From assembly GCF_000013345.1 (NCBI RefSeq), contig NC_007777.1, positions 2,976,001 to 3,040,000 of the forward strand: a stretch of 64,000 nt of DNA, read 5' to 3'. Source of the DNA: Frankia casuarinae (GTDB lineage Bacteria; Actinomycetota; Actinomycetes; Frankiales; Frankiaceae). Numbering within the stretch: position 1 is the first letter of the stretch; each line of letters opens with the position of its first letter. The notes beneath the pieces were generated by a model. It was not told the origin of the DNA and did not search any database. It was given only the letters and a program-made list of their open reading frames with translations. A program made the position numbers and the translations under genes. Below, one piece after another: positions 1 through 64,000 of this stretch.

Positions 1-591
1 GGTGACGGTCAGTGGGTCATCGGGGCGCAGACCGTCCTCCAGAAGTCCGGAGAAACGCCCGCCCGGATACTTCTTGATAATGAACTCGAGATAGCCTTCC
101 GCCGCCGAGATGTTCGCCATGGAGAACGAACGGTGTTCACTCGAACCAGGAATGGTGATATCGACGTACTGACCCGGGTGGAACATGAAGTCCGGTGAAC
201 CGGTGATGTCCAGACGCAACCGGGTGATGTCGTGGGTGAGATCTTCCGTCTCCACGACAGTGCTTTCTATGGTCCGCACCGGAAGGCCGGAGCGGATCAT
301 GTCCTCGTCATAGTTGACCAGTTCGACCGACAGATCGCTGAAGGCATGCGCCCGACACAGCAGGATGTAGCCCTCATCACTTTCGTAATCGGCCAACGCG
401 AAGGTCGAATAGCGGCCCATCTGTACATCACCGTCAAGCAGGAAGGACTTGCACGCCGAGCACTGTCCCTCCTTGCATCCGTGCATCAGGTTGACGCCCT
501 GGCGGAACGCCGCGTCGAGCACGGTCTCGTCCTCGGTAACCTCGATCTCCACGTCGACCGGCTCGAACCGGACCCGGTGGGTGTCGCTCAT
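1..591 (-). CDS. prmB: Propane/methane-type monooxygenase reductase component (N-terminal 197 aa; runs off window)
   Basis: NADH-dependent reductase that passes electrons to the di-iron hydroxylase encoded just upstream. The start is the ATG at 591. Residues 1-90 form a plant-type 2Fe-2S ferredoxin domain with Cys39, Cys44, Cys47 and Cys79 (CKEGQCSACK then LLC). From about residue 100 a ferredoxin-reductase FAD domain begins, with an RSFSMAN flavin-binding motif near residue 155. The frame stays open to base 1, so the rest of the FAD and all of the NAD domain lie outside. It follows prmA by 194 bp on the same strand, the usual mimAB/prmAB order. The symbol assumes a propane-type system; the true substrate is not proven by sequence. 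Confidence 0.88.
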   Translation of the reverse strand, partial: MSDTHRVRFEPVDVEIEVTEDETVLDAAFRQGVNLMHGCKEGQCSACKSFLLDGDVQMGRYSTFALADYESDEGYILLCRAHAFSDLSVELVNYDEDMIRSGLPVRTIESTVVETEDLTHDITRLRLDITGSPDFMFHPGQYVDITIPGSSEHRSFSMANISAAEGYLEFIIKKYPGGRFSGLLEDGLRPDDPLTVT

Positions 592-661
592 GCCCGTCTC
601 TTTCCTGCTTTGAAAAACCCGTCGTATCCGGGCGAGCCGCCCGGGCCGCGCCTCGGTGGTG

Positions 662-701
662 CGGCCCCACCGGCGCTCGTGTCGCGGCGCCGGTGGGGCC
701 G
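662..701. terminator. Strong intra-operon hairpin between prmA and prmB
   Basis: A perfect 15-bp inverted repeat (662-676 with 687-701) with a 10-nt loop lies in the gap between prmA and the reductase gene. No T-run follows on the minus strand, so it is more likely a partial attenuator or mRNA processing/stability element than a full intrinsic terminator. Confidence 0.6.
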
Positions 702-785
702 TGTTCGTTCGAACGCGTTCAAGAAACGTCCGTCGGCCCCCTCGGACGGCGGTTCTTCAACACGCCCGCAGCTTGCAGGGCGCTA

Positions 786-2435
786 TTAGGAAACGGGTGC
801 CGGCCGACCAGCCGGACCGCCGGCCCGGTAGGCCGCCATCGCCGCCTCACGCTCGGCGTCGTTCATCTCGTTGAGTGCGACATTCGGACTGCTGAACGTG
901 ATGCCGCGGACATCGTCGAGCGTCCAGAGCTTCGAGGGGTCGTCGAGCTCGAGATGGGGCTGCGGAATCAGGGTCTTGCCGTCATCACGGACGTACCCGA
1001 GGTCGGAAATGACATCGGCGAGATCCCAGTTGTGGTAAAGAGTCTCCCACTCCCGCTTGCCGGTCAGCCGGCCCATGTTCGGCGTCGGGCGGCCCTGGTA
1101 CTCCGGCCGGAACGCCACCTTGTCAGTCCAGTGACAGGCTTCGGAGCAGTAGGTGCGCCACTGGTCGTCCACCTTGTCATGCACCATGTCCTCGCGGATC
1201 ACGCAGGGCACCATGCACGTCCAGCACCGCTGGGGGTACTGGTAGTCGACGTTCTCGAACGCGATGGGCTTGTTCCGGCCGGGGTAACGCATCCGGTTGT
1301 AGTTCTCCCACCACTTGCCGTACTTGTTGTACCAGCCCGGGTACTTCGACTCGAACCACTCGAAGTCGTCGTCGGTCATCGGGTCGATCCGCCAGTAGTT
1401 CACCGGCCATCCGGTGGCGAAGAACTGCGCGACCTCGTGCACGTACCCCTTGTTGTAGATACGGTTCCAGGCTTCCTCGACCAGGTCGTGGGGGATCACC
1501 AGGCCGTACTTCTCGAGCGGGATGAGGTAGCTGCGGTAGTAGTCGTCGTAGATCCAGCGCTGCCACATCTCCGCGTAGCTCTCGCGGTCCTTGCGGCGGT
1601 CCTTCGTGCCGTACTCGATGAAGGTGCCGATCGCGGCATCCACCACGGCGTGGTTGTTCCACCACGCGTAGCGCAGGTCACGCTCGAGCAGCGGCCGGTT
1701 GGCCTCGTCGGCGAGCGCCATGAGCAGGATGGAGTACCCGTTGCTGATGTGGCGAGACTCGTCGGACTGGACCGAGTGGAACACCGTCGGTAGCAGGTAG
1801 TCACCGTTGGCGGCCGCCTCGGACGGCATCGCGACAAACAGGGTGTTGGTGAACGCCGTCTCGGCGACGACGGTCAGGTAGATGTTCGCCGCGGTGATCG
1901 CGTCACCGGTGATGAAGCCCTCACCGAACTGGCGGCCGATCGTTCCGGCGTAGTTGTTGGCGAACGCCTTCTCAGTGATGTCGAAGCCGGCCGGATCGAT
2001 GTAGTGGTTCATGTACAGGCGCTTGAGGTTCATCTGGATCGTCGAGTGACGCACCTCGTCGATCATCTGTACCGCGAGCCCGTTGTGGATCTCAGGGTTG
2101 GGGACGGCATCGATCGCCATCGGCATCGCCCGGGCCGCGGAGATCTCCGGGAACGGGATGATCGACAGGAAGAGCTTCTGCCACTCCATCCAGCGCTGCT
2201 GGACCTGGCGGAACATGTTGCCGCGAATCGCGCCGTCCATCGCGCCGTACACGCGGTTGTCCTTCTCCTCCTCCATCGGGAAGTAGGAGCGCAAGATCTG
2301 CTTGAGCGGGTCCTTCTTCGGAGACTTGTCGAAGGTATAGTCGGTGGCAAACCGCTTCGCGGGCGTCGCGAACGTCGGTTCCCATGACAGCTCCGTGATC
2401 TTTTTGTGTGCCTTTGTCAAGCTTTGACGGCTCAC
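786..2435 (-). CDS. prmA: Soluble di-iron monooxygenase hydroxylase large subunit (propane 2-monooxygenase type)
   Basis: Catalytic alpha subunit of a bacterial multicomponent monooxygenase that oxidises short alkanes with O2 in the cytoplasm. It has 549 aa, close to PrmA/MimA. The di-iron ligands are visible: Glu97 (FPEIS), Glu127-x-x-His130 (DEVRH), Glu192 (AETAF) and Glu226-x-x-His229 (DESRH). A C-terminal region holds a CWTC pair and a YCSEAC motif typical of this subfamily. The start is GTG at 2433-2435, chosen because AGGAGG lies about 7 nt upstream. The reductase gene follows; the small subunit and coupling protein are expected beyond base 1. A MimR-like activator diverges from its promoter region. 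Propane is favoured over other alkanes by family resemblance only. Confidence 0.92.
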
Positions 2436-2859
2436 GTCCTGCCTCCTGGACGATACGGGGTCGGGCAGACACCGGCGATGCCCGCCTGCACCGAGATCGA
2501 CGCCGATCCGCGTCGACCCTCCTTCCGGCCGGAACCGGTGCCTGCACCACGTCCCTTCGTATGTCCCACATCACACTCCCCGTGGGAGGTGTGTGGGATC
2601 TCAATCTGAGACAGGTACCAGGACTCGGCCAGCAAGATCATCGGGGAGGCGAGATGCGAGGAGCGATCGGCGATCGGCGATCGGCGCCGGTCGGGGGTCG
2701 GTCGGGCGCGGCGGACGCCCGGCAGTGGGCGGAGCACAAGGTCTAGCCAGACGGTGGGCTGCGATCTAACCTCGCTCGGGAACCGCTCGTGACCACGTCG
2801 GACGCTGCGGTTGTACCGGAGTCGTCGAGGTTCGCCGTTCGCGGGAGGAGATCCATCAG
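2436..2859. promoter_or_regulatory. Divergent control region between prmA and its MimR-like regulator
   Basis: This 424-bp non-coding gap must hold the promoters of the monooxygenase operon (minus) and the regulator (plus). It contains a GATCGGC triplication at about 2663-2688. GGGAGGAG about 15 nt before 2860 is the ribosome site of the regulator. I see no convincing -12/-24 sigma-54 box, as expected for an actinobacterium. Confidence 0.5.
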
Positions 2860-3526
2860 ATGGCTGGTTGTTCGAGCAACCTAGATGCTTATAATCATCA
2901 GGGCGCCGAGGTTGCGCAGGCGCGGGAGCTGTTCCTGACCACCGACTCCATCGAGCCGGACAGGGTACGCGACAGCATCCGGGCGTCCTGGTTACGCTCC
3001 CGGCACTGGGAGGTAGCGGCGGAAGGCCCCCGACTCACGTTCGTGGGCGACCTCGACAGCGAAAACCCGGTCAGCCGCGCCGCAGCGCCCATCGTCCGCC
3101 AGCTCGGCGATCAACTTGTAGACCAGCCTATCAGCATCATCCTGACCGATGCCGAGGGAGTCGTCCTGGCCCGGCGCACCGGTGACCGCGCCCTGGAGAA
3201 GCACCTCGACGCGGTCCAGCTCGCACCGGGTTTCAGCTACGCGGAAAGACTGGTGGGAACCAACGGAATCGGTACCGCGCTCGAGGGAAGGTCCCCCGCC
3301 CATGTCTTCGGGCACGAGCACTACGCCTCGAACCTCGAGAATCTAGCCTGCGCCGGAGTGCCGATGCACCATCCAGTCACAAGGAAGATAATTGGCGTCT
3401 TGGACCTGACCTGTTGGCGTCCGGACGCCGGGCCGCTGCTCATGGCCATGGCCCGGGCCGCGGCGGCACAGATTCAGGAATCCCTGCTCGCCAACGAAGA
3501 ACACCGTGACCTTGCCCTGTTACGGG

Positions 3527-5425
3527 GTAAGAGTTCGGTGATGGCGTGGGTGGGCGGGCCGAAGGCCCGGCCGGTGTTGCCGGTCGGGTGGTTTTCGGCT
3601 TGTGGGTGGGGTTAGGGCTCGGGCCCGTCGGGTGGGCCGTCCTGGGGTGGGTCGGTGCTGGGAGGGCTGCCGGTCTGGGTGGTGGTCTGCCAGGTGAGGA
3701 AGGGTTCGAGGGCGGGGCCGGCGGGTGCTTTCCCGCCGGCTGTGGCGCAGGCGTTCAGGTAGCCGGTCAGGAACGCGAGGGGTTCACGGCCGTTACGCTC
3801 CGCGGTGGCGACGATGGTCCAGACCCGGGCGGCGAGGTGCGCGGCCCACTCAGCGTGTGCGCCGTAGTAGTTCTTCCGCCCGACGACCGGGGTCCGTAGC
3901 GCTCTCTCGGCAGCATTGTTGTCAAGATCCAGGTCGGGGAAGTCCTGGTGGCGGGCCAGCCCGTCCCATTCCCGGTCCAGGGTCGCCAGGACCTTCTTCG
4001 CCGCCGGGTGCAGGCTGTGGATCGCCGCCTCCGCGCGCCGCGCCGTGTCGATCGCCCTCAGCGCGGCCTCGAACGCGCCGGCGGCCTCGCGGTAGCCGCC
4101 GGTTGTGGGCTGCTCGGCGGCGAGGGCGCGGTGAGCGAGGTAGAGCATCCCGATCCGGGCGACCCACTGGTCGGCCCAGTACCGCAGTTGGGGGTGGGCG
4201 TCCCCGGCCCGGATGAAGTACCGGCGGATGTGTGCCCAGCACCAGAGCGGGTCGACTCCGTCGACGCGGCCCAGGGACTGGTAGACGGTGTAGAAGTCCG
4301 ACGAGACGACGAGGCGACATCCGTCGGACAGCGCCCCGGCGGCCCGGTCGATCCCGAAGTGCTTCTCGACCGGGGCAGCCGAGCGGGTCGGGTCCATCCG
4401 GAACACCACCGTGTCGGCGGCGACGAACACCCACAGCCACCAGCGGGTCCCGTCCTTGCCCTCGACCCGCTCGAACACCCGCCACGTCGTCTCGTCCGCG
4501 TGGACATGACCGGCGGCGGCGTTACGCGCCACGATCTGCTCATCGAGCCCGCCGAGCAGTCCATGCACGTCCTTCAACGCCCCACACAGAGTGCCCTCGG
4601 CAACACCGAGCCCGGCGGCGGCCAGCGCCCGAGCGATCCGGTGCAACGGCAGGCCCAGGACGTACTTCTCGTAGAGAAGGCGGGCGAGGAACCCCGCGGT
4701 GAACCGGCCCTTGGGAATCGGTTTGGGTGGCACCGGCGCGGTCACTGTCCGCGGCCCCGGACATGTGCAGCACCGCCGATACCGCCGCCGCCGATGCACG
4801 ATCCGGGTGATCACGACCTGCCAGTCGACCTGTTCGCTGTCGTCGGTCCCCAACGGCGTGAACGCCACCCCACACCCGGGGCAGGCACGGTCGACCTCGG
4901 GCACATCATGGATCTCCTCGCGGGTCTGCAGATGCGAGTAGTCCCGCCGGCCATGCCCCCGGCTCCCCGGCCGCTGCCCGCGTTGACGCGCCGGCCGGCC
5001 GGCATCCCCACCGCCCGAATCCTGCCGATCTTCTGGTTTCTCATCCACAGCCGACGACGGGCCGGTCTTCTCCGAGGAACGACCGAACAGCATCCGGGAC
5101 AGCACCGCGACCTGCTCGCTCAACTCCTCGACCCGCAGCTGCAGCTGCCCGACACGGGCCTCGGCTTTCTCCGCACACTCCTCGGCCCGCTCGGCACGCC
5201 CACGCCAGTACGCCACCTCGGTGACATCATCGGTGACAGACAGAACAGACACACCACCCAGGACACATCACCAGCGTCCTCGGTATCAGGAACTACACCC
5301 GACGTATCACGAAGAGCCCACAACCCCCCACCAGCATCCCGCGGACACTCCGCCCGACTCCCGCCACAGCCACGACACCGCCACACGGCGGAACCAGCCC
5401 CTCCACGCCATCGCCGAATACTTAC
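3527..5425 (-). mobile_element. IS66-family insertion sequence, copy 1 (1899 bp)
   Basis: Terminal inverted repeats start GTAAG and match imperfectly (GTAAGAGTTCGG left, GTAAGTATTCGG right, inverted). It is flanked by the 8-bp direct repeat GTTACGGG at 3519-3526 and 5426-5433, the duplication length usual for IS66. It carries one long transposase gene and no separate TnpA/TnpB genes. A second copy at 19919-21817 has the same length; the only difference I saw is one silent base (G/A) in the transposase gene. Confidence 0.93.
3612..5252 (-). CDS. IS66-family transposase (TnpC type), copy 1
   Basis: DDE transposase of 546 aa. The order is an N-terminal leucine-rich coiled coil (residues 10-60), a zinc-binding region (CPGCG near residue 123, CCTCPG near 160), and the IS66 catalytic core with HADETTWRVF, WCWAHIRRYF and LDNNAAERALR motifs. 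The protein is identical to the copy at 20004-21644. It lies inside the disrupted MimR-like gene, opposite in orientation to it. Confidence 0.94.
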   Translation of the reverse strand: MSVLSVTDDVTEVAYWRGRAERAEECAEKAEARVGQLQLRVEELSEQVAVLSRMLFGRSSEKTGPSSAVDEKPEDRQDSGGGDAGRPARQRGQRPGSRGHGRRDYSHLQTREEIHDVPEVDRACPGCGVAFTPLGTDDSEQVDWQVVITRIVHRRRRYRRCCTCPGPRTVTAPVPPKPIPKGRFTAGFLARLLYEKYVLGLPLHRIARALAAAGLGVAEGTLCGALKDVHGLLGGLDEQIVARNAAAGHVHADETTWRVFERVEGKDGTRWWLWVFVAADTVVFRMDPTRSAAPVEKHFGIDRAAGALSDGCRLVVSSDFYTVYQSLGRVDGVDPLWCWAHIRRYFIRAGDAHPQLRYWADQWVARIGMLYLAHRALAAEQPTTGGYREAAGAFEAALRAIDTARRAEAAIHSLHPAAKKVLATLDREWDGLARHQDFPDLDLDNNAAERALRTPVVGRKNYYGAHAEWAAHLAARVWTIVATAERNGREPLAFLTGYLNACATAGGKAPAGPALEPFLTWQTTTQTGSPPSTDPPQDGPPDGPEP

Positions 5426-6678
5426 GTTACGGGAGTATCTCAGGACATGCCAACGGATTTCCGGCGTGGTGCTCGGCCTCAACGACGACGTCGTCATGAT
5501 GAACGAGCACGCGCGCCAACTACTCGACCCCCGCGACCAGTCGGTGCTGATCGGGCGCATCACCGATGTCGTCGCCAGACGCCGTGCCACCACCCTGATG
5601 ATGGAACTGCCCAGCGGAACCTGGGCCCGCGTGCACTGCCGGACAGTGGCAACGGAGAGGGCCACCGACGGGGCGGTGGCCCATGTCCGTTTTGTCGAAG
5701 CGCCGCGCCCGCGGCATGCGGACACCGCTCTGACGCGGCTTCCGCTGCCCGGCATCGTCGGCTCCGGAACTCTATGGACCCGTGCCTGCCGGGAAGTGGA
5801 CGCGGCTGCGCAAGCAGGTGAGTGGGTGATATTACGAGGAGAGCCCGGCGTGGGCAAAACAGCCCTGGCCCGGGCCGTGTGCCAGCGGCATGATCCGTCC
5901 GCGTGGTTCTCCGTTGTCGACGGCCACAACACTACTGTTCGGGAGTGGGGGACCCTTCTCCGCCACGAACTGAGCCGTAGCCGGGGCACGCTGGTGGTAC
6001 GCCACGTCGATCGCATCGACCCCTATCGGCTGCATGTGCTGGCGTCCGCCTGCCAAGCAGCGGAGGCGGGCGGCCGCCGGGATCTGCCGTGGGTAGTCCT
6101 GACGCTCAGCGCCGACGACAAACCCCTCGGCCCCCTGATGCGCTACTTCCCGCGTTGCATCGAAGTGCCCCCGTTGCGGCACCATATCGATGATCTGCAC
6201 CAAATCGTGCCGTTCCTGCTGGTAAAACTTACCCGTGGCGGCCAACTCGCCTGCTCCCCGCAGGCTATGCAAGCACTGTTGCGTACCAGTTGGCCAGGCA
6301 ACATCGAGCAGGTGCGGCAGGTGCTGCGCAAAGTCATCCAGGTTCGCCCCGCAGGCACGATCATGGTCGGTGACCTGCCGCCGGAATGTCACACGGTCAC
6401 CCGCCGGGTTCTCGGAGCCATGGAGGCGATCGAGCGGGACGCAATAGTGCAGAGCCTGCTCAGTGCGGACGGGAACAGGACCCTCGCGGCGCGGGCTCTC
6501 GGCATGTCGCGAGCGACGATCTACCGCAGAATCCGGCAGTACGGCATCGAGATCCCCGCTCCCAGCGTGTAGACGCAATCTTGCGTGGAGCCCACGGGAG
6601 CAGAGTGCGGGGAGCAGAGTGCGGGGAGCAGCAGCCCTACGACAGGCCGCAGTGGCGGTCCCTAACGTGGGAGGCCCA

Positions 6679-8442
6679 TCATGGCTGCGCGGTCGCGACC
6701 CGGTCCCGGCCGGAGCGCTTTGCCTGGTAGAGGGCCACGTCGGCGCGGATGAGCAGGTCGCCAAGCCCGGAATCGTCCGGGTTCAGCATCGCCACCCCCA
6801 CGCTGACGGTGACCGGGAGCGGACCGTCGGCGGTAGCCACCGGGCTGGCCCCGATCGCCTGCCGAAGCCGCTCGGCGAGAACACCCGCCGTCGCAGCCGG
6901 GCAGCCCAGCACGGCCGCGAACTCCTCGCCGCCGATACGGCCGACGATGTCCTGCGGGCCCAGCGTGCCCTGCACGCGCCGAGCGACCTCGGCGAGAACC
7001 GCGTCACCCACAGCATGACCGTGACCGTCGTTGACCTGCTTAAAATGATCAATATCGATCATGAAGGCAGCCAGCGACCGCGCCGCATGCAGATGCCCGC
7101 GGACCAGAGCATCGGCCTGCTCGAAGAAATGACGCCGGTTCGCCAGCCCCGTCAGCGGATCACTGTCCGCAAGCCGCTGCGTCTCCTCGAACAGGTAGGC
7201 GTTCTCACAGGCCGCCGCCGCCTGGCCCAGCACGGCATAAGCCAGACGAGCCTGCCTGGGATTGTAGCCACCAGCAGCCCGCGAGGCGATCAGAACGACG
7301 ACGGTGGGGGCCGGCCGGCACAGCGCCGGCACGGCCAGCCAGCTGCCCACCGGGTAGCGCTGGCCGGGGAGCACCTCCGGCAGCCTCCGGTGCGGCCCGA
7401 TCATCCCACCGCCGTGGAACGCCAGCAGCAGAGGGGAATCCGGAAGCGGGACGATCATCGCCCCGACCGCCCGGGTATCCACCTGGCCGTGGACCGCCAC
7501 GACCCGCAACGTTCCGCACGGTTCCCGGGCCAGCGCCCACGCCGCCTCGCACGGAAGCTGCGCGGCAGCCGCCGTCATGACCCGCCCGAGGATCTCCGGC
7601 GGAGTCACCGCCCTGGTGGTCTCGACGACGACCCGGTGCATCGTCTCGGCCAGTTCCCGCTGCTGGCGCTCGGCCATCAGCAGCCTGCGCAACTCCGCCG
7701 CGTCGGCCTCGCGAAGCGAGATCAGTTCCCGGTCGTGCCCCGGCACGGCGAGAAGCAGGACATCCTGGATCTGGTTGGCGACCATGCCCGCCATGACCGC
7801 CAGCAGCGGCCCGGCATCCCGGCGCGGACAGGTGAGATCGAACAGGCCCAGCGTCTGCCCCGTCACCGGATCACGCAGGGGAACACCGGCGCAGGCGAAC
7901 TCGCCGAGGGACTCCGCGTAGTGCTCCTGACCGAACACGTGCGCCGGCCTGTGCTCCTCAAGAGCGGTACCGATGCCGTTGGTGCCGACAAACCGCTCGG
8001 CATAACTAAATCCGGGCAGCAGCGATACGCGGTCCAGCCGGCGTTCGAATGCGGCGTCGCCGGTGCACCGCATGAGCACCAGACCGTTCGCGTCGGTGAC
8101 GATCGCGCTGACGGCCTGCCTGGCCAGCCGATCGGCGAGCTGGCACAGGACCGGTTCGGCCGCGCGCGCGACAGGTACGTCAAGGTCCGACGCGGCGAGG
8201 AGGGGCTCGGGGCTGTCCGCGGCCACCGCCCACCGCCGCGACCGCATCCACGACTCGCGGATCGGATCCCGCACCCCACCGGACTCGCTGGTCTCAGCCG
8301 AGATCTCAGCCGAGATCTCAGCTGAGATCCCGGCGGTGAGGAACCGCTCGCGCAGCCGCTCGAGCGAGGCTCCTTCCCCACCGTTGAGGCGAAGCCCCGA
8401 GGCCCGTCCGGCTCGCCGAGACGGTCTTGACCGATCCGGCAT
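6679..8442 (-). CDS. GGDEF diguanylate cyclase with a MimR/AcoR-type sensor domain
   Basis: Predicted c-di-GMP synthase, 587 aa. Residues about 50-250 closely resemble the sensor half of the neighbouring MimR-like regulator (RESWMRSRRW, then FSYAERFVGTNGIGTALE), so both probably sense related signals. A second GAF-like region spans about 270-420. A complete GGDEF domain ends the protein, with DPLTGLANRR, DHFKQVND and the active-site GGEEF. The RxxD inhibitory site five residues before GGEEF is not conserved (GPQD), so product inhibition is not expected. A 12-bp DNA repeat encodes ISAE repeats near residue 40. It is convergent with the disrupted regulator. Confidence 0.9.
   Translation of the reverse strand: MPDRSRPSRRAGRASGLRLNGGEGASLERLRERFLTAGISAEISAEISAETSESGGVRDPIRESWMRSRRWAVAADSPEPLLAASDLDVPVARAAEPVLCQLADRLARQAVSAIVTDANGLVLMRCTGDAAFERRLDRVSLLPGFSYAERFVGTNGIGTALEEHRPAHVFGQEHYAESLGEFACAGVPLRDPVTGQTLGLFDLTCPRRDAGPLLAVMAGMVANQIQDVLLLAVPGHDRELISLREADAAELRRLLMAERQQRELAETMHRVVVETTRAVTPPEILGRVMTAAAAQLPCEAAWALAREPCGTLRVVAVHGQVDTRAVGAMIVPLPDSPLLLAFHGGGMIGPHRRLPEVLPGQRYPVGSWLAVPALCRPAPTVVVLIASRAAGGYNPRQARLAYAVLGQAAAACENAYLFEETQRLADSDPLTGLANRRHFFEQADALVRGHLHAARSLAAFMIDIDHFKQVNDGHGHAVGDAVLAEVARRVQGTLGPQDIVGRIGGEEFAAVLGCPAATAGVLAERLRQAIGASPVATADGPLPVTVSVGVAMLNPDDSGLGDLLIRADVALYQAKRSGRDRVATAQP
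8293..8328. repeat. 12-bp tandem repeat (3 copies) inside the GGDEF gene
   Basis: Three units of CTCAGCCGAGAT (the third with one change) encode successive Ile-Ser-Ala-Glu tetrapeptides on the minus strand. The period is a multiple of three, so copy-number change would keep the frame. Confidence 0.85.
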
Positions 8443-8640
8443 GACGCACCTTCCCGCACCTTTAACCGTGTGACCTGGGGCAAGTATATGCCGCTTGGAC
8501 CTGAGCTCAGAATCATAGTCCGCTTAGCCCGGCCTGCCAGGGGAGACAAAAATCGCGGAGAAAGTGATATCCAGTATTTTTCTTCCGAAAATCGGTCTTT
8601 CGGGCGGTTGGTAGGTTGACGCCTCCTGCCATCGGCGCCG

Positions 8641-8862
8641 TCAGCCGGTGAGCAGACCTCGCAGGAACAGCCGCACCCACCGTCGGGGGGCCGCCGGTGA
8701 GATCCCGTCACCGGGCATCAGGCTGAGCACCGGCACGAAGTCGTCCGCGGTGACGTCGGAGTGGAGGACGCCCTGACGATGCGCGATCTTCACTAGGTGA
8801 CTCAACGCGACCTTCGTACCGCTGATGACGCCCGAAGCGCGGAGGGCCCCTCGGAGTTGCAC
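8641..8862 (-). pseudogene. TetR-type regulator, C-terminal remnant
   Basis: The last about 73 residues resemble the C-terminal ligand domain of TetR regulators (GVLHSDVTADDFVPVL, then RRWVRLFLRGLL). No helix-turn-helix can be found upstream on this strand, so the gene is truncated. Family assignment rests on pattern resemblance only. Confidence 0.5.
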
Positions 8863-9280
8863 GCCTGCGCGTACTTCGCCACCAGCCGCGGCGTTTTCTT
8901 CTCGCCGGAGCCGCCCACCATGGTCGACTGCAGAATCGTCGGCGGCCCCAAACCTAGGCGACCTCGACGGTCCGCATGCCGATCACACTGGATGCACGTC
9001 CTGACCGTCATCGGCCGCTCGCGACCTCGGTAAGTGTCAAGCGGCCTTTGGGCAGTTGCTTCAGGGCAGCCGCCCTCGGCCCGACCGGACCGGTCGCCAA
9101 GATTCGATCTTCGTGTGCGCCGTGGATGGGCTCATTGTGGGTGCGGATGTCCCGACACGGAGAGGCACCCACAGGCATGCTCCGGCACGGAAAACGCCGT
9201 GAGCTGGGAGAAGGCGGCATCACCAGGAACCTTGCGGCATGAGCCGGCACGCGCCCGTGCGACTTGCAATCGAGCGGCTA
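8863..9280. other. Decayed non-coding stretch
   Basis: No gene can be supported. A minus-strand piece near 8870-8960 vaguely resembles the tail of a zinc alcohol dehydrogenase (MVGGSGEKKTPRLVAKYA), but it lacks any diagnostic motif. Confidence 0.4.
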
Positions 9281-9307
9281 CTGATTCGAGTCCCCTCACC
9301 AGCTCCA
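9281..9307 (+). other. tRNA 3'-end-like sequence (T-arm and acceptor end)
   Basis: ATTCGAGTCCCC followed by TCACCAGCTCCA looks like a tRNA T-loop and acceptor 3' strand. No matching 5' half folds at normal spacing, so this is not a complete tRNA. It could be an old integration (att) scar. Confidence 0.3.
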
Positions 9308-9429
9308 ATGACAGGGCTTTCAGGATTGTACCGCGTTACCGGTCGCCATTCTATTAGGATATAAAAATTCGTCGGCGTGTCGGCCGCCAGTTGACCGACA
9401 GGCGAGAAAGTGTCGCTTTTTGTCGGAGG

Positions 9430-9555
9430 ATGCAGGTGCGCCAAGTCGAAGTGAAGTACTCGGTGACCGACCCGGCTACGGTCACGGCAGCGCTTCGAGC
9501 GGCCGGTGTGGACCTCACCGATCCGGTGTTTCAGGATGATCAGGCATTCGCGCCG
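9430..9555 (+). pseudogene. Class IV adenylate cyclase/CYTH domain, N-terminal remnant
   Basis: About 42 residues (VEVKYSVTD, then FQDDQAFAP) match the N-terminal strand pair of CYTH-domain proteins, where the ExK motif binds triphosphate. Beyond 9555 the frame enters DNA that reads as an ISAs1 transposase on the other strand, so the gene was cut there. Confidence 0.5.
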
Positions 9556-9560
9556 GTGGC

Positions 9561-9893
9561 TCGCACCGTGTGCAGGGTGTCGAACCACACGAACGCCCCG
9601 GTCAGGGCCAGGGGTGCCAGCAGCGCACGGAACTCGGCGTTCTCGTTGGTCTTCGCGTCGATCTCCCGCTGGCCGACCATCGCCCCGGCGCCGGGGGAAA
9701 CGACCCCGAGCAGGTGAACCTGGCTGCCATCGGCACGTGTCGCCCCCCGGCCGGTCTCCCGTCCACCGCGTACGCCCGCACCGGGAACAGCCGCACCACT
9801 GTTCACGTCCACCGCCCCGGGCGGGGACGCCGCGGTACCAGCGACCACATCCGCGAGATCAGCCGGCATGTCGGCGAGCGGCGGGTCAAGCAA
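9561..9893 (-). pseudogene. ISAs1-family transposase fragment
   Basis: The segment reading VHLLGVVSPGAGAMVGQREIDAKTNE then LALTGAFVWFDTLHT (in separate stretches) matches the central catalytic region of ISAs1/H-repeat transposases. Both ends are missing. It directly abuts the truncated CYTH gene. Confidence 0.6.
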
Positions 9894-9947
9894 CGCGACC
9901 GCAAGCGCCTGATCGTCGGCCCTGTCGAGGAACCGGCGGATCGTCGA

Positions 9948-10262
9948 CTAATCCGGCAGCAGATGCCCGCTCCACGAATTCCACGGCAGCCGTAACCGGA
10001 CCCGCTCCGCCCACGTCGTGGCCGCCAGCCATTCCGTCACCACCACGCTCGCCGGCACGTCGCCGTCCGATGCAGCTCCACCGTACGGCGCACCATCCGA
10101 CGGCGCACCATCTGAGACACCGTCGGCTGCCGCCCGCCACCGGACGCGGCGTGGGTGAGGCGGAAGCGGTAGCTGGCGGCGGTCTGGCCGGTACCGAAAC
10201 GGTTCGTAACGCAATGCGATGACCTCGGTGTCGCAGCCGCCGCAGCGCAGCACCTCGGCCAT
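9948..10262 (-). CDS. Small hypothetical protein
   Basis: A 104-aa frame with ATG at 10262 and GGAGGCG about 15 nt upstream. It has a CGGC pair at the N-terminus and a duplicated Ser-Asp-Gly-Ala segment in the middle. I do not recognise a family. It lies among remnants and may itself be one. Confidence 0.3.
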   Translation of the reverse strand: MAEVLRCGGCDTEVIALRYEPFRYRPDRRQLPLPPHPRRVRWRAAADGVSDGAPSDGAPYGGAASDGDVPASVVVTEWLAATTWAERVRLRLPWNSWSGHLLPD

Positions 10263-10435
10263 CTACACGGGAGTTATCGCCTCCGGATCGTCGACGATTA
10301 GCCGGGCGCCCCGCCACCGTTGCGTACAAGGTGGCCGGGGCCGTCTGGTCCGTCACGCGTCACTCTTCTCGGAGGCGGACGGGCGCGGCGCGAGCGGGAG
10401 CGAGTGTGGCGAGGGCCGCGGTGGGCACGTCCGGT

Positions 10436-10473
10436 GTGGGTGGGGTGAGCCCCCCGAGACTCACCCCACCCAC
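10436..10473. terminator. Perfect 14-bp hairpin
   Basis: Bases 10436-10449 and 10460-10473 are exact inverted repeats with a 10-nt loop. No T-run follows. The surrounding DNA has no supported gene, so it may be a relic terminator or a small repeat element. Confidence 0.5.
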
Positions 10474-10824
10474 GCCGAAGGCCAGTCATCGCTGGCATGC
10501 GGCGGTCACTGGCCGAGCCGTCGCCACCAGGCACTGATGGACGGCGGTCGGCTGCGCCGAGCCGCGACCTTGGCTGAGGCTGCGGCTCAGCCGTCGTCGT
10601 CATCGCCGTTGATGGTGGTTGGGTTCACGGCCGCTCCCTTCTGCCGGGATCGGGACTCGCGGTCACGGCGAACATCCGCCGGCCGGCCCGTCACCCGGAG
10701 GGCGACCGTCAGCGCACGGGCGCACGCTGAGCACGAAGCGAGAACGAAAGCCCGCTCCCAGCACCGCACCGCCAGGGGCTACAGACATCACCGCCGACAC
10801 GAGCCATGGACGTCACCGACCGAC
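10474..10824. other. Gap without a supported gene
   Basis: I see no gene with a credible start, ribosome site and family match. On the minus strand a very short frame ends in a run of four Asp codons (about 10587-10630), which is not enough to call. Confidence 0.35.
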
Positions 10825-10920
10825 GGCGTCACGAACGGCAGGCGTCACGAACGGCAGGCGTCACGAACGGCAGGCGTCACGAACGGCAGGCGTCACGAAC
10901 GGCAGGCGTCACCAGCAGCC
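10825..10920. repeat. 16-bp tandem repeat, five perfect copies plus one degenerate
   Basis: GGCGTCACGAACGGCA repeats exactly at 10825, 10841, 10857, 10873 and 10889, then decays at 10905. There are no spacers, so it is a minisatellite, not CRISPR. A 16-bp period changes reading frame each unit, which argues against a coding role. Confidence 0.92.
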
Positions 10921-11094
10921 GCGGAGGTCACCGACGGCGGGCGTCACTGGTCCCAGTCAGTCTCGGAAAGAACGAGTGGGCGCCGGTTCCAGGAGTGCCG
11001 CGAACGCATGTTCGTGGGATCAAAGTCGAGCAGGACGCCTGGCCGACCCCGGCGGCACGGACCGCACCCGCCCGGCGGCGGGGACTGACCCTCG

Positions 11095-11670
11095 TCAGCC
11101 CGCCTGTGCCTTGGCGGCGGCCTTCATCGCCTTCTTGTACTCCCGGACCTGGTCACGGGTGGCAACGTCAGTGATGTCCGCGATGGAGCGGAACGTGCCC
11201 TCGTCCCCGAACGGCGCGGAGGCCTCCCGCCATCCCGGTGGGGTCACGCCAAGCTGTTTACCCAGCAGCGCCACAAAAATCTTGGCCTTCTGCTGACCGA
11301 ACCCCGGCAGCGCCGCCACCCGCCTCAGCAGTTCCTTACCGTCGGCCGCGGTCGTCCACACGCGGGCCGCGTCGCCGTCGTAGGTGTCCACGATGAGCTG
11401 ACACATGGCCTGTACCCGCTTGGCCATCGAGCCAGGGAACCGGTGCAGCGCCGGCACCTGCGAGAAGATCGCGCCCAGGGCGTCAGGGTCGTACTTCGCC
11501 AACTCCTCCGCATCCAGCGGCTGGCCGAGGCGTCGGGTCAGCTCATGGGGCGCGGCAAAGGCACGCTCAAGAGGAATTTGTTGATCCAGCACCATCCCGA
11601 TCAGCAACGCCAACGGATCGCTCGTCAGCAACTCGTCCGCCTCGGCGATCTGGCTCAGATGCAATCCCAC
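11095..11670 (-). CDS. HhH-GPD family DNA repair protein (intact copy)
   Basis: A DNA-glycosylase-like protein of 191 aa. It has the helix-hairpin-helix motif LPGFGQQKAK near residue 125 and the N-terminal signature LHLSQIAEADELL followed by LALLIGMVLDQQIP. I chose the GTG at 11668-11670, whose product VGLHLS matches all partial copies elsewhere in the window; a longer frame upstream has no family match. An NYN remnant lies upstream on the same strand. Its first about 30 codons recur at 14.6, 38.4, 41.7, 42.9, 46.1, 53.2 and, weakly, 56.1 kb. The break always falls at the VLDQQ codons, which marks this gene as an integration target. Catalytic role is inferred from the fold only. Confidence 0.85.
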   Translation of the reverse strand: MGLHLSQIAEADELLTSDPLALLIGMVLDQQIPLERAFAAPHELTRRLGQPLDAEELAKYDPDALGAIFSQVPALHRFPGSMAKRVQAMCQLIVDTYDGDAARVWTTAADGKELLRRVAALPGFGQQKAKIFVALLGKQLGVTPPGWREASAPFGDEGTFRSIADITDVATRDQVREYKKAMKAAAKAQAG

Positions 11671-11716
11671 GCCAACACCGTAGCCGACCGCATCGCATCC
11701 GCCGCCCGGTCGTTGA

Positions 11717-11961
11717 TCAGGTTGTGTAGTCGGTGTAGTCCCGACAGGCGGCGTAGTCGTCGGCATCCAGGTAGTGGCACCAGGGTGACTGTGAATCGGG
11801 GAAGCGAAGTCGACTGGTGCCCTTCCAACTCGCAACCTCGACGTGGCGACCAAGATCCCTCACGGTCCATGTCGGCCCGAGGTGCCCGAGGGCAAGAACG
11901 CGGTGCAAGCGGAGAGATGGACGTTCTGGTAGTCCAGGAAGACAGCGACTCGTGGGGTCAT
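11717..11961 (-). pseudogene. NYN-domain (PIN-like RNase) protein remnant
   Basis: The ATG at 11961 begins a typical NYN start (VAVFLDYQNVHLSA). The C-terminal part (VEVASWKGTSRLRF, then YLDADDYAACRDYTDYT) lies in another frame only a few dozen codons later. The central catalytic part is deleted and the frame is broken. A longer relic of the same gene is at 51215-51770. Confidence 0.7.
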
Positions 11962-11977
11962 GACGTAGCCGACCTCG

Positions 11978-12011
11978 AAAAAGGCCCCGCCAGTCCCGGA
12001 GGACGGCGGGG
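11978..12011 (-). terminator. Rho-independent terminator (minus strand), copy 1
   Basis: CCCCGCC (11985-11991) pairs with GGCGGGG (12005-12011) and a run of T follows on the minus strand. The same terminator recurs at 43255-43290, a sign of copied DNA. Confidence 0.65.
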
Positions 12012-12354
12012 AGTAAGTGGCTCTCTGGGCCGTCAAACGCCGGCACGGTCGCCCGCTGCCGACCTTCGCTCCAGCAGCCGCCAACCGGATCGTGACGCTA
12101 CGCAGCCAGGCCGGCGCGGACCGTCTCGTTCCACTGAACCCGTCGAGCGCGGGCCACTTACCCAGGCACCGGCCCCGCCGAAATCGACGATCACCGTCGT
12201 GTGGTTCACCGCCGCGCGTCCGACGTCGTCCGCTCGTCTCATTCGATGAACCGCGGCCGAGCCAGAGACACCCCGGCACCATCCACCTCGGCGACCCCGT
12301 CCCCTCGGGCGGTCCCCGCAGCTGGGTAACCGGCGCGATGCGCCAGGCTCCCGC
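12012..12354. other. Gap without a supported gene
   Basis: Several open frames cross this stretch but none has a family match or a good ribosome site. It is probably debris between the NYN and MarR remnants. Confidence 0.35.
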
Positions 12355-12790
12355 TCAGGGCTGGGCGAGGCGGGTGACGAAGTCGGCCACGATCGCCAGC
12401 TCGGCGTCGTCGTAGCGGCCGAGCGACTCCATCAGGCCGGCTCCCTTGGAACCGTAGAACGCGCCCAAGTCCGCGGCGATCCGCTCCCGGCGCGGGACAG
12501 GATGGCCTTCCTCCGGTTCTCGGCGGAGCGCTCCCGGCGGACGTGACCGACGCGCTCGAGGCGGTCGAGCGCTCCGGTGACAGTGCCGGTCCGCAGGCCG
12601 CTCAGATCGGCCAGCCGCCCTGGTGTCAGCGGTCCGCGCATCTCGCGCAGTGTCAGAACGGCGCGTCGCTCGTGCCGAGTTCGATCTCCTTCGCCCCCTC
12701 GTGGCTGTAGAGGACCGCTCCTGCGATCAACCGGACGACCGCGGCGAGGACGTCCGTATGTCACGATCAAGGGGGGTGCGTCGTCAGATC
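12355..12790 (-). pseudogene. MarR-family regulator, frameshifted
   Basis: Three consecutive pieces in different frames rebuild a MarR protein: TDVLAAVVRLIAGAVLYS, the winged helix (LADLSGLRTGTVTGALDRLE), and the C-terminus (IAADLGAFYGSKGAGLMES) ending at the stop at 12355. At least two frameshifts separate them. It diverges from the epimerase/ECF41 operon. Confidence 0.72.
12759..12785 (+). promoter_or_regulatory. ECF41-type promoter (TGTCACG-N16-CGTC)
   Basis: TGTCACG at 12759-12765 and CGTC at 12782-12785 match the known ECF41 consensus closely. The predicted transcription start falls at or next to the ATG at 12794, suggesting a leaderless, autoregulated message for the epimerase and sigma factor genes. 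Confidence 0.7.
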
Positions 12791-12793
12791 GGC

Positions 12794-13669
12794 ATGAGTA
12801 GGATTGTGATCACCGGATCCACTGGCGTCATCGGGCGGCGCGCCATCCGGGAGCTGCACGCCACCGGCCACCACGTGAGGGGCGTAACCCGGTCCGCGCC
12901 CGGCCGCGAGCGGCTGGCCAGCCTTGGGGTCGATGCCGTCGACGCCGACGTCTTCGACGAGGCTTCGCTGAGCCGGGCCTTCGACGGGGCGGAGGTCGTC
13001 ATCAACCTGTTGACCCACATCCCGAGCGCCGATCGTATGGCCGACCCGTCAGCCTGGGCCGAGAACGACCGACTGCGCACGAAGGCGTCGGCGGCGATCG
13101 CACGGGCGGCCCAGGCCGCCCGTGCGCGCCGGCTCGTCCAGGAGTCGATCGCGTTCGTCTATGCCGACGGCGGCGACGCGTGGCTCGACGAGGACGCACC
13201 GCTCGCGGGGGGCGGCGTGACAACGTCCGCGCTGACCGCCGAGGATCACGCGCGCGAGATGTTCGACGGCGACACCGTCGTGCTGCGCTTCGGGCTGTTC
13301 CTCGGACCGGACAGCGGCTCCACGCTGGCCACTGTGGAAGCCGCACGGCGGGGAACTTCGATCGCGGCCGGACCACCCGGCGCCTACCGGCCGACGCTCT
13401 GGCTGGAGGACGCGGCATCGGCCGTCGCCACTGCACTGAGCGTCCCCGCCGGGACCTACAACGTCGCTGACGCCGACCCACCTACAAACGCCGAGATCGA
13501 TGCCGCGTTGGCCGCCGCCGTCGGGGTCACGGCACTGCGGCCGAGGACGCCAGGGGACGGGCCGATGAGCCGCTCCCAGCGGGTGTCGAGCCGACGGCTG
13601 CGCGAGGCGGGCGGCTGGGCGCCGCGCCTGCGCGCGGGTACGGAGATCTGGGGCCGGATCACCACATGA
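12794..13669 (+). CDS. NAD-dependent epimerase/dehydratase-family oxidoreductase
   Basis: Rossmann-fold protein of 291 aa with an N-terminal nucleotide site (GSTGVIG, residues 7-13) and an atypical SDR fold; the usual YxxxK catalytic pair is not obvious. I chose the ATG at 12794 because the Rossmann strand begins immediately and the ECF41 promoter lies just upstream. The stop overlaps the start of the sigma factor gene by 4 bp, so the two are co-translated. Epimerase-like oxidoreductases are one of the three gene types typically paired with ECF41 sigma factors. Confidence 0.85.
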   Translation: MSRIVITGSTGVIGRRAIRELHATGHHVRGVTRSAPGRERLASLGVDAVDADVFDEASLSRAFDGAEVVINLLTHIPSADRMADPSAWAENDRLRTKASAAIARAAQAARARRLVQESIAFVYADGGDAWLDEDAPLAGGGVTTSALTAEDHAREMFDGDTVVLRFGLFLGPDSGSTLATVEAARRGTSIAAGPPGAYRPTLWLEDAASAVATALSVPAGTYNVADADPPTNAEIDAALAAAVGVTALRPRTPGDGPMSRSQRVSSRRLREAGGWAPRLRAGTEIWGRITT

Positions 13670-14505
13670 CCATTCTGGAGCGCTTCACGCAGGCACGCCC
13701 TCGGCTGCTACGGCTCGCATACAGCGAGCTCGGTGACCTCGGCGAGGCCGAAGAAGTGGTCCAGGATGCCTGGCTGCGGCTCGCGCGCGCGGACCACGCG
13801 GCAATCGAGAACCTGGATGGCTGGCTGACCACGGTCGTCGCTAGGCTCGCCCTTGATCGCCTCCGGTCCGCTCGGGCGCGCCGCGAGATCTACGTCGGCC
13901 CGTGGCTCCCAGAGCCGCTCGGGTCGGGTGACCCGGCAGACCGTGTCACGCTCGACGAATCCGTCAGCTACGCCTTGCTAGCGGTGCTCGAGCAGCTCTC
14001 ACCGGCGGAACGCACGGCGTTCGTGCTGCACGACGTGTTCGACATACCGTTCGGCGAGGTCGCCGAGGTGGTCGGCCGCACGCCCGAGGCAGTGCGGCAG
14101 CTCGCGGCGCGTGCCCGCCGCCACGTCAGGCGCGAGCACTCGCGTTTCGTGGCCTCGGGTGAGGAGCACGATCGCGCCGTACGGGCGTTCGCGCTGGCAG
14201 TGGCCGAGGGCGACCTCGGCGGTCTCCTCGCCGTTCTCGACCCGGATGTCGTCTGGAGGTCGGATGGCGGCGGTCACGCGGTAGCGGCACGCAGACCGCT
14301 GCACGGCGACATTCGGGTCGCGCGAGCATGGGTGGCGCTTAGCCGCAGGCTCGACCACCCGATCGAGACCACGCTCAACGGGCAACTCGGGCTGGTGATC
14401 CCGAGTCACGACGGCCACCGCGCAGCGCTTTCGTTCGCGGTGAGTGACAATCGGATCACGCGCATCGACGTGGTCCGCAATCCGGAGAAGCTGCGACGAA
14501 TCTGA
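13666..14505 (+). CDS. ECF41-group sigma factor with SnoaL-like C-terminal domain
   Basis: A 279-aa sigma factor: sigma-2 at residues 5-72, sigma-4 at about 105-155, and a SnoaL-like extension from 165. Two ECF41 hallmarks are present: the DGGG motif (200-203) and a C-terminal NPEKL (273-277). In this group the C-terminal domain, not a separate anti-sigma factor, tunes activity. It overlaps the epimerase gene by 4 bp. The promoter at 12759-12785 suggests it transcribes its own operon. Confidence 0.92.
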   Translation: MTILERFTQARPRLLRLAYSELGDLGEAEEVVQDAWLRLARADHAAIENLDGWLTTVVARLALDRLRSARARREIYVGPWLPEPLGSGDPADRVTLDESVSYALLAVLEQLSPAERTAFVLHDVFDIPFGEVAEVVGRTPEAVRQLAARARRHVRREHSRFVASGEEHDRAVRAFALAVAEGDLGGLLAVLDPDVVWRSDGGGHAVAARRPLHGDIRVARAWVALSRRLDHPIETTLNGQLGLVIPSHDGHRAALSFAVSDNRITRIDVVRNPEKLRRI

Positions 14506-14592
14506 AAAGCATGGGGACGAGGCGCTGAGTCGCACCGAGCGCGACCACTCTCCCGCGCTCCACCCGAGAGATGTTCCAACGACGTTCCTTGT

Positions 14593-14694
14593 TTATCCGG
14601 CTTGCTGGTCTAGGACCATGCCCACCAGGAGCGCCAGGGGGTCCTCGGTGATGAAGGCGTCCGCCTCTGGATCGCCGGACAGGTGCAGGCCCAT
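14593..14694 (-). other. HhH-GPD 5'-end mimic A (att-like site beside recombinase 1)
   Basis: An ATG frame of 33 codons (MGLHLSGDPEADAF, then LALLVGMVLDQQAG and stop) copies the start of the HhH-GPD protein and breaks at the VLDQQ codons. It lies 61 bp behind the recombinase stop, after a hairpin. On the distal side it joins a GTTCCTTGTTTATCCGGCTTG arm shared with sites B, F and G. I read it as an integrase attachment site that carries a replacement 5' end of the target. Confidence 0.75.
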
Positions 14695-14719
14695 GCCCGT
14701 CAGGGTATCCACGACGAAT

Positions 14720-14749
14720 ACCCCGCCGGACTGGTGCGTCCGGCGGGGT
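14720..14749 (-). terminator. Recombinase 1 terminator hairpin
   Basis: An 11-bp perfect stem (ACCCCGCCGGA with its complement) and 8-nt loop lies between the recombinase stop and the ATG of mimic A. An identical copy is at 53243-53272 and a related one at 38438-38463. Confidence 0.7.
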
Positions 14750-16234
14750 GGGGCGTCAGGGACGCCAGACCACTTCCACCCGTTCGGGGTCGAAGCGGTT
14801 CGTTGGGCCGTCAGCCGCCTTCAGTACGACGGCCTCGATGACGGTACTAATGATCTCCCAGCGCTGCTCCAGCTCCAAAGAGGGCCAGCCCTCGGCCAGG
14901 TTCGTGACCTTGGGGCCGGTGTGGGCGCGTAGCCACTCGGCCTGCTCCGCCCTCAGGTGCAGGATGGATTGCTCCTGCTCGCGCACACGGGGGAAGACGT
15001 ACGGGCCGGGCAGCTCGTCCCGGTCATAGGCACCCATGAGTTTCGCGATCTTGGCCTCCGCCTTGGCCAACTCGCCCGCCCTTGGCCACCTGCCCACCTC
15101 GGCCTCGACGTCGCGGCCTGCCAGGTAGGCCAGGACCAGCTCGGAGACAAGGTCATCAACATGGCGGCCTGTGACGCCGACCTTGCCGCACCCGCCCGCG
15201 GTGACGGCCTTGCAGGCGTAGTGGTGCTTGCCCCACCGCCGGTCGTAGCCGCCCATCAGGTGGCGGCCGCGGAACCCGCAGCAGATGATCCCGGACAGCA
15301 GATACTTCCGTCCGCCGATGTGGACGTGCTTGGAAACCCGGCTGGGGTCGCGGAGCTTCGCCACCACCGCCTCCCAGACATCCAGGTCCAGGATGGGCTG
15401 CTGCTGGCCCTTGACCGGCTGGCCGTCCGCGTCCACCACGTAGCGCTTCTCCAGCGGGACGGAGGTCGGGCCGTACACCCGGTAGCCGACGATGCGCGGG
15501 GACAGGTAGATGTTGCGCAGGACGGGTTTTTGCCACTTCTTGCCCATGGCGCTGGCGATGCCAAGATCGTTCCACTGGCGACAGATGGTGTGGAGGCCGA
15601 CGCCGGCCAAGATCTGATCCGCCCCCGCGACCAGGAGCGCCGCCGCCGGTTCGTCCTTGGTTTCCTTGTCGGCCAGCCAGCCGAAGGCACGGTTGCCCCC
15701 GACGGTAATGCCGGCCTGGGCCATGGCGAGGTGCTTGCGCCGAACCCGCTTGGAGGTGTCCAGGGACTGCCGCGCCTTGAGGGTGACGACGATCCGGGCC
15801 ACGTCCCGCCCGTTGTCGGTGAGCAGGTCCAGGCTGCCGGAGATGTCAATGATGGGCCGCCCGTACTGGGTGACGACCTCGATGGCGTCTTCCAGGTCGC
15901 GCTGGTCCCGGGTGAGGCGGTCCACGTCAGCCACGACGATGCCGTCCAGGCGCTCCCCGTTGCGGGCGACGCCCCGCCGCAGGTCCCGCAGCACTTCCTC
16001 GTACTTCGGCCGGACGACGCGGTAAATGATCGTCCCATCCGGTTGCCGGATGCGGCGCTTCTTCCAGGCGGAGGTGTCAGGCTCGTCATAGGGGGCGTCC
16101 AGGAGGACGCCGCCGCGGCTCTCCACGAACGTCCGGCAGTCTTTTAGTTGGGTCTGCCGGTTGTTGATGTCCAGGCCGGACAGGACGGCGCGTTTCCTCG
16201 CCTCCGGCATAGTCTCCAGGTCCTTGGGGTCAAT

Positions 16235-17275
16235 GAGCCTTTCCCGGTAACGATTCGTCACGTGACGTGATCGCAATGGTGTGTTGGTGTGTTGGGTGTC
16301 AGGCGGTTCTGCGGTGCTCGGTGTGGAGGATGACGAGGGCGGCTTTCACGACAAGTCCGATCTTCCAGGGGTCGATCGTGATGTTGTGGAGGAGTCGGAA
16401 GGTGCCTTTGAGCAGGGCGTTCGCGCGTTCACCGACGGCGCGTAGCGCGTTGTGGATCCGGTTGTGCGCTTTCTGTTCGTCGGTGAGGGTGCCGCCCTTG
16501 GGCTTCTTGTACGCGGTCGCGAGCGGCCCGGCCGGGTTGCCCAGCCCTTCGTAGCCGAGGTCGAACAGCACCTCGTGCAGGTCGGCGGTCCACTCGGCGA
16601 GAACCGGCAGCGCCCCGGAGGCTTTCAGGGCGGTCGAGTCGTGCTCGCGGCCGGGCCGCACGTCGGAGACCCACAGTGGCCAGCCGTCGTCCGGGGCGGA
16701 GAGCACCTGGATGTTGCCACCGTGGTTGGAGATCGTGCCGGACCACCACAGGTCCACGCCTTCGGTCGGGCCGGGCATGCGTAGCCGGTCGGTCTCGATG
16801 ACCGTGCCGTCAACGATGAGATGCTCGTAGCCGGCGACCCTGGCCCGCATCAGCGCTTCACGCAGGTCCGGGGCCTGCCAGGCGAGCACGGCGACTCCCT
16901 CGTGCAGGTAGCGGTAGCCCACCGACCGGGACACCCCATGATCGGAGAAGAGCCGCCTGGCCCTGGTGCCGTCACAGAACCAGCGCAGGACCATCACGGC
17001 CTGTTCCAACGCGGACAGCGTCCGGGTGCCCTTGCGGGTACCACGACGTTGACGCTCCGCCACGAGAAGACCCGCCAGACGGAAAACGGTGTGATCGCCG
17101 AACGGCAGCTCGGCGGTGTATGTGAAACTCATCGAGGCGTGGGGTTCCTTCGGAGTTGCTCTTTGGTCGGAACAACTTCCTACCGGAGCCCCGCGCCTTC
17201 ATCGTCTCCACCCCCAGGGACGCTCACACCCAGCGACGCTCACGGAGCGTCACCAAACGTTGCAGGGAAAGGCTC
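16235..17275 (-). mobile_element. IS5-family (ISL2 group) insertion sequence, copy 1 (1041 bp)
   Basis: Ends are GAGCCTTTCCC and its inverse, flanked by AAT on both sides (16232-16234, 17276-17278). The A-N-T duplication is typical of the ISL2 group. A same-length copy with the same transposase is at 32460-33500, flanked by ACT. Confidence 0.9.
16299..17132 (-). CDS. IS5-family (ISL2 group) transposase, copy 1
   Basis: A 277-aa DDE transposase with an N-terminal HTH_Tnp_4-like region (DHGVSRSVGYRYLHEGV), DDE signatures around LIVDGTVIETDRL, and a C-terminal ERANALLKGTFR glutamate region. The product is identical to that at 32603-33436. It sits inside recombinase 1 in the same orientation. 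Confidence 0.93.
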   Translation of the reverse strand: MSFTYTAELPFGDHTVFRLAGLLVAERQRRGTRKGTRTLSALEQAVMVLRWFCDGTRARRLFSDHGVSRSVGYRYLHEGVAVLAWQAPDLREALMRARVAGYEHLIVDGTVIETDRLRMPGPTEGVDLWWSGTISNHGGNIQVLSAPDDGWPLWVSDVRPGREHDSTALKASGALPVLAEWTADLHEVLFDLGYEGLGNPAGPLATAYKKPKGGTLTDEQKAHNRIHNALRAVGERANALLKGTFRLLHNITIDPWKIGLVVKAALVILHTEHRRTA

Positions 17276-17559
17276 AATCTCAAAGGACAACCGAAGCAGG
17301 GGCGCAAAGTTCAGGCCGGTGAGGTCGCCGAAATGCGCCCGCGTGAGCACACTGAGCCTTTTCAATCTCTGTTTGTCTGATTCTTTCGGCCGTTGAGGAT
17401 CACCAATTGACGAATTGAACGGGCACTGGTTCCGGTCGTTCCGTCATCTGGCGGCGGCGATAGTTGTTCGGGCGGTGGCCGGAGGGGTGCCGTAAATAGA
17501 GAAGTCCCCGGTAGATCACAGGGTGTCTACCCCACTGTGCCCTTGACCGAGGACTTCCG

Positions 17560-18333
17560 TTGCTAACCTACCCTGGTGTCGTCGACCTGCCCGAGTCGAC
17601 CCTGACCTTCCTCGCGGGGCTGCTGGCCGAGGACCGCGCCCAGCGTCGGACCTGGCGCAAGCTGCCCCCACCCGAGCAGGCACTCCTGGTGCTCGTCCAC
17701 CTCCGCAAGGGTGAACGCTACGAGCAGCTCGCCGAGGGCTTCCAGGTCAGTGTCGGCACCGTCCACAACTACATCCGCGAAGCCGTCCGCCTGCTCGCCA
17801 CTCACGGCCGGACCCTGCTCGCCGCGGTCTGGATCTTCGCGTGGACCCAGAGCAACTTCCTCATCCTCGACGGCACCGTCGTGCGTACCAACCGTGTCCG
17901 CGCGCACAACAAGCTGTACTACTCGGGCAAGCACAAGTACCACGGCATCAACCTGCAGGGCCTCACCGACCCCTACGGCCGGCTGATCTGGATCTCCGAA
18001 GGGCTTCCCGGCTCCGTCCATGACCTCACCGCGGCCCGGATGCACGACATTCTCGATCTGATCGACCGCTCGGAGCTCTACCTCTACGCGGACAAGGGCT
18101 ACGTCGGCGGCGAGGGCGACCGCCTCCTCGTCCCGATCAAGAAACCCAAGAACAACGACCTCCCCGACCGTGACAAGGAGGCCAACCGGACCCACGCCAC
18201 CACCCGCTCACAAGGCGAACGAGGATTCGCGGTCCTCAAGAACTGGCACATATTCGACCGTTTCCGTGGCTGCCCACGCCGCGTCGGCACCTTCGCCCAG
18301 GCCGCCCTCGTCCTCGCCACCGAGGGCCTTTAG
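17560..18333 (+). CDS. IS5-family DDE_Tnp_4 transposase (distinct element)
   Basis: A complete 257-aa transposase: N-terminal HTH (FQVSVGTVHNYIREAV), then LILDGTVVRTNRV, PGSVHDLTAAR and a C-terminal RSQGERGFAVLKNW. It is related to but clearly different from the ISL2 copies. Just upstream (17495-17557) nested inverted repeats (GAAGTCC/GGACTTC and GGTAGA/TCTACC) may mark its left end. I could not define the right end or a target duplication. Confidence 0.85.
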   Translation: MLTYPGVVDLPESTLTFLAGLLAEDRAQRRTWRKLPPPEQALLVLVHLRKGERYEQLAEGFQVSVGTVHNYIREAVRLLATHGRTLLAAVWIFAWTQSNFLILDGTVVRTNRVRAHNKLYYSGKHKYHGINLQGLTDPYGRLIWISEGLPGSVHDLTAARMHDILDLIDRSELYLYADKGYVGGEGDRLLVPIKKPKNNDLPDRDKEANRTHATTRSQGERGFAVLKNWHIFDRFRGCPRRVGTFAQAALVLATEGL

Positions 18334-18610
18334 GAAAACCAACTTTGAAATGGCTCACTGTCAAAGATCATAATCTTGTTATGAGCTTTCTCGGGGCCGA
18401 TTTTAGGCTCCACAGAGCTAAACCACGACCGCGAACCTGGCAGAGTTTTAGGTGGTTCGCCTATTGACGCCCCGCACCCGGCCTACGTCCCGGACGGAAC
18501 CGCCCGGATAACCCCGGCGATCTTGGCCCACTTGTCGGCGCTCAAGGTGGGGGCGCGCTGGAGCTGGAGGCGCACCCATTCGGCCGCTGTCACCACGTGC
18601 TCCGGCCGCT
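18334..18610. other. Gap, no gene seen
   Basis: The AT-richer left part contains the probable right end of the preceding IS. No frame here has family support. Confidence 0.4.
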
Positions 18611-19057
18611 TTATTCGTAAGGGCGGTGGTCGGCTCCGTACTGCATTTCCAGCAGCTGTTGCGCGACGAGCCGCCTCAACCGCCCCTCCTGGCGAAATCG
18701 AAACTGACGCATCTCCACGCCGCTGACTTCTTGGGCGGCCTGCCGCGCGCCCGCCGGCGTGAGCCGCGCCGTCTTCGGATGCACCCGGAACAGCAGATGC
18801 ACCTGGTTGTGCTCAGGCACCGCCTCATCCAGGCTGGCCGCCGCCTCCCGCACCACCGCCAGCACCGCCGTCGCCAACCCAAGGCTGGTGGCGGCATGCA
18901 CCCGCCCGCGGACGATGCCGAGGCCGGTCAAGGCGGGAAGGTCCCGCAGTAGCGGCTCCAGGTCCAGGGGCGAGGCGGCCGACCGGACGGGGGCCAGCTC
19001 CTTCGTCAGCTGGTCCAGGGGGTCCGGGACAGCGCCCACCCGCGAGGCGTCAGCCAT
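18611..19057 (-). CDS. Hypothetical island protein
   Basis: 148 aa, no recognised domain. The N-terminal half is Leu/Ala-rich and helical; the C-terminus is Gln/Arg-rich (EMRQFRFRQEGRLRRL). It diverges from the XRE-membrane gene across a promoter region packed with CCAACC/GGTTGG boxes, so it may be controlled by that regulator. Confidence 0.55.
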   Translation of the reverse strand: MADASRVGAVPDPLDQLTKELAPVRSAASPLDLEPLLRDLPALTGLGIVRGRVHAATSLGLATAVLAVVREAAASLDEAVPEHNQVHLLFRVHPKTARLTPAGARQAAQEVSGVEMRQFRFRQEGRLRRLVAQQLLEMQYGADHRPYE

Positions 19058-19144
19058 TGGCGCGCTCCAGTCTCAGCGATCTTGGTGCCGCCAGCCAGGG
19101 TGGCCGACGGCCTGATGCGATCGAGGCTGCAACACAAACCCCCT

Positions 19145-19218
19145 GGTTGTGGGCGTCAACCAACCACCAACCGTTTCAGAGCTGGTTGGCTCGCCTGCCA
19201 ACCACCCGGCCAACCAAC
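19145..19218. promoter_or_regulatory. Array of GGTTGG/CCAACC boxes in a divergent promoter
   Basis: At least six GGTTG or CAACC boxes lie within about 75 bp, including a perfect GGTTGGC-N6-GCCAACC inverted repeat (19184-19190/19197-19203). The position between two divergent genes, one with an HTH, suggests operators. Confidence 0.5.
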
Positions 19219-19918
19219 CACCTCACTCCCGTCAAGCAGCAGGCCGCGTCTCTCCGGGATACTGAGGTGCTGACATGGGGGAGGGTCGTCGGTTGCCACC
19301 AAGCGATGAGGAGGAGGCAGTCCCGTTCGCGGCTCCGCGCACGGGCGGCCTGGCCGTGCCTGCCGCCAATGAGCCGGGGCGGTCGCCCGTCCTCACACCG
19401 GCTCAGCGCGTCGGCGCCGCGATGCGACAGGCCCGCGAGGGGCGCGGTTTTTCATTGCGCTATATGGGGGACAAAATAGGGAGGCACCACAGCACGCTGT
19501 CGCCGAATGAACTCGGTAATACGATGGCGACCGATAAGACGCTTCAGCTCTACGAGGAAGCCCTGCATCTACCTTCAGGCTCCCTGGTGCAGGTAAAGAA
19601 GGAGTCTCTTTCGCGGGGGCAAGACATCACCGGGGAAAAAGTTGGGGAAGCGGCCGATAGCCAACCGCAAACCGGTGCCGAACAAAGCGAGCCTCTGCTG
19701 TCGCCAGCTGAAATTGCGTCTGATCGCACCTTGAAAGACTTCGGGCCGTCCAGGGTATATACCGTTCAAGGTGTGCTCCGCAGTTGGCAAGGGCGATTGT
19801 TCCTGGCCGCCGCCGCAACCGTCCTCGCATTCTGGGCCGTCGCTCGTTACGCGCCCACATTCTACCCATTGGCTAGCCCGGTTCCAGATGCGAGTGACGC
19901 CCAGGCACTTCATTGTTC

Positions 19919-21817
19919 GTAAGAGTTCGGTGATGGCGTGGGTGGGCGGGCCGAAGGCCCGGCCGGTGTTGCCGGTCGGGTGGTTTTCGGCTTGTGGGTG
20001 GGGTTAGGGCTCGGGCCCGTCGGGTGGGCCGTCCTGGGGTGGGTCGGTGCTGGGAGGGCTGCCGGTCTGGGTGGTGGTCTGCCAGGTGAGGAAGGGTTCG
20101 AGGGCGGGGCCGGCGGGTGCTTTCCCGCCGGCTGTGGCGCAGGCGTTCAGGTAGCCGGTCAGGAACGCGAGGGGTTCACGGCCGTTACGCTCCGCGGTGG
20201 CGACGATGGTCCAGACCCGGGCGGCGAGGTGCGCGGCCCACTCAGCGTGTGCGCCGTAGTAGTTCTTCCGCCCGACGACCGGGGTCCGTAGCGCTCTCTC
20301 GGCAGCATTGTTGTCAAGATCCAGGTCGGGGAAGTCCTGGTGGCGGGCCAGCCCGTCCCATTCCCGGTCCAGGGTCGCCAGGACCTTCTTCGCCGCCGGG
20401 TGCAGGCTGTGGATCGCCGCCTCCGCGCGCCGCGCCGTGTCGATCGCCCTCAGCGCGGCCTCGAACGCGCCGGCGGCCTCGCGGTAGCCGCCGGTTGTGG
20501 GCTGCTCGGCGGCGAGGGCGCGGTGAGCGAGGTAGAGCATCCCGATCCGGGCGACCCACTGGTCGGCCCAGTACCGCAGTTGGGGGTGGGCGTCCCCGGC
20601 CCGGATGAAGTACCGGCGGATGTGTGCCCAGCACCAGAGCGGGTCGACTCCGTCGACGCGGCCCAGGGACTGGTAGACGGTGTAGAAGTCCGACGAGACG
20701 ACGAGGCGACATCCGTCGGACAGCGCCCCGGCGGCCCGGTCGATCCCGAAGTGCTTCTCGACCGGGGCAGCCGAGCGGGTCGGGTCCATCCGGAACACCA
20801 CCGTGTCGGCGGCGACGAACACCCACAGCCACCAGCGGGTCCCGTCCTTGCCCTCGACCCGCTCGAACACCCGCCACGTCGTCTCGTCCGCGTGGACATG
20901 ACCGGCGGCGGCGTTACGCGCCACGATCTGCTCATCGAGCCCGCCGAGCAGTCCATGCACGTCCTTCAACGCCCCACACAGAGTGCCCTCGGCAACACCG
21001 AGCCCGGCGGCGGCCAGCGCCCGAGCGATCCGGTGCAACGGCAGGCCCAGGACATACTTCTCGTAGAGAAGGCGGGCGAGGAACCCCGCGGTGAACCGGC
21101 CCTTGGGAATCGGTTTGGGTGGCACCGGCGCGGTCACTGTCCGCGGCCCCGGACATGTGCAGCACCGCCGATACCGCCGCCGCCGATGCACGATCCGGGT
21201 GATCACGACCTGCCAGTCGACCTGTTCGCTGTCGTCGGTCCCCAACGGCGTGAACGCCACCCCACACCCGGGGCAGGCACGGTCGACCTCGGGCACATCA
21301 TGGATCTCCTCGCGGGTCTGCAGATGCGAGTAGTCCCGCCGGCCATGCCCCCGGCTCCCCGGCCGCTGCCCGCGTTGACGCGCCGGCCGGCCGGCATCCC
21401 CACCGCCCGAATCCTGCCGATCTTCTGGTTTCTCATCCACAGCCGACGACGGGCCGGTCTTCTCCGAGGAACGACCGAACAGCATCCGGGACAGCACCGC
21501 GACCTGCTCGCTCAACTCCTCGACCCGCAGCTGCAGCTGCCCGACACGGGCCTCGGCTTTCTCCGCACACTCCTCGGCCCGCTCGGCACGCCCACGCCAG
21601 TACGCCACCTCGGTGACATCATCGGTGACAGACAGAACAGACACACCACCCAGGACACATCACCAGCGTCCTCGGTATCAGGAACTACACCCGACGTATC
21701 ACGAAGAGCCCACAACCCCCCACCAGCATCCCGCGGACACTCCGCCCGACTCCCGCCACAGCCACGACACCGCCACACGGCGGAACCAGCCCCTCCACGC
21801 CATCGCCGAATACTTAC
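19919..21817 (-). mobile_element. IS66-family insertion sequence, copy 2 (1899 bp)
   Basis: Same ends and length as copy 1. Flanked by CATTGTTC at 19911-19918 and 21818-21825. The only base difference I saw is silent (G to A near 21054, in a Tyr codon). Confidence 0.93.
20004..21644 (-). CDS. IS66-family transposase, copy 2
   Basis: A 546-aa protein identical to the transposase at 3612-5252, including the zinc-binding and catalytic motifs described there. The near identity of the two copies and their intact 8-bp duplications indicate recent movement. Confidence 0.94.
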   Translation of the reverse strand: MSVLSVTDDVTEVAYWRGRAERAEECAEKAEARVGQLQLRVEELSEQVAVLSRMLFGRSSEKTGPSSAVDEKPEDRQDSGGGDAGRPARQRGQRPGSRGHGRRDYSHLQTREEIHDVPEVDRACPGCGVAFTPLGTDDSEQVDWQVVITRIVHRRRRYRRCCTCPGPRTVTAPVPPKPIPKGRFTAGFLARLLYEKYVLGLPLHRIARALAAAGLGVAEGTLCGALKDVHGLLGGLDEQIVARNAAAGHVHADETTWRVFERVEGKDGTRWWLWVFVAADTVVFRMDPTRSAAPVEKHFGIDRAAGALSDGCRLVVSSDFYTVYQSLGRVDGVDPLWCWAHIRRYFIRAGDAHPQLRYWADQWVARIGMLYLAHRALAAEQPTTGGYREAAGAFEAALRAIDTARRAEAAIHSLHPAAKKVLATLDREWDGLARHQDFPDLDLDNNAAERALRTPVVGRKNYYGAHAEWAAHLAARVWTIVATAERNGREPLAFLTGYLNACATAGGKAPAGPALEPFLTWQTTTQTGSPPSTDPPQDGPPDGPEP

Positions 21818-22055
21818 CATTGTTCCGACGATGCTCGGACAGCCGCAACCATCAATACCGAGTTTTCAGACGGCAGGTTTGCGCTCGACTTTCGCGGTTT
21901 TCTTGATCTCCAATTTTATGGTTGACGTCGCGTGAGACGTGTTCTGTGCGTGTTTGGTGTGCTGGTTCGTGGTGGGGTGTTTGAGCTGGTTTGCGGTCTC
22001 GGGTCGATGTCTGTTTTGTCTGGTTCCCGGGCTGTGGGGCCGGGATGGGGGCTGG

Positions 22056-23381
22056 TCAGGCCGCGAGGGCGCTGTCGGTGGTGGCCCAGGCGAGGCGGAG
22101 GGTGTGGATTTCCGCGTCGGTCGGGTTCGCGGGCCGTGTGGGCTGATATTGGGTGGTGATCAGGACGCGGCGGAGCTTGACGGCGAGGTCGGCGGTGCAG
22201 GGGCGGGTCTTGGTGGTGTACCAGGGGGTGCGGGCGCGGTGGTCGGCGGCGTCGCCGTGGTGGTGGCCGGTGGTGAGGTACCAGGCGAAGGCGAGGGTCT
22301 GGCAGGCCAGGCCGAACGGGACGGTGCGTTCGACGGCGGCGGTGAGTCGGTTGCGGGCCTGGCCGACCCCGAAGATCTGCTTCGCGTCCGCGATCGCGAC
22401 CTCGATCGACCAGCGGGCCGCATAGCGGGCGACGAGCTCGGCGGGCCTGGTCAGGGTGTCGGTCGTGACGAGCGCGAGGTCGTAGGTCCCGGGCCGGTCG
22501 GTGTCGCGGACGAGGACGACGGTGACGGGGCGGGGGCCGAACACTCCGTACCACAGGCAGCGGATGACCGCCGTGTGCACGGTCCCGGCGCGGCCGTAGC
22601 GGGTCACGGCCGTCGGGCGGAACGTCGCGGCCGCGGCGAGCTGGGCGAGGGAGGGCAACCGGTCGCCCTTGAGTCGGGGCCGGCCACGTCTCCCGGTGCG
22701 GGGTGGGGCGGGGGCGAACAGGGCGGCGTCGCGGCGGAGCCGGGTCGTCCAGGTCACCGAGGCCGGCAGTCCCCTGAGCTCGTCGCCGGCGTAGGCGGCA
22801 TCCGCGACGACGTGGACCCGGCGGGCGGGGAACGCCCCGGCCAGCTGTTCGACCGCGCGGGCGGCCAGCCAGAGCCGCGAGGCCGAGACGGTGTCCTTGC
22901 GGACCAGGCGGGCCAGGACCGGCAGGCAGACCGGCCGGCCGAGCAGCGGCGCCGGCACGACGAGGCCGACGATCACCCAGTTGTTGCCGAACCCGACCTG
23001 GTCTGGCCCCTTCGCGGATCCGTCGTGGAACCAGCCCACCGCCCACACCTTCTTCCCCGCCCGGTGGAACAGGGTGTCATCGACGACGACGTGCAGCGGC
23101 CCGGCCGGGACGAGGCGGTCGACGACGAGCCGGGCGAGCGCCAGGCCGACCTTCTCCGGCGACCAGACCGCCCGCGCGAAAAACCGGTGCGCCCGGTCGT
23201 GCGGCCACAGCGTGGACAGGCCCGCGCCGACGAGCATCCCGCACACCGTGCGCCGCCCGCCGGTGGCGAGCATCCCCACGACGAGCGCCCGGAACGTCCG
23301 GAACGACGGCGCGGTGAAACACGGCCGGAAACCCTCCAGCAGCACCGCCAGAGAAACCGGTATCGTCACGTCCGGGAGCAT
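22056..23381 (-). CDS. IS701-like transposase (DDE superfamily endonuclease)
   Basis: A 441-aa protein from ATG 23381; a longer frame to 23546 exists but the first about 55 residues look untypical. Motifs: LHVVVDDTLFHRAGKKVW (first Asp), HVVADAAYAG (second Asp) and RWSIEVAIADAKQIFG (Glu). These fit the DDE_5/IS701 group. I could not find terminal repeats. The element lies just after the XRE-membrane pseudogene and probably cut the gene whose tail remains at 23579-23725. Confidence 0.85.
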   Translation of the reverse strand: MLPDVTIPVSLAVLLEGFRPCFTAPSFRTFRALVVGMLATGGRRTVCGMLVGAGLSTLWPHDRAHRFFARAVWSPEKVGLALARLVVDRLVPAGPLHVVVDDTLFHRAGKKVWAVGWFHDGSAKGPDQVGFGNNWVIVGLVVPAPLLGRPVCLPVLARLVRKDTVSASRLWLAARAVEQLAGAFPARRVHVVADAAYAGDELRGLPASVTWTTRLRRDAALFAPAPPRTGRRGRPRLKGDRLPSLAQLAAAATFRPTAVTRYGRAGTVHTAVIRCLWYGVFGPRPVTVVLVRDTDRPGTYDLALVTTDTLTRPAELVARYAARWSIEVAIADAKQIFGVGQARNRLTAAVERTVPFGLACQTLAFAWYLTTGHHHGDAADHRARTPWYTTKTRPCTADLAVKLRRVLITTQYQPTRPANPTDAEIHTLRLAWATTDSALAA

Positions 23382-23578
23382 CGGCGTCCAACTTTCGGGT
23401 TGGTACAGGAAACGCTGATGCTCCCGCCACCAGCCCCTCGCGCTGGCCTTCCACCCCTCCGCCACGCACCGCGATACCACCGGCAGGCACCAGGGAATCA
23501 TCCACCCGAAAGCAATCGGGAAAATTATCCAGCCGTTGCCAGACACTGATCTGGATCAAGAAAACTGCGAAACTCTAG

Positions 23579-23725
23579 CTGGAAGCGAAGCTACGCGGCT
23601 GGCTGGCCGGAGATTCAGCCGAGGCTCCCCTGGTGGCAGAAGTCCTATTGGAAGTTCTGAGCGAAGCGCGAACGCTCCTACACACCAATTACGTACTCAA
23701 AGTCGGCGCGGCAGATCAATCCTGA
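23579..23725 (+). pseudogene. 3' remnant of an unknown gene
   Basis: A 48-codon tail (LEAKLRGWLAGDSAEA, then EVLLEVLSEARTLLHTNY) ending at the TGA 23723-23725 has coding character but no start. It abuts the IS701-like element. No family recognised. Confidence 0.35.
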
Positions 23726-23911
23726 ATTTAATTCGGCCCAGCGAGGTTAGGCGCCGATCTGGATTGGATATTGGACTATATGGATGGTCGCTATACCCGA
23801 CATGCATGGCGCCCCCCATGATGTGCCGCTCACCGTTGCCGTAGGCGTCCCGGGCCGGGTTGAGGTCACTCCCCGGTCCGGGTCGTCACCACGGCCAGCG
23901 AGGGAGCGCGG

Positions 23912-24258
23912 ATGCCCGGGACGGTGTACGGCTACATCAGGACGGAAGACGACGACGAAGCCGAGGTAGACCGCCTGCATGATCGGCTCGGTTCCCACGC
24001 CGCCGCCGGGGCCAGGCCCTCGCCGATGTGTTCGTGGACCGGAACATGCCGCCGGGCCAGCTCATCCGCCCCGGCCTCACGCTGCTACTGGATGCGGTCC
24101 GGCGCGCGGACGGTGCCATCGTCATCGTTCCCGACCTCTATCACCTCTCCTCGCTCATTGCTGCACGGCGCGCAATCGAAGCAGAAATCAGTGAGGCCGG
24201 TGCGCGGCTGATTGCGACCGCGGCCGCCGGCGACGACGTCGGGGCTCAGCCGTCGTGA
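23912..24258 (+). pseudogene. Small resolvase-like protein, frameshifted
   Basis: The start MPGTVYGYIRTEDDDEAEV is followed after about 30 codons by a frame change to QALADVFVDRNMPPGQ and IRPGLTLLLDAVRRADGAI. Together they make a resolvase N-terminal-like domain lacking a DNA-binding part, as found upstream of anti-sigma-like ATPase genes in actinobacteria. One base is lost or gained near 24010. The stop overlaps the next start by 4 bp. Confidence 0.65.
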
Positions 24259-24854
24259 CGGCCCCGGCGACCTCGACGAGCGCACGCCCACGCCTGGCGC
24301 GCTCGTCCACGGTCCGGCAGTTCGAGGCCACGGCCAAGACGGTGAGCGCGGCCCGCCAGCACACCACGGCGACGTTGGCTGCCTGGGGATTGGCCGCAGT
24401 TGCGGATACGGCGGAACTGCTGGCCTCGGAGCTCGTGACCAACGCGTGCCGGGCGTCGGCAGGCCGGAGCGGCGTGATCGCCATGCGCCTGACCCGCACG
24501 GACGCCGATTTGGTCATTGAGGTCTGGGATGCCAACCAGACCGCGCCGGTGCGGCGAAAGCCTGGAGACGACGCCGAAGGTGGGCGCGGGCTTTTGCTGG
24601 TGGACGCCCTGAGCGCCCGGTGGGCGTACTACCGCCCCCGCTCCGGCGGCAAGGTGGTCTGGTGCAGCCTGCCTCTGGCGGCCCCGGCCCACGTCCTCCC
24701 CGAGGACGCCGAACCGCTACCCCACCGTCCGGCCTCATCCGGCCCCGCCCAGCCCGCCGAGGTCTTCACGGACCTGGTGGTGCTCCGGCGGGTGGCTGAC
24801 GGCCTCCGCGCGCTGGACTGGGACCTCCCGCCGGGTGAAGACGCGCGGCCGTGA
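24255..24854 (+). CDS. HATPase_c anti-sigma-factor-like ATP-binding protein
   Basis: A 199-aa GHKL ATPase of the RsbW/SpoIIAB-like type common in actinobacteria. N-box ELVTN (59-63), G1 box DAN (92-94) and G2 box GRGLLLV (110-116) are present. The C-terminal 50 residues are Pro-rich and unassigned. Such proteins bind sigma factors or anti-anti-sigma partners; no partner is adjacent here. The start is GTG at 24255, overlapping the resolvase-like frame. Confidence 0.82.
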   Translation: MTAPATSTSARPRLARSSTVRQFEATAKTVSAARQHTTATLAAWGLAAVADTAELLASELVTNACRASAGRSGVIAMRLTRTDADLVIEVWDANQTAPVRRKPGDDAEGGRGLLLVDALSARWAYYRPRSGGKVVWCSLPLAAPAHVLPEDAEPLPHRPASSGPAQPAEVFTDLVVLRRVADGLRALDWDLPPGEDARP

Positions 24855-24940
24855 CCGCACCCGGCCGCCGCCACCTCTGGTCTGGGTGCGCTCGGGGCCG
24901 GAGGATGGAGGGGACGGCAGCCGATCATCAAAGGAGTGCC

Positions 24941-25762
24941 ATGCCCTCGCGCGACACCGCCGTTTCGCTCCGCACCTTCGACGGCCTGCACCTGGCCGGA
25001 ACCCTCGTGACGCCGGAGGCGACGTACGAACGGGCCGCGGTTCTGGTCCACGGCGGCGGGGTAACCCGGGAAGAGGGCGGCTTCTTCACGCGCTTGGCCG
25101 CCGGGCTGGCGGAGGCGGGAGTGGCCTCGCTGCGCTTTGACCTCCGGGGCCACGGGGAGAGCGAAGGCCGCCAGGAGGAGACGACGCTGACGGCGCACCT
25201 CAACGACATCGCGGTGGCGCTGGCGCGGGTGCGGGAGGACACCGGGGCGCAGGTCATCCACCTGCTTGGCACCAGCTTCGGCGGCGGCTTGACCGCCTAC
25301 TACGCAGCCAAGCGGCCGGAGGAGCTGGCCCGGCTGGTGCTCCTGAACCCTCAGCTGGATTACAAGAACCGGTACGTGGACCAGAAGCCGTACTGGCACG
25401 GCGACTTCTTGGACGACGAAGCCGCCGCCCGACTGACCAAGGACGGCTTCATCCACCACTCCCCGACGGTCCGGCACGGCCGGGCGATGCTCGCGGAGGT
25501 GTTCTGGATCAGGCCGATTCAGGTGGTTGCCGAAATCGCCGCGCCCACCCTGATCGTCCACGGCACCAAGGACACCTTCATTTCGGTGGACGCCTCCCGG
25601 GCGGCGGCACCCCGGTTCCAGGCGGAACACCAGCTCGTGGAGATCGAGGGCGCGCAACACGGCTTCGCCGTCCACGAGGACCCCACCTACGTCGACCCCC
25701 AAAGCCAGGAGTGGCAGGCCTTCGTCATCCGCACGGTGGCGGACTGGCTCACGGCGGGTTAG
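24941..25762 (+). CDS. Alpha/beta hydrolase
   Basis: A 273-aa serine hydrolase. Oxyanion HGGG (37-40), nucleophile elbow GTSFGG (Ser112), acid Asp211 (HGTKDTF) and His240 (AQHGF) are all present. ATG 24941 is preceded at good spacing by AAGGAG (24931-24936). No signal peptide, so cytoplasmic. The stop overlaps the end of the convergent XRE-TPR gene by 4 bp. Substrate unknown; the fold resembles acyl esterase/peptidase-like hydrolases. Confidence 0.88.
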   Translation: MPSRDTAVSLRTFDGLHLAGTLVTPEATYERAAVLVHGGGVTREEGGFFTRLAAGLAEAGVASLRFDLRGHGESEGRQEETTLTAHLNDIAVALARVREDTGAQVIHLLGTSFGGGLTAYYAAKRPEELARLVLLNPQLDYKNRYVDQKPYWHGDFLDDEAAARLTKDGFIHHSPTVRHGRAMLAEVFWIRPIQVVAEIAAPTLIVHGTKDTFISVDASRAAAPRFQAEHQLVEIEGAQHGFAVHEDPTYVDPQSQEWQAFVIRTVADWLTAG

Positions 25763-27102
25763 ACCAGCAGGGCGGCGCGCAGCTGGCGGGGACCGGGCCG
25801 GGTCTGCCAGGGCGTCAATATCTGGGCGGCCCGCGTCAACTCCCGGGTGGTGCGGCTGGAGCCGGTGGCCGTCGCCAGCCGCAGGGCGGTCAGGCCTTCC
25901 TCGGCGGCGGCGTCAGGCTCGCCGCCTAACGCATGAGCGACAGCCCGGCGTGCCCGGTAGTAGCCCTCGTCCCGGCGGGACAGCGCGCCGGTTGCCAGGA
26001 CTTCGCCGTAGAGGGCCGCGGCCCGGCCCGGCTTTCCCGCCTCGATGTAGCAGGTGGCCGACCGCAACAACCAGGTTCCTTCGTCGTACCCGGCCCCCAG
26101 GGAATCCGGGTCGTCGTCGGCCGCCCCCAGCAGCGCGCGAGCTTCGTCAAGCTTCTGCTCCACGACGCCGATGGGGTCGCCGGTCATCGCCAGACCGCGT
26201 GCCTCCTGCTGCGTGACCTCTGCCTGAACCCGGGGCGGCAGGTTCCACGGCCCGTAGCGCGCCGCCTGGGCGAGGGTAAGCACCCGCGTCGCGTCACGGT
26301 CCTCATAGGCGGACTGGGACTTACGAAGCAGGATGTAGCCCTGCATTGGCAGGTCCCCGGCCTCCTGCGCCCACTCCATCGCCCGGTCGTACCAGTAGGC
26401 CGCCGACGTAGCGTCGTGCAAGTCGCGGTAGAGCCAGCCCGCGAACTCTGCCCCGTCTGCCCCGACGCTGAGGAGAGCGCGCCGCACCTGGGGGCGGACA
26501 TCCCGGGCGCGGGACTGGATGGCATCGAGGACGCCCAACACCAGGGGCAGCGCCCGGAGCGGCCCCATCTGGCCGTCGTTGGCCTTGCACCGGGTGAACT
26601 GCTGGCCGAAGTAGCCCACCACCGTCTCATCCAGGTAGCGGCCCGCGTCCTGCATCGCGGCGGCCAAGTGCTGCATTTCCTCTAGGCTCGCCAGTGGGAC
26701 GACGTGGGCCGACCCGGGCGCGGCCCGCTCCCCCCGGGGCATCGGCACCTGGGGCGCGCCCGCCTCGCCAGAGTCCGAAGCCAGCTCCGCGACCAGATCA
26801 GTGAGGCCGTGGGAGTGCGCGGCGGCGCGGTCAATGGGAAGCGCCACCTGTTGCCCGCCGACGATGACCGGCACGGTGAGCGCCGGCGCCTGGCTCCCTC
26901 CGGTGGCCCGGGTGCGCGGCTCCCCGGGACGGTCGAACCAGAGCAGTTCCCCCGGGATGCCGAGGATTTGGCTGTAGCGAATCAGCTTGGTCAGCTCTTC
27001 GGGGGCGCGGCCGTTCTCTATCCGGCTGAGCTGCGCCTGTGTCAGGCCCAGCCACCCGCCCACCAGCTCCTGAGTGGGCGTTCTGCACGCTTTCGTCGGG
27101 CC

Positions 27103-27555
27103 TCAGCTTGAGTTGATCTCTGGGGTGGCCGGTGGGTCGGGCTGGGGCAGGACGAACAGGCCGGGATCGGGCTCGGTGAGAACACCCCGCTCTACCAGCC
27201 GTTTCAGCCGGGCCCGCATGCTCTCGACATGCCGGGGCTCGGTGCCGCCACCCAGCGCCCGGCACACGTCCTTGGCGTGCAGCCCGTTCCCGCCCCGGGT
27301 GAACACGGCCAGCACCTCCCGATACCCCGGCGGCAGCGGCTCGGCCGGTGCGGCGTCGTTCTCGGCGGCCAGGTCCAGCACCGTCTCCCGGGTGATCTCC
27401 AACCGTTCCAGGGCACGTTCAGCGGCGGCGAGCTGCCCGGTGAGCCGGGCGATCTCCTCCCGCAGCTTTTCGACGGCCCGCCCGGCGCGGGCCCGCCGAG
27501 CCTCGATCTGTTCCAGCACCTCCCGCACCGGCACTCCGCTCGTCATTCCCGACAC
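27103..27555 (-). CDS. Accessory protein of the IS1031-like element
   Basis: 150 aa: a coiled coil (ARRARAGRAVEKLREEIARL, residues 19-38, continuing to about 60) and a winged-helix-like C-terminal part (GLHAKDVCRALG, then RARLKRLVERGVL). Its last codons lie inside the left inverted repeat. It follows the transposase gene on the same strand by 9 bp. Many actinobacterial IS5-like elements lack such a gene. It may be a regulator or DNA-end-binding protein. Confidence 0.7.
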   Translation of the reverse strand: MSGMTSGVPVREVLEQIEARRARAGRAVEKLREEIARLTGQLAAAERALERLEITRETVLDLAAENDAAPAEPLPPGYREVLAVFTRGGNGLHAKDVCRALGGGTEPRHVESMRARLKRLVERGVLTEPDPGLFVLPQPDPPATPEINSS

Positions 27556-27564
27556 TCCCGCCGG

Positions 27565-28401
27565 TCAGACCGGCGGGTCACGCCAGGTCGGGGTGGCCGC
27601 CCCGGTCAGCCGGCGGGCCATCACCTCCACCATCGACCAGTGGATCATCGCTACCGCGCTGGCCGGTTTCGCCTCGTAGTCCCGGGCCAGCCGCCGGTGC
27701 AGCATCAACGTGCCCAGGGTCTGCTCAACCCGCCACCGCTTCGGGAGCGGGGTGAACCCCCGCGCTCCCGGCTCGCGTCCGACGACCTCGACATCGATGC
27801 CCAGACCGGCGCCGTGCTCGACGACGGTGGTCTTGAACCCGGCGTCCACCCACGCCTTGCGCACCGGCGGGGCGGCGGCGGCGACCCGGTCCAGCAGGGC
27901 GGTGCCGATGGTGTTGTCGTGCACGCTGGCCGCGACCACGACCACGGCGATGAGCAGTCCCAACGTGTCGACGGCGATCCCGCGTTTACGGCCCGGGCTT
28001 TTCTTTCCCGGGTCCAGGCCGGTCGTGCCCTTCGGGGCGTTGGTGGAGGACCGGACGGTCTGGGAGTCCAGCACGACCGCGCTCGGGTCGGCTTTCCTGC
28101 GGTGGTGCTCACGGACCAGCCAGCGCAGCAGGTCGTGGATCGTCTCGGTGGTGCCGTCGTCGCGCCACTGGCCGAAGTAGTAGTACACCGCGGACGTCGG
28201 GGGCAGGTCGTGGGGCAGGTAGCGCCACTGGCAGCCGGTCCGGGCCTGGTAGAGGACCGCGTTCACGATCTCCCGCATGTCGTAGCCACCCTCGTGCCCG
28301 CTAGCCGAGGGATGCCGGGCCTTCCACGCGGTGAGGACCGGGCGGATCAGGTCCCACGCCTCATCGGACAGGTCACTGGGGTACGGCTTGCGTTCTGCCA
28401 T
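27565..28401 (-). CDS. IS5-family transposase (IS1031-like)
   Basis: A complete 278-aa transposase: N-terminal DUF4096 region (YPSDLSDEAWDLIRPVL, WRYLPHDLPP), then VLDSQTVRSS (Asp), KAWVDAGF (Asp) and RWRVEQTLGTLMLHRRL (Glu). It starts at ATG 28401. It disrupts the XRE-TPR regulator. Confidence 0.92.
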   Translation of the reverse strand: MAERKPYPSDLSDEAWDLIRPVLTAWKARHPSASGHEGGYDMREIVNAVLYQARTGCQWRYLPHDLPPTSAVYYYFGQWRDDGTTETIHDLLRWLVREHHRRKADPSAVVLDSQTVRSSTNAPKGTTGLDPGKKSPGRKRGIAVDTLGLLIAVVVVAASVHDNTIGTALLDRVAAAAPPVRKAWVDAGFKTTVVEHGAGLGIDVEVVGREPGARGFTPLPKRWRVEQTLGTLMLHRRLARDYEAKPASAVAMIHWSMVEVMARRLTGAATPTWRDPPV

Positions 28402-28931
28402 GTCTTCCAGCAGAACGCGCCAGCCGGCGAACGCAAGACGATCAACTCCGCACCCCAGAGATCAACTCAAGCTGAGACCCGGCGAAAGCGTGCAGAACGC
28501 CCACTGAGAGATGGGTTGGGCATGGTGGGGATGGGTCCGGTAGGCAAAGATCACCCGGCCCATGTGCCACGTCGCCAGGGCGTCGCTCATCTGATCCAGC
28601 GCCCAGAACTCCGGGGGCACCTCGGGCGGGCGGACCCGGGCGTCGATGACGGCGCGCTGGCAGGTGCCGCACATGGGCTGCGGGTTGTCGGCGGCCAGGC
28701 GGCGTTTGCACCGGGCGCAGTGCCGTAGGTCAGGCGTGGTCGTCATGCCTGGCCATCCCCCGTTCCGTAACCGTTTGGGCACGATCCGGACCCGACCGTA
28801 ACACCCTCCGGCGCAGTGTCTATGCGTCTCGCGTATGCCCGGCACGAACCACAGGCGTGGTCCTCCACGATCCCCGGCCGGACCCTGAGGACATCTCAAT
28901 CCCCGTCCCCAGGGTGCGAAAGGGGGATGCC

Positions 28932-29615
28932 GTGACCCTCACGGTTGCCGTCCCGGTCTTCGGACCTCCGGCCGCTGGCAAGACCACGCTGACGGCGCGG
29001 CTCAGCAAGGCCCCGGCCACCGCCGTGTTCCGCCTGCGTGAGCACGTCCCCACCACGATCTTGGCGGCCACGGCCACCAGCGCGGAACGCCTGGGCTGGA
29101 TTGACGACTTCACCGTGATTGCCACCCTCCGGGCCTACCTGGAGGACTTGGTCACGGCCGGGGGCACGGGGACAGTCATCTTCGACAACTTCCCCGGCAA
29201 TGCCGCCCAGGTCCGGCACTTCTTGGCGGCGCTCCGGCAGACGGCCCCCGGCTGCGCCGTCGTCGCCGTGGAGCTGACGGTGAACGTCACCACGCTGTAC
29301 CGGCGGGCCTATCACCGCCGGGTCTGCCACCGCTGCGAGCGCGACCCCATCCGTGACCCCCGCCTCCCCGCCGAGGCCCGCGCCGACGACCCCCAGCGCT
29401 GCGCGCGGTGCGGCGGCATCCTCCACCCCCGCCGCGGGGACGCGCCCCGGCTCCTCCGCGCCCGGCTACAGCGGTACCGCCAGACCGCTGACGGGATCAA
29501 GGAGGCGTTCGCGGGTGGCGGCGTCACCGTTCACGCGCTCGACAGCGGCACCACCCCCGAGGACACCGCCCAGGCCGTTACCGCCCTCCTCACCGCCAGG
29601 AGCAGCCCCGCATGA
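28932..29615 (+). CDS. Adenylate kinase-like P-loop kinase with zinc LID
   Basis: 227 aa from GTG 28932, chosen because AAAGGGGG lies about 7 nt upstream and the P-loop strand begins at once. Walker A is GPPAAGKTT. A LID domain with CHRC and CARC pairs is the zinc-binding LID of the adenylate kinase family, followed by LLRARLQRYRQTADGI. It probably phosphorylates a nucleotide or nucleoside-like substrate. Its stop overlaps the radical SAM start by 4 bp. Low similarity in the NMP-binding part leaves the acceptor open. Confidence 0.78.
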   Translation: MTLTVAVPVFGPPAAGKTTLTARLSKAPATAVFRLREHVPTTILAATATSAERLGWIDDFTVIATLRAYLEDLVTAGGTGTVIFDNFPGNAAQVRHFLAALRQTAPGCAVVAVELTVNVTTLYRRAYHRRVCHRCERDPIRDPRLPAEARADDPQRCARCGGILHPRRGDAPRLLRARLQRYRQTADGIKEAFAGGGVTVHALDSGTTPEDTAQAVTALLTARSSPA

Positions 29616-30751
29616 CCACCTTCCTTGATCTTCCCCACCTGCGCCCGAGGGACGACTATGGCCACGCCCGGATGCCGCGCCGGGCTGACGCACCTGCCCC
29701 GGAACACATTGACCGGATCGCCTACGGCCGGTTCCGGAATGTGTACCTCTACATCACCGAGGCCTGTCAACTGCGCTGTGAACACTGCTACATGGGCGAA
29801 CGACTGGAGCGCGCCTTGAAGATGCCGTTGCCCCAGATCACGGAGACGCTGCGGACCTGGCGACGGATGGGCGGCAGCAAGCTGACCATCCTGGGCGGGG
29901 AGCCGACGCTTCACCCCAACTACATCGAGGCCATCCGGCTCGGGCGGCAGCTGGGGTACGAGGACGTCATCACCACCACGAACGCCCAGAAGCCCGCGGC
30001 ACGGAAGTTCCGCCAGCTGGAACCGGCGGACTTCGCCTACGTCCAGGTCAGCCTCGACGGCGGGAGCGCCGCCACCCACGACCAGGTACGCGGCGAGGGC
30101 ACCTTTGACGTGGCTCTGGAGACGACGGCGGAGCTGGCCGGACGCGGCTTCGACACCCGGATCATCTGCACCGTCAACCGGGCCAACCGGGGCGACGCCC
30201 TGAAGCTGTTGGACCTGGCCGACGAGATCGGCGTGTCCCTCGTGAAGTTCCACGTCTTCTCCACCATCGGCACCGGCCACGGCAACGCCGACATGGCGAT
30301 GGGTCCATCAGCCTGGGTGACGTACTGCGACGTCATCAACCAGGTGGCCCCGGCCTACAAAACCCGGGTCTGGTACCAGCCCACCTACGCCCGGCGAAAC
30401 CAGATGAGCCGCTATGCGGCGGAGGGATACCAGGGGTGCATCGGCCGGACGCTGGACCGCATTTCGATCTTTCCCGACGGGCGCTGCTACGTCTGTTCGT
30501 ACCTGTTCGACACGGACCTCAACTTCGCCCGGATGCAGGACGGGCAGGTGGTGTTGAACCGCGAGGCCAACGAGTTCGACCTGTTCACCCAACCGCTGAT
30601 GACGAGCGCGTGCGGCGGGTGCAAGGCCTCCGCCTGCCAGGGCGGTTGCCCCGCCGAGGAAGTCGTCATGGGCGGCTCCTCCTGCGCCGCGGAGCCGGAC
30701 ATCGTGCCGGTGTGCCGGTTGTGGAAGTCGTCCGCCAAGCCCGAGGACTGA
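29612..30751 (+). CDS. Radical SAM/SPASM enzyme
   Basis: A 379-aa Fe-S enzyme. The SAM-cluster motif CQLRCEHC gives Cys52, Cys56 and Cys59; GGEP at 95-98 binds SAM. A C-terminal SPASM-like region has at least seven cysteines (CYVC, CGGC, ACQGGC, VCRLW) for auxiliary clusters. SPASM enzymes usually modify peptides or sugars. No precursor peptide with a clear leader is seen nearby. Translationally coupled to the Adk-like gene and 13 bp before the cupin gene. Confidence 0.88.
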   Translation: MTTFLDLPHLRPRDDYGHARMPRRADAPAPEHIDRIAYGRFRNVYLYITEACQLRCEHCYMGERLERALKMPLPQITETLRTWRRMGGSKLTILGGEPTLHPNYIEAIRLGRQLGYEDVITTTNAQKPAARKFRQLEPADFAYVQVSLDGGSAATHDQVRGEGTFDVALETTAELAGRGFDTRIICTVNRANRGDALKLLDLADEIGVSLVKFHVFSTIGTGHGNADMAMGPSAWVTYCDVINQVAPAYKTRVWYQPTYARRNQMSRYAAEGYQGCIGRTLDRISIFPDGRCYVCSYLFDTDLNFARMQDGQVVLNREANEFDLFTQPLMTSACGGCKASACQGGCPAEEVVMGGSSCAAEPDIVPVCRLWKSSAKPED

Positions 30752-30764
30752 GGGAGACACCCTG

Positions 30765-31406
30765 ATGAATGAGATCATCAAGCCCCTCCGGGGACTGGAC
30801 TGGGACGACCTCGACGCCGTGGAGAGCGGCACCCGCAAGGCGCTGGCGCAGGTGGCGGAGGACCCGGAGGCGGTGAGGGAAGCCCTGCTCCGCCTGCCGA
30901 CGCGGCCGGAACTGCTGGCCCTGTGCGAGCACTACGACATCCTGGACAAAATCGTGCTGTACCAGGATGACGCTGGTGTCCGGGTCCGGCTGCACGTCTT
31001 CCTCCCCGGCTACTTCGACCGGCCTCACAACCACCGCTGGAGTTACGCCAGCCTGGTGCTGCGCGGGGAGTACCGCCACCACCTCTTCGGCAATGTGGAC
31101 GTGGACGACTCCCCGGCCCCGGACGCGCTGAAGGCGCTGGTGGTGCGGCCGGAACCGGTGGGCAGCAGCTACGCCCTGCATCACTCGATGGTGCGCGCCG
31201 TGGTGGCGGAGCCGTTCACGGTGTCGCTGGTGATCCGCGGCCCGGCCGTCAAAGATCGCTTCCTGGTCATGGACCGGAAGACTGGGGAGCGCTGGTGGCA
31301 GTTCGGCGCCGCCCAGGAAACGGCCGCCGAGGCCGCCCGCAAACGCCTGACGCGGGACCGCCTGGACGAGCTGACCACTTCACTCCGGGAGTGGGACCTG
31401 TTTTAG
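30765..31406 (+). CDS. Cupin-like protein
   Basis: 213 aa with a cupin metal motif PHNHRW followed by a conserved Glu (RGEYRHH) and a second His-containing strand (ALHHSMVRAV). It could be a metal-dependent dioxygenase or a binding protein for a polar metabolite. ATG 30765 is preceded by GAGGGAG. It is the third gene of the probable Adk-radical SAM-cupin operon, which ends at the bidirectional terminator at 31541. Confidence 0.75.
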   Translation: MNEIIKPLRGLDWDDLDAVESGTRKALAQVAEDPEAVREALLRLPTRPELLALCEHYDILDKIVLYQDDAGVRVRLHVFLPGYFDRPHNHRWSYASLVLRGEYRHHLFGNVDVDDSPAPDALKALVVRPEPVGSSYALHHSMVRAVVAEPFTVSLVIRGPAVKDRFLVMDRKTGERWWQFGAAQETAAEAARKRLTRDRLDELTTSLREWDLF

Positions 31407-31540
31407 ACCGCCCCGCCGCCCCATGCCTGGCCGCTGCCGGTGCCGAGGCGCGGCCGACGCCCCCGCATCCAAAGGAGGTGCCGCCCATCAGCGACTAATC
31501 ACCCGCCGCCGTAGACCGACCAACCGCGTTCACCCCGAAG

Positions 31541-31572
31541 AGCCCGCCCCTCCAACGGCGTAGGGGCGGGCT
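31541..31572. terminator. Bidirectional terminator hairpin
   Basis: An 11-bp perfect stem (AGCCCGCCCCT with its complement) and 10-nt loop, between the cupin gene (plus) and the PfkB gene (minus). Just upstream, AAAGGAGG at 31466 precedes only a six-codon frame (VPPISD). Confidence 0.75.
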
Positions 31573-32459
31573 TCTCGTTCGGTCAGCCAGCGGCCGGGGC
31601 AGCCAGACGAGCGCGGGAACTGATGAAGGCGCGCAGCTGGTCCAGGTCCGGAAGGGGTTCGTGGTGGGGACGCTCGCAGCGAAGGCTTCCGCTGGCCGCT
31701 GCCAGCTCCAGGGTTTCCCCCATCGGCCAGCCGAGACGCAGACCGTAGAGAAGGCCGCCGGAAAAGGCCGCGCCGGCGCAGTGGGTGTGCCGTACCACGA
31801 TCTCGAAGGCGGGAACGGATACCCGGCTGGTGTCGCTGAGGGCGACCGCGCCGAAGGCTCCGGCCGTGACCACCACCCAGGAGGCCCGGGTCTGGCTCCG
31901 CAGGGAGGCCGCCGTCGCCAGGGCCTCCCCGTGCGCGGCGTCGTCCACGTTCGTCTGGATCACCAGCAGTTCCGGCCAATCCCGGAGCGCGGAAGCCACC
32001 TCCGGGCTGAGGCTGGAGCCGCCGAGGTTGAGCAGCAGCGGAACCCCTGCCCGGCGGGCGGCCTCGATGGCGCGGAGGCTTGCTGGTTCGATGAGCTGGT
32101 AGCAGTCCACATAGGCGAAGGATGCCGAGGCCAGCGGTGTGAGGTCCACGGCCATCAGCCCATCCAGTACCCCGGGCAGGTACGGAAACCAGGTTCGGGT
32201 GCCGTCATCGTCGGCCACGATCACAATGTGCGACGTTGACTGATCCGGCACCGGCCGGGCCGTGGAGGCCACCCGGTGCCGCTCTAACCAGGCCTGGATT
32301 TGGACCCCGCCCGGATCATCGCCGAAGTCGTTTGAGAGCACGAGCGCCGGGACCTCGAGGGCGGCCAGGACGGCGGCGGCCATAGGGCCATCCGCCGCGA
32401 TGGACGGCTCCACCGTCCGGACCGCCGCGCCCTGGTTCGCCGAGGGGAAATGACCCACT

Positions 32460-33500
32460 GAGCCTTTCCCTGCAACGTTTGGTGACGCTCCGTGAGCGTC
32501 GCTGGGTGTGAGCGTCCCTGGGGGTGGAGACGATGAAGGCGCGGGGCTCCGGTAGGAAGTTGTTCCGACCAAAGAGCAACTCCGAAGGAACCCCACGCCT
32601 CGATGAGTTTCACATACACCGCCGAGCTGCCGTTCGGCGATCACACCGTTTTCCGTCTGGCGGGTCTTCTCGTGGCGGAGCGTCAACGTCGTGGTACCCG
32701 CAAGGGCACCCGGACGCTGTCCGCGTTGGAACAGGCCGTGATGGTCCTGCGCTGGTTCTGTGACGGCACCAGGGCCAGGCGGCTCTTCTCCGATCATGGG
32801 GTGTCCCGGTCGGTGGGCTACCGCTACCTGCACGAGGGAGTCGCCGTGCTCGCCTGGCAGGCCCCGGACCTGCGTGAAGCGCTGATGCGGGCCAGGGTCG
32901 CCGGCTACGAGCATCTCATCGTTGACGGCACGGTCATCGAGACCGACCGGCTACGCATGCCCGGCCCGACCGAAGGCGTGGACCTGTGGTGGTCCGGCAC
33001 GATCTCCAACCACGGTGGCAACATCCAGGTGCTCTCCGCCCCGGACGACGGCTGGCCACTGTGGGTCTCCGACGTGCGGCCCGGCCGCGAGCACGACTCG
33101 ACCGCCCTGAAAGCCTCCGGGGCGCTGCCGGTTCTCGCCGAGTGGACCGCCGACCTGCACGAGGTGCTGTTCGACCTCGGCTACGAAGGGCTGGGCAACC
33201 CGGCCGGGCCGCTCGCGACCGCGTACAAGAAGCCCAAGGGCGGCACCCTCACCGACGAACAGAAAGCGCACAACCGGATCCACAACGCGCTACGCGCCGT
33301 CGGTGAACGCGCGAACGCCCTGCTCAAAGGCACCTTCCGACTCCTCCACAACATCACGATCGACCCCTGGAAGATCGGACTTGTCGTGAAAGCCGCCCTC
33401 GTCATCCTCCACACCGAGCACCGCAGAACCGCCTGACACCCAACACACCAACACACCATTGCGATCACGTCACGTGACGAATCGTTACCGGGAAAGGCTC
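32460..33500 (+). mobile_element. IS5-family (ISL2 group) insertion sequence, copy 2 (1041 bp)
   Basis: Inverted copy of the element at 16235-17275, flanked by ACT (32457-32459 and 33501-33503). Same ends and length; same transposase. Confidence 0.9.
32603..33436 (+). CDS. IS5-family (ISL2 group) transposase, copy 2
   Basis: 277 aa, identical to the product at 16299-17132. It lies antisense to the PfkB gene that it interrupts. Confidence 0.93.
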   Translation: MSFTYTAELPFGDHTVFRLAGLLVAERQRRGTRKGTRTLSALEQAVMVLRWFCDGTRARRLFSDHGVSRSVGYRYLHEGVAVLAWQAPDLREALMRARVAGYEHLIVDGTVIETDRLRMPGPTEGVDLWWSGTISNHGGNIQVLSAPDDGWPLWVSDVRPGREHDSTALKASGALPVLAEWTADLHEVLFDLGYEGLGNPAGPLATAYKKPKGGTLTDEQKAHNRIHNALRAVGERANALLKGTFRLLHNITIDPWKIGLVVKAALVILHTEHRRTA

Positions 33501-33570
33501 ACTGTCCAGAGAGAGGCGGCGGCCAGGTAGCTGACGCAGACCACCGGCCCCGGGTGTGGCCCGGCCACGG

Positions 33571-34002
33571 CTACCAGCCGAAGACGGAGAAGGACCGGCC
33601 CGCGGCGATGTCTTCCAGCGCCGCCCGGCAGTAGGCGATCATGTGGTCCGGCAGGGCATCCAGTGGGAACCAGGCCAGTTCGCTGCACTTCTCCGGCTCC
33701 CGGTTCACCGGTTCGCCGTCCCACTCCCGGACGATGAAGAAGAAGGCGGCCCGGCCGCCGCCGGAAGAGTTGTGCATGATGTGCGCGAACTCCACCGCCT
33801 CCGGCTGGATCGTCACCCCGATTTCCTCTTTGGCCTCCCGAATGAGGGCCGTGACCACGGACTCTCCCGCCTCCAGGTGGCCGGAGGGCAGGTGGTACGC
33901 ACCGTCCTCGTAGCCGGTGTTCTGGCGACGGCCGAACAGGGCTTCGTTGTTTCGGAGCAAGATTAGATGAACATCAGTAGTAACCTGATGGCGAGCAGGC
34001 AT
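33571..34002 (-). CDS. NUDIX hydrolase
   Basis: 143 aa with a full NUDIX box, GHLEAGESVVTALIREAKEE then IGV, at residues about 41-63. It hydrolyses a nucleoside-diphosphate-linked substrate, not identifiable here. Start ATG 34002 has GGAGATC about 8 nt upstream. It is followed after 2 bp by the PfkB kinase gene. Neighbouring Adk-like and PfkB kinases make a nucleotide or nucleoside pathway plausible. Confidence 0.9.
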   Translation of the reverse strand: MPARHQVTTDVHLILLRNNEALFGRRQNTGYEDGAYHLPSGHLEAGESVVTALIREAKEEIGVTIQPEAVEFAHIMHNSSGGGRAAFFFIVREWDGEPVNREPEKCSELAWFPLDALPDHMIAYCRAALEDIAAGRSFSVFGW

Positions 34003-34304
34003 GGGCCGATCTCCTTTGATCTGGTGCGCTGCTGGGGCTGTTGTCTATTTTAGCGGGAAAGCCGCTCATTAGTAATCCGCGGCACCGGCGTTTTCCGTGG
34101 CGCTCCCTCAGGTGATCTCTGACGCACGCCCCTGCCCTACGCCCCTCCCGTGCTCCGGCTACACGCTTGAAAGAAGTACAGCGAAGTTGCACCACCCTGG
34201 CACCGCGCCCGTCCCGCTGGTGCGCCCGCCCTGAACAGTGTGCCACCGGCTGATTACACCTTGACAACCTGATATTGCTAGAGCCGGGCATGGAGGAACC
34301 AACC
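34003..34304. promoter_or_regulatory. Divergent intergenic region
   Basis: No gene is seen. It holds the promoters of the NUDIX/PfkB operon (minus) and the next plus-strand pair. TTGACA at 34261-34266 is a candidate -35 box for the latter, but no matching -10 box is clear. GGAGG at 34291 serves the next start. Confidence 0.4.
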
Positions 34305-34670
34305 ATGTCCGATGATCGAAATGCAACATGCGAAAACCGTATTGACGCCCAGCTTTTGAGCCTGGAGCGCTGGTACAGGAGAAGATACAAACGCCTGGAG
34401 AAGGCGCAACGGGCAAACGACGACGCCCGCGAGGAGGAGCTACACGAGGAACTGGAGCCGCTGGCGGTGTCGGCGCGGCGGCTCGTGCGGGTGGAGTTCT
34501 TTTGGGGTGGCCCCTCAGCGCATATGGATGCGGAGGTGGACAACGGCCAGGTAGTGGCCGCCACGTTCCACTTCCTGGACTGGTTCGACGGCGCGTCCCG
34601 CTCCATCGACGAGAATTCCAACCCCGCCCTATTGCGGCTGGCCGAGGAAATGGCGGAGGTGGCGCTATGA
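34305..34670 (+). CDS. Hypothetical phage/plasmid-type protein
   Basis: 121 aa from ATG 34305 (GGAGG 9 nt upstream). An N-terminal charged helix (LERWYRRRYKRLEKAQRAND) is followed by a strand-rich half ending LRLAEEMAEVAL. No family recognised. Codon use is less GC-extreme than in the neighbours. Its stop overlaps the next start (ATGA). Confidence 0.6.
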   Translation: MSDDRNATCENRIDAQLLSLERWYRRRYKRLEKAQRANDDAREEELHEELEPLAVSARRLVRVEFFWGGPSAHMDAEVDNGQVVAATFHFLDWFDGASRSIDENSNPALLRLAEEMAEVAL

Positions 34671-35380
34671 GCCACTTTCTGCTTGGCGTCATTCTCCCCG
34701 ACCATATCGAAACCGAGGATGCGGAAAGCTACCTACACGAGGTCATGGAGCCGTACGACGAAGATATAGTGGTGGACGCCTACAACAGACCTTGCGGATG
34801 CGGAACCAGGCGGGCGGACAATATGGCTTCTGAGATCGCGACGGAGAAGACCGGCCTGACGTGGGAGATGTTACGCAACACATTCCACGAGCGTCCGCGC
34901 GAAGATCACTCCGAAGAAGCATGGCTCAAGCGCACCCAGCCCTTGAGGGAGGCAGAGAAACAGGCGCTCGCAGGGCTGACCATAAAGCCAGACCCCGATT
35001 GCGACAACTGCCAGGGTTCTGGAACGTACCCCAGCACCTACAACCCGAAAAGTAAATGGGACTGGTGGTGTATTGGTGGCCGCTGGGATGGGCTGATAAC
35101 GGGATTGACCACCGAAAGCGAAGACGACGGCTTGAATTTCGAGCAAAGTCACGAGAGCATCGAAAACAACGTGACGGACGTAAAGAACCTGACGTCCGAT
35201 ACCATGCCGTTTGCGTTTATCCTGCCTGATGGTGAGTGGATTCAGCAGGGGCAGATGGGATGGTGGGGCATCGTCACGAGGGAAGATGTGCCGAGGGAGG
35301 AGTGGCGTACCAACCGCCTGGAGGACATCCAAACACGCTACGGCGGCCAGCGCGTCGTAGCAGTTGACTGCCACATATAA
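34667..35380 (+). CDS. Hypothetical phage-type protein with CxxCxGxG and WW-GGRWDG motifs
   Basis: 237 aa. It holds a DnaJ-like zinc half-site (CDNCQGSG) and a WDWWCIGGRWDGLI motif that I associate with actinobacteriophage and mobile-element proteins of unknown function. Translationally coupled to the preceding gene. Function unknown. Confidence 0.6.
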   Translation: MSHFLLGVILPDHIETEDAESYLHEVMEPYDEDIVVDAYNRPCGCGTRRADNMASEIATEKTGLTWEMLRNTFHERPREDHSEEAWLKRTQPLREAEKQALAGLTIKPDPDCDNCQGSGTYPSTYNPKSKWDWWCIGGRWDGLITGLTTESEDDGLNFEQSHESIENNVTDVKNLTSDTMPFAFILPDGEWIQQGQMGWWGIVTREDVPREEWRTNRLEDIQTRYGGQRVVAVDCHI

Positions 35381-35598
35381 GCACGAAAAACGGCGACCCG
35401 TCTGCAAACGGAGCGCCGTTACGAACAAGAACAACTGAGAACTAACCTGGCTCTAGCGTATCGGGTATCAAAAGAAACGTCAATGAGCGCAATGCCATCC
35501 CTCCCCTTACAAGTCAAGGGGAGTACGCCCGCCGTGGGCAAGCGAGGCCGGATATTCTATCTTGAAGTGCGCAGTAAATAGAGGCATACTAGGAAACG

Positions 35599-35922
35599 AT
35601 GAACGATGAAGCAATCCGGCAATTAACTAAGCATCTCGATAAGCGCTTTGATGAGTTGCAGGCTGATACGAACCGCCGCTTTGAGCATATGGCGAAGTCC
35701 ATAGACGTGCTGACCGGCGATGTAGCACGTCTGGCCGGTGTTATCCAAGCGCGGGAAGACAAGTTTGGCGACCTCCTGGCGGCCATGGATGGCTACGTGT
35801 TGCGGGCTGAGCATACGGCGGCGGATGTGGCGGGGCTGGAACGCAGGACGGATGTGCTAGAGAAATGGGTGACGGCCATCGGTAGGAAAACCGGCGTAAC
35901 GCTGAACGTGGTGGAGCCGTGA
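35599..35922 (+). CDS. Small coiled-coil protein
   Basis: 107 aa, almost wholly heptad-like (TKHLDKRFDELQADTNRRFE, then VAGLERRTDVLEKW). Resembles small phage or plasmid coiled-coil proteins. It stands alone, about 200 bp before the two-gene HEPN module. Confidence 0.55.
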   Translation: MNDEAIRQLTKHLDKRFDELQADTNRRFEHMAKSIDVLTGDVARLAGVIQAREDKFGDLLAAMDGYVLRAEHTAADVAGLERRTDVLEKWVTAIGRKTGVTLNVVEP

Positions 35923-36118
35923 ACATATTTGTTGTTCAGGCTGCGTCCGCCCGTCCGCGCCGGCGACCGGAGGGAGGCGGAGCGGGTCGCCGCGGAGCGG
36001 CGCTTGAGCGACGTAGACAAGGTTTGCACCCGTAGTACCCGCCTCACCTGGGGCGGCCTGCCGTATGCTGGTTCGACTACCGATGAAAAAGTCGGTGCAG
36101 GAGTAAGGAGTAGCCAGA

Positions 36119-37219
36119 ATGAGCACCGACGAACACGACGAGGAAGATCCCGCACTTGAGATTGCGTCCAAAGATATGGATCGCCTCAGCGAAATCGTGT
36201 TGCGGGTGCCGCCCGGCGTCTACACGGGAATGAATGAGCAGCTTTCTCGAATGATGCGAGATGCCCTGGCGGTCAATAACTCCTCAATATCGAAAATTGC
36301 CGCACAGCTGGCTGGATCAACCGTGCCATATGAAGCAATCATCAAAGAACTTGGAGCCACCAGCTCCTTGGCAAAGATTGCCTCCATGGATCTGGCTGGC
36401 GCACGGCTTGCGGGAGTCCTGACCCAGAGCCTGAGTTCTTCGTATCTCTCGGAGACGATTGCCGCTGCCAATAAGCTGAGCGCCAGAAATCTACTGGGTC
36501 CGATGTTCACTGACCTTGAGAAGTCGCTCGTTAAGGCCGCCGAGCGTTCGCTGATTGCGGTTCCACCGCCTAATTTCTTGGCCTTCGCCAATCTCGCAGC
36601 CGACGGCTGGCGCCAAACCCTTGATGCGGCCATCGTCTCGCCGCCACCATCTCCAGGCCGACTTTCCTCTCTGGGCGCGACCACACTTCATGTAGTCGAG
36701 ATCGGAAATGATCTCGGTGAGGCCGCCGAAGAAGCCAACCTTGAAGATGAACGGTGGCGGGAAGGTCGTGAACAGCTTACTGATCATCTCTCCTCCTGGC
36801 TAGGGCAAGCATGCCCTAAGGCGGTTCCGAAGCTGAGGGGAGCTTGGCACGCGCTGACCTCGAATGGGCCAGATGCGGCCTCTCAGGCGGCGAACTCGGG
36901 TGTGGAGGCACTTGACTGGACTTTGCGCACCATTGCGCCTGATGATGAGGTCCTCGCATGGCGGGAAAATGTTGGTCAATACGCAAAGGAAATTGACCCT
37001 AAGAACGGCAAACCGCATCGAGCGCTACGTGTTCGTTACGCAGTACGAGGCTTTGGCATGAAAAGCGACGGCGTCACGGTAATCATAATGATGATGACCC
37101 GGTGCCTTGATGAGTTGCAGGGCGTGAAACATGGTGTAGATGAGACGAAAACCATCGCGGCTGCACGTCGCGCTCTCCTTGCGCTCGAGAACACGTTGAC
37201 AGCTTTGATGCCATATTAG
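36119..37219 (+). CDS. Uncharacterised helical protein, first gene of a candidate defence pair
   Basis: 366 aa. The N-terminal 150 residues are helical and Ser-rich. The C-terminal half (LRGAWHALTSNGPDAASQAA, then VEALDWTLRTIAPDDEV) resembles helical regions of pPIWI-associated or abortive-infection proteins, but I cannot assign a family with confidence. ATG 36119 follows AAGGAG. It lies 6 bp before the HEPN-like gene, in the lowest-GC part of the window, which suggests recent transfer. Confidence 0.6.
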   Translation: MSTDEHDEEDPALEIASKDMDRLSEIVLRVPPGVYTGMNEQLSRMMRDALAVNNSSISKIAAQLAGSTVPYEAIIKELGATSSLAKIASMDLAGARLAGVLTQSLSSSYLSETIAAANKLSARNLLGPMFTDLEKSLVKAAERSLIAVPPPNFLAFANLAADGWRQTLDAAIVSPPPSPGRLSSLGATTLHVVEIGNDLGEAAEEANLEDERWREGREQLTDHLSSWLGQACPKAVPKLRGAWHALTSNGPDAASQAANSGVEALDWTLRTIAPDDEVLAWRENVGQYAKEIDPKNGKPHRALRVRYAVRGFGMKSDGVTVIIMMMTRCLDELQGVKHGVDETKTIAAARRALLALENTLTALMPY

Positions 37220-37225
37220 TACCCC

Positions 37226-38242
37226 ATGTGGAGCAACATGCCTGATCTTACTCTAGAAGGAATATTCAGACTACCGGCGCCGGTCGCGGTCAAGGTAGCC
37301 GTACTCGCCTCAGAGACGCCGGTTCGTATTGGCGGCATGGATATCAGCCTGGTCATGCCCTCACTTCAACTTCTGAATAATGGGCCTATCCTGACAGCCC
37401 CCGCGATGAAAACGGTGCGGAATGATATTGACTGGGACGAACGCTACCGTTCCGTGGGGAGTGCATGGGGTAACGTGTCCCACTTCAAGTCAAACGATCC
37501 GCTAGGAGCCAATGGTAACGCGCTTGTCCGCGCCTTCGTAGTTCGGCACACCATTGCCACCGCGGATCAGCCCGAAAGCGTCAGGCGAAAAGAACGCGGG
37601 CAGAACCTGTACCAGGATATTGACGCCTGGTGGAGGCTCGCGGCCGACTGGGTTGAGGTGGTAGCGCGACAAAACCTTGATCCCCACTACGATGGGGCAA
37701 GCCGCCCGGGAGATGACCTCGAACTCTGGTTTAAGTACGGTCCCGATGGAGAGAGGGTGAGAAACCCTGCTCCCATTTCCCTCACCATGTCACCGGTAAA
37801 TGCCTTGGAAAGTGATCGCTGGAAGGCGATACTTAAGGCAGCGTCAGACGGTCGCCAGCCGCCCACCGAACATTTGTTGCTCCGGGACGCCATCGCGGCC
37901 AACCGCCGCGGGCAGCGTCGGAGGGCCGTACTGGATGCGGCGACGGCGGCGGAGATGGCTCTGACCTATTTGCTGGATCAGGAACTTGCTGGACTACGGT
38001 CAGACGTCGCGGGCTATGTGATAGAGAAGAGCCGCCAGATCGGCGGGCGCGTTCAGGCGCTGAAAAATCTGGGAGTGCAGCTACCCGGAGACGCGGGCAA
38101 GCGGATCATGAGCTTTTTGGCGGAGCCTCGGAACACGGCAATCCACGGAGGCCGGGAGCCAAGCGTGGATGAGACGCGGGAAGCGCTGAAGGTCGCGGAC
38201 GAGATCATGGAAACTGCATCCCCGCGCTCGGCGCTGCTTTAG
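37226..38242 (+). CDS. HEPN-like protein (candidate RNase), second gene of the pair
   Basis: 338 aa. The C-terminal about 110 residues are helical and end in EPRNTAIHGG, an Rx4H motif (Arg302, His307) typical of HEPN ribonuclease domains in AbiV-like, toxin and defence proteins. The N-terminal 200 residues are unassigned (WDERYRSVGSAWG, then VARQNLDPHY). The start may be ATG 37226 or 37238. Tight coupling to the preceding gene and position next to an att-like site fit a mobile defence or toxin cassette. Function is inferred from the motif only. Confidence 0.6.
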   Translation: MWSNMPDLTLEGIFRLPAPVAVKVAVLASETPVRIGGMDISLVMPSLQLLNNGPILTAPAMKTVRNDIDWDERYRSVGSAWGNVSHFKSNDPLGANGNALVRAFVVRHTIATADQPESVRRKERGQNLYQDIDAWWRLAADWVEVVARQNLDPHYDGASRPGDDLELWFKYGPDGERVRNPAPISLTMSPVNALESDRWKAILKAASDGRQPPTEHLLLRDAIAANRRGQRRRAVLDAATAAEMALTYLLDQELAGLRSDVAGYVIEKSRQIGGRVQALKNLGVQLPGDAGKRIMSFLAEPRNTAIHGGREPSVDETREALKVADEIMETASPRSALL

Positions 38243-38331
38243 CGCGGGACGGTCATCAACCCCAGCCGAATGCCACAGAGGGTATCCAACCCGTGACGGA
38301 ACGTCCGAATTCGTTCCTTACATGTCCGATT

Positions 38332-38423
38332 TGCTGGTCAAGAACCATACCCACCAGGAGCGCCAAGGCGTCGGACGTGATGAGGGCGTCGGCCTCGGGG
38401 TCGCCGGACAGGTGGAGGGCCAT
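38332..38423 (-). other. HhH-GPD 5'-end mimic B (att-like site beside recombinase 2)
   Basis: From the ATG at 38421-38423 it reads MALHLSGDPEADALI, then LALLVGMVLDQQIG, and leaves homology at the same point as mimic A. The distal arm GTTCCTTACATGTCCGATTTG matches A, F and G. Confidence 0.75.
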
Positions 38424-38437
38424 GCGGCCAACGGTAA

Positions 38438-38463
38438 GCCCCGCCAGAGTGATCCGGCGGGGC
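38438..38463 (-). terminator. Recombinase 2 terminator hairpin
   Basis: GCCCCGCC (38438-38445) pairs with GGCGGGGC (38456-38463). It sits between the recombinase stop and the mimic B start, as in the other two recombinase loci. Confidence 0.6.
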
Positions 38464-38470
38464 AGGTTGG

Positions 38471-39733
38471 TCAGGGACGCCAGATCACGGTGATGCGATC
38501 CGGGTCAAAACGGTTCTTCGGCCCATCGGCCTTGGACAGCACCACGGCCTCGATAACGGTGGCGATGATGTCACGGCGCTGCTCCACCTCCAGCCGAGGC
38601 CAGGACGAGGCCACGTTGGTCAGCTGGGGGCCGGAGTGGGCGCGCAGCCAGTCGTTGCGCTCCCCCCGGAGCTTCGCCACGTCCCCCTCCAGCTCCTCCA
38701 CCATCTGGAGGGCGCGGGTGCCGCCGCGCTTCGTCTCCCGCCAGGCGGCCATGATCTCGGCGATCTCCGCCTCGGCCGCCTTGGGCCACGGGCCGCTTTC
38801 GGCTTCCACGTCCCGGTTTGCCAGATAGGCCAGCACCAAGTTCGTGACCAGTTCGTCAACGTGGTGGCCGGTCACGGCGACGCTGCCGCAGCCACCAGCG
38901 GTGACGGGACGGCAGGAGTAGTGATGCTTCTTCCACCCCTTGTCCCAGCCGCCGGTGAGCCGCGCGCCGCAGTAGGCGCAGCGGATGATTCCGGACAGCA
39001 GATACTTCCGGCCGCCTATGTGGATGTTCTGGTTGCCGGTCCGAGCGGGGTCGCGGAGCTTCGCCACCACCTTCTCCCAGACCTCGACGTCCAGGATGTG
39101 ACCTTGAAGGCCCATGACGGGCTGGCCGTCTACGGTGCAGGCGTAGCGCTGCTCCAAGGGAACCGTGGTCGGGCCGTGTACCCGGTAGCCCGCGAGGCGG
39201 GGAGACAGATACATGTTCTTCATCACCTGGCGCTGCCACTGGTGGCCCCGGGTCGTGAGAATGCCCAGCTCATTCCAGCGGCGGCAGAGCGTGTGCGTGC
39301 CGACCCCGGCAAGGATTTCGTCAGCACCGACGACGATCATGTCGGCCTCGGCCTTGCGGATGGTGCGCTTGTCCGGCTCCCAGCCGAAGGGCCGGTAGCC
39401 GCCCACGGGGACACCCGCCTTGGCGAGCTCGCGGTGGGCCGTCCGCACCCGCCGGGAGGTGTCGGCGGACTGCTGGTTCTTCAGGGCCACGACGATCCGG
39501 GCCACGGAGCGCCCGTTGTCCGTGAGGAGGTCAAGGGTGCCGCTGATGTCAATGACGGGCCGCCCGTACTGGACCACCACGTCAATGGCGTCTTCCAGGT
39601 GGCGCGGGTCGCGGGTGAGCCGGTCCACGTCGGAGACGATGAGGCCGTCAAGGGGCTTGCCGGTTTTGGTGGCTCCCCGCTTCAAGTCCTCCAGGGCGCC
39701 CTCGTACACCGGCCGCACCACCCGGTACACCAC
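38471..39733 (-). pseudogene. Large serine recombinase 2, N-terminally truncated
   Basis: 420 residues are in frame; the N-terminus with the catalytic serine is missing, replaced by an IS5-type transposase remnant at about 39735. It keeps VSDVDRLTRDPRHLED, the recombinase domain and an intact zinc ribbon (CAYCG, then YSC and GGCG). It is clearly homologous to but different from recombinases 1 and 3. It ends next to mimic B. Confidence 0.85.
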
Positions 39734-39738
39734 GGAAG

Positions 39739-40059
39739 TTATTCAGAAACTCTCTTGATTCTCTCGAAGCTCAGTATTCGCTCGGATTGCTGTTCGTTGA
39801 TTTTCTGGAGGCCGACGGCTGCCTGGATGTCGGCATCGATACGGCCGAGGTCGCTGCGGTAACGGCTGGTGAGGATTCGCCAGTTCTTCGCGTGAGCGAC
39901 TCCCCATTCGGCGGCGACCCGGACGGACGCGAACTCGGCGTTGAGTTGTTTCTGCCAGCCGGTCAGGGATGTTCCGGGCTTCTTCTTCCGCGGGGTGTGG
40001 ACGGCGGGTTCGCCTTCGTAACCGAGGTCGGTCATGCAGCCACCGGAACGTCGCGCCAC
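39739..40059 (-). pseudogene. IS5-type transposase, C-terminal remnant
   Basis: About 105 residues: DLGYEGEPAVHTPRKKKPG, then AEWGVAHAKNWRIL and VGLQKINEQQSER. This is the C-terminal part of a DDE_Tnp_4 transposase. The rest is lost at about 40080 where ISAs1-related DNA begins. It probably truncated recombinase 2. Confidence 0.75.
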
Positions 40060-40247
40060 CCGTGTCCAGCCAGGGCGACGTCAAAGTAGGTACGGCGTGG
40101 CGTCTTGAGTTTGTGGTCGGCTACTGCTGGGGGTTGGGCCGCGAAGGGCCCTGGAACGCGGCAGACGCGGCACCTACAGGAAGATCTGAGTTCTCACGCA
40201 AAGGTCTTCCAGAAGCAGGTGCCGCGTCCGTGTCTGTAGTGTCCCCC

Positions 40248-40830
40248 ATGTTGTGGCTTGAGTGTCAGCAGGAGCAGGTTGAGGTCTCGACAGCCGCGCA
40301 GGTCGCGGGGCTGGTCGCGGTGTTGCGGCGGGTACCGGACTGGCGCGACCCGCGGGGTGTTCGCTACGAGCTCGCGCCGGTCCTGGCGTTGTGGGTCGCG
40401 GGCAACATCGCAGGTCACGACACCACCGTGGCGGTGTGGGAGTGGGCCTGCGCCCTCCCGGTCGGGGTGCTGGCCGGCCTCGGGTTCCCTCGTCGGGTGC
40501 CGTCGGAGCGCACGATCCGGCGGATCGTGGAGGAAGGCCCGCCCGGGCAGTTGGACCAGGCGCTGTCGGGCTGGACCGCCGCGGTCGCGCCCGGGCCCGC
40601 GGACCCGGGCGGCCTGGTGGCGGTGGCCTTTGACGGGAAGGTGATGAAGGGCGCCCGTTCCCGCCCGCCACAGGGGTCGGTGCGCCAGGAGGCGGTCGTC
40701 GAGGCCGTCCGCCACGACACCGGGACCGCGCTCGGGCATCAACGGGTCGTGGCCGGCGACGAGATCGCCTCGGTACGGAGGCTGGTCAACCGGGTGTGTG
40801 ACCACAACACGCTGGTCACGACCGGCTGCC
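40248..40830 (+). pseudogene. ISAs1-family transposase, N-terminal part
   Basis: From ATG 40248: a typical DDE_Tnp_1-associated start (VAVLRRVPDWRDPRGVRYEL), PSERTIRRIVEEG, and the first catalytic Asp (AVAFDGKVMKGAR). At about 40830 the frame passes into a group II intron reverse-transcriptase gene, so the C-terminal half is lost. Confidence 0.75.
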
Positions 40831-40844
40831 TGCACGCACACGAA

Positions 40845-41440
40845 CCCTTGGCCCGGGCGTCCCGTTCGAGCGCTACGCCGACGACGCAGTGCTCCACTGC
40901 GCCAGCGAACGCCAGGCCCACCAGGTGCGCCAGGCGGTCGAGGACAGGATGGCCGAGGTCGGGCTGCGTCTGCACCCGACCAAGACCAGGATCGTGTACT
41001 GCAAGGACGCCAACCGGCGGCTCGGCCACGAGCACACCGCGTTCACGTTCCTCGGGTACACCTTCCGTGCCCGCGCGGCACGCGGCAGGAACGGCCGGCT
41101 CTTCGCCTCGTTCCAGCCCGCGATCAGCAGGCAGGCCCTGACCGCGCTCGGTAGGCAGGTCCGTCACTGGCGCCTACACCGCCGCAGCAACGTCACGCTC
41201 GCGGACCTCGCCCGGACGATCAACCCGATCGTCCGAGGTTGGATGGCGTACTACGGGGCGTTCTACCGCTCCGCGCTGTCCGTTCTCCTCACGCGCATCA
41301 ACTCCTACCTGGTGCGTTGGATCCGCAAGAAGTACAAGCGGCTACGACCCATGAGAAAGGCGTCAGCCGCCTGGCAACGGGCAGTCACGGGCTCTCCGGG
41401 TCTGTTCGCGCACTGGCGGTGGGTTCCGACCTTCCGGTGA
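40845..41440 (+). pseudogene. Group II intron reverse transcriptase/maturase, C-terminal part
   Basis: The catalytic YADD box (VPFERYADDAVLHC) is at about 40858-40900, followed by the thumb (LHPTKTRIVYCKD, FTFLGYTF) and maturase X domain (INPIVRGWMAYYG). The first about two thirds of the RT is missing. The frame from ATG 40889 lacks YADD, so the true reading enters from upstream in that frame. Confidence 0.85.
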
Positions 41441-41452
41441 CCAGGATGACAG

Positions 41453-41526
41453 GAGCCGTGTGACGGGAGACCGTCACGCACGGTTCTGCGAGAGCCGGGA
41501 GGTGAAACCCCTCCCGGCTACTCGAC
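41453..41526 (+). ncRNA. Group II intron domains V and VI (intron 3' end)
   Basis: Bases 41453-41487 fold as domain V (GAGCCGTG with CGCACGGTTC around a GGGAGACC apical loop). Bases 41490-41526 form a domain VI stem (GCCGGGAGG/CCTCCCGGC) and end CTACTCGAC, like bacterial intron 3' ends. The 5' part of the intron is gone. Confidence 0.82.
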
Positions 41527-41629
41527 CCTGATAGCTCGCGTCCCCCGCCACGCAACGGATCAACCATGACGATGAGTATCTATGCGGGCACGTATAGTGA
41601 GATTCCACTCCATCTTTCCGATACCGGCT

Positions 41630-41717
41630 GGCCCAGAACCATAGCGATGAGGAGCGCCAGCGGATCCTTGGTCAGCAGCTCGTCGGCCTCGCCGATCTGG
41701 CTCAGGTGCAGTCCCAC
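41630..41717 (-). other. HhH-GPD 5'-end fragment C (host type)
   Basis: Reads VGLHLSQIGEADELLTKD then PLALLIAMVLGQ from the GTG at 41717. It follows the intact gene more closely than the recombinase-linked mimics do, and homology extends into the upstream CCGTAGCCGACCG. The distal arm is CCATCTTTCCGATACCGGCTG, shared with D, E and H. Confidence 0.72.
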
Positions 41718-41868
41718 CACACCACCGTAGCCGACCGTGTTCGGGGACTGGCGACGCTGGTCAACTCGTCAGGCGGCTCCGTGTCCCTCACTACTGGACG
41801 CTACCGGTCCCTACGCGACGCCAGTTTGACCCCCCGCTGCACGGCCAGCTGACGAGCACCCAGGGATG

Positions 41869-41884
41869 GTACCGTATTTGGTAC
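41869..41884. promoter_or_regulatory. Putative YefM operator
   Basis: GTACC-N6-GGTAC perfect inverted repeat, 26 bp before the antitoxin start. Antitoxins of this type usually bind such palindromes. Confidence 0.5.
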
Positions 41885-41910
41885 GACTGGACGCTCAGGG
41901 AGGTGCCGGC

Positions 41911-42168
41911 ATGGTCGCGGCGATCAGTGCCAGCGAGGCGCGCAAGACACTGTTCCCACTTCTCGAACAGGTCAACGCCGATCACACACCGGTAGAGATC
42001 GTCTCGAAGAGGGGGAACGCGGTCCTGGTGAGCAAGGAGGACTGGGACGCGATCGTGGAGACCAACTACCTGCTGCGCACGCCTGCCAACGCCCGCCGGC
42101 TGATGGAGAGCGTCGAGCAGTGGCGTTCAGGCGGCGCGGTCGAGCGTTCCCCGGATCCTGACGGGTGA
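41911..42168 (+). CDS. yefM: YefM/Phd-family antitoxin
   Basis: 85 aa. ISASEARKTLFPLLEQVN at the N-terminus is the Phd/YefM DNA-binding signature; VEIVSKRGNAVLVSKEDWD follows. It neutralises the YoeB-like toxin encoded next and should repress the operon through the palindrome at 41869. I chose ATG 41911, where the family N-terminus begins, over the longer frame at 41866. Confidence 0.9.
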   Translation: MVAAISASEARKTLFPLLEQVNADHTPVEIVSKRGNAVLVSKEDWDAIVETNYLLRTPANARRLMESVEQWRSGGAVERSPDPDG

Positions 42169-42425
42169 AGCTGACCTGGACCGACCATGCCTGGGACGAC
42201 TACCTGTACTGGCAGAGCCAGGACCGCAAAACTCTCAAGCGCATCAACGCCCTGATCGCGGACATCAAACGCGATCCAGATGGGCAGGGCATCGGCAAAC
42301 CGGAAGTGCTGCGCAACAACCTCGCCGGGCTGCGCTCCCGGCGAATCGACGACGAGCACCGCCTGATCTATGCGATTGAGCCCAGCCAGATCACAATCAT
42401 CTCCTGCCGCTACCACTATCAGTAG
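42165..42425 (+). CDS. yoeB: YoeB-family ribosome-dependent mRNA interferase
   Basis: 86 aa, full length for YoeB. Key residues are kept: Glu47 (GKPE), Arg66 (DDEHRLIY) and the C-terminal His84-Tyr85 (CRYHY). The GTG start overlaps the antitoxin stop by 4 bp. It lies between HhH-GPD fragments C and D, so this pair is a complete small cassette. Confidence 0.93.
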   Translation: MKLTWTDHAWDDYLYWQSQDRKTLKRINALIADIKRDPDGQGIGKPEVLRNNLAGLRSRRIDDEHRLIYAIEPSQITIISCRYHYQ

Positions 42426-42828
42426 TCGAGGCTGCCGTGAGCAGCTCTGAGCGACTGCGGCCGTAGTCCTGTTCGCTCCGGCAGCCGCAAGCCGGATCAT
42501 AACCCCGGGTTCTCACTCTAACCGGCCTGCTCGCCCCGGTTCTCCCCCATCACGGGCCGGAACATCTGTCGCCTTGAACAGCGCGGCGAGGCGGTCTGGC
42601 GTCTACCGGTTCGGGATCGCATCGACCAGGTTGAAGACGATGCTCGGGTCGCGACCACCGAACAACAGCGAGATCACGACTGCCGCCATCGCCTCGAGGT
42701 GGTGAGCCTGCCGAAGATCGCCGACCGGGACAGGCTCGGTGCCCACGGGCACCGCCGTGACCAGTCAGAGCTCGGTTGCTCGGGTGACACGAGTCATTCC
42801 GCCGGGCTCGTTCTTTCCGGTGCCCGCT
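42426..42828. other. Gap with a possible minus-strand remnant
   Basis: On the minus strand about 53 codons ending at a TAG at 42603-42605 read LEAMAAVVISLLFGGRDPS then IVFNLVDAIPNR. This has coding character but no start or family. Nothing else is supported. Confidence 0.3.
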
Positions 42829-42916
42829 GCTCCAGCACCATCCCGATCAACAGCGCCAACGGATCGTTCGTCAGCAGCTCGTCCGCCTCGTCGATCTGGC
42901 TCAGGTGAAGTCCCAC
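42829..42916 (-). other. HhH-GPD 5'-end fragment D (host type)
   Basis: Reads VGLHLSQIDEADELLTND then PLALLIGMVLEQ from the GTG at 42916. The upstream base pattern of the intact gene (ACACCGTAGCC) is also kept. The distal arm is CTCGTTCTTTCCGGTGCCCG. Confidence 0.75.
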
Positions 42917-43254
42917 CCGAACACCGTAGCCGGCCTGGGAACGGCGGCCGTCGCACCGCCGGCCATATCGCCGTGTGGTTCGCGGTGTCCCGGCGCGCTT
43001 CGTAATCGCTGGCTGCGCTGTCAGCCAACACTGCACCAGCGGAGCTGGAGGCAGCGGTACGGGATGTACCGTGCCGCGCACGTCGTCCCCATACTCTGAA
43101 TGCCGTCATCCAGCAGGCGGCGATGTCTCCGGAGGCGTGACGCTTGCCGCGGGCGGAGCCGCCGGGACGGGCGGGGCGGCTGGGCCCGTCGCCGCGGCAA
43201 TGACGGCCTGCGGGTCCAGGATCACACCCTGAGCAGCCGCCTTGTAGCCGATCT
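42917..43254. other. Gap, no gene seen
   Basis: GC-rich debris upstream of fragment D. No frame has family support. Confidence 0.35.
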
Positions 43255-43290
43255 AGAAAAAAGCCCCGCCAGTCCCGGAGGACGGCGGGG
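43255..43290 (-). terminator. Rho-independent terminator (minus strand), copy 2
   Basis: Same stem as at 11978-12011 (CCCCGCC 43264-43270 with GGCGGGG 43284-43290) and a T-run on the minus strand. Weak NYN C-terminal coding traces follow at about 43310-43390, repeating the HhH/NYN neighbourhood of the intact gene. Confidence 0.65.
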
Positions 43291-43474
43291 AGAAAGTGAC
43301 TGACACGCTACCGACGCAGAGTCCTGGGCGTCAGTGGTCCCGGCAGGCCGCGTAGTCGGCCGGCAGCCTTGGTAGCCGAGAGGTACGGCAGGCCAGGTGG
43401 ACGAGCTGGATCTCGTGGCCGTCTCGGCCGGGTAGGACCGAAGCCCGGCGCCGCGCGCCGCGGCCCTGCCCGCA

Positions 43475-43522
43475 ATGGCGGGACGCGATGGCGGGACGCG
43501 ATGGCGGGACGCGATGGCGGGA
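43475..43522. repeat. 13-bp tandem repeat, 3.7 copies
   Basis: ATGGCGGGACGCG repeats at 43475, 43488 and 43501 and partly at 43514, about 55 bp before the GlxA-like gene. Confidence 0.85.
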
Positions 43523-43576
43523 AAGGTGGGAACCGCGTCCTTGCCGCCATACTCGAGCCCTGCCAGCCTAATCCGC

Positions 43577-44552
43577 ATGAGGCCGCGCAGCGTGGTCATC
43601 GTGCTTTACGACGACGTCCAGAGCCTGGATGTGACCGGCCCGCTGGAGGTGTTCGCCGGGGCGGACGCCGCCACGGAACGGCCAGGTGCGTACCGGATCA
43701 TGACCGCCGGGCCTGGTGGCCACCCGGTGCGCACATGCAGTGGGTTGCGGCTGCTACCCGACGCCGACATCGACCACGTCGGACCAGCTCACACACTGCT
43801 GGTGCCCGGCGGGCCGGGTACGGCCGCCCCCGACCCGGAGCTGGTGCGCCGCATCGGCGAGTTGGCGGCCGAGGCCGATCGTGTGGTCTCCGTCTGCACC
43901 GGGGCCTTCCTGCTCGCCGAGGCCGGCCTGCTGGCCGGACGTCGCGCCACGACGCACTGGGCACATTGCGCTCGCTCGACGCTTCCCCGACATCCAGGTC
44001 GACGCCGAGCCGATCTACGTCCGAGACGGGAACATCGCCGCCTCGGCCGGCGTCACCGCAGGTATCGACCTGGCGTTGGCGCTGGTCGAAGAGGACCTCG
44101 GGCGGGACGTCGCGCTGCTGATAGCCCGGCACCTGGTGATGTTCCTGCGCAGGCCGGGTGGGCAGGCACAGCTCAGCGCGCAGCTCGCTGCTCAGGTCGC
44201 CGAACGGCCGCAGCTGCGCGAGGTCCAGCACTGGATCGACGAGCACCCCGAAGGCGATCTTTCCGTCGGTTCTCTCGCCCGCCGCGTGACGCTGTCACCC
44301 CGTCACTTCACCCGTGCCTTCGCCGCTGAGGTCGGAGTGACGCCGGGGCGGTACGTGGACGGGGTCCGGCTGGAGACGGCCCGCCGACGGCTGGAGGACA
44401 CCGACGAGGGAATCGAGCAGATCGCCCGGTCGTGCGGATACGGCACCGCTGAGGCGATGCGGCGCGCCTTCGTTCGGGTCCTGGGTGTGCCGCCGATGGA
44501 ATACCGCCGCCAGTTCCGACCTCATCCAAATCCAACCTCCGGAGGATACTGA
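43577..44552 (+). pseudogene. GlxA-family regulator (DJ-1/PfpI + AraC), frameshifted
   Basis: Residues 1-130 (VVIVLYDDVQSLDVTGPLEV, then SVCTGAFLLAEAGLLAG) form a DJ-1/PfpI amidase-like sensor domain with its nucleophile-elbow Cys. At about 43975 the frame shifts by one base. The rest continues with the domain and an AraC HTH pair (VGSLARRVTLSPRHFTRAFA, then IEQIARSCGYGTAEAMRRAF). It is a normal GlxA regulator apart from one missing base; a sequencing error is possible. Confidence 0.82.
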
Positions 44553-45192
44553 TGCAGATCGCGATCATGCTGTATGACCGTTTCACCGGCCTGGACGCCA
44601 TCGGCCCGTACGAGATCCTCGCCCGCATTCCCGGGGCCGAGGTGATCTTCGCAGCCGCCCGGCCCGGCCCGGCCCGGTCCGGGCCGACACGGCCAGCCTG
44701 ACCGTCGTCGCCGATGCCGCGCTCTCCGAGGTCACCGCCCCCGACGTGCTCCTGGTGCCAGGTGGTCCCGGAGCCGCCGACCTCCTGGCTGACCAGCCGA
44801 CCCTCGACTGGCTGCGCGGCGTTGACGCGGCGGCCACCTGGACGGCCTCGGTCTGCTCCGGCTCGCTCCTGCTGGCCGCCGCGGGCCTGCTCACCGGTCG
44901 CCGCGCCACCTCACACTGGATCTGCCTTGATCATCTAACGACGTTCGGTGCCATCGCCACCGCCGAACGAGTCGTCATCGACGGGAAGTACGCCACCGCG
45001 GCCGGTGTCTCGGCCGGCATCGATCTCGCCCTGCACCTGACCGGACGCATGGTGGGCGACGACATCGCCGAATCCATCCAGCTCGTTGTCGAATACGATC
45101 CCCAACCGCCGTATGCGGCCGGCTCGATCGCCACCGCGCCCGCGGCTCGAGTCGCCGCCCTGCGCGCGAGCGGCCTCGCCGTCAGCGCCTGA
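44552..45192 (+). pseudogene. DJ-1/PfpI-family protein, frameshifted
   Basis: Starts MQIAIMLYDRFTGLDAIGPY after GGAGG, overlapping the preceding stop by 1 bp. A frameshift falls in the GGCCC-rich run near 44680. The remainder (VLLVPGGPGAADLL, ASVCSGSLLLAAAGLL, CLDHLTTFGA) completes the family fold with the Cys elbow. GlxA regulators often sit next to such target genes. Confidence 0.8.
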
Positions 45193-45364
45193 TCTGTACA
45201 GGTCGCTTCACTGACCACTGTTCACCGACACGGCCAACGTTCCACCTGCACGGCAGCGGACGTCCCGTCGGGCGCGAGGTGGAGGAGAAATACTGTTTCT
45301 CGCGGCCCGCGCCGTCGCGGGCGTGCTCGGGCTTCCCGCGCCCCCAAGGACCCGGAGGACGAGA

Positions 45365-46003
45365 ATGACAAAGACGAGGACGAAAAGGAAGCTCCCGAAG
45401 ACCGCGCACACATCCCGGCCCTGGCGAATTCACGACATCACGCCTGACTTCCGCATCGAGGACGTCTGGGCCCTGCCCACACCAGGCACCGCGCAGGACT
45501 TCCCGAGGCTGGTGCGGCTGATCGCCGAGGGCGACACGGGGGACAACCCGTCATGGGTCGCCCGGCTGCTGTTCAGGATCCGCTGGCGCCTCGGAGCCTG
45601 GCTCGGCTGGGACGATCCCGACTCGGGTATCGCCATCCGGGTGCCGACGCTGCGTGAACGCCTACCAGCCGACCTGCGCGACGCACCAGCCGGACCCGCG
45701 TTCGAGACCCTCCCGTTCCGGTCAGTCTTTCTGACGGACAACGAATGGGCCGCGGAGATAGTCAACCGCACGGTTCACGGAGTGCTGCACGTCGGCTGGA
45801 TCCCGGACGACGACGCCGGCCGTCAGCCGGCTGGCCACCGAGGCCAGATGACCGTGCTGGTGAAACCGAACGGCCTGCTCGGACGGGTCTACATGGCGGC
45901 GATCACGCCGTTTCGCCTGCTGATCGTCTACCCGCCGCTGCTGCGAGGCATCGGAAAGGACTGGCACGAGAGCACCCCCCGCAACCCGCCCGCAGACGCC
46001 TGA
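45365..46003 (+). CDS. DUF2867-family protein
   Basis: 212 aa. The family pattern IHDITPDFRIEDVWALPTPG is at the N-terminus, then RIRWRLGAWLGWDD and VNRTVHGVLHVGWIPD. DUF2867 proteins are small, of unknown function, often near SDR or membrane proteins. ATG 45365 follows GGAGGACGAGA. Confidence 0.82.
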   Translation: MTKTRTKRKLPKTAHTSRPWRIHDITPDFRIEDVWALPTPGTAQDFPRLVRLIAEGDTGDNPSWVARLLFRIRWRLGAWLGWDDPDSGIAIRVPTLRERLPADLRDAPAGPAFETLPFRSVFLTDNEWAAEIVNRTVHGVLHVGWIPDDDAGRQPAGHRGQMTVLVKPNGLLGRVYMAAITPFRLLIVYPPLLRGIGKDWHESTPRNPPADA

Positions 46004-46037
46004 AGGACGCTCTCCACTCCATCTTTCCGATACCCGC

Positions 46038-46125
46038 TGTCCAGCACCATCCCGATCAGCAGCGCCAACGGCTCGTTCGTCAGCAACTCGTCAGCTTCGT
46101 CGATCTGGCTCAGGTGCAGTCCCAC
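46038..46125 (-). other. HhH-GPD 5'-end fragment E (host type)
   Basis: Reads VGLHLSQIDEADELLTNE then PLALLIGMVLDS from the GTG at 46125. The distal arm CCATCTTTCCGATACCCGCTG is almost the same as at C. Confidence 0.75.
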
Positions 46126-46342
46126 AGGTCAACGGTAGCCGACCGCTTCACGGCGGCAACCGCGACGCCGGTCAGATCGCGGGGATGGCTGCGAGCTCAC
46201 CGTCGAGTCGTCGCCCCTGACGATCCGCCGCTGTGATGGCCCATCCCACGCGACGGCAACCCGCCCCTCCCCGAGCAGCGGCGGAGGCCCCCGATCATGG
46301 TGAACGTCAACGATCTCGCGATCAGCAGCCCGCGCCCGGAGG

Positions 46343-47122
46343 TCAACTGCGCACGTGCAGCCCGAAACCCGTGCGGCCCGCGGGCTCCAGTCCCTTCTTC
46401 AGGTGCAGCGAGGGGATCTCGTAGTCACCGAAGTTCTGTGGTCGGAACGCGATCGGCTCGGTCGACTCCAGGGTGAGCAGGCGCTGCTCCCAGGCTTTGG
46501 CGACGTTCGGGTAGTCCTCGCCGGTCATCTGGTCGGTGCCGTACAGCACGAACGGCGGCAGTACCTCGATGCCCGGGTAGTAGAGGATGCCGTGGTGGAT
46601 CGGGAACAGAAGATCGTCGATGGGGCCGTTGATCCCGCGCGCGGCGTAGTGCGCCTCGGGCCCGCCGGCGGTCACCGACAGCAGGGCCTTCCTTCCCGCG
46701 AGGGTGCCTTCGCCGAAGCGCTCGCCGTATTTGGTGTCGCTGTGCTCGCCGACGCCGTACGCGAAGTGGAAGGTGAACACCCGGTCCACCCAGCCTTTGA
46801 GGATCGCGGGCATCGTGTACCACCACAGCGGGAACTGGAAGATGATCGTGTCCGCCCACCACAGTTTCTCCTGCTCGGCGAGGACATCCGGAGTGAGCGT
46901 CCCGGCGTCGAAGGCCCGGCCCGAGTCCAGAGCGACCTTCAGCGGGCGTGAGGCGTCGGGACCGTAGTCCGCGGCGTCCACGACCGCCTTCCAGTTCATC
47001 GCGTACAGATCGCTCACCCGTACCTCGTGCCCGGCGGTCGCCAAGGTGGACACTGCGAGGTCCTTCAACGAGCCGTTGAGTGACTTCGGCTCCGGATGCG
47101 CGTAGACGATCAGCGTCTTCAT
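46343..47122 (-). CDS. NAD(P)H-quinone oxidoreductase (flavodoxin-2 family)
   Basis: 259 aa, similar to NQO1/MdaB-type FAD enzymes that reduce quinones by two electrons. AHPEPKSLNGSL at residues 8-19 binds FAD; WADTIIFQFPLWWYTMPAIL and GWVDRVFTFHFAYG are the central family motif. It diverges from the XRE regulator, which overlaps its start and probably controlled it. Confidence 0.9.
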   Translation of the reverse strand: MKTLIVYAHPEPKSLNGSLKDLAVSTLATAGHEVRVSDLYAMNWKAVVDAADYGPDASRPLKVALDSGRAFDAGTLTPDVLAEQEKLWWADTIIFQFPLWWYTMPAILKGWVDRVFTFHFAYGVGEHSDTKYGERFGEGTLAGRKALLSVTAGGPEAHYAARGINGPIDDLLFPIHHGILYYPGIEVLPPFVLYGTDQMTGEDYPNVAKAWEQRLLTLESTEPIAFRPQNFGDYEIPSLHLKKGLEPAGRTGFGLHVRS

Positions 47123-48182
47123 GGGAACTCCTCGGATCGGGTGCCTCCGATCCTTGGTGCCGCGGCGTCCGGCGTTCAGGGGCGCCCATTCCAGCCGCCG
47201 AGTCGAGGGACTGCGCCGCGAAGAGGTCGCGCACCTGCCCGGAGTCAGCGTCGACTACTACGTACGCCTGGAGCAGGGCCGCGCGACCCAGCCCTCCGAG
47301 CAGGTCCTCGACGCGCTCGCCCGCGTCCTCGGCCTCGACGAGACCGAACGCGGGCACCTCTACCGACTCGCCCGGCAGCGCCGCCGGCGCGCCAAGGCGC
47401 CGGGCGGGCGGATCCGGCCGGAGCTGGCGCGCGTCCTCGACCTGGTCCCCGACACACCCGCACTGATCATGAACCACCAGCTGGACGTGCTCGCGGGGAA
47501 TCGCCTCGCCGGGCTCCTCTACGGCCGGCCGATGCCCGGCCTGAACACCGCCCGGCACATCTTCCTTGAGGAGGCCGAGCGCGGCCTCTACGCGGACTGG
47601 GAGAACTGCACCCTCGACGTCGTCGGGCACCTGCGCCTGGCCGCCGGCAAGTACCCCGAGGACTCCCGCCTGGCCTCGCTCATCGGCGAGCTGGCGATGG
47701 GCAGTGAGCGCTTCCGCCGCCTCTGGGCGCGCGCGGACGTGCGCGCCCGCATGCATGGGCGCAAGGCGTACCGGCACCCGCTGGTGGGAACGCTGGAACT
47801 GCACCAGGAGAACGTCGCGCTACCGGACGAATCGGGCATGGAACTGCTGGTGCTGTCCGCGGTCCCTGGCTTCACCGCCGCCCGGCGTAAAGCCGGCACC
47901 ACCGGTCGGGTGATCTGGTTCGGGCAGGTCAGCGCGCAGTCCATCACCGTCGACTTCTTCGACTGGATCGATGGGACCGTCGGCGCGCCGATCGAACAGT
48001 TCCACTACGCCGGGACGCCTGCCGAGGACGCCGCGGACCTGCGAACCCTGGTACGGCTCATCCGCCGGGGACACCTGCATCCCGAGATCGGCGTCGTCGA
48101 GCCCTGGACACGGACGCCGAATGTCATCGAGGACCTGCGGGCGCGGCGCATCCGACGAAACGCGGTCCTCACCGTCGCCTGA
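47121..48182 (+). CDS. Chimeric ORF: MmyB-like XRE regulator fused to the end of an MDR quinone oxidoreductase
   Basis: 353 aa. Residues about 30-250 are an XRE/MmyB-like regulator (SRRVEGLRREEVA, VSVDYYVRLEQGR, then an LBD ending MELLVLSAVPG). From about 258 the sequence switches to the C-terminus of a medium-chain NADPH-quinone reductase (VIWFGQVSAQSITVDFFDW, LRTLVRLIRRGHLHPEIG, RNAVLTV). The start of the HTH domain is degraded (RSLVPRRPAFRGA). A deletion between two neighbouring genes explains it. The open frame is intact, so a protein may be made. Confidence 0.78.
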   Translation: MGTPRIGCLRSLVPRRPAFRGAHSSRRVEGLRREEVAHLPGVSVDYYVRLEQGRATQPSEQVLDALARVLGLDETERGHLYRLARQRRRRAKAPGGRIRPELARVLDLVPDTPALIMNHQLDVLAGNRLAGLLYGRPMPGLNTARHIFLEEAERGLYADWENCTLDVVGHLRLAAGKYPEDSRLASLIGELAMGSERFRRLWARADVRARMHGRKAYRHPLVGTLELHQENVALPDESGMELLVLSAVPGFTAARRKAGTTGRVIWFGQVSAQSITVDFFDWIDGTVGAPIEQFHYAGTPAEDAADLRTLVRLIRRGHLHPEIGVVEPWTRTPNVIEDLRARRIRRNAVLTVA

Positions 48183-48230
48183 CATCGCCCCAGCGCGCAA
48201 CCCCGTCGCACCATCCCGTTCAAGGAGGCA

Positions 48231-48683
48231 GTGACCGTGTCCTGGTTTGTCGACGACGCCGACGTCGCCGCGATTGTTACGCTCTGTCGTTCCCGCGCGA
48301 TCGGAGCGGGCGTCGACCCGCGGGTCCGCGCCGTCGCAACGGTCAGCGGCCCCTATCCAATGCCGACCTGGGAGACGCTGCCGCAGTTCGCCACCGACAC
48401 GCTGACGATCCGCTGCGGCGGCGCGGACGAGGCACAGCGGGTCGCCGCCGCTCTCGCGTACCCGGATCTGCCGGCATCCGTCCACCAGCCCCTGCTCGTC
48501 GTAGCTGGCGGAGCGGACACGTTGCCGACGCCGGACCAGGCCCGCCATGTGGCGGCCACCGCGCCCAGGAGAGAACTGCTGCTCGTGGCAGGCGGCGACC
48601 ACCTGCTCGGAAACAGACGATGGGCCTGGTTGAACCGCACCGCCGACTGGCTGGCCGACCAGGCAACACCCTCAGGCCGCTGA
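48231..48683 (+). pseudogene. Alpha/beta hydrolase remnant
   Basis: The C-terminal part (HQPLLVVAGGADTLPTP, LLLVAGGDHLLGN) has the acid and His region of a hydrolase. The N-terminal about 150 residues including the serine elbow are missing, and the first 20 codons look unrelated. Confidence 0.65.
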
Positions 48684-48707
48684 CCGGTCAGCAAACGATA
48701 ATGACCT

Positions 48708-49109
48708 TTACTCCGACCGCGTCATAGGTTCCACGTGCCACGTGCCACGTGCGCGTGCATCCCTCGTCGCGAGGGCCAGGTCATGTTCCTTGACGGCCAG
48801 AGCCACCAGCCCGTCGTACACGGCGCCCCCAGCGATGCCAAGGCGGCTCAACGTCGTGTGAACCTTCTGGGCGTGTGAGCCGCTCAGAGCACACGGTGCC
48901 GTAAACCGCGCGTCGAGCAGGCGCGCGGCATCCGGCCCCGACAGTCTTGCGTCGCCCGGCAGTCTGGTGAGCACCGAGTAGGTCTCCGCCAAAGCATGCC
49001 CACTCAGCGTGAGCTCCCGCCCGTCCCACCATCGCACCACGTCCACGTGATGCGTATGCGAGCGCACCACGAGGGGAACCGCGACACTCGTGTCGACCGC
49101 GGTAGTCAT
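48708..49109 (-). CDS. vapC: PIN-domain toxin (VapC family)
   Basis: 133 aa RNase of the PIN fold. Acidic residues: Asp6 (AVDTSV), Glu42 (LAETYSVL), Asp99 (VYDGLVA) and Asp117 (ATRD). Its start overlaps the antitoxin stop by 4 bp, the usual vapBC layout. Confidence 0.92.
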
Positions 49110-49342
49110 CTGCGACCCGCGTCGATGAGGCCGAACAGGATCTCGTCATCAACAACCGTGTCGCCGGCCGCCACGAGCACGCCGTTCTCCTCCACGAGGC
49201 GCGCGGTCCTGCCGGCTGGCACGACCTGCACACCAGCGCCGTACGGCGAGATGTCCACCTTCGTACCCGGGAGCAGGCCCAGCGCGTCGCGGATGAACTT
49301 GGGCAGCACGATCCGACCTGCTTGATCGACGACAGCTTCCAT
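49106..49342 (-). CDS. vapB: AbrB/SpoVT-type antitoxin (VapB family)
   Basis: 78 aa from ATG 49342. [20 protein letters not shown] is a classical swapped-hairpin AbrB N-terminus. The C-terminal tail ([15 protein letters not shown]) should bind the toxin. A longer in-frame extension upstream lacks family similarity. Confidence 0.9.
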
Positions 49343-49511
49343 GGGAAGGCGATACCAGTTCGATCCCATCACCATGCCTCGCAAGCCGCCGGTCCGCTGG
49401 TCGGGCAACCGTGCGGTCGACGTCGTCCCGGCCCGTGGGCCTCCTCCGCCGCACCCCGCGAAAACCATTTGAGTGATCGTCCCAAGTCGACGACGATCTG
49501 AGGCCGAGGTG

Positions 49512-50312
49512 ATGGCCGCGGTGTCGACGCTGACCGACGAAGAGGTCAAGACATTCATCGACGAGGGCTTCGTACACGTCCGACGGGCGTTCCCGAGGGC
49601 CCTGGCAGACGCATGCCGTTCGATCCTGTGGCGCATGACCGGACTCGATCCCGCCGACCCGGCGAGCTGGACCCGTCCCGTCATCCGGATCGACGGAAGC
49701 GGAGAGGAGCCCTTCCGGCAAGCCGCCAACACACCACGGCTGCGCGCCGCGCTCGATCAGCTGGTCGGACCCGGTCGGTGGCGGCCACGCACCGGTCTGG
49801 GCACGTTCCCCATCCGCTTCCCGCACCCCGACGACCCCGGTGACGCCGGCTGGCACATGGACGGCTCCTACCTGCCGGACGGCGAAACGTGGTTCTGGCT
49901 GAACATCAGATCCCGCGGCCGAGCTCTGCTGATGCTGTTCCTGTTCTCCGACGTCGGCCCCGACGACGCACCAACCCGCATCAAGGCCGGATCACACCTC
50001 GACGTGCCGCCGTTTCTGGCACCCGCGGGCGAACGCGGCCGCAACGGACTGGAGCTGTGCGGACAGCTGGACGAGGCAGGCAAGCTCGACAGCCCCGACC
50101 GCCCGTTGGTCCTCGCGACCGGGCAGGCCGGCGACGTCTACCTCTGCCACCCGTTCCTCATCCACGCCGCGCAACGACACCGCGGGTCCGTTCCACGCTT
50201 CCTCGCCCAGCCGCCGCTGGACCCGGAGGGCCCCCTCGACCTGAATCGCGCCGACGACTCCTACTCCCCGGTCGAACTCGCCGTCCGCCAAGGGCTGGGT
50301 GCTGCCGAATAG
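49512..50312 (+). CDS. Phytanoyl-CoA dioxygenase (PhyH)-family oxygenase
   Basis: 266 aa Fe(II)/2-oxoglutarate oxygenase. The metal triad start HMD (His115, Asp117) is in GWHMDGSY; a distal His lies in CHPFLIHAAQRHRG (213 or 218) with an Arg two turns on. No partner genes indicate the substrate. ATG 49512 follows GAGG. Confidence 0.88.
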   Translation: MAAVSTLTDEEVKTFIDEGFVHVRRAFPRALADACRSILWRMTGLDPADPASWTRPVIRIDGSGEEPFRQAANTPRLRAALDQLVGPGRWRPRTGLGTFPIRFPHPDDPGDAGWHMDGSYLPDGETWFWLNIRSRGRALLMLFLFSDVGPDDAPTRIKAGSHLDVPPFLAPAGERGRNGLELCGQLDEAGKLDSPDRPLVLATGQAGDVYLCHPFLIHAAQRHRGSVPRFLAQPPLDPEGPLDLNRADDSYSPVELAVRQGLGAAE

Positions 50313-50354
50313 GGTCCCAGACACTCGGAGTCGCCCCTCGGGTAGGTCGTCCCA

Positions 50355-50885
50355 GGCCAGGCGACGCCACGCCGGCCGATGTCGTCATCGCGGGCGACTC
50401 CGCCGGGCGGAGGCCTCGTTCTCAGCCTGCTGCACCGGCTACGTGATCACGGTGACAAGCTACCAGCTGCGGGGGTGCTCATCTCTCCCCTACTCGATCT
50501 CACCGGGTCCGGCGCCTCGTTCCAGGAGCGGGCCGATCAGGATCCAATCTTCAGCCCCGACCTCATCCGCGGCGTCGCGGAGACCTATCTGGGCGGCGCC
50601 GACCCCCGCGATCCCGCGGCGTCGCCGCTCTTCGCCTCCCAAGCGTGCCTCCCGCCACTGCTCATACAGACCGGGGGCGCCGAGATACTCCTCAGCGACT
50701 CCGAGCGTCTCGCCGCCGCGACCGCGGCCGGTACCGATGTCGTCCTGGACGTCGCCGACGAACTGCCTCACGTGTACCACGGCGCCGTTGACACCCCCGA
50801 GTCCATTGCCGCCGTCAGGCAGATCGCCGAGTTCGTTCACCGCGCGGACGAGCATCGTGGGGGCAGACCGTCTTCCACGGCCTGA
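50355..50885 (+). pseudogene. HSL-family alpha/beta hydrolase, truncated and frameshifted
   Basis: The nucleophile motif should read VVIAGDSAGGGL but one extra G (near 50402) shifts the frame inside it. The remainder (LISPLLDLTGSG, PPLLIQTGGAEILLSDS, ELPHVYHG) is the C-terminal half of a hormone-sensitive-lipase-type esterase. The oxyanion HGGG region is absent. Confidence 0.78.
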
Positions 50886-51214
50886 TCGCCCGATCAGTCG
50901 GGTCGCGTCTCTTCCGGTGCTGACGACGCGCCGCAAGTCGCGCACCCATGGTCGATCGGGAGAGAGTCGAGGCCCGAAAACGAGTCGATGACAACGACAT
51001 CGCTGAACATCCCACCCTTCCCGCACCGGCCCGGCATGCACCATCTCGACTTCCGGGTGAAGCTCGTCGGCCACGATCCACGATGGCGGCAGTTCCTGCG
51101 GGATCCATGGCTGGACTACGACGCAGTCCGAGATGCGCTGATACCAGCGTCGGCGTACCACGACACGACTACGGTGCCCGGTGCGGGCTCGGCAGTGGCC
51201 ACCGCGGCCGGCGG
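50886..51214. other. Gap with weak frames
   Basis: A plus-strand frame from 50988 (MTTTSLNIPPFPHRPG, then WRQFLRDPWLDYDAVRDAL) has some protein character but no family, and its end overlaps the NYN relic. I do not call it a gene. Confidence 0.3.
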
Positions 51215-51770
51215 TCAACTCGCCGTGTAGTCGGTGTAGTCCCGACAGGCTCCGTAGTCGTCGGCGTCGAGGTAGTGGCACCACGGAAGCTGCGAGTCGG
51301 GAAAGCGAAGTCGGCTCGTGCCTTCCAGCTCGCGACCTCCACATGAGCACCAAGATCGCGGACGGGCTCAAGCGCGGGCACGAGGTCCGTGTCGCGGCTG
51401 AACAGGACACCGACGTCGTACGCGCCCTCGCAGGCAAGGCGCACGAAATCCACGGCGAATGCGACGTCGATACCTTTTTCCTGCGCGGGCTCGGCCGGCC
51501 ATGCCTTCGGGTAGCGGAGCTGCCGGCGGACAACGACCACCCGAGGATCACGGGTCCAGCGGTCGGCCTGCCGGTCACTGGCCCTCGCGGCCTCCGGCTG
51601 GTGATCGGGGCTGGGACGGCCGCGGTAGACACGGACTGCCGCGAGCTCACCGCCGAGCGGTCGACCATTGACGATCCGCCGCGCCACGCGCACGGAATCA
51701 ACATGACCATGCTGGCCAGGTGTGCCGGAGGGCAGGAACCTGCTGCGGCAGCAACAACGCGCGGCCATCC
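51215..51770 (-). pseudogene. NYN-domain protein pseudogene (longer copy)
   Basis: It keeps RVARRIVNGRPLGGELAAV, GIDVAFAVDFVRLACEGAYD and VGVLFSRDTDLVPALE, the core NYN nuclease motifs, and ends, after a frame change, with YLDADDYGACRDYTDYT. The N-terminal FLDYQN strand is lost by frameshift. Related remnants are at 11717 and about 43310. Confidence 0.78.
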
Positions 51771-51811
51771 GCCTCGGCTCGATGAGCCAACACCCGCGCG
51801 GCCTGGTCGAG

Positions 51812-52101
51812 TCAGGTCAGGTAGATCCGAAACCCGGCGGCGGAATGGGTGAAGCCGACCGCCGCGTAGAAGGCGTGGACTTCCGACCGGTCGTTGCGGG
51901 ACAGAAGCTGAACCTTGTAGCAGTTGGCGGCGCGAGCGGTATCGAGAACGTGGGTAATAAGCGTCTCGCCGACGCCGCGGGGCGGGTCTGGGCGTCGACG
52001 ACCATGTTTTCGACGATCGCCCACGGCCGGCTGCCGTGCGTCAGGTTAGCGATGATCACTAGATCGGCGGGCAGCGCGGGCCGGATGCAGAGGCTGCTCA
52101 T
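51812..52101 (-). pseudogene. GNAT acetyltransferase, frameshifted and shortened
   Basis: MSSLCIRPALPADLVIIANL and IVENMVVDAQTRP in one frame, then RGVGETLITHVLDTARAANC, FYAAVGF in another. These are GNAT motifs with the acetyl-CoA loop interrupted by the frameshift, and about 40 residues before motif A are deleted. Confidence 0.75.
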
Positions 52102-52196
52102 GACACCGATCGTGCAGCCGGCTCGCCGCACCGATCAAGGCCGCTGCTCGGCCGCTCGCAACGACGGAACGTCAGCCCAGAATCGCGAGGAGCGTC

Positions 52197-52679
52197 TCAG
52201 ATCGGTTCGACGACGATGTCAGCGCGGTCAAGTGTGGCGGTGTAGGCGCCTATGTCGTCTGGGTCGCTGGTGAGGATCTGGGCCGGACCGTGAAGAGCAG
52301 CCGCGATGACGACCAGGGCGTCGATGACGTCCGGCCGCTTCTTCGGGGGAAGACTGGCCTCGGCGAGCATGGCCCCCGCCCGTTTGTACGAGTCGAGGGT
52401 GAAGGTTCTCGCGCAGGCGACGCAGCCGGCGGTGCTCGACATGCCGCGCATAGGGGAAGCGCTCTCCCGAGTCTGGGGCACGGTGCAGTCCTTCAGGTAC
52501 TGGCTGAAGGCATGTACCGTCTTCGGGTCCGGTCGCCACGCCTGGGCAAGGACCGGTCCGATGACGACCGGCCGGTGCGGAGCCGCGCGTAAGCCGTGGT
52601 GGAGCAGCCGCGCCGCCGAGCTGTCTCGCAGGAGCGCCACGAGCATCCCGGCGTCATAGACGACAGTACGCGCGATCAT
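52197..52679 (-). CDS. PIN-domain toxin, second TA pair
   Basis: 160 aa. Asp9 (VVYDAGML), RPDVIDALVV (Asp117, Asp120) and LTSDPDDI (Asp139) form the acidic PIN cluster. It overlaps the upstream gene by 4 bp. It is distinct from the VapC at 48708. Confidence 0.85.
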   Translation of the reverse strand: MIARTVVYDAGMLVALLRDSSAARLLHHGLRAAPHRPVVIGPVLAQAWRPDPKTVHAFSQYLKDCTVPQTRESASPMRGMSSTAGCVACARTFTLDSYKRAGAMLAEASLPPKKRPDVIDALVVIAAALHGPAQILTSDPDDIGAYTATLDRADIVVEPI

Positions 52680-52987
52680 GCGACGCTCGCGGCGTCCGAT
52701 CCAAGCGCGCTGTTCAGGACCCGGCGGACGAGCGCCTGCTCGTCCAGGGTCAGGGCGTCGAACGAAGGCAGGTCCGTCTCAGGGACGCCGCCAGCCTGCT
52801 CAAGGGCTGCCTGGTTGCGCGCGTCGAGTGCCGCGAAGGTCGCCGTAGCGGCATCGTCGCGCGCCATCTGCGCGACGGCCGCCGCGATCATGTAAGCGGA
52901 CACATCCATGCCTGCCGCCTCGGCGTGCATCCTGACCGCGGCCTGGACGTCCGAGGACGTCGAGATCGTGAACCGAATGTTTGGCAT
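52676..52987 (-). CDS. Antitoxin of the second PIN pair
   Basis: 103 aa. An N-terminal RHH-like segment (NIRFTISTSSDVQAAVRMHA) and a Leu/Ala-rich C-terminal arm. The 17-bp palindrome upstream is its probable operator. Confidence 0.8.
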   Translation of the reverse strand: MPNIRFTISTSSDVQAAVRMHAEAAGMDVSAYMIAAAVAQMARDDAATATFAALDARNQAALEQAGGVPETDLPSFDALTLDEQALVRRVLNSALGSDAASVA

Positions 52988-53001
52988 GCCGGTATCGTAA
53001 C

Positions 53002-53018
53002 ACAGCGTATTACGCTGT
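53002..53018. promoter_or_regulatory. 17-bp perfect palindrome, putative TA operator
   Basis: ACAGCGTA-T-TACGCTGT, 15 bp before the antitoxin ATG. Position and symmetry fit autorepression. Confidence 0.7.
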
Positions 53019-53123
53019 CGTAGTGATCAGGCCACGGGCCGCGATCAGCCAACGACCGGCGCCCGGGCTGAAGCAGGCGGCCGGCTCTGGGCTCCGCCTA
53101 CCGGTCGTTCCTTGTTTGTCCGA

Positions 53124-53217
53124 TTTGCCGATCAAGGACCATCCCCACCAGGAGCGCCAACGCATCGGACGTGATGAGGGCGTCCGCCTCTGGATCGCCG
53201 GACAGGTGCAGGCCCAT
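53124..53217 (-). other. HhH-GPD 5'-end mimic F (att-like site beside recombinase 3)
   Basis: Reads MGLHLSGDPEADALI, then LALLVGMVLDRQIGQ from the ATG at 53217. The distal arm GTTCCTTGTTTGTCCGATTTG matches A, B and G. It is identical to A from 53181 on but differs nearer the core. Confidence 0.75.
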
Positions 53218-53242
53218 GCCCGTCAGGGTATCCACGACGAAT

Positions 53243-53272
53243 ACCCCGCCGGACTGGTGCGTCCGGCGGGGT
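53243..53272 (-). terminator. Recombinase 3 terminator hairpin
   Basis: Identical to the hairpin at 14720-14749 (offset 38523 bp). Confidence 0.7.
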
Positions 53273-53278
53273 GGGGCG

Positions 53279-54320
53279 TCAGGGACGCCAGACCACTTCC
53301 ACCCGTTCGGGGTCGAAGCGGTTCGTTGGGCCGTCAGCCGCCTTCAGTACGACGGCCTCGATGACGGTACTAATGATCTCCCAGCGCTGCTCCAGCTCCA
53401 AAGAGGGCCAGCCCTCGGCCAGGTTCGTGACCTTGGGGCCGGTGTGGGCGCGTAGCCACTCGGCCTGCTCCGCCCTCAGGTGCAGGATGGATTGCTCCTG
53501 CTCGCGCACACGGGGGAAGACGTACGGGCCGGGCAGCTCGTCCCGGTCATAGGCACCCATGAGTTTCGCGATCTTGGCCTCCGCCTTGGCCAACTCGCCC
53601 GCCCTTGGCCACCTGCCCACCTCGGCCTCGACGTCGCGGCCTGCCAGGTAGGCCAGGACCAGCTCGGAGACAAGGTCATCAACATGGCGGCCTGTGACGC
53701 CGACCTTGCCGCACCCGCCCGCGGTGACGGCCTTGCAGGCGTAGTGGTGCTTGCCCCACCGCCGGTCGTAGCCGCCCATCAGGTGGCGGCCGCGGAACCC
53801 GCAGCAGATGATCCCGGACAGCAGATACTTCCGTCCGCCGATGTGGACGTGCTTGGAAACCCGGCTGGGGTCGCGGAGCTTCGCCACCACCGCCTCCCAG
53901 ACATCCAGGTCCAGGATGGGCTGCTGCTGGCCCTTGACCGGCTGGCCGTCCGCGTCCACCACGTAGCGCTTCTCCAGCGGGACGGAGGTCGGGCCGTACA
54001 CCCGGTAGCCGACGATGCGCGGGGACAGGTAGATGTTGCGCAGGACGGGTTTTTGCCACTTCTTGCCCATGGCGCTGGCGATGCCAAGATCGTTCCACTG
54101 GCGACAGATGGTGTGGAGGCCGACGCCGGCCAAGATCTGATCCGCCCCCGCGACCAGGAGCGCCGCCGCCGGTTCGTCCTTGGTTTCCTTGTCGGCCAGC
54201 CAGCCGAAGGCACGGTTGCCCCCGACGGTAATGCCGGCCTGGGCCATGGCGAGGTGCTTGCGCCGAACCCGCTTGGAGGTGTCCAGGGACTGCCGCGCCT
54301 TGAGGGTGACGACGATCCGG
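53279..54320 (-). pseudogene. Large serine recombinase 3, truncated copy of recombinase 1
   Basis: Its visible coding part matches the last about 347 residues of recombinase 1, with the same C-to-R change in the zinc ribbon. The match ends abruptly at 54320, inside the catalytic domain (RIVVTLKARQ), where an IS66-type transposase remnant begins. No catalytic serine, so inactive. An apparent longer frame to 54625 is chimeric. Confidence 0.88.
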
Positions 54321-55706
54321 CAGGCGGGGACGGGGAGGCCGGGGGCCGGCAGGTCCGGCCGGCCTCGGAGCGGGTCCGTTCGAAGGACAGGAAGCCGGGC
54401 GGGCAGCCGGGTCACCCGGGTGCCGGGCTGCCCCGGGGACCCGGCCCCGGACCGCCGGTTACGGGCGGACGAGCCGACCGGGTGCTCGTCGTGCGAGGCG
54501 GGCCTGGCCGGTGGGCAGGTGCTGGCGGACATGTGGACGCAGGTACGCGACGTGCCCGAGCCGCGGGTCGAGACGACCGAGTGGGCGCTGCCGCGCAGGC
54601 GGTGTGGCTGCTGCGGGAAGATCACGGCGGCGAGGGTGCCGGACGTGCCGTGGGCGACGGCGGGCTCGGTGTGCTACGGGCCGCTGATCGGCGGCGCGGT
54701 GGTGCTGCTGGGCAACGAGGGCAACGTCCCGCTCGCGCGGACCGCGCTGGTCCTCAACGGGATGTACGGCACGGCGGTCTCGACCGGCTTCGTCGCGCGG
54801 ACCCTGCAACGCGCCGCCGAGGCGCTCGCGGCCCGTGGCTACGACGAGAAGATGAAGGCGGCGCTGCGCGCCGAGCCGGTGCTGTGCGGTGACGAGTCCC
54901 TGGTCAACGTCCTGCGCAGGGACCTCGACGAGGCCACCGGCAGGCCGACCGAGGGCGCCCCGCACCTGCTGGCGCTGCGGACCCCGTGGCCCGGGCTGGT
55001 CTGATACGCGGCGATCCCCTCCCGCTCGTCGGAGGCGATCGACGCCACCGGGGTCCTCGACGGCTACACCGGCTACCTCACCCGCGACGACTACGCCGGC
55101 TGGCACCAGTACGACACCCAGGTCGCCGGCGTGCAGCTCCGTTGCCAGCACCTCATCCGAGCTCTGCGGGCGGTGCTGATGCTCGCGCCGAACATCCAGA
55201 AGTGGGCCGGCCAGCTCATCGAGCTGTTCCGCGAGGCGAACGGCCTGGTCGTCGCCGCCCGAGCTGCCGGGTGCACCCGCCTCGACCAGGACGTGATCGA
55301 CGGGCTGCGGGCCCGGTTCGACCGGGACGTCGAGGTCGGCCGGCTGGCGAACATGTCCCGGCCCTGGAAGGACGGCAAGAACCATCCCGGCCTGGTCCTG
55401 GCCCGCCGGCTCGCCGCGAAGGCCGACCAGGTCTGGCTCTTCCTCACCGACTTCAAGATCCCTTGGACGAACAACGCCGCCGAGCAGTCGATCAGGCTTC
55501 CCAAACGGCACCAGGCCGTCTCGGGCTACTGGCACACCCCGACGACCCTCGCCGGGTACCTGCGCGTGCGCTCCTACCTGGTCTCCACCCGCGACCATGG
55601 CATCCGCCCGATCGACGCGATCAGGATGCTGCTCGCCAGCCGGCCCTGGCTACCCACCCCCCGGGCCGCTCTCGCCGAACCGGACGGCCTCGCGGTCGCT
55701 ACCTAA
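54321..55706 (+). pseudogene. IS66-family transposase remnant (different from the 1.9-kb IS66)
   Basis: It contains the zinc region (RRRCGCCGKITAARVP), GPLIGGAVVLLGNEGNVPL, LCGDESLVNV, IPSRSSEAIDATGVL and the C-terminal PWTNNAAEQSIRLPKRHQ. A TGA at 55002-55004 interrupts the frame, and the N-terminus is missing at the junction with recombinase 3. It has divergent sequence from the copies at 3612 and 20004. Confidence 0.85.
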
Positions 55707-55724
55707 ATCAACATCAACACAGAG

Positions 55725-55936
55725 GTGCTGGGACCGTCACCTCTGAATGGACACTGCCAGGCGTACGCCTTGTCGTCAAACAGCGGGTTTCCGTTGTTAA
55801 ACGCCAGATACCAGCCTTGCGCGTAATACAAAACTTTCTGCAGCTTCAGCGGAGTGATGACCCCGCGTTCGCCCTGATCTTGGCTGGCACGCTCAATAAA
55901 GGCGTTTGCGATATTCCGTGCTTCCATCTTTGCCAT
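55725..55936 (-). pseudogene. Panacea (SocA-like/DUF4065) antitoxin domain, truncated
   Basis: The N-terminal 70 residues (ARNIANAFIERASQDQGE, then TPLKLQKVLYYAQGWYLAF) are diagnostic of the Panacea antitoxin domain. The rest was removed by the adjacent IS66 remnant. AT-richer than its surroundings. No toxin is seen. Confidence 0.78.
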
Positions 55937-56111
55937 TGTTACTTATTGTAACAGCGAATTTTACCCCCCCATAGGAGTTATTGCAAACATAAGAGAAACG
56001 CCGACGCGGGCGAAGGGCTGAGCCAGAGGCGTTATTATTCCATTGGACCGGTCGCGCCCTTCCGCGACAATGAGTGACCACAGAGATGCGAGCCGTCTAA
56101 ATTCATAACTT

Positions 56112-56244
56112 AGTTTGTCCGATTTGCCGATCCAGGACTTTGCCAACCAGGAACGCCAACAGGCCATACCGCCACTCTGCGTGATCAAGTGGGGCGGAAC
56201 GTACCATCCCACTCGTTCTTTCCGAGATCGGCTGGTCGGCGAGT
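56112..56244 (-). other. Att-like remnants G and H
   Basis: G (56112-56163) has arm TTTGTCCGATTTGCCGATCC and reads LLAFLVGKVLDRQIGQT, a short HhH-GPD-like piece. H (about 56205-56234) has the other arm type, CCACTCGTTCTTTCCGAGATCGG cut short here at the core, with no HhH fragment. Both arm types therefore meet at the edge of the CHAT region. Confidence 0.5.
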
Positions 56245-56286
56245 ATTCCGGTGGACGGTGAGGTCACCCAGGTCGGTGCGGGAGGT

Positions 56287-58350
56287 TCAGGTGGTCGGGA
56301 GCTGCTCGCGGCGGGCGGCCAGCGCATCGATCTCGTCCTGGCGGGCGAACGGCCCGGGCAAGGAGGAGATCCACCGGCGGGCGGAGGAGAGCAGGCGGTC
56401 GACCGCGGCGAGATCGGCGGCCGTCCCGACGCCGTCGGGACTCACCTGCAGCTCAACAGCGAGCAGGAGTGCCGGCACGGCCTGCAGTGCGAGTCGGCAT
56501 GCCGACTCGGTGGCCTCGTCTAGCATCGCGGCCGTACCGGGATCCGCGAGAGCGCGGTTAATCCAGAGGTGGCCGAGGGCCGCCCAGTTGCGGGCCTGTG
56601 CCGAGTGGCCGGCAGCCCGCGCCAGCCGCGCGAGGCCCGTCGTCGCTGCGGTAGCCATCTGGAGCGAGACGCGTAGCGGTTCGAAGACGGCCGTGCGGGC
56701 GACGTATCTTGCTCGGGCGGGCAGCACCACGTCCCGAAACAAGTCCACCGCCTGGGTGAGATCGCCGGACGAGTACGGGTGGCTGGCGAGGTAGGTCGCG
56801 TAGTTGTGCAAGTGGTGAGCCAGCAGGTCGGGGAGCGGACCGGTGGTCAGTACCGCCGGGTCGATTTCCACCATGCGTAGCCAGACCAGCCACCCGCGGC
56901 GCACATGGTCGTCAAGTATCCCGGCCGGTGGGGTACCGTCCGCAGGCGGCCCGCAGCTGGCCTCGGCCAGCCGGCGCAGGGTGTCCAGCTGCCGGTTGGC
57001 GGCCGAGAGAATCTCCGCGGCGGCGCCGCGGTCCAGGCTGCCCCGCTCGAACAGGTCGATGCAGTACTGGCTGGACGCCATCAGCGCCTCGACCAGCACC
57101 CGCTTGTCCCGCTCCGCGTCGTACCGGACGAGGTCGAGCCGGAGCACGTCGGCCCGGCAGCCGGCGACGGCCCGGACCGGATCGTCCGCCGGCAGGATAC
57201 CGGCCAGCCAGCCGTGTGCCTGGCCCAGCCAGGTGAAGGCGTCGAGGCGTAGGCGCTCCCGGGCCTGTGCGTCGGTGAGTACCTGGCGCACGGCGCCGAA
57301 CAGCGCGATGGCCGCGGTGCGCCGGGTGGCCAAGGGCCGCTGGGCGAGAGCCGCCGCATCGGGAAGGGCGGGCAGTCGCGCGTCGACCGGCCCGCCGTCG
57401 ACTGGCGGCAGCGCCCGCAGCGCCTGGGCGACGAACTGGTCAATGATCGAGTCCGGGGTGAGTAGCGCCTCCAGCGCCAGCTGCCCGGGGCCCCGGGCGG
57501 AGATCCACAGGTGACTCGTGTCGCGCAGGGTTCCCACGTCGAGCAGGCGATGCAGGAGCTGCCCAGCGACCAGCTCGTGCGCGGCTTGCTGGCCGACGGG
57601 CCCCTCCGCCGCCGGCAGTGCCAGCCCCGGCAGGGTGGTGTCGACGAGGTCGAGGTCGCGTGGCAGGACCGGCGAGGCCGTCGTCCGCGGTGCGCTGATC
57701 TCACATCTGGTTAGCGATTCAGCTGCTGCGGAGGGGGCCAGCGGCACCTCCCAGGCGGTGGTCAACGGACGTTGCACCGCACGCGCGCGGATGCCCGCGG
57801 CGACCAGCGCCGGCTGGGAACGAAAAACCTCGACGACCACCGCGGCCCAGGCTGCAAGCCGCAGGTCGGGTATCAGCCTGCTGCCGTCCTGGTAGGCCAG
57901 CACGGGCAGGACCTCGGTGAGCGCCGCCCGGAGCGGATCGAGCAGGCGGTTGACCGCCACTAGGACGACCGCAGCCTTCGTATCGGGGCCGAATCGGTTG
58001 AGCGTGGCGTTGGCGATCTCATTCGGCAAGGTCGCCCCACTCGCGGTAGCGGCCATCCGATCGAGGATCACCCATCCACGGGTGCCGAGCTCGGCGGCGC
58101 CCGCGAGCTGCGCGGCCTGCGCACGGGTCGGCAGGGGGGCGCCGCGGGCGATCTCCGACAGCGTGACCCGGGTGAAGTCGGTGACCCAGGTGATCCGCCC
58201 GAGTGGGTTGGGCTCCAGAGTGTCCGGCCAGGGCACTCCGAACAGCGGCGCCACCTTCCGGGCCAGCCGGGCGGCTACCAGTTCAGCCCGCGTCTCCGGC
58301 ACCGGCGGCACCACCGCCGGCAACAGGGTCACGACCGTCTCCTCCTTCAT
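56287..58350 (-). CDS. Large uncharacterised protein beside the CHAT gene
   Basis: 687 aa from ATG 58350 (GGAG about 10 nt upstream); a GTG 20 codons further up is possible. Almost all helical, Ala/Leu-rich. No catalytic motif is evident. Residues 40-120 (VAPLFGVPWPDTLEPNPLG, ITWVTDFTRVTLSEIARG) look like a folded unit; the rest suggests TPR-like helical repeats. It diverges from the gene at 58479 across an AT-rich promoter region. Possibly a partner or sensor of the CHAT system, judged from position only. Confidence 0.6.
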   Translation of the reverse strand: MKEETVVTLLPAVVPPVPETRAELVAARLARKVAPLFGVPWPDTLEPNPLGRITWVTDFTRVTLSEIARGAPLPTRAQAAQLAGAAELGTRGWVILDRMAATASGATLPNEIANATLNRFGPDTKAAVVLVAVNRLLDPLRAALTEVLPVLAYQDGSRLIPDLRLAAWAAVVVEVFRSQPALVAAGIRARAVQRPLTTAWEVPLAPSAAAESLTRCEISAPRTTASPVLPRDLDLVDTTLPGLALPAAEGPVGQQAAHELVAGQLLHRLLDVGTLRDTSHLWISARGPGQLALEALLTPDSIIDQFVAQALRALPPVDGGPVDARLPALPDAAALAQRPLATRRTAAIALFGAVRQVLTDAQARERLRLDAFTWLGQAHGWLAGILPADDPVRAVAGCRADVLRLDLVRYDAERDKRVLVEALMASSQYCIDLFERGSLDRGAAAEILSAANRQLDTLRRLAEASCGPPADGTPPAGILDDHVRRGWLVWLRMVEIDPAVLTTGPLPDLLAHHLHNYATYLASHPYSSGDLTQAVDLFRDVVLPARARYVARTAVFEPLRVSLQMATAATTGLARLARAAGHSAQARNWAALGHLWINRALADPGTAAMLDEATESACRLALQAVPALLLAVELQVSPDGVGTAADLAAVDRLLSSARRWISSLPGPFARQDEIDALAARREQLPTT

Positions 58351-58410
58351 CCCCGCTCCAACGCCCGCCCCCGCAGCATCCCGATCGTAGTCGCCGAACC
58401 CTGCCTCCAC

Positions 58411-58478
58411 TTGGCAGATTTTTTTCGCGAGTCACTAAAATCATAGACAGTTTTACCATTTTCCGCTAGAAAGCCGGC
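58411..58478. promoter_or_regulatory. AT-rich divergent promoter region of the CHAT locus
   Basis: A short AT-rich patch (TTTTTTTCGCGAGTCACTAAAA cut short to its core TTTTTTT and ACTAAAATCATAGAC) in otherwise GC-rich DNA, between divergent genes. No exact -10/-35 assigned. Confidence 0.4.
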
Positions 58479-59453
58479 ATGCTCACGGACTTTGCTGGTG
58501 GCGGCTCGACGACACTGGACGATCGAATGTCACCCCAAGCCGTCATTCAGACACCTGTAGTCACAATCTCCATGGAGATCGTCTGCACGCTTCTCGGCGA
58601 GACCGCCGGGTTCCGGCGCAAGCTGCACCGGATGACCCGGTCTGGGGTGTGCGACGTGGCGCCGGTCCAGGTCGGCGAGCAGGCCCTCGTCCGTGGCAGC
58701 TGCGTGTGTCAGGACCTGGTCGTCGACGTGCTTGTCGACATCAGCCGCTATCTGGCGCAACGACCCGCGCAACGGCCCGCCGCCGCCGCCCGCGCCCACT
58801 GGCGCACCAGGGCGAAGTTCGAGTGGATCCGGCGCCACCGCCTGGCTCAGGGTGCTCAGGCCCGTGTCGACCGGATCCGAGTCGGCGAGCTGGCCCGGGC
58901 GTTACCGGACGAGTACCACCGCGCCGTGCTGGAGTATCTGGTCGAGGAGGCGGGCCGGCCGGCGCCGCTGGAAGGCCAGTCGGCGCTTGAGTACCGGCTG
59001 GCCGAGCAGGCGGCCGCGGAGTTCGGGGGCTCGCCTGAGGAGCACCGCGACCGCGTCGCGGCGGCGTTGGGTGGCATCGAGCGGCACTGTCGCAGCGGGC
59101 GGCGCGTGCGCGACGGCGACGGCGAGCTGGTGACCTGGTGGGAGCGCTACATCGACCGCCCACTCGGCCGCCGGCCCCGGCAGGGCGACGTGCCGCTGGG
59201 GACGGCCGCAGCCGACAGCGCCCTCGCCCGACCGGCCGAGTCCGGCGCCGAGGATCTCGACGAGATCGTCCTGGCCGCGCTGCGCGACCGCCCGGCCGGA
59301 GCCGACCCGGCCGCCTGGCTGATCGACCGCGTGCTCCGGCTGGCGGCTGACGGTATGATCCCCGCGAGCGCGGTGGAGGCGTTCGGGACCGACCCGCAGC
59401 GCCTGGCCGCCGCGCTCGCGGCGCTGGCGGACCTCGACCGCGCCGAGCAGCGG
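58479..59453 (+). CDS. Uncharacterised protein, possibly sigma-like; 3' end uncertain
   Basis: About 325 residues have protein character: VVTISMEIVCTLLGETAGFR, then a charged middle (WRTRAKFEWIRRHRLAQ) and helical C-terminus (LDEIVLAALRDRPAGAD). No stop occurs in this frame before 60659, so it would run antisense through the whole next gene. A TAG in another frame at 59455-59457 overlaps the convergent stop as CTAG, which suggests that a frameshift removed the original stop. The start may be ATG 58479 or 58572. Confidence 0.5.
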
Positions 59454-60488
59454 CTAGGCGCGGTCGAGGGTGCCGTCCGCGCCGAAGAACCGGCGCAGCT
59501 CGCTCTCCCCGGGCCGCCCGCCCGACGCCAGCGCGGCGGTCAGCAGCAGCCGGTTCCCGCCGGTGAAGAACGGCTCGGCGAGCGTCCCGTCACCGCCGAA
59601 CTCAGCAGACTGCCAGCCGTGCGCGCGCATCACCGTCAGCCCCAGCCGCGCCATCCGCAGCGCGTGCTGCGCGACGGTGACCCCGTCCGGCGGCGGGGTC
59701 CGCGCGGCGAACAGCACGTGATGCGTCGTGACGGCCAGGACCGGATCATCCAGCACCGCCCGGCCGTGAAGGTGGTGGCGCAGCAGCCGGGCCAGCATCA
59801 TGCCGGCCCGCATCATCGTGGCGTAGTCGTCGTGGGCGTCGTAGAGCTGCACCCCGTGCTCCCAGGCGGCCACGTCCGCCTCAATGCCGGCCCGGTCCAG
59901 CGGCCACTCGGCGCGGACTACACTGACCTGCGACCAGTCCGGCGAGCCGGCGGGAGTACCGCCCGGTCCCGCACCCGGGAACGGTCCGTCGTGCCCACTG
60001 CCGGGCAGCCAGTCGACCTCGGTCCCGCCCCGCTCAGCCCATCGCTCCGTGTAGAAGCCGATGAGCCGCCCGAACGGCACCCGCGAGGCCCGCAGGAAGT
60101 CGATGCTGGCATCGAGAAGCTCCACGTAGGTGGGAATGGCCCGGCGGGTGGCCCCGTCGGCGAAGTTCCGCAGGAGGGACTCGGCGCCGACCAGCGCCCA
60201 GCCCCCCGCAGGGCCCACCTCGCGCGCGAGCGCCGCGGCGAAACCGGCCGCGTCCGCGGTTGCCGACGCCAGGAACGGCCGTTGCAGGTCGCCCCAGACA
60301 TCGGGCTCGTCGCTGGCGGCCGGCGCGAACTCGTACCGCCCGAGCCGAGCCATCAGGCCGGCGACGTCGGCGGGCAGGGCGCCGGCAACGGGCTGCGCCG
60401 GCCCGCCGGTGCCCGCGGCCGGTCGGCCGGTGCCAGGAGGTGCCGCGCCGCCGCCGTCGTCCCGCCTACGCCTGTTCCACCTGGCCAT
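59454..60488 (-). CDS. Uncharacterised protein of the CHAT locus
   Basis: 344 aa from ATG 60488. It has a Gly/Pro-rich N-terminal 45 residues and then a conserved-looking helical domain (LMARLGRYEFAPAASDEPDV, WALVGAESLLRNFADGATR, AHDDYATMMRAGMMLARLLR). No known family recognised. A longer in-frame upstream extension is Arg/Pro-rich and unlikely. It is divergent from the CHAT gene. Confidence 0.65.
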   Translation of the reverse strand: MARWNRRRRDDGGGAAPPGTGRPAAGTGGPAQPVAGALPADVAGLMARLGRYEFAPAASDEPDVWGDLQRPFLASATADAAGFAAALAREVGPAGGWALVGAESLLRNFADGATRRAIPTYVELLDASIDFLRASRVPFGRLIGFYTERWAERGGTEVDWLPGSGHDGPFPGAGPGGTPAGSPDWSQVSVVRAEWPLDRAGIEADVAAWEHGVQLYDAHDDYATMMRAGMMLARLLRHHLHGRAVLDDPVLAVTTHHVLFAARTPPPDGVTVAQHALRMARLGLTVMRAHGWQSAEFGGDGTLAEPFFTGGNRLLLTAALASGGRPGESELRRFFGADGTLDRA

Positions 60489-60646
60489 GATCGTCTCCCG
60501 ACTGTGCGGCGATGGGCTTCGTCGGGGTGGCCTGACGGACCGGCACACGGCACACGGCACATATACGCTGCGCCCGCAGCGACGGGTGGCCGCAGGGCGG
60601 CTCGTCGCCAGCACTGGACAGCTTGGTCGGCATCGGGGGATTCGCT

Positions 60647-63600
60647 GTGGACGGCCTGAATCTGGAGATCGACGCGCTGGTCGGCCCGGCGCTGGATCTA
60701 CTGGCCACCGCGGAGCGCGACGGGGACCCGGTTGCCGCCCGGGCCGCCGTCGGCCTGCTGGCTCAGGCATATGACCTCGCGCCCGGCCACTCCGGCGCGC
60801 CGGGCCTGGCGATGCTCATCGCCGAGTGGGAGGGCGAGCTCGCCCAGGCGGATCTGGGCAGCTGGGACAGTGTGGTGCTGTGGTGGCGCCGGGGCTGGCC
60901 GGCGCCCCGGCCCGGCGGCCGCCCGTCCCTGAGCATTGCCGAACTCGATGCCATGGAAGGCGCGCTGCACGGCGAGCGCTACGTCAACGGTCGCGATCCC
61001 GCCGAGCGGGACGCCGCCATGCGCCTGCTCGCCCCGCTGGCCGACGCGGGCAAGCTCGGTCCGCAGGACCTACTCGGCTACGCAGCGCTCCTGATCGTCT
61101 GGTACGAGCAGGACGCGGTGCCGGCCGCCCGCGACACCGCGCTCGACCTGCTGGCGCCCATGGTCACCGCGGGCACCGCCGACCCGGGCATCGTGGCCGA
61201 CTACGCAGAGCTCGTCTTCGACCGCGCCGAACAGAGCGGTACCACCCGGGATTGGGCCCAGGCCGTCCACTGGCTGCGCGAATCCCTCCGCATCGGCGGC
61301 GCCCAAAACGTCGCCGACACCTGGGACAGCCTCGGCCACGCCTACTGGGCGTGGAGCCGGCTCGATGACGACGACGCCCTGTTCGACGAGGCGGTCGACT
61401 GTTTCACCGCGGCGGTACGGCACGGTCAGCCCGCCGAGCTCCTCGCGCCGGCAGCGCTGGTGTTCGTCGCGGACCGGCTGCGCGAGCAGCGGCGCAGCGC
61501 GGGCGGCGTGGACGACGCGCTGCTGGCGGACATCCGCGCCGTGCTGGCACTCGCGGACCAGATCGTCGACCGGCCGGAACTGGATACCGAGATCCGCGCG
61601 ACGGTGGCCATGGAGATTCTCACGCTGCAGTACCTCATCGTCGACGGGAACGAGATCACCCGCCGGCTGGTGCAGGAGGGCCTGGAGGCGTTCCCGCTGG
61701 CCGGGGACAGGTTTGACCGCCTGCTCGGCTACGCCGACGCGCACCCCGACCCGCCGCAGGGCTGGTCGAGCAGCCGGGCCGCGATGCGGGCGATGACCAG
61801 TCTGCTGCGCGCCATGTTCGGCACCGGGCCCCGGCCCGGCGCGGACTTCGGCCTGCAGCATGCCGCCGAGGCCATGCGCACGGCCGAGCACTCGGACGAC
61901 GCCGCCGCGTTGTTCTCCCTCATCTCCGCTGTCGCCGGTGGCTTCTCCGGCGACCTGGGCCGGGTGAAGGCCGCCGAGCAGCTGGTCGGGACCTCCGCGG
62001 ACCCGAGCGCCACGGCGATCTCCCTGTTCGCCCGACTGGGTCAGATGCTGCTGGTCGGCATGCCGGCCGACGGCGCCCGCACCGCCGTCGAGCTGCTGTC
62101 CGTCTTGGCCCGGTCGCTGGCACAGGTTCTGGGCGGTGGCCTTCGGGGCAGGCTGCAGCCACCTGCCGCCGACACGGGCAAGCCCGGTCACCTCATCGAG
62201 GTCAGCCAGTACCTCGACGTCAGCCGGCGCCTCGACGTCGGTCAGCTCCGGGAGATCGCCGACGTCTTCGCCGCGTTCCCGGGCTGCGACGCCCTTGTCG
62301 CGCAGGCAGCGGCCGCGGAAGTGATCGCCGGCATCATCGCGGCGACTTCAGCCGGCGCGCCCGCGGATCGCCTCGCCGAGTTGCGCGCCCGCCTCGCGGA
62401 CGCCGACCAGGCCTGGGCCGACAGCAGTGCGCAGCTACCGCCACCCCCGCGGGCCATGGGCACGCAGCTGTTCGCCCACGGCTGGCAGCTGTTCGCGGGA
62501 GTCACCGGGGACCGGTCCGCCGCCCGGCTCGCCGTGGCACGCTCCCAGGCGGTCCTGGACTGGTTCGACGGTCCTGACCACCCGATGTGGCCGATGGTCG
62601 TCATGACCGCCGCCCGCGCCCGGCGACTGCGCGGCGAGCCCGGCGACCTGCCCGGAGGTCGCCGCCTGGCGCTGCGAGCCCTGCGCGGGCACGCCTGGCT
62701 CGTGCTGCTGCAGTCGGGCACCCGAGACGCGCTGGAGGTCGCCCGCGGGGCGGCGGCGGATGCCCGGGTGGTGCTGGAGTGGTGTGTCGAGGACCTGCGG
62801 GGCGGCGACGAGCAGGCCCGCGACGACCTGGTGACCGCCGTGGAGGCCGGCCGCGGCCTCGTCCTGCACGCGGCGGTGACCACCCGGTCGGCCGCGGAGC
62901 AGCTGCGTGAGCTTGGGCATGCCGACCTCGCGCAGGCCTGGGCAGCCGCAGGCCTCGAACCGGCCGAGGCCGACCCGGCTGCGCAAGGCCCCGGCTGGTT
63001 CGCCGACGGGGCCGAACGGTCCGCGCTGCGCCGGGCTGTGCTGGCGGCGCTGAGCGAGTCCGCCGCCGGACCCGACAGCCTGCTGCTTCCACCCAGCATC
63101 GGCGAGATCCGCGCAGCGGTGGGCACGCACGGCTCCGACGCACTCGTCTATCTGGTCCCCGGCGTCGACCGGCCCGGGCATATCATCATCATCCCGGCTG
63201 ACGGGACCAGACCGGTGGAACATGTCGAGCACCCGGGGCTCGTCAGCGCCGACGACTCCCCCATGGGCCGGTACCTGGCGGCGTACGCGGGTTGGCGCCA
63301 GGCTGCAGGCGGTGAGGGTGCCAGGCAGGGTGTGGCCGAGCCAGCGGCCGCGTTCGCGGCGTCGCGCGCCGCGCTGGCGGCGTGGCGCGCTGCGCTGGCG
63401 GAGCTCACCGAGTGGGCGGGTCGCATCGCCGAGGTGCTGCTGGACCGGGTCTCGGCTGTCGCGGCCGACACCACCTGGCCGACCTTCGTAATCACCTCGG
63501 TGGGGGTGCTCGGCCTAGTGCCCTGGCACGCCGCCGTGCTGGACGTCGAGGCGCCCGGTCATCAAACCGGCGGCGGCACCCGGCTCGCCCAGCGGGCGAC

Positions 63601-64000
63601 GGTGTCCTACATCCCCTCGGCCCGGCTGTTGTGCCGGACGGTCGCGATGCCCGCCGCTGCCGACGGCGACGTGCTGATCGTCGGCAATCCGGTGGGCGCG
63701 GCGTCCCACCCTGCCGGTGACGCCGCCTGGCATCTACCATCGGCCTTCTACCCCCGCGCCATGCTGCTGGGCGGGGGGCCGTCCCGGTCGGGCCGCGAAC
63801 CGGCCACGGTGGCGGGCGCGGGGGCGTCCGGGGACGGGACGCCGGCCGAGGTGCTCGCCTGGCTGCGCCGGCCAGGCGCCCGCCGCCTAGTGCTCCACCT
63901 GGCGTGCCACGGCTTCGCCGTCCCCGCGGACCCGGCGGCGTCGCATCTGGAGCTCGCCGACGGACGGCCGCTGACCGCCCGCGAGCTGCTGGCCGAGCAG
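60647..64000 (+). CDS. CHAT-domain (caspase-like) protein, 3' end beyond window
   Basis: 1118 codons from GTG 60647 (GGGGGA upstream), open to the window end. Residues 1-900 are helical, TPR-like, without an enzymatic motif. The CHAT protease domain starts at about 950 (DALVYLVPGVDRPG). It includes VLIVGNPVG and the catalytic His1088 in LVLHLACHGFAVP. The catalytic Cys, expected 40-60 residues later, lies outside. CHAT proteases act in conflict and cell-death systems, activated through the repeat region. The flanking unknown genes may encode regulators or targets. Confidence 0.85.
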   Translation, partial: MDGLNLEIDALVGPALDLLATAERDGDPVAARAAVGLLAQAYDLAPGHSGAPGLAMLIAEWEGELAQADLGSWDSVVLWWRRGWPAPRPGGRPSLSIAELDAMEGALHGERYVNGRDPAERDAAMRLLAPLADAGKLGPQDLLGYAALLIVWYEQDAVPAARDTALDLLAPMVTAGTADPGIVADYAELVFDRAEQSGTTRDWAQAVHWLRESLRIGGAQNVADTWDSLGHAYWAWSRLDDDDALFDEAVDCFTAAVRHGQPAELLAPAALVFVADRLREQRRSAGGVDDALLADIRAVLALADQIVDRPELDTEIRATVAMEILTLQYLIVDGNEITRRLVQEGLEAFPLAGDRFDRLLGYADAHPDPPQGWSSSRAAMRAMTSLLRAMFGTGPRPGADFGLQHAAEAMRTAEHSDDAAALFSLISAVAGGFSGDLGRVKAAEQLVGTSADPSATAISLFARLGQMLLVGMPADGARTAVELLSVLARSLAQVLGGGLRGRLQPPAADTGKPGHLIEVSQYLDVSRRLDVGQLREIADVFAAFPGCDALVAQAAAAEVIAGIIAATSAGAPADRLAELRARLADADQAWADSSAQLPPPPRAMGTQLFAHGWQLFAGVTGDRSAARLAVARSQAVLDWFDGPDHPMWPMVVMTAARARRLRGEPGDLPGGRRLALRALRGHAWLVLLQSGTRDALEVARGAAADARVVLEWCVEDLRGGDEQARDDLVTAVEAGRGLVLHAAVTTRSAAEQLRELGHADLAQAWAAAGLEPAEADPAAQGPGWFADGAERSALRRAVLAALSESAAGPDSLLLPPSIGEIRAAVGTHGSDALVYLVPGVDRPGHIIIIPADGTRPVEHVEHPGLVSADDSPMGRYLAAYAGWRQAAGGEGARQGVAEPAAAFAASRAALAAWRAALAELTEWAGRIAEVLLDRVSAVAADTTWPTFVITSVGVLGLVPWHAAVLDVEAPGHQTGGGTRLAQRATVSYIPSARLLCRTVAMPAAADGDVLIVGNPVGAASHPAGDAAWHLPSAFYPRAMLLGGGPSRSGREPATVAGAGASGDGTPAEVLAWLRRPGARRLVLHLACHGFAVPADPAASHLELADGRPLTARELLAEQ

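Follow-up and report, generated by a model that had tools for sequence, protein, structure and literature searches.

How does a single intact DNA-repair gene come to be accompanied by a series of displaced beginnings of the same gene? The question is raised by the 64 kb window analysed here (the whole stretch of DNA under study), which comes from a genome of 5,433,628 bases in a single contig. The window holds one intact TIGR03252 HhH-GPD gene and, upstream of it, three recombinase-linked 5' ends of a type that we call GDPEADA, three other truncated 5' ends and a seventh fragment, and all seven pieces lie in the orientation of the intact gene, on the minus strand (Table 1). An earlier note on this DNA had described the first three as mimics of the gene, each with the order recombinase stop, hairpin, ATG, HhH-GPD 5' end and a break at VLDQQ. 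We found that order at three loci (14756-14593, 38471-38322 and 53279-53116, all minus strand), where 31 residues match the N-terminus of the gene, the tblastn E-values of the mimics against the window are 5e-19, 6e-15 and 3e-15, and the preceding hairpins have fold energies of -24 to -29 kcal/mol (z about -5.8). The mimics also have, as had been claimed, a start of their own, MGLHLSGDPEADAFITEDPLALLVGMVLDQQ and close variants, as against VGLHLSQIAEADELL (the LHLSQIxEADELL type) in the resident gene. The other four pieces, namely QIxEADELL-type 5' ends at 41717, 42916 and 46125 and the fragment at 56159, were absent from that note. With 83% identity to an Acidimicrobiaceae MAG versus 71% to the Frankia type, the GDPEADA peptide is closer to other actinobacterial N-termini than to that of Frankia, which suggests that this type was acquired outside the Frankia group.

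Table 1. Features of the HhH-GPD locus in the 64 kb window, in order of position
Feature	Position	Strand	Basis or remark
Resident TIGR03252 HhH-GPD gene, intact	11098..11670	-	TIGR03252 score 328 vs cut-off 136
attB-type junction in resident gene (5' half / GA / 3' half)	GA at 11586-11585	-	
-10-like TACGGT, leaderless promoter candidate	11677..11682	-	12 nt upstream of GTG start; sequence
Gene-proximal cassette E0	11587..14608	.	boundaries inferred from site types
Mimic 1, GDPEADA type, then P' arm type I	14596..14694	-	GA core 14610-14609
Likely recombinase 1 terminator: hairpin after the stop codon, before mimic 1	14720..14749	-	fold energy
Recombinase 1, large serine recombinase, C-terminal portion	14756..16230	-	PF00239 partial, PF07508
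IS with DDE_Tnp_4 transposase, splits recombinase 1 gene	16231..17276	-	second copy 32459-33507
Severed recombinase 1 N-terminus (RAHFGDLTGLNFAPLLRLSFE)	17277..17341	-	by-eye alignment to intact relative in L133
Mimic 2, GDPEADA type, P' arm type I	38325..38423	-	
Recombinase 2, ~61% identical, truncated at N-terminal side	38471..39738	-	
Displaced 5' end, QIxEADELL type, P' arm type II	41622..41717	-	
Displaced 5' end, QIxEADELL type, P' arm type III	42818..42916	-	
Displaced 5' end, QIxEADELL type, P' arm type II	46039..46125	-	
Mimic 3, GDPEADA type, P' arm type I	53119..53217	-	
Recombinase 3, N-terminal part missing	53279..54320	-	nearly identical to recombinase 1 across common part
Decayed 5' end fragment, P' arm type I, right limit of recombinase 3 element	56105..56160	-	GA at 56132

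The break falls precisely at GA in the Asp codon of VLDQQ, beyond which the window mimics switch to a common arm, (A/G)TCGGACAAACAAGGAACG. Wherever arms of the opposite hand occur (P arms), they are the reverse complements of the P' arms. Counted outward from GA, the motif GGARCG occupies positions 16-21 in the gene's own B' half versus 21-26 in the type I P and P' halves, with mean matches (of 6) of 5.8, 5.6 and 5.5, respectively; it also begins at 21 in type II P' arms (5.0 of 6) and is less clear in type III. In a structure-based model of serine integrases (PMC3783163), the zinc-domain motif of attB is 5 bp closer to the centre than that of attP. With their common GA dinucleotide, dyad attP and 5-bp shift, the junctions look like attB and attP sites of large serine recombinases and are treated here as predicted sites; the match is weaker in the type III arms and in the left B half. 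Cassette E0, next to the gene, has a type I P' arm at its right end and a cargo of a NAD-binding protein and an ECF sigma factor, and its 5' end is now the start of the resident gene. An IS66-family transposase stretch present in two copies, 99.9% alike (window 3527-5425 and 19919-21817), flanks the gene-proximal part of the array.

The window is one instance of a family-wide pattern. Searching the gene across the genus returned several partial copies per genome in nearly every genome, and a sequence-only model built from 32 aligned 5' ends and run against the order (represented here by one family, 35 genomes) gave strong matches (E < 1e-20) in the great majority of genomes of four genera, the named relatives of the locus belonging to Frankia, Protofrankia, Parafrankia and Pseudofrankia. 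Displaced half-sites are present in 26 of 32 genomes of these genera and number more than 100 across the Frankiaceae; outside the family, in a class-wide genome sample, the gene is almost always single-copy where present. Nearly every truncated copy breaks at the same base, in the GA dinucleotide of the Asp codon of VLDQQ. Classed by the sequence to the left and right of GA in CTG-GA-YCAG, the junctions comprise 35 B-B' sites (gene-like), 72 B-P' sites (a displaced 5' half and a foreign arm), about 17 P-B' sites (a foreign arm and the 3' half of the gene) and a few P-P' dyads, and the P' arms are of three types, I (TCGGACAAACAAGGAACG), II (TCGGAAGGATGGAGTG) and III (TCGGAAAGAACGAGYG). On contigs with a complete gene the displaced 5' halves lie upstream in 55 cases and downstream in three, the orphan 3' halves lie downstream in 12 of 12, and neither B-P' nor P-B' sites occur on the opposite strand. 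The median spacing of upstream sites is 3.2 kb. Decay with distance is expected where the newest insertion adjoins the gene; for the half-sites, the trend with distance from the gene was weak and not significant (p 0.08). The array may predate the four genera, since a deeper-branching MAG, Frankiaceae bacterium BP_195 (L209), contains two matches to the Frankia 5' end.

What lies between the sites is diverse. The cargo includes luciferase-like monooxygenase, carboxylesterase, alcohol dehydrogenase, NAD-binding proteins, flavodoxin-fold reductase, regulators and an RHH antitoxin-like protein; the sequences upstream of truncated copies are unrelated between most copies, and the arrays also contain IS elements and degraded genes. 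Two recurrent neighbours of the junctions deserve separate mention. In three genomes a conserved ORF of 614-662 aa runs divergently from a mimic (L121:11216-13198, and upstream of both L037:17376 and L114:4267), with CGAAGGGAAATCGACC common to all three just ahead of the mimic start; the L121 copy has AlbA_2/Schlafen and HATPase_c_4 domains, and the ORF could be a cassette-linked regulator or defence gene. A ribbon-helix-helix protein ending in VEEIVRRVLRESA stands directly before the P arms of orphan 3' halves (L044:12202-12796, L040, L046 and L047), beside a small ORF that by eye resembles a toxin partner and has no Pfam match; an antitoxin or a directionality factor is possible.

The core proposal of the earlier note was that the mimic is a replacement 5' end which, on integration, fuses to the 3' part of the target and restores an open gene. 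This is well supported, because 5' ends that lie buried in an array in one genome head a complete gene in another and because the complete HhH-GPD gene is kept in 24 of the 26 array-bearing genomes. Among cassette ends with over 90% identity between genomes, that of the G005 array is 98.6% identical to that of G016, where it sits on a complete gene; for the array ends of G026 and G007 the counterparts are the genes of G003 (92.8%) and G031 (91.6%). In G005 and G010, moreover, one cassette (98%) precedes 3' parts that clearly differ, and in alignments of common cassette ends identity is lost at CTGGACCAGC. The same cassette thus occurs both displaced and joined in frame to a resident remainder, as in the SXT/prfC case. 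For the GDPEADA type itself, the fusion looked for was one to a full 3' part beside an intact recombinase. Outside the window, in Candidatus Frankia meridionalis (G024, L110:10627) a GDPEADA end does read in frame into IPLERAFAAPLEL, but onto a truncated stub, another att site cutting the 3' part after 17 codons, and the recombinase there is a degenerate relative of those in the window. Where the proposal falls short is in scope: it did not foresee that the resident 5' end, too, arrived late and in like manner, that the phenomenon is spread across the family or that 3' halves are displaced as well. Insertion may, as the note also held, be neutral for the host.

Our reasoning on the resident 5' end comes from the 29 complete genes, whose 5' distances are about half of their 3' distances (0.10 vs 0.21-0.25; at third positions, 0.23 vs 0.41), the two being mutually uncorrelated. 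The 3' distances correlate modestly with those of rpoB (Mantel r 0.30, p 0.0005), whereas the 5' distances do not follow rpoB at all (r -0.00, p 0.49), and we therefore read the resident LHLSQI start as itself cassette-borne, a late arrival. Against G013 and G015, relatives without arrays, the 5' end is usually more divergent than the 3' part. An ancestral origin of the resident 5' end was also considered and rejected on the comparison of 5' and 3' distances. All 82 of the 5' ends with a start codon in register are open; TANNNT is found 12-13 nt before the start in 74 of them (0 in a control stretch), with no conservation further upstream, and we read this as a candidate leaderless promoter travelling with each 5' end. 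Variation among the carried ends falls mostly at third codon positions (0.19 vs 0.07 and 0.05).

Judging from these sequence patterns, we think it likely that the TIGR03252 HhH-GPD gene of Frankiaceae is an attachment site for small cassettes moved by large serine recombinases. The main cassettes would be laid out as P' arm, cargo, promoter and first 28 codons of the gene, and in a circular cassette the junction would read gene 5' half, GA, P'. Such a circle (B-P') would recombine at GA with the gene (B-B') and be inserted upstream; its promoter and 5' end would be fused to the resident 3' part, restoring the gene and regenerating attB, and the old 5' end would be displaced to the far side, beside the new P' arm. 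Both sites have the gene's 5' half on their left, and recombination would therefore yield B-P' and B-B' once more, so that gene and attB would be regenerated and the reaction could be repeated, building up a one-directional array of displaced 5' ends. The circles could originate in cis, by an attP × attB reaction between an upstream P-P' site and the attB of the gene, which would release a circle that has the promoter and 5' half, a P-B' orphan staying behind; the site types predicted for this reaction, B-P' and P-B', are both observed. Mirror cassettes, which would carry a 3' half and leave orphan 3' halves downstream, probably exist. We further infer that restoration of the gene is the reason for carrying the 5' half, in that sparing the host would benefit the cassette; the carried length, the codon-position pattern, the promoter and the persistence of a complete gene in nearly all array genomes point this way.

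The main rival to this reading is homologous recombination through the 5' halves of about 90 bp, single-crossover circles being inserted and the recombinase sites being relics of older insertions. It would give the same product structure, and it fits with the recombinase being missing from most arrays and with two pairs, G010/G017 and G026/G003, that diverge inside the 5' half and not at GA. In these pairs the 5' coding part is more divergent than the flank, which indicates that homologous exchange inside the 5' half also occurs. It seems to us unlikely, however, for (i) three pairs stay identical up to the GA core and then switch abruptly; (ii) P and P' arms with dyad symmetry and the 5-bp shift are present at every junction, in three arm types and (iii) it leaves unexplained why orphan 3' halves, too, are joined at that GA. 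We are equally doubtful that the mimic serves the recombinase solely as a recognition half-site (B half), with gene restoration an unselected by-product. In favour of this, an attB half-site is part of the gene, VLDQQ thus being encoded by every B half, and arrays and gene are co-located. Yet a serine integrase half-site spans about 25 bp, whereas conservation extends over 84 bp of coding sequence and a -10 element, and neither the bias of this stretch toward third-position variation nor the fact that 24 of 26 array genomes still have a complete gene favours a mere by-product. That unrelated islands were repeatedly inserted beside a duplicated gene, the truncated copies being decayed duplicates, is highly improbable despite the IS elements and degraded genes in the arrays: the sidedness count disfavours it, as nearly all truncated copies have the same end base, orientation and side, the attP arm types are few and the upstream sequences are unrelated between most copies.

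For the attachment-site reading that we prefer, the enzyme is the weakest point, as a related recombinase is present in the arrays of only two genomes, G000 and G024. Recombinase 1 has the domains of a large serine recombinase (PF00239, partial, and PF07508 at 14756-16276), and its RLS motif lies on the N-terminal segment beyond the IS; this N-terminus is whole in the relative in L133. All three recombinases of the window are broken, the first by the IS and the other two by loss of their N-terminal parts. Only the GDPEADA-type elements of G000 and G024 encode an integrase of their own, and no serine recombinase (PF00239) was matched in the arrays of eight genomes. Since the other arrays are without a related recombinase, we assume one that acts in trans or has since been lost. 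Relatives of the recombinase outside Frankiaceae have no mimic behind them, and a scan of a genome contig collection with the recombinase gave no match. Phage and plasmid collections contain only distant relatives (at most about 32% identity among the best records listed), there is no sequence match in PDB at E 0.001, and viral contigs gave no match for the attP-like junction pattern or for the gene. A further difficulty concerns the pair of sites recombined: strict serine integrase rules favour attP × attB, contrary to which the main cassettes would need B-P' × B-B'. The anatomy, the site types, their sidedness, the common break point, the two states of a cassette in different species and the exchange of 5' ends are observed; the trans-acting serine recombinase, the circular intermediate and this exact site pair are proposed. 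Inside the recombinase 1 element there are also two adjacent ORFs (window 36119-38242), the first with a predicted pPIWI-associating nuclease domain, and the pair is possible defence cargo.

Taking the two kinds of half-site together, we lean somewhat toward a broader view in which the locus captures genes on both sides, much as an integron platform would, by means of serine-integrase half-sites, with the repair gene as permanent attB and recombinases supplied in trans, in four genera. If so, each cassette would bring either promoter and 5' half or a 3' half, gene and attB would be regenerated at each insertion and arrays could grow without limit. A mobile element could in this way reuse an internal position of a protein-coding gene repeatedly without destroying it, and Frankiaceae would have a cassette array outside the integron paradigm, with tens of kilobases of foreign genes accumulating beside the gene. 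It would also account for a gene in which the first 28 codons and the remainder differ in history, an odd signature by which phylogenies and annotation would be misled. Since the core dinucleotide GA and the types of arm are known, plasmids offer a direct test of the recombination.

There is precedent for parts of this scheme. ICEs of the SXT/R391 family integrate in the 5' part of prfC and supply a new promoter and 5' coding end. The likeness is in the insertion within the 5' part of a protein gene by an element that brings promoter and 5' end; the SXT/R391 elements, however, are large, conjugative and served by a tyrosine integrase, whereas in Frankiaceae we find serine-recombinase sites, cassettes of about 3 kb, most of which lack an integrase, and long arrays that extend to either side of the gene. 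SCC/ECC elements in rlmH (PMC6222049) share large serine recombinases, a housekeeping gene as attB and remnant att sites beside it. SCC elements use the 3' end of rlmH, span tens of kb and encode their own ccr genes (PMC6222049); the Frankiaceae cassettes, by contrast, carry a whole gene half with its promoter, mostly lack a recombinase and are not SCC elements, the target being TIGR03252 and the CcrB model scoring 18 bits against a cut-off of 900. Islands in tRNA genes (Islander, PMC4383910) likewise split their target, carry a restoring sequence and leave a displaced fragment, but mostly with tyrosine integrases and in tRNA genes, where the cassettes described here bring the promoter and N-terminus of a protein gene. 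Our literature search found no account of such an array, the closest being AICEs in Frankia (PMC3218068), SCC-like ECC elements and tRNA islands; gene-restoring integration (SXT, tRNA islands) and serine-recombinase cassettes (SCC) are already known, and it is their combination in array form that we did not find described. In its small, diverse cassettes, including one with an RHH antitoxin-like gene, arrayed by site-specific recombination at one locus, the system resembles integrons. Among the tyrosine integrase (PF00589) matches listed for eight genomes, down to weak ones, a single one lies near an array, directly 3' of the HhH-GPD gene (G016:C14:47122-47622), and none marks an IntI-type integrase within the arrays. 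Unlike integrons, these arrays have serine-integrase half-sites as their recombination sites, and their platform is a DNA-repair gene that would itself be rebuilt by each insertion.

Follow-up and report, generated by a model that had tools for sequence, protein, structure and literature searches.

What chemistry joins an adenylate kinase (Adk)-like protein, a radical SAM/SPASM enzyme, a cupin, a PfkB-like protein and a NUDIX hydrolase in one gene cassette, and does the copy in this stretch of Frankia casuarinae DNA still encode a working pathway? The window, by which we mean the whole stretch of 64,000 nucleotides analysed here, covers positions 2,976,001-3,040,000 of a single-contig Frankia genome of 5,433,628 bases. 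A first-pass annotation had described the five families as two convergent operons controlled by a zinc-ribbon XRE-TPR regulator, and had listed them as though functional.

Architecture of the cassette

All five genes are present, as profiles and alignments show, with the PfkB-like gene split. They are organised in two convergent operons as first described, with kinase, SPASM and cupin genes on the plus strand facing the PfkB-like and NUDIX genes on the minus strand (Table 1). Pfam and NCBIfam back every gene assignment except that of the cupin, which has no family match. The stop codon of the Adk-like gene overlaps the start of the SPASM gene by 4 bp, and the N-terminal piece of the PfkB-like gene begins directly after the NUDIX stop codon. 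The proposed zinc-ribbon XRE-TPR regulator is indeed located upstream of the kinase, on the minus strand, but in the window it is split by an insertion sequence. Its gene is convergent with that of an alpha/beta hydrolase, the ends of the two overlapping.

Table 1 Features of the cassette and its surroundings, in window coordinates.
Feature	Position	Strand	Evidence
Alpha/beta hydrolase, variable-slot gene	24851-25762	+	Pfam Abhydrolase
NsdA-family XRE-TPR regulator, C-terminal part, downstream of the IS	25759-27074	-	NCBIfam NF053720
IS5-family element within the regulator	27075-28503		58-nt terminal inverted repeats, 95%; flanked by a CTGAG duplication
Regulator, N-terminal part: Cys4 zinc ribbon and HTH start, cut by the IS	28504-28746	-	Reading in L060 and L063 runs across the insertion point
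Palindromic operator candidate TATGCGTCTCGCGTATG	28821-28837		TATRYG-N5-CRYATA, one mismatch; 111 bp upstream of the Adk-like gene
Adk-like P-loop kinase with CxxC...CxxC zinc LID	28932-29615	+	Pfam/NCBIfam, alignment, model
Radical SAM/SPASM enzyme	29612-30751	+	Pfam Radical_SAM 5.9e-21; invariant cysteines
Cupin, thiol-dioxygenase fold	30765-31406	+	AlphaFold2 pLDDT 92; Foldseek
PfkB-like gene, C-terminal part	31583-32459	-	Pfam PfkB 2.6e-15
IS5-family element within the PfkB-like gene	32460-33500		Terminal inverted repeats; ACT duplicated on both sides
PfkB-like gene, N-terminal part	33504-33568	-	Matches VVCFSYLAAASLWNV of the intact copy L060
NUDIX hydrolase, intact Nudix box GHLEAGESVVTALIREAKEEIGV	33571-34002	-	Pfam NUDIX 6e-18; invariant box residues

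An interrupted copy and its intact counterpart

The listing of the cluster as functional does not hold for the window copy, which is interrupted by two IS5-family elements. The regulator gene is split by a 1.43-kb element comprising a transposase (27565-28401, minus strand) and a second ORF (27103-27555, minus strand); a search of the genome counted seven full-length copies of this element with 99-100% identity. The PfkB-like gene is split by a 1.04-kb element with a transposase at 32603-33436 on the plus strand, and here the search counted three identical full-length copies. Both insertions look recent, as the flanking coding frames still match intact homologues, which for the regulator are those of the loci L060 and L063. 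With the regulator, the PfkB-like gene and the cupin (see below) all damaged, the pathway encoded in the window is, judging from its sequence, probably non-functional.

The locus L060, at approximately 1.0367-1.0422 Mb of the same genome, carries the same genes in the same order and is intact. Identity between the window and L060 proteins amounts to 87% for SPASM, 81% for NUDIX, 77% for the cupin and 70% for the kinase. The two Frankia SPASM proteins are sisters in the tree (support 100/99), so the two copies are likely paralogues. Comparison of the window genes with those of L060 yields dN/dS values of 0.12-0.30, indicating that the cassette genes were under selection.

Distribution, gene order and mobility

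The earlier grouping of these families is borne out by a gene-neighbourhood check, in which they co-occur far beyond chance. A contig scan of genomes retrieved 36 loci, nearly all from Nocardia, where about 30 loci carry the set; further carriers are the second locus of the Frankia genome, Allorhizocola, Streptomyces and Actinoplanes. The same gene set is found in 37 analysed loci, truncated ones excepted, with protein identities of 28-95%; gene calls in unannotated loci were made with a simple script. Antisense ORF families that emerged from an all-against-all ORF comparison were discarded as mirror readings of the coding strands.

The Nocardia-type order consists of the regulator (minus strand), kinase, SPASM and cupin (plus strand), followed by PfkB-like and NUDIX (minus strand). 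Four loci (L029-L031 and L034), from Allorhizocola, Streptomyces phaeochromogenes and two Actinoplanes-type genomes, instead form a single operon running in one direction in the order kinase-SPASM-NUDIX-PfkB-cupin. The slot beside the regulator is occupied by an alpha/beta hydrolase in 13 loci, as in the window, and by an APH phosphotransferase in 16, never by both.

Within the phylum, the SPASM family was matched in only 2 of 396 Actinomycetota genomes (E below 1e-60). Among 148 Nocardia genomes it was matched in 41, one of which (G500) has only a distant, tandem type. The cupin appears in the phylum sample in the same three places only, always in genomes with the SPASM family. No close match was found in 12 other Frankia genomes; Candidatus Frankia meridionalis is among the near relatives matched. 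In Nocardia panacis, one copy resides in a prophage, with ParB-like and methyltransferase genes on one side and terminase and portal genes on the other. In IMG/VR, a cassette-bearing Nocardia prophage makes up one contig; the phage collection searched gave no match. The rare, patchy distribution, together with the prophage-borne N. panacis copy, points to horizontal movement of the cassette among soil actinobacteria.

Regulator and candidate operator

Although the gene is split, the window regulator fragment scores 145.6 bits against NF053720 (cut-off 75). The cassette regulator thus resembles the NsdA-family TPR regulators, from which it differs by its N-terminal Cys4 zinc ribbon. The intergenic region between regulator and kinase harbours a 17-bp palindrome, TATRYG-N5-CRYATA, that is conserved across the family at approximately 105 bp before the Adk-like gene. 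With a motif derived without the NUDIX-side sites, we counted 25 palindromes ahead of the Adk-like gene and 23 ahead of the NUDIX gene, against a chance expectation of about 5 for the whole 696 kb, the expectation for the locus set being taken from mononucleotide shuffles.

In the window, the palindrome before the kinase is the only match (0.13 expected), and none was found on the NUDIX side; the intact copy L060 has a version with two mismatches. The outgroup loci contain no copy. As the same palindrome precedes both operons in most Nocardia-type loci, the convergent operons form, on the strength of these shared sites, one predicted regulon, and we infer that the NsdA-family regulator binds TATRYG-N5-CRYATA before both of them. 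The literature searched contained no paper on a palindromic operator of NsdA-family TPR regulators; the palindrome is new, and its role as an operator is a prediction.

The Adk-like, PfkB-like and NUDIX proteins

Structural searches covered the kinase and the cupin; for the PfkB-like and SPASM proteins, sequence comparison was used. The zinc-LID kinase first described is recognisable as such: Adk-like homologues share the P-loop GPPxxGK[TS]T, all four LID cysteines are invariant, the LID arginines are kept, and the model (pLDDT 90) adopts the Adk fold (Foldseek E 8e-12). The likeness to zinc-LID adenylate kinases thus extends over fold, P-loop, zinc LID, LID arginines and an acceptor-site Gln. 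A check of the acceptor site revealed the difference, namely that the canonical AMP-phosphate arginines are gone. STGDxxR is replaced by FRLREHx, and DGFPR by DNFPG ([DE][NS][FY]PG in homologues), whereas the host's own Adk-type proteins keep DGFPR.

The PfkB-like protein was previously taken for a sugar or nucleoside kinase, an assignment that we do not uphold. The PfkB profile PF00294 is matched above cut-off by both the window fragment and the intact copy (5e-20), and ribokinase 6znx is the best solved relative. The catalytic Asp of GAGD, however, is Ala in 19 of 19 aligned homologues ([GC]AGA; HTHxAGAA for DTxxAGDA, aligned against DTTAAGD of 6znx). In the NUDIX protein, the Nudix box GX5EX7REUXEEXGU is intact, with G41, E47, R55, E56, E59 and E60 invariant and G62 nearly so.

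These features weigh against the earlier argument, as it was written, that kinases plus NUDIX imply a nucleotide or nucleoside-like metabolite. The PfkB-like gene is absent from 10 related loci and therefore not essential, and it is broken in the window. Since, moreover, its product lacks the catalytic base and the Adk-like protein the canonical AMP-phosphate site, there is less reason to expect an ordinary nucleotide or nucleoside as the substrate.

The radical SAM/SPASM enzyme

The auxiliary-cluster cysteines noted before are confirmed by alignment. Invariant residues comprise C52, C56 and C59 of the CxxxCxxC core, followed by C276, C295, C334, C337, C342, C346, C358 and C368, so that the C-terminal SPASM cysteines are conserved throughout. 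This core and these cysteines are shared with MftC, ScmF, PqqE, SkfB and BlsE; SPASM family matches in NCBIfam range from 1e-15 to 6.6e-26, and the best PDB relatives are SkfB and BlsE. None of the NCBIfam equivalog cut-offs is reached, the best being ScmF with 91.5 bits against 400, and the partner genes of the mycofactocin, PQQ and SynChlorMet pathways are not seen beside the cassette SPASM gene. Tandem genes of a more distant SPASM subfamily (36-38% identical) are found on actinobacterial plasmids next to those for a nucleotidyltransferase and a GltX paralogue; given these different neighbours, related SPASM enzymes serve other pathways too.

The cupin

The AlphaFold2 model of the cupin (pLDDT 92) finds its best structural matches by Foldseek/VIA in mercaptosuccinate dioxygenase (8vni; Z 13.6 over 165 residues, rmsd 3.3) and ergothioneine dioxygenase (Z 13.1). 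The only sequence match in the PDB is again 8vni, weak at E 0.32, in an alignment that pairs H144 with a His. The family motif is H88xH90...H144, in which H88 and H90 are invariant and H144 is present in 33 of the 33 other readable copies. From its position and the weak 8vni alignment, H144 is likely the third metal ligand. The cassette cupin thus shares with the cysteine, mercaptosuccinate and ergothioneine dioxygenases a fold (Z about 12-13.6), and its HxH and later His are probably placed like their metal ligands; it differs in its low identity to them (12-19%), in having no Pfam family and, in the window copy, in the loss of the third His, which is replaced by R144.

Proposed function and alternative explanations

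The first-pass annotation could match the set to no known pathway, and we arrive at the same result: neither the family libraries nor full-text literature searches returned one, and no paper describing the gene set was found. Two candidate papers, one on ascamycin, in which Frankia CcI3 genes are cited, and one from 2020 on conflict systems, concern other genes. As a working explanation, to which we would give a little less than an even chance, the cassette is a rare, horizontally moving regulon that makes or modifies a small molecule, probably a phosphorylated one, and the window holds one of its two Frankia copies.

Each enzymatic step of this explanation is read from fold or family. The SPASM enzyme would make the central radical transformation, and the thiol-dioxygenase-like cupin an oxygen-dependent oxidation. 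The Adk-like protein would use ATP to phosphorylate a non-standard acceptor, and the NUDIX protein might split a diphosphate that arises as an intermediate or by-product. The PfkB-like protein may bind a ligand rather than phosphorylate it, and the hydrolase or APH kinase of the variable slot could trim or inactivate the product. Such a mixture of enzymes could serve in detoxification or metabolite repair as well, and the outgroup loci without the palindrome and the 10 loci without a PfkB-like gene likewise count against the working explanation.

A more specific version, which we regard as unlikely, holds that the product is a new class of phosphorylated metabolite or signal. It would arise through radical chemistry of the SPASM enzyme and oxidation by a three-His cupin, be phosphorylated by an Adk-derived kinase of new acceptor specificity, and be sensed by a PfkB-like protein that would be catalytically dead.

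Four other readings are less well supported than the small-molecule explanation. About as unlikely as the signal version is metabolite repair or detoxification: the cassette would detect a damaged or foreign compound, nucleotide- or thiol-like, and dispose of it, being induced by way of its regulator. NUDIX, the thiol-dioxygenase-like cupin, the alpha/beta hydrolase and the APH kinase are typical house-cleaning or detoxifying families, and the regulator with its candidate operator implies inducible control. A SPASM radical enzyme would, however, be unusual for repair, and the rarity and patchiness of the cassette are unlike general house-cleaning genes.

Less probable still is anti-phage defence, in which a viperin-like radical SAM enzyme would turn a nucleotide into a chain terminator, its phosphorylation tuned by the Adk-like and NUDIX proteins. 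The patchy, mobile distribution and the N. panacis prophage copy agree with such a role, and the radical SAM core is matched by pVip models in PADLOC (4.7e-18) and by viperin in NCBIfam. Like prokaryotic viperin systems with nucleotide kinases, the cassette pairs a radical SAM core with a nucleotide-kinase-like gene. The viperin match, however, attains only 45.8 bits where the cut-off is 180, the protein contains a SPASM domain that brings cysteines of its own, and the Adk-like partner lacks the usual NMP-phosphate site. Moreover, PADLOC revealed no consistent defence association among the cluster proteins and 97 neighbouring genes, where strong defence matches are single cases (HamA/HamB, one cyclase).

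The earlier suggestion that a SPASM enzyme implies peptide or sugar modification gained no support on its peptide side. SPASM enzymes most often mature peptides, and SkfB, a sactipeptide enzyme, ranks best by sequence among the solved relatives, which would suit maturation of a ribosomal peptide encoded elsewhere. Yet the searched intergenic stretches contain no conserved small ORF resembling a precursor, though one may lie farther off. Good conservation is limited to small ORFs that diverge from NUDIX in about eight Nocardia and do not look precursor-like, and genes for peptidases or transporters do not turn up repeatedly near the cassette, which makes this reading improbable.

We consider amino-sugar or aminocyclitol chemistry equally improbable: the parallel behind it is a SPASM relative from Candidatus Frankia meridionalis (L062) that adjoins UDP-sugar dehydrogenase, alcohol dehydrogenase, DegT aminotransferase and NUDIX genes, and it would accord with the frequent action of PfkB-like and NUDIX families on sugars or nucleotide sugars and with the sugar-acting BlsE among the best solved relatives, but the L062 protein shares only about 50% identity and has a truncated Adk-like partner, and the conserved cassette contains none of the L062 sugar genes.

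Implications

As this case illustrates, raw sequence can make a recently interrupted copy read like a functional cluster. The analysis also brings out a regulon that is conserved, rare and mobile and carries a predicted operator; it includes a SPASM enzyme outside every named equivalog, an Adk-like kinase whose acceptor site is rebuilt and a PfkB homologue in which the catalytic Asp is missing. With an intact copy in the same genome and control through the predicted operator, the product should be directly searchable in a laboratory host.

Accessory features and related loci

Upstream of the alpha/beta hydrolase that adjoins the window regulator is an anti-sigma-like gene of the HATPase_c_2 family, and homologues occur beside the intact second Frankia copy of the cassette (L060) and in a further locus, L036. 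Within its terminal repeats, the IS element splitting the regulator carries a second ORF in addition to the transposase; the product comprises a coiled coil and a winged-helix-like region, with weak matches to SlyX and AbiEi_4.

At one Candidatus Frankia meridionalis locus (L062), the SPASM relative adjoins a truncated Adk-like gene and is grouped with UDP-sugar dehydrogenase, epimerase, alcohol dehydrogenase, DegT aminotransferase, and NUDIX genes. At another (L063), the regulator is intact and the SPASM gene truncated, the match ending after ~96 residues.

Several Nocardia carry two small conserved ORFs (~62 and ~69 amino acids, neither with a Pfam match) divergent from NUDIX, as in L011, with the candidate operator situated between this ORF pair and NUDIX. 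The same Nocardia gamkensis locus holds, besides the cassette, a second NsdA-like Zn-ribbon regulator, which has its own palindrome copy and no accompanying enzymes. In Nocardia panacis, the entire cassette resides within a prophage, flanked by ParB/methyltransferase genes on one side and terminase/portal genes on the other.

Tandem SPASM enzymes on actinobacterial plasmids (L068, L069, L070) share 36-38% identity with the window enzyme. Their genes neighbour a nucleotidyltransferase, a glutamate-tRNA ligase paralogue, and often an FAD monooxygenase; together, these constitute another uncharacterised set.

Positions of the features in the window or the respective locus
Locus	Position	Feature
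Window	24255-24854	HATPase_c_2 gene
L060	4684-5283	HATPase_c_2 homologue
Window	27103-27555	Second IS ORF
L062	4296-13065	SPASM relative locus
L063	9151-12232	Intact regulator, truncated SPASM gene
L011	12902-13299	Small ORFs
L011	17081-17567	Second regulator
L066 (= L037)	1-13134	Prophage-borne cassette
L068	6263-12147	Tandem SPASM enzymes
L069		Tandem SPASM enzymes
L070		Tandem SPASM enzymes

Follow-up and report, generated by a model that had tools for sequence, protein, structure and literature searches.

A recurrent, unannotated multi-gene system around a CHAT protease in Frankia casuarinae and other actinobacteria, with a probable distant relative of ECF sigma factors among its partners

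Introduction

In bacterial gasdermin systems, the gene for a CHAT-type or caspase-like protease lies beside other genes, and CHAT-gasdermin systems use CHAT/caspase-like proteases in a suicide role. For Craspase (type III-E CASP), the relevant portions of PMC10028731 describe that the CHAT protease Csx29 cuts Csx30 and so relieves the inhibition of the ECF sigma factor CASP-sigma. Genes for ECF sigma factors are also reported in some neighbourhoods of EACC2-caspases, as stated in an excerpt of Kaur et al. 2021 (PMC8195603), and cassettes with GAP1-N2, tubulin, HSP70, and kinase genes are described in passages of Kaur et al. 2020 (PMC7159879), in which CHAT is not mentioned.

In this study, we analysed a CHAT protease locus of Frankia casuarinae located at the end of a stretch of 64,000 bases, in the following called the window (bases 2,976,001–3,040,000 of the single-contig genome of 5,433,628 bases), and extended the reading 9 kb beyond it. 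Positions beyond the window are given for stretch L006, whose first 10,000 bases are the last of the window (L006 position = window position − 54000). As in Craspase, the CHAT protein of this locus has His and Cys in corresponding positions after a long N-terminal part, and an ECF-sigma-like gene was found among its partners, detected by VIA and profile-profile comparison and not by HMMER. In contrast to Craspase, no gene of gRAMP size was found in the 19 kb around the locus (for Cas7-11/gRAMP, no frame in L006 was longer than the CHAT gene among frames of at least 120 codons passing the GC filter), partners A, B, E, and F had no NCBIfam match, and far more genes are present. With the EACC2-caspase/GAP1-N2 systems, as far as the excerpts of Kaur et al. 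2021 and 2020 describe them, the locus shares a multi-gene organization, an occurrence in multicellular bacteria, and a caspase-fold peptidase. It differs from them in that Pfam recognised none of the partners A, B, E, and F and that GAP1-N2 (PF20013) gave no match in this genome, while it was present in 4 of 8 genomes searched. With the gasdermin systems, it shares a protease gene beside other genes, but no gasdermin model of Pfam or NCBIfam matched A–F, and, regarding the MoxR-vWA ternary systems (MoxR AAA, vWA, and a third component), Pfam detected neither a MoxR AAA nor a vWA domain in the six proteins.

A search of open-access full text resulted in no description of this gene set, which does not prove that none has been published. 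The CHAT domain was mentioned along with an ECF sigma factor only in PMC10028731, no paper joined CHAT domain, protease, and Frankia, and in the part of PMC10907252 concerned the CHAT domain is named once, in a figure legend. With no partner named by the libraries either, it seems reasonable to speak of an undescribed caspase-like system, as a preliminary description of this DNA had suggested.

Results and Discussion

Gene organization of the locus

The locus revealed the gene order A(−) B(+) C(−) CHAT(+) E(−) F(−), with true frames told apart by codon-position GC. Gene A (56287–58350, minus strand, 687 aa), for which this signal was accompanied by 44–63% identity to nine homologues, starts at about 58350 and not at 58410. 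It is separated by an intergenic region (58351–58571) from the divergent start of gene B (58572–59453, approximate; plus strand, about 294 aa), which was likewise recognised by codon-position GC and by 42–53% identity to seven homologues; this divergent arrangement is retained in other loci. Gene C (59454–60488, minus strand, about 344 aa; codon-position GC and one homologue) is accessory. The CHAT protease gene (plus strand, 1,241 aa) extends from 60647, most likely starting with the GTG there as in two relatives, to the window end at 64000 and 372 bases past it (to L006 10372), and is followed beyond the window by gene E (L006 10396–12201, minus strand, 601 aa) and gene F (L006 12305–13270, minus strand, about 321 aa).

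Thus, the two divergent pairs of the preliminary description, A/B and C/CHAT, were found as proposed, but the set is larger than claimed, with an F-E pair downstream of CHAT. Its three large companions were borne out in part: A and C are coding, as indicated by codon-position GC and homologues, but the 726-aa protein at 58479–60659 on the plus strand had to be given up, since no more than about 58572–59453, or about 294 codons, is supported by coding signal and homology. The 3' end of B is uncertain and 59453 approximate, since its frame stays open over gene C for about 400 further codons (antisense, from 59454), where the coding signal of C dominates; homology of B stops at 59399, about where C begins. 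The ORFs at 53279–55706, directly upstream of A, presumably encode a site-specific recombinase-like protein and an IS66-like transposase, the transposase-like frame being broken by a stop. The location at the "edge of the integration hotspot" is fair if read as the edge of an insertion-rich region, as these recombinase- and transposase-like ORFs adjoin A. A search for gene A in plasmid or phage records resulted in no hits.

The CHAT protease

The CHAT protein displayed a TPR-like N-terminus and a CHAT domain at the C-terminus, which passed the Pfam cut-off for PF12770 (4.2e-32) and made it the only protein of the set with a convincing family match. As had been noted from the window, it runs off the window end; read beyond it, the protein is complete. 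Both catalytic residues are present in full length, namely H1088 (codon at 63908–63910) and the Cys that had been out of sight, C1132, encoded 40 bases beyond the end of the window. The His (in HLACHG) and the Cys (in FLAACST) are conserved in its two nearest relatives, and in a PDB search they were aligned to Csx29 at its motifs CHG and GAC. The NCBIfam csx29 model itself scored 46 bits against a cut-off of 300. PADLOC revealed a weak match of the CHAT region to BovA (1.4e-4 over 55 residues) and, beyond such weak BovA matches, no system at the locus. The surroundings of the other CHAT gene of this genome (L103, G000:C1:185253-186116), read for about 8 kb on each side, contain no A, B, E, or F.

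Partners A, E, and F

The claim that the companions lack recognisable domains agrees with our searches, in which none of A, B, C, E, and F received a name from Pfam, NCBIfam, or PADLOC; one Pfam match to A lay far under the cut-off. Profile searches of the PDB, run for A, B, E, F, a second B-like protein of related loci (B2, see below), and B+B2 combined, retrieved neither a sigma factor nor another convincing relative. A is composed of a conserved N-terminal region and a C-terminal TPR-like helical solenoid (about residues 330–687). According to its AF2 model (pTM 0.80, mean pLDDT 76.5), A is predicted to be a TPR-like scaffold; VIA returned TPR/solenoid rows with a best Z of 12.8, a value which for helical repeats is not specific. 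E and F were compared at the sequence level, and E displayed a conserved CP-R-W motif near its C-terminus.

Partner B and its similarity to sigma factors

B carries a C...CxC beta-hairpin. Its AF2 model reached a pLDDT of 79.7 and a pTM of 0.45, and Foldseek gave no match to it at E ≤ 0.001. In VIA, sigma chains, recognised by entry title and chain range, made up 8 of the first 11 rows (Z 4.9–5.5, a level of about 5 that may reflect a common helical arrangement), the top two rows being a poxvirus transcription protein (Z 7.0 and 6.3). Region 2 of SigB, SigH, and SigA was placed on residues 1–94 and region 4 of SigH on residues 100–179, in the correct order and with 25–28% identity. For profile-profile comparison with hhalign, eight ECF-like proteins of this genome were picked by eye among PF08281 matches, and column shuffles and reversed profiles served as controls (in each set, at most one shuffle value may duplicate the run before it). 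B scored 25.7 (reversed 17.4; shuffles up to 18.1), B2 34.1 (reversed 12.5; shuffles up to 17.9), and B+B2 31.5 (reversed 14.2; shuffles up to 18.5), compared to 158 for two halves of the true ECF set against each other. All three alignments were in the sigma2 register and above the controls for sigma2 only; the sigma4 resemblance of B comes from the structure rows only. Trimmed to its first 185 residues, the B alignment scored 22.4, with 50 shuffles reaching up to 14.3; beside it, A scored 18.4, E 17.6, the lipoprotein 16.3, LuxR 13.1, and F 9.9. B and B2 are homologous (E 2.6e-10), and HMMER searches of Pfam (8 B and 9 B2 members), NCBIfam, and PDB assigned neither to a sigma family. Altogether, these comparisons provide moderate evidence that B is probably a far-diverged relative of ECF sigma factors.

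No promoter motif common to the A/B and F/CHAT intergenic regions was found, and autoregulation by B is therefore not supported. Short paired motifs, considered as a shared sigma-type promoter, were commoner than in resampled regions, but were confined to one region type of related loci; they were taken to reflect orthology and not a sigma signature.

Recurrence of the gene set

A homolog of A was found in 4 of 146 relatives, this genome included, in 4 of 393 genomes of the class, and, among 390 genomes from the family to which Crossiella sp. S99.2 belongs, in 26, while a scan of 84,980 species with two short peptide patterns, which is an undercount, yielded ten loci. We compared 31 A loci: the present one, the ten of the scan, which include Frankia sp. 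QA3 (L018), Pseudofrankia asymbiotica (L016/L017/L020), Frankia MAG HOG45C (L019), and L023–L029, and twenty from the Crossiella family, where five of the 26 genomes were already in the comparison and one locus at a contig end was left out. Six-frame searches near A, with Pseudofrankia entered from a separate reading of its stretches, revealed CHAT in 26, B in 25, and both E and F in 16 of the 31 loci. The companions are hence linked to CHAT genes elsewhere as well, which the preliminary description had left to be checked. The five loci without CHAT are L019 (a 7-kb contig), L068 (type III-B cas genes), and the distant A homologs L029, L082, and L083; B is absent from the Pseudofrankia stretches read and from five others. 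With 167 CHAT matches in about 238 Mb (26 genomes), the chance of a CHAT in a random 20 kb is about 1.4% (0.7% in this genome, with 2 CHAT in 5.43 Mb), so that the counts above show the partners to be no random set. Among the pairs listed, B runs 8 bases into the start of CHAT (the first CHAT of the third architecture, see below) in 6 of 11 same-strand B-CHAT pairs, and the frames of F and E have 4 bases in common in 9 of 15; from these overlapping frames, the products of B and CHAT, and of F and E, are probably made together. The four partners A, B, E, and F and the CHAT protease form a recurrent, unannotated multi-gene system of actinobacteria.

Architectures in related loci

In regard to their organization, the loci displayed three architectures. 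The first, with A, B, E, F, and one or two long CHATs, was found in Frankia, Pseudonocardia sp. 73-21, L066, L067, and L070–L072; in L070 and L071, A, B, E, and F are accompanied by two CHAT genes and one for a Peptidase_C14 caspase. In the second, A, B, E, and F are followed by a lipoprotein-like gene, CHAT, and vWA, after which come a tubulin-like gene and, two genes further, a GTPase-like gene. It was identified in Saccharopolyspora, Crossiella, Actinokineospora, L064, L065, and L069, as far as these were read, with the families checked in L024 and L114 and genes of matching size present in L115–L117. After the CHAT-vWA operon of Saccharopolyspora spinosa (L114), a 1,040-aa tubulin-like protein (5899–9021, minus strand; Tubulin_2, 5.6e-52) is encoded. 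The lipoprotein-CHAT-vWA operon had also been considered as a replacement for CHAT, which was rejected, as its middle gene is itself a CHAT by Pfam.

The third architecture (L073–L081) consists of A, B, a CHAT without both catalytic residues, an operon, B2, and a CHAT with the catalytic residues, B2 and the latter lying about 12 kb on from the first B-CHAT. In G615 (L073, L105), the sole genome checked, the operon comprises genes for a Ser/Thr kinase, an OmpA lipoprotein, a ClpB-type AAA protein, an FHA protein, and a radical-SAM-type protein. Altogether, the dyad is intact in 19 of 28 CHATs of the compared loci, a count in which one Pseudofrankia frame was replaced by its full reading and which leaves out a CHAT of L065 truncated where that stretch ends, fragments with broken frames in L026, and a weak 431-aa match of L027. 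All nine CHATs without it belong to loci lacking E and F, namely those of this third architecture, where the first CHAT has lost both residues in 9/9 cases and the second, following the B-like gene, retains both in 9/9.

Two loci stand apart. In L068 (G616:C6:560600-580500; positions 730–10955), the A homolog stands in divergent orientation next to type III-B cas genes (Cas10/Cmr2, Cmr3, RAMPs), and neither CHAT nor B was found in the stretch read. Pseudofrankia asymbiotica (L016/L017, contig of 66,081 bases) harbors A, E, F, and two CHAT genes on one stretch, together with genes for an FtsK-like ATPase, DO-GTPase2, GAP1-N2/M/C, HSP70, GrpE, FNIII-like, and vWA-TerF proteins. GAP1/DO-GTPase/HSP70 as a core of the system was rejected, as GAP1-N2 is absent here and from three other carriers of eight searched, which makes it an optional neighbour.

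Possible function

We favour, at slightly under even probability, a CRISPR-free CHAT protease switch with a sigma-like output, comparable to Craspase/CASP-sigma. A, the predicted TPR-like scaffold, and E and F would hold or sense a trigger and keep CHAT and the sigma-like B in an inactive complex; on the trigger, CHAT would make a specific cut in one partner or in itself, by which B would be freed or inactivated and transcription altered. In the third architecture, the first CHAT would have turned into a non-catalytic pseudo-CHAT, and cleavage would fall to the second CHAT, which lies next to a B-like partner of its own. The fuller version, in which B is a highly diverged ECF sigma factor held by TPRs and coupled to CHAT, and one lineage has been doubled into a non-catalytic pair that senses and a catalytic pair that cuts, as in a caspase with a pseudo-caspase regulator, is rather doubtful. 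If the switch reading is right, the logic of Craspase, a CHAT protease controlling a sigma factor, would occur outside CRISPR, as part of multi-gene systems in filamentous actinobacteria. It would place four to five so far unannotated protein families in a context, and natural pairs of pseudo-protease and active protease would offer a testable system for the inhibition and targets of bacterial caspase relatives.

The preliminary description had suggested a conflict system, a label that we take as unproven, as there is no PADLOC system and no known toxic effector domain, and the sigma-like B favours regulated transcription at least equally. A defence role is unproven, the points in its favour being the neighbours only: caspase genes, cas genes, and a GAP1-N2 cluster in single or few loci. 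Suicide by abortive infection, in which CHAT executes or activates a pore-forming or toxic partner (F or the lipoprotein/vWA cassette) and B merely regulates the locus, is possible but appears unlikely to us. Caspase-like proteases are used in this way in Kaur-type systems, as described in parts of PMC7159879; L070 and L071 contain a second CHAT as well as a caspase of the Peptidase_C14 family, type III-B cas genes lie next to the A homolog of L068, and the Pseudofrankia locus has as its neighbour a GAP1-N2/DO-GTPase/HSP70 cluster of a kind described as conflict systems. However, Pfam, NCBIfam, and PADLOC detected no toxin, pore-former, or nuclease domain in A–F, no PADLOC system was found, and CHAT is accompanied by large, conserved proteins and not by variable ones.

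We regard as less probable still a signalling module with a housekeeping or developmental role in filamentous actinobacteria, which would monitor envelope or cytoskeleton and take no part in conflict. The secreted vWA, tubulin-like, and GTPase-like proteins that follow in one branch, and the genes for an OmpA-domain lipoprotein, Ser/Thr kinase, FHA, and ClpB-type AAA in another, would fit such a role, but the gene cassettes are variable and the distribution is very patchy (4/146 relatives including this genome, 26/390 in the Crossiella family).

That the genes are chance neighbours in an insertion-rich region, with no joint function, is highly improbable: recombinase- and transposase-like ORFs do lie directly upstream, but other genera carry this set too, again with reading frames that overlap, which contradicts this reading for A, B, E, F, and CHAT and leaves it possible for C. 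The only homolog of C was found in Frankia sp. QA3 (50% identity over 117 aa). A gene for a secreted protein (L006 14923–15576; L018 6355–6954 in Frankia sp. QA3) flanks both loci with 59% identity, and by this sequence comparison the two genomes share the same chromosomal neighbourhood, with the modules between rearranged.
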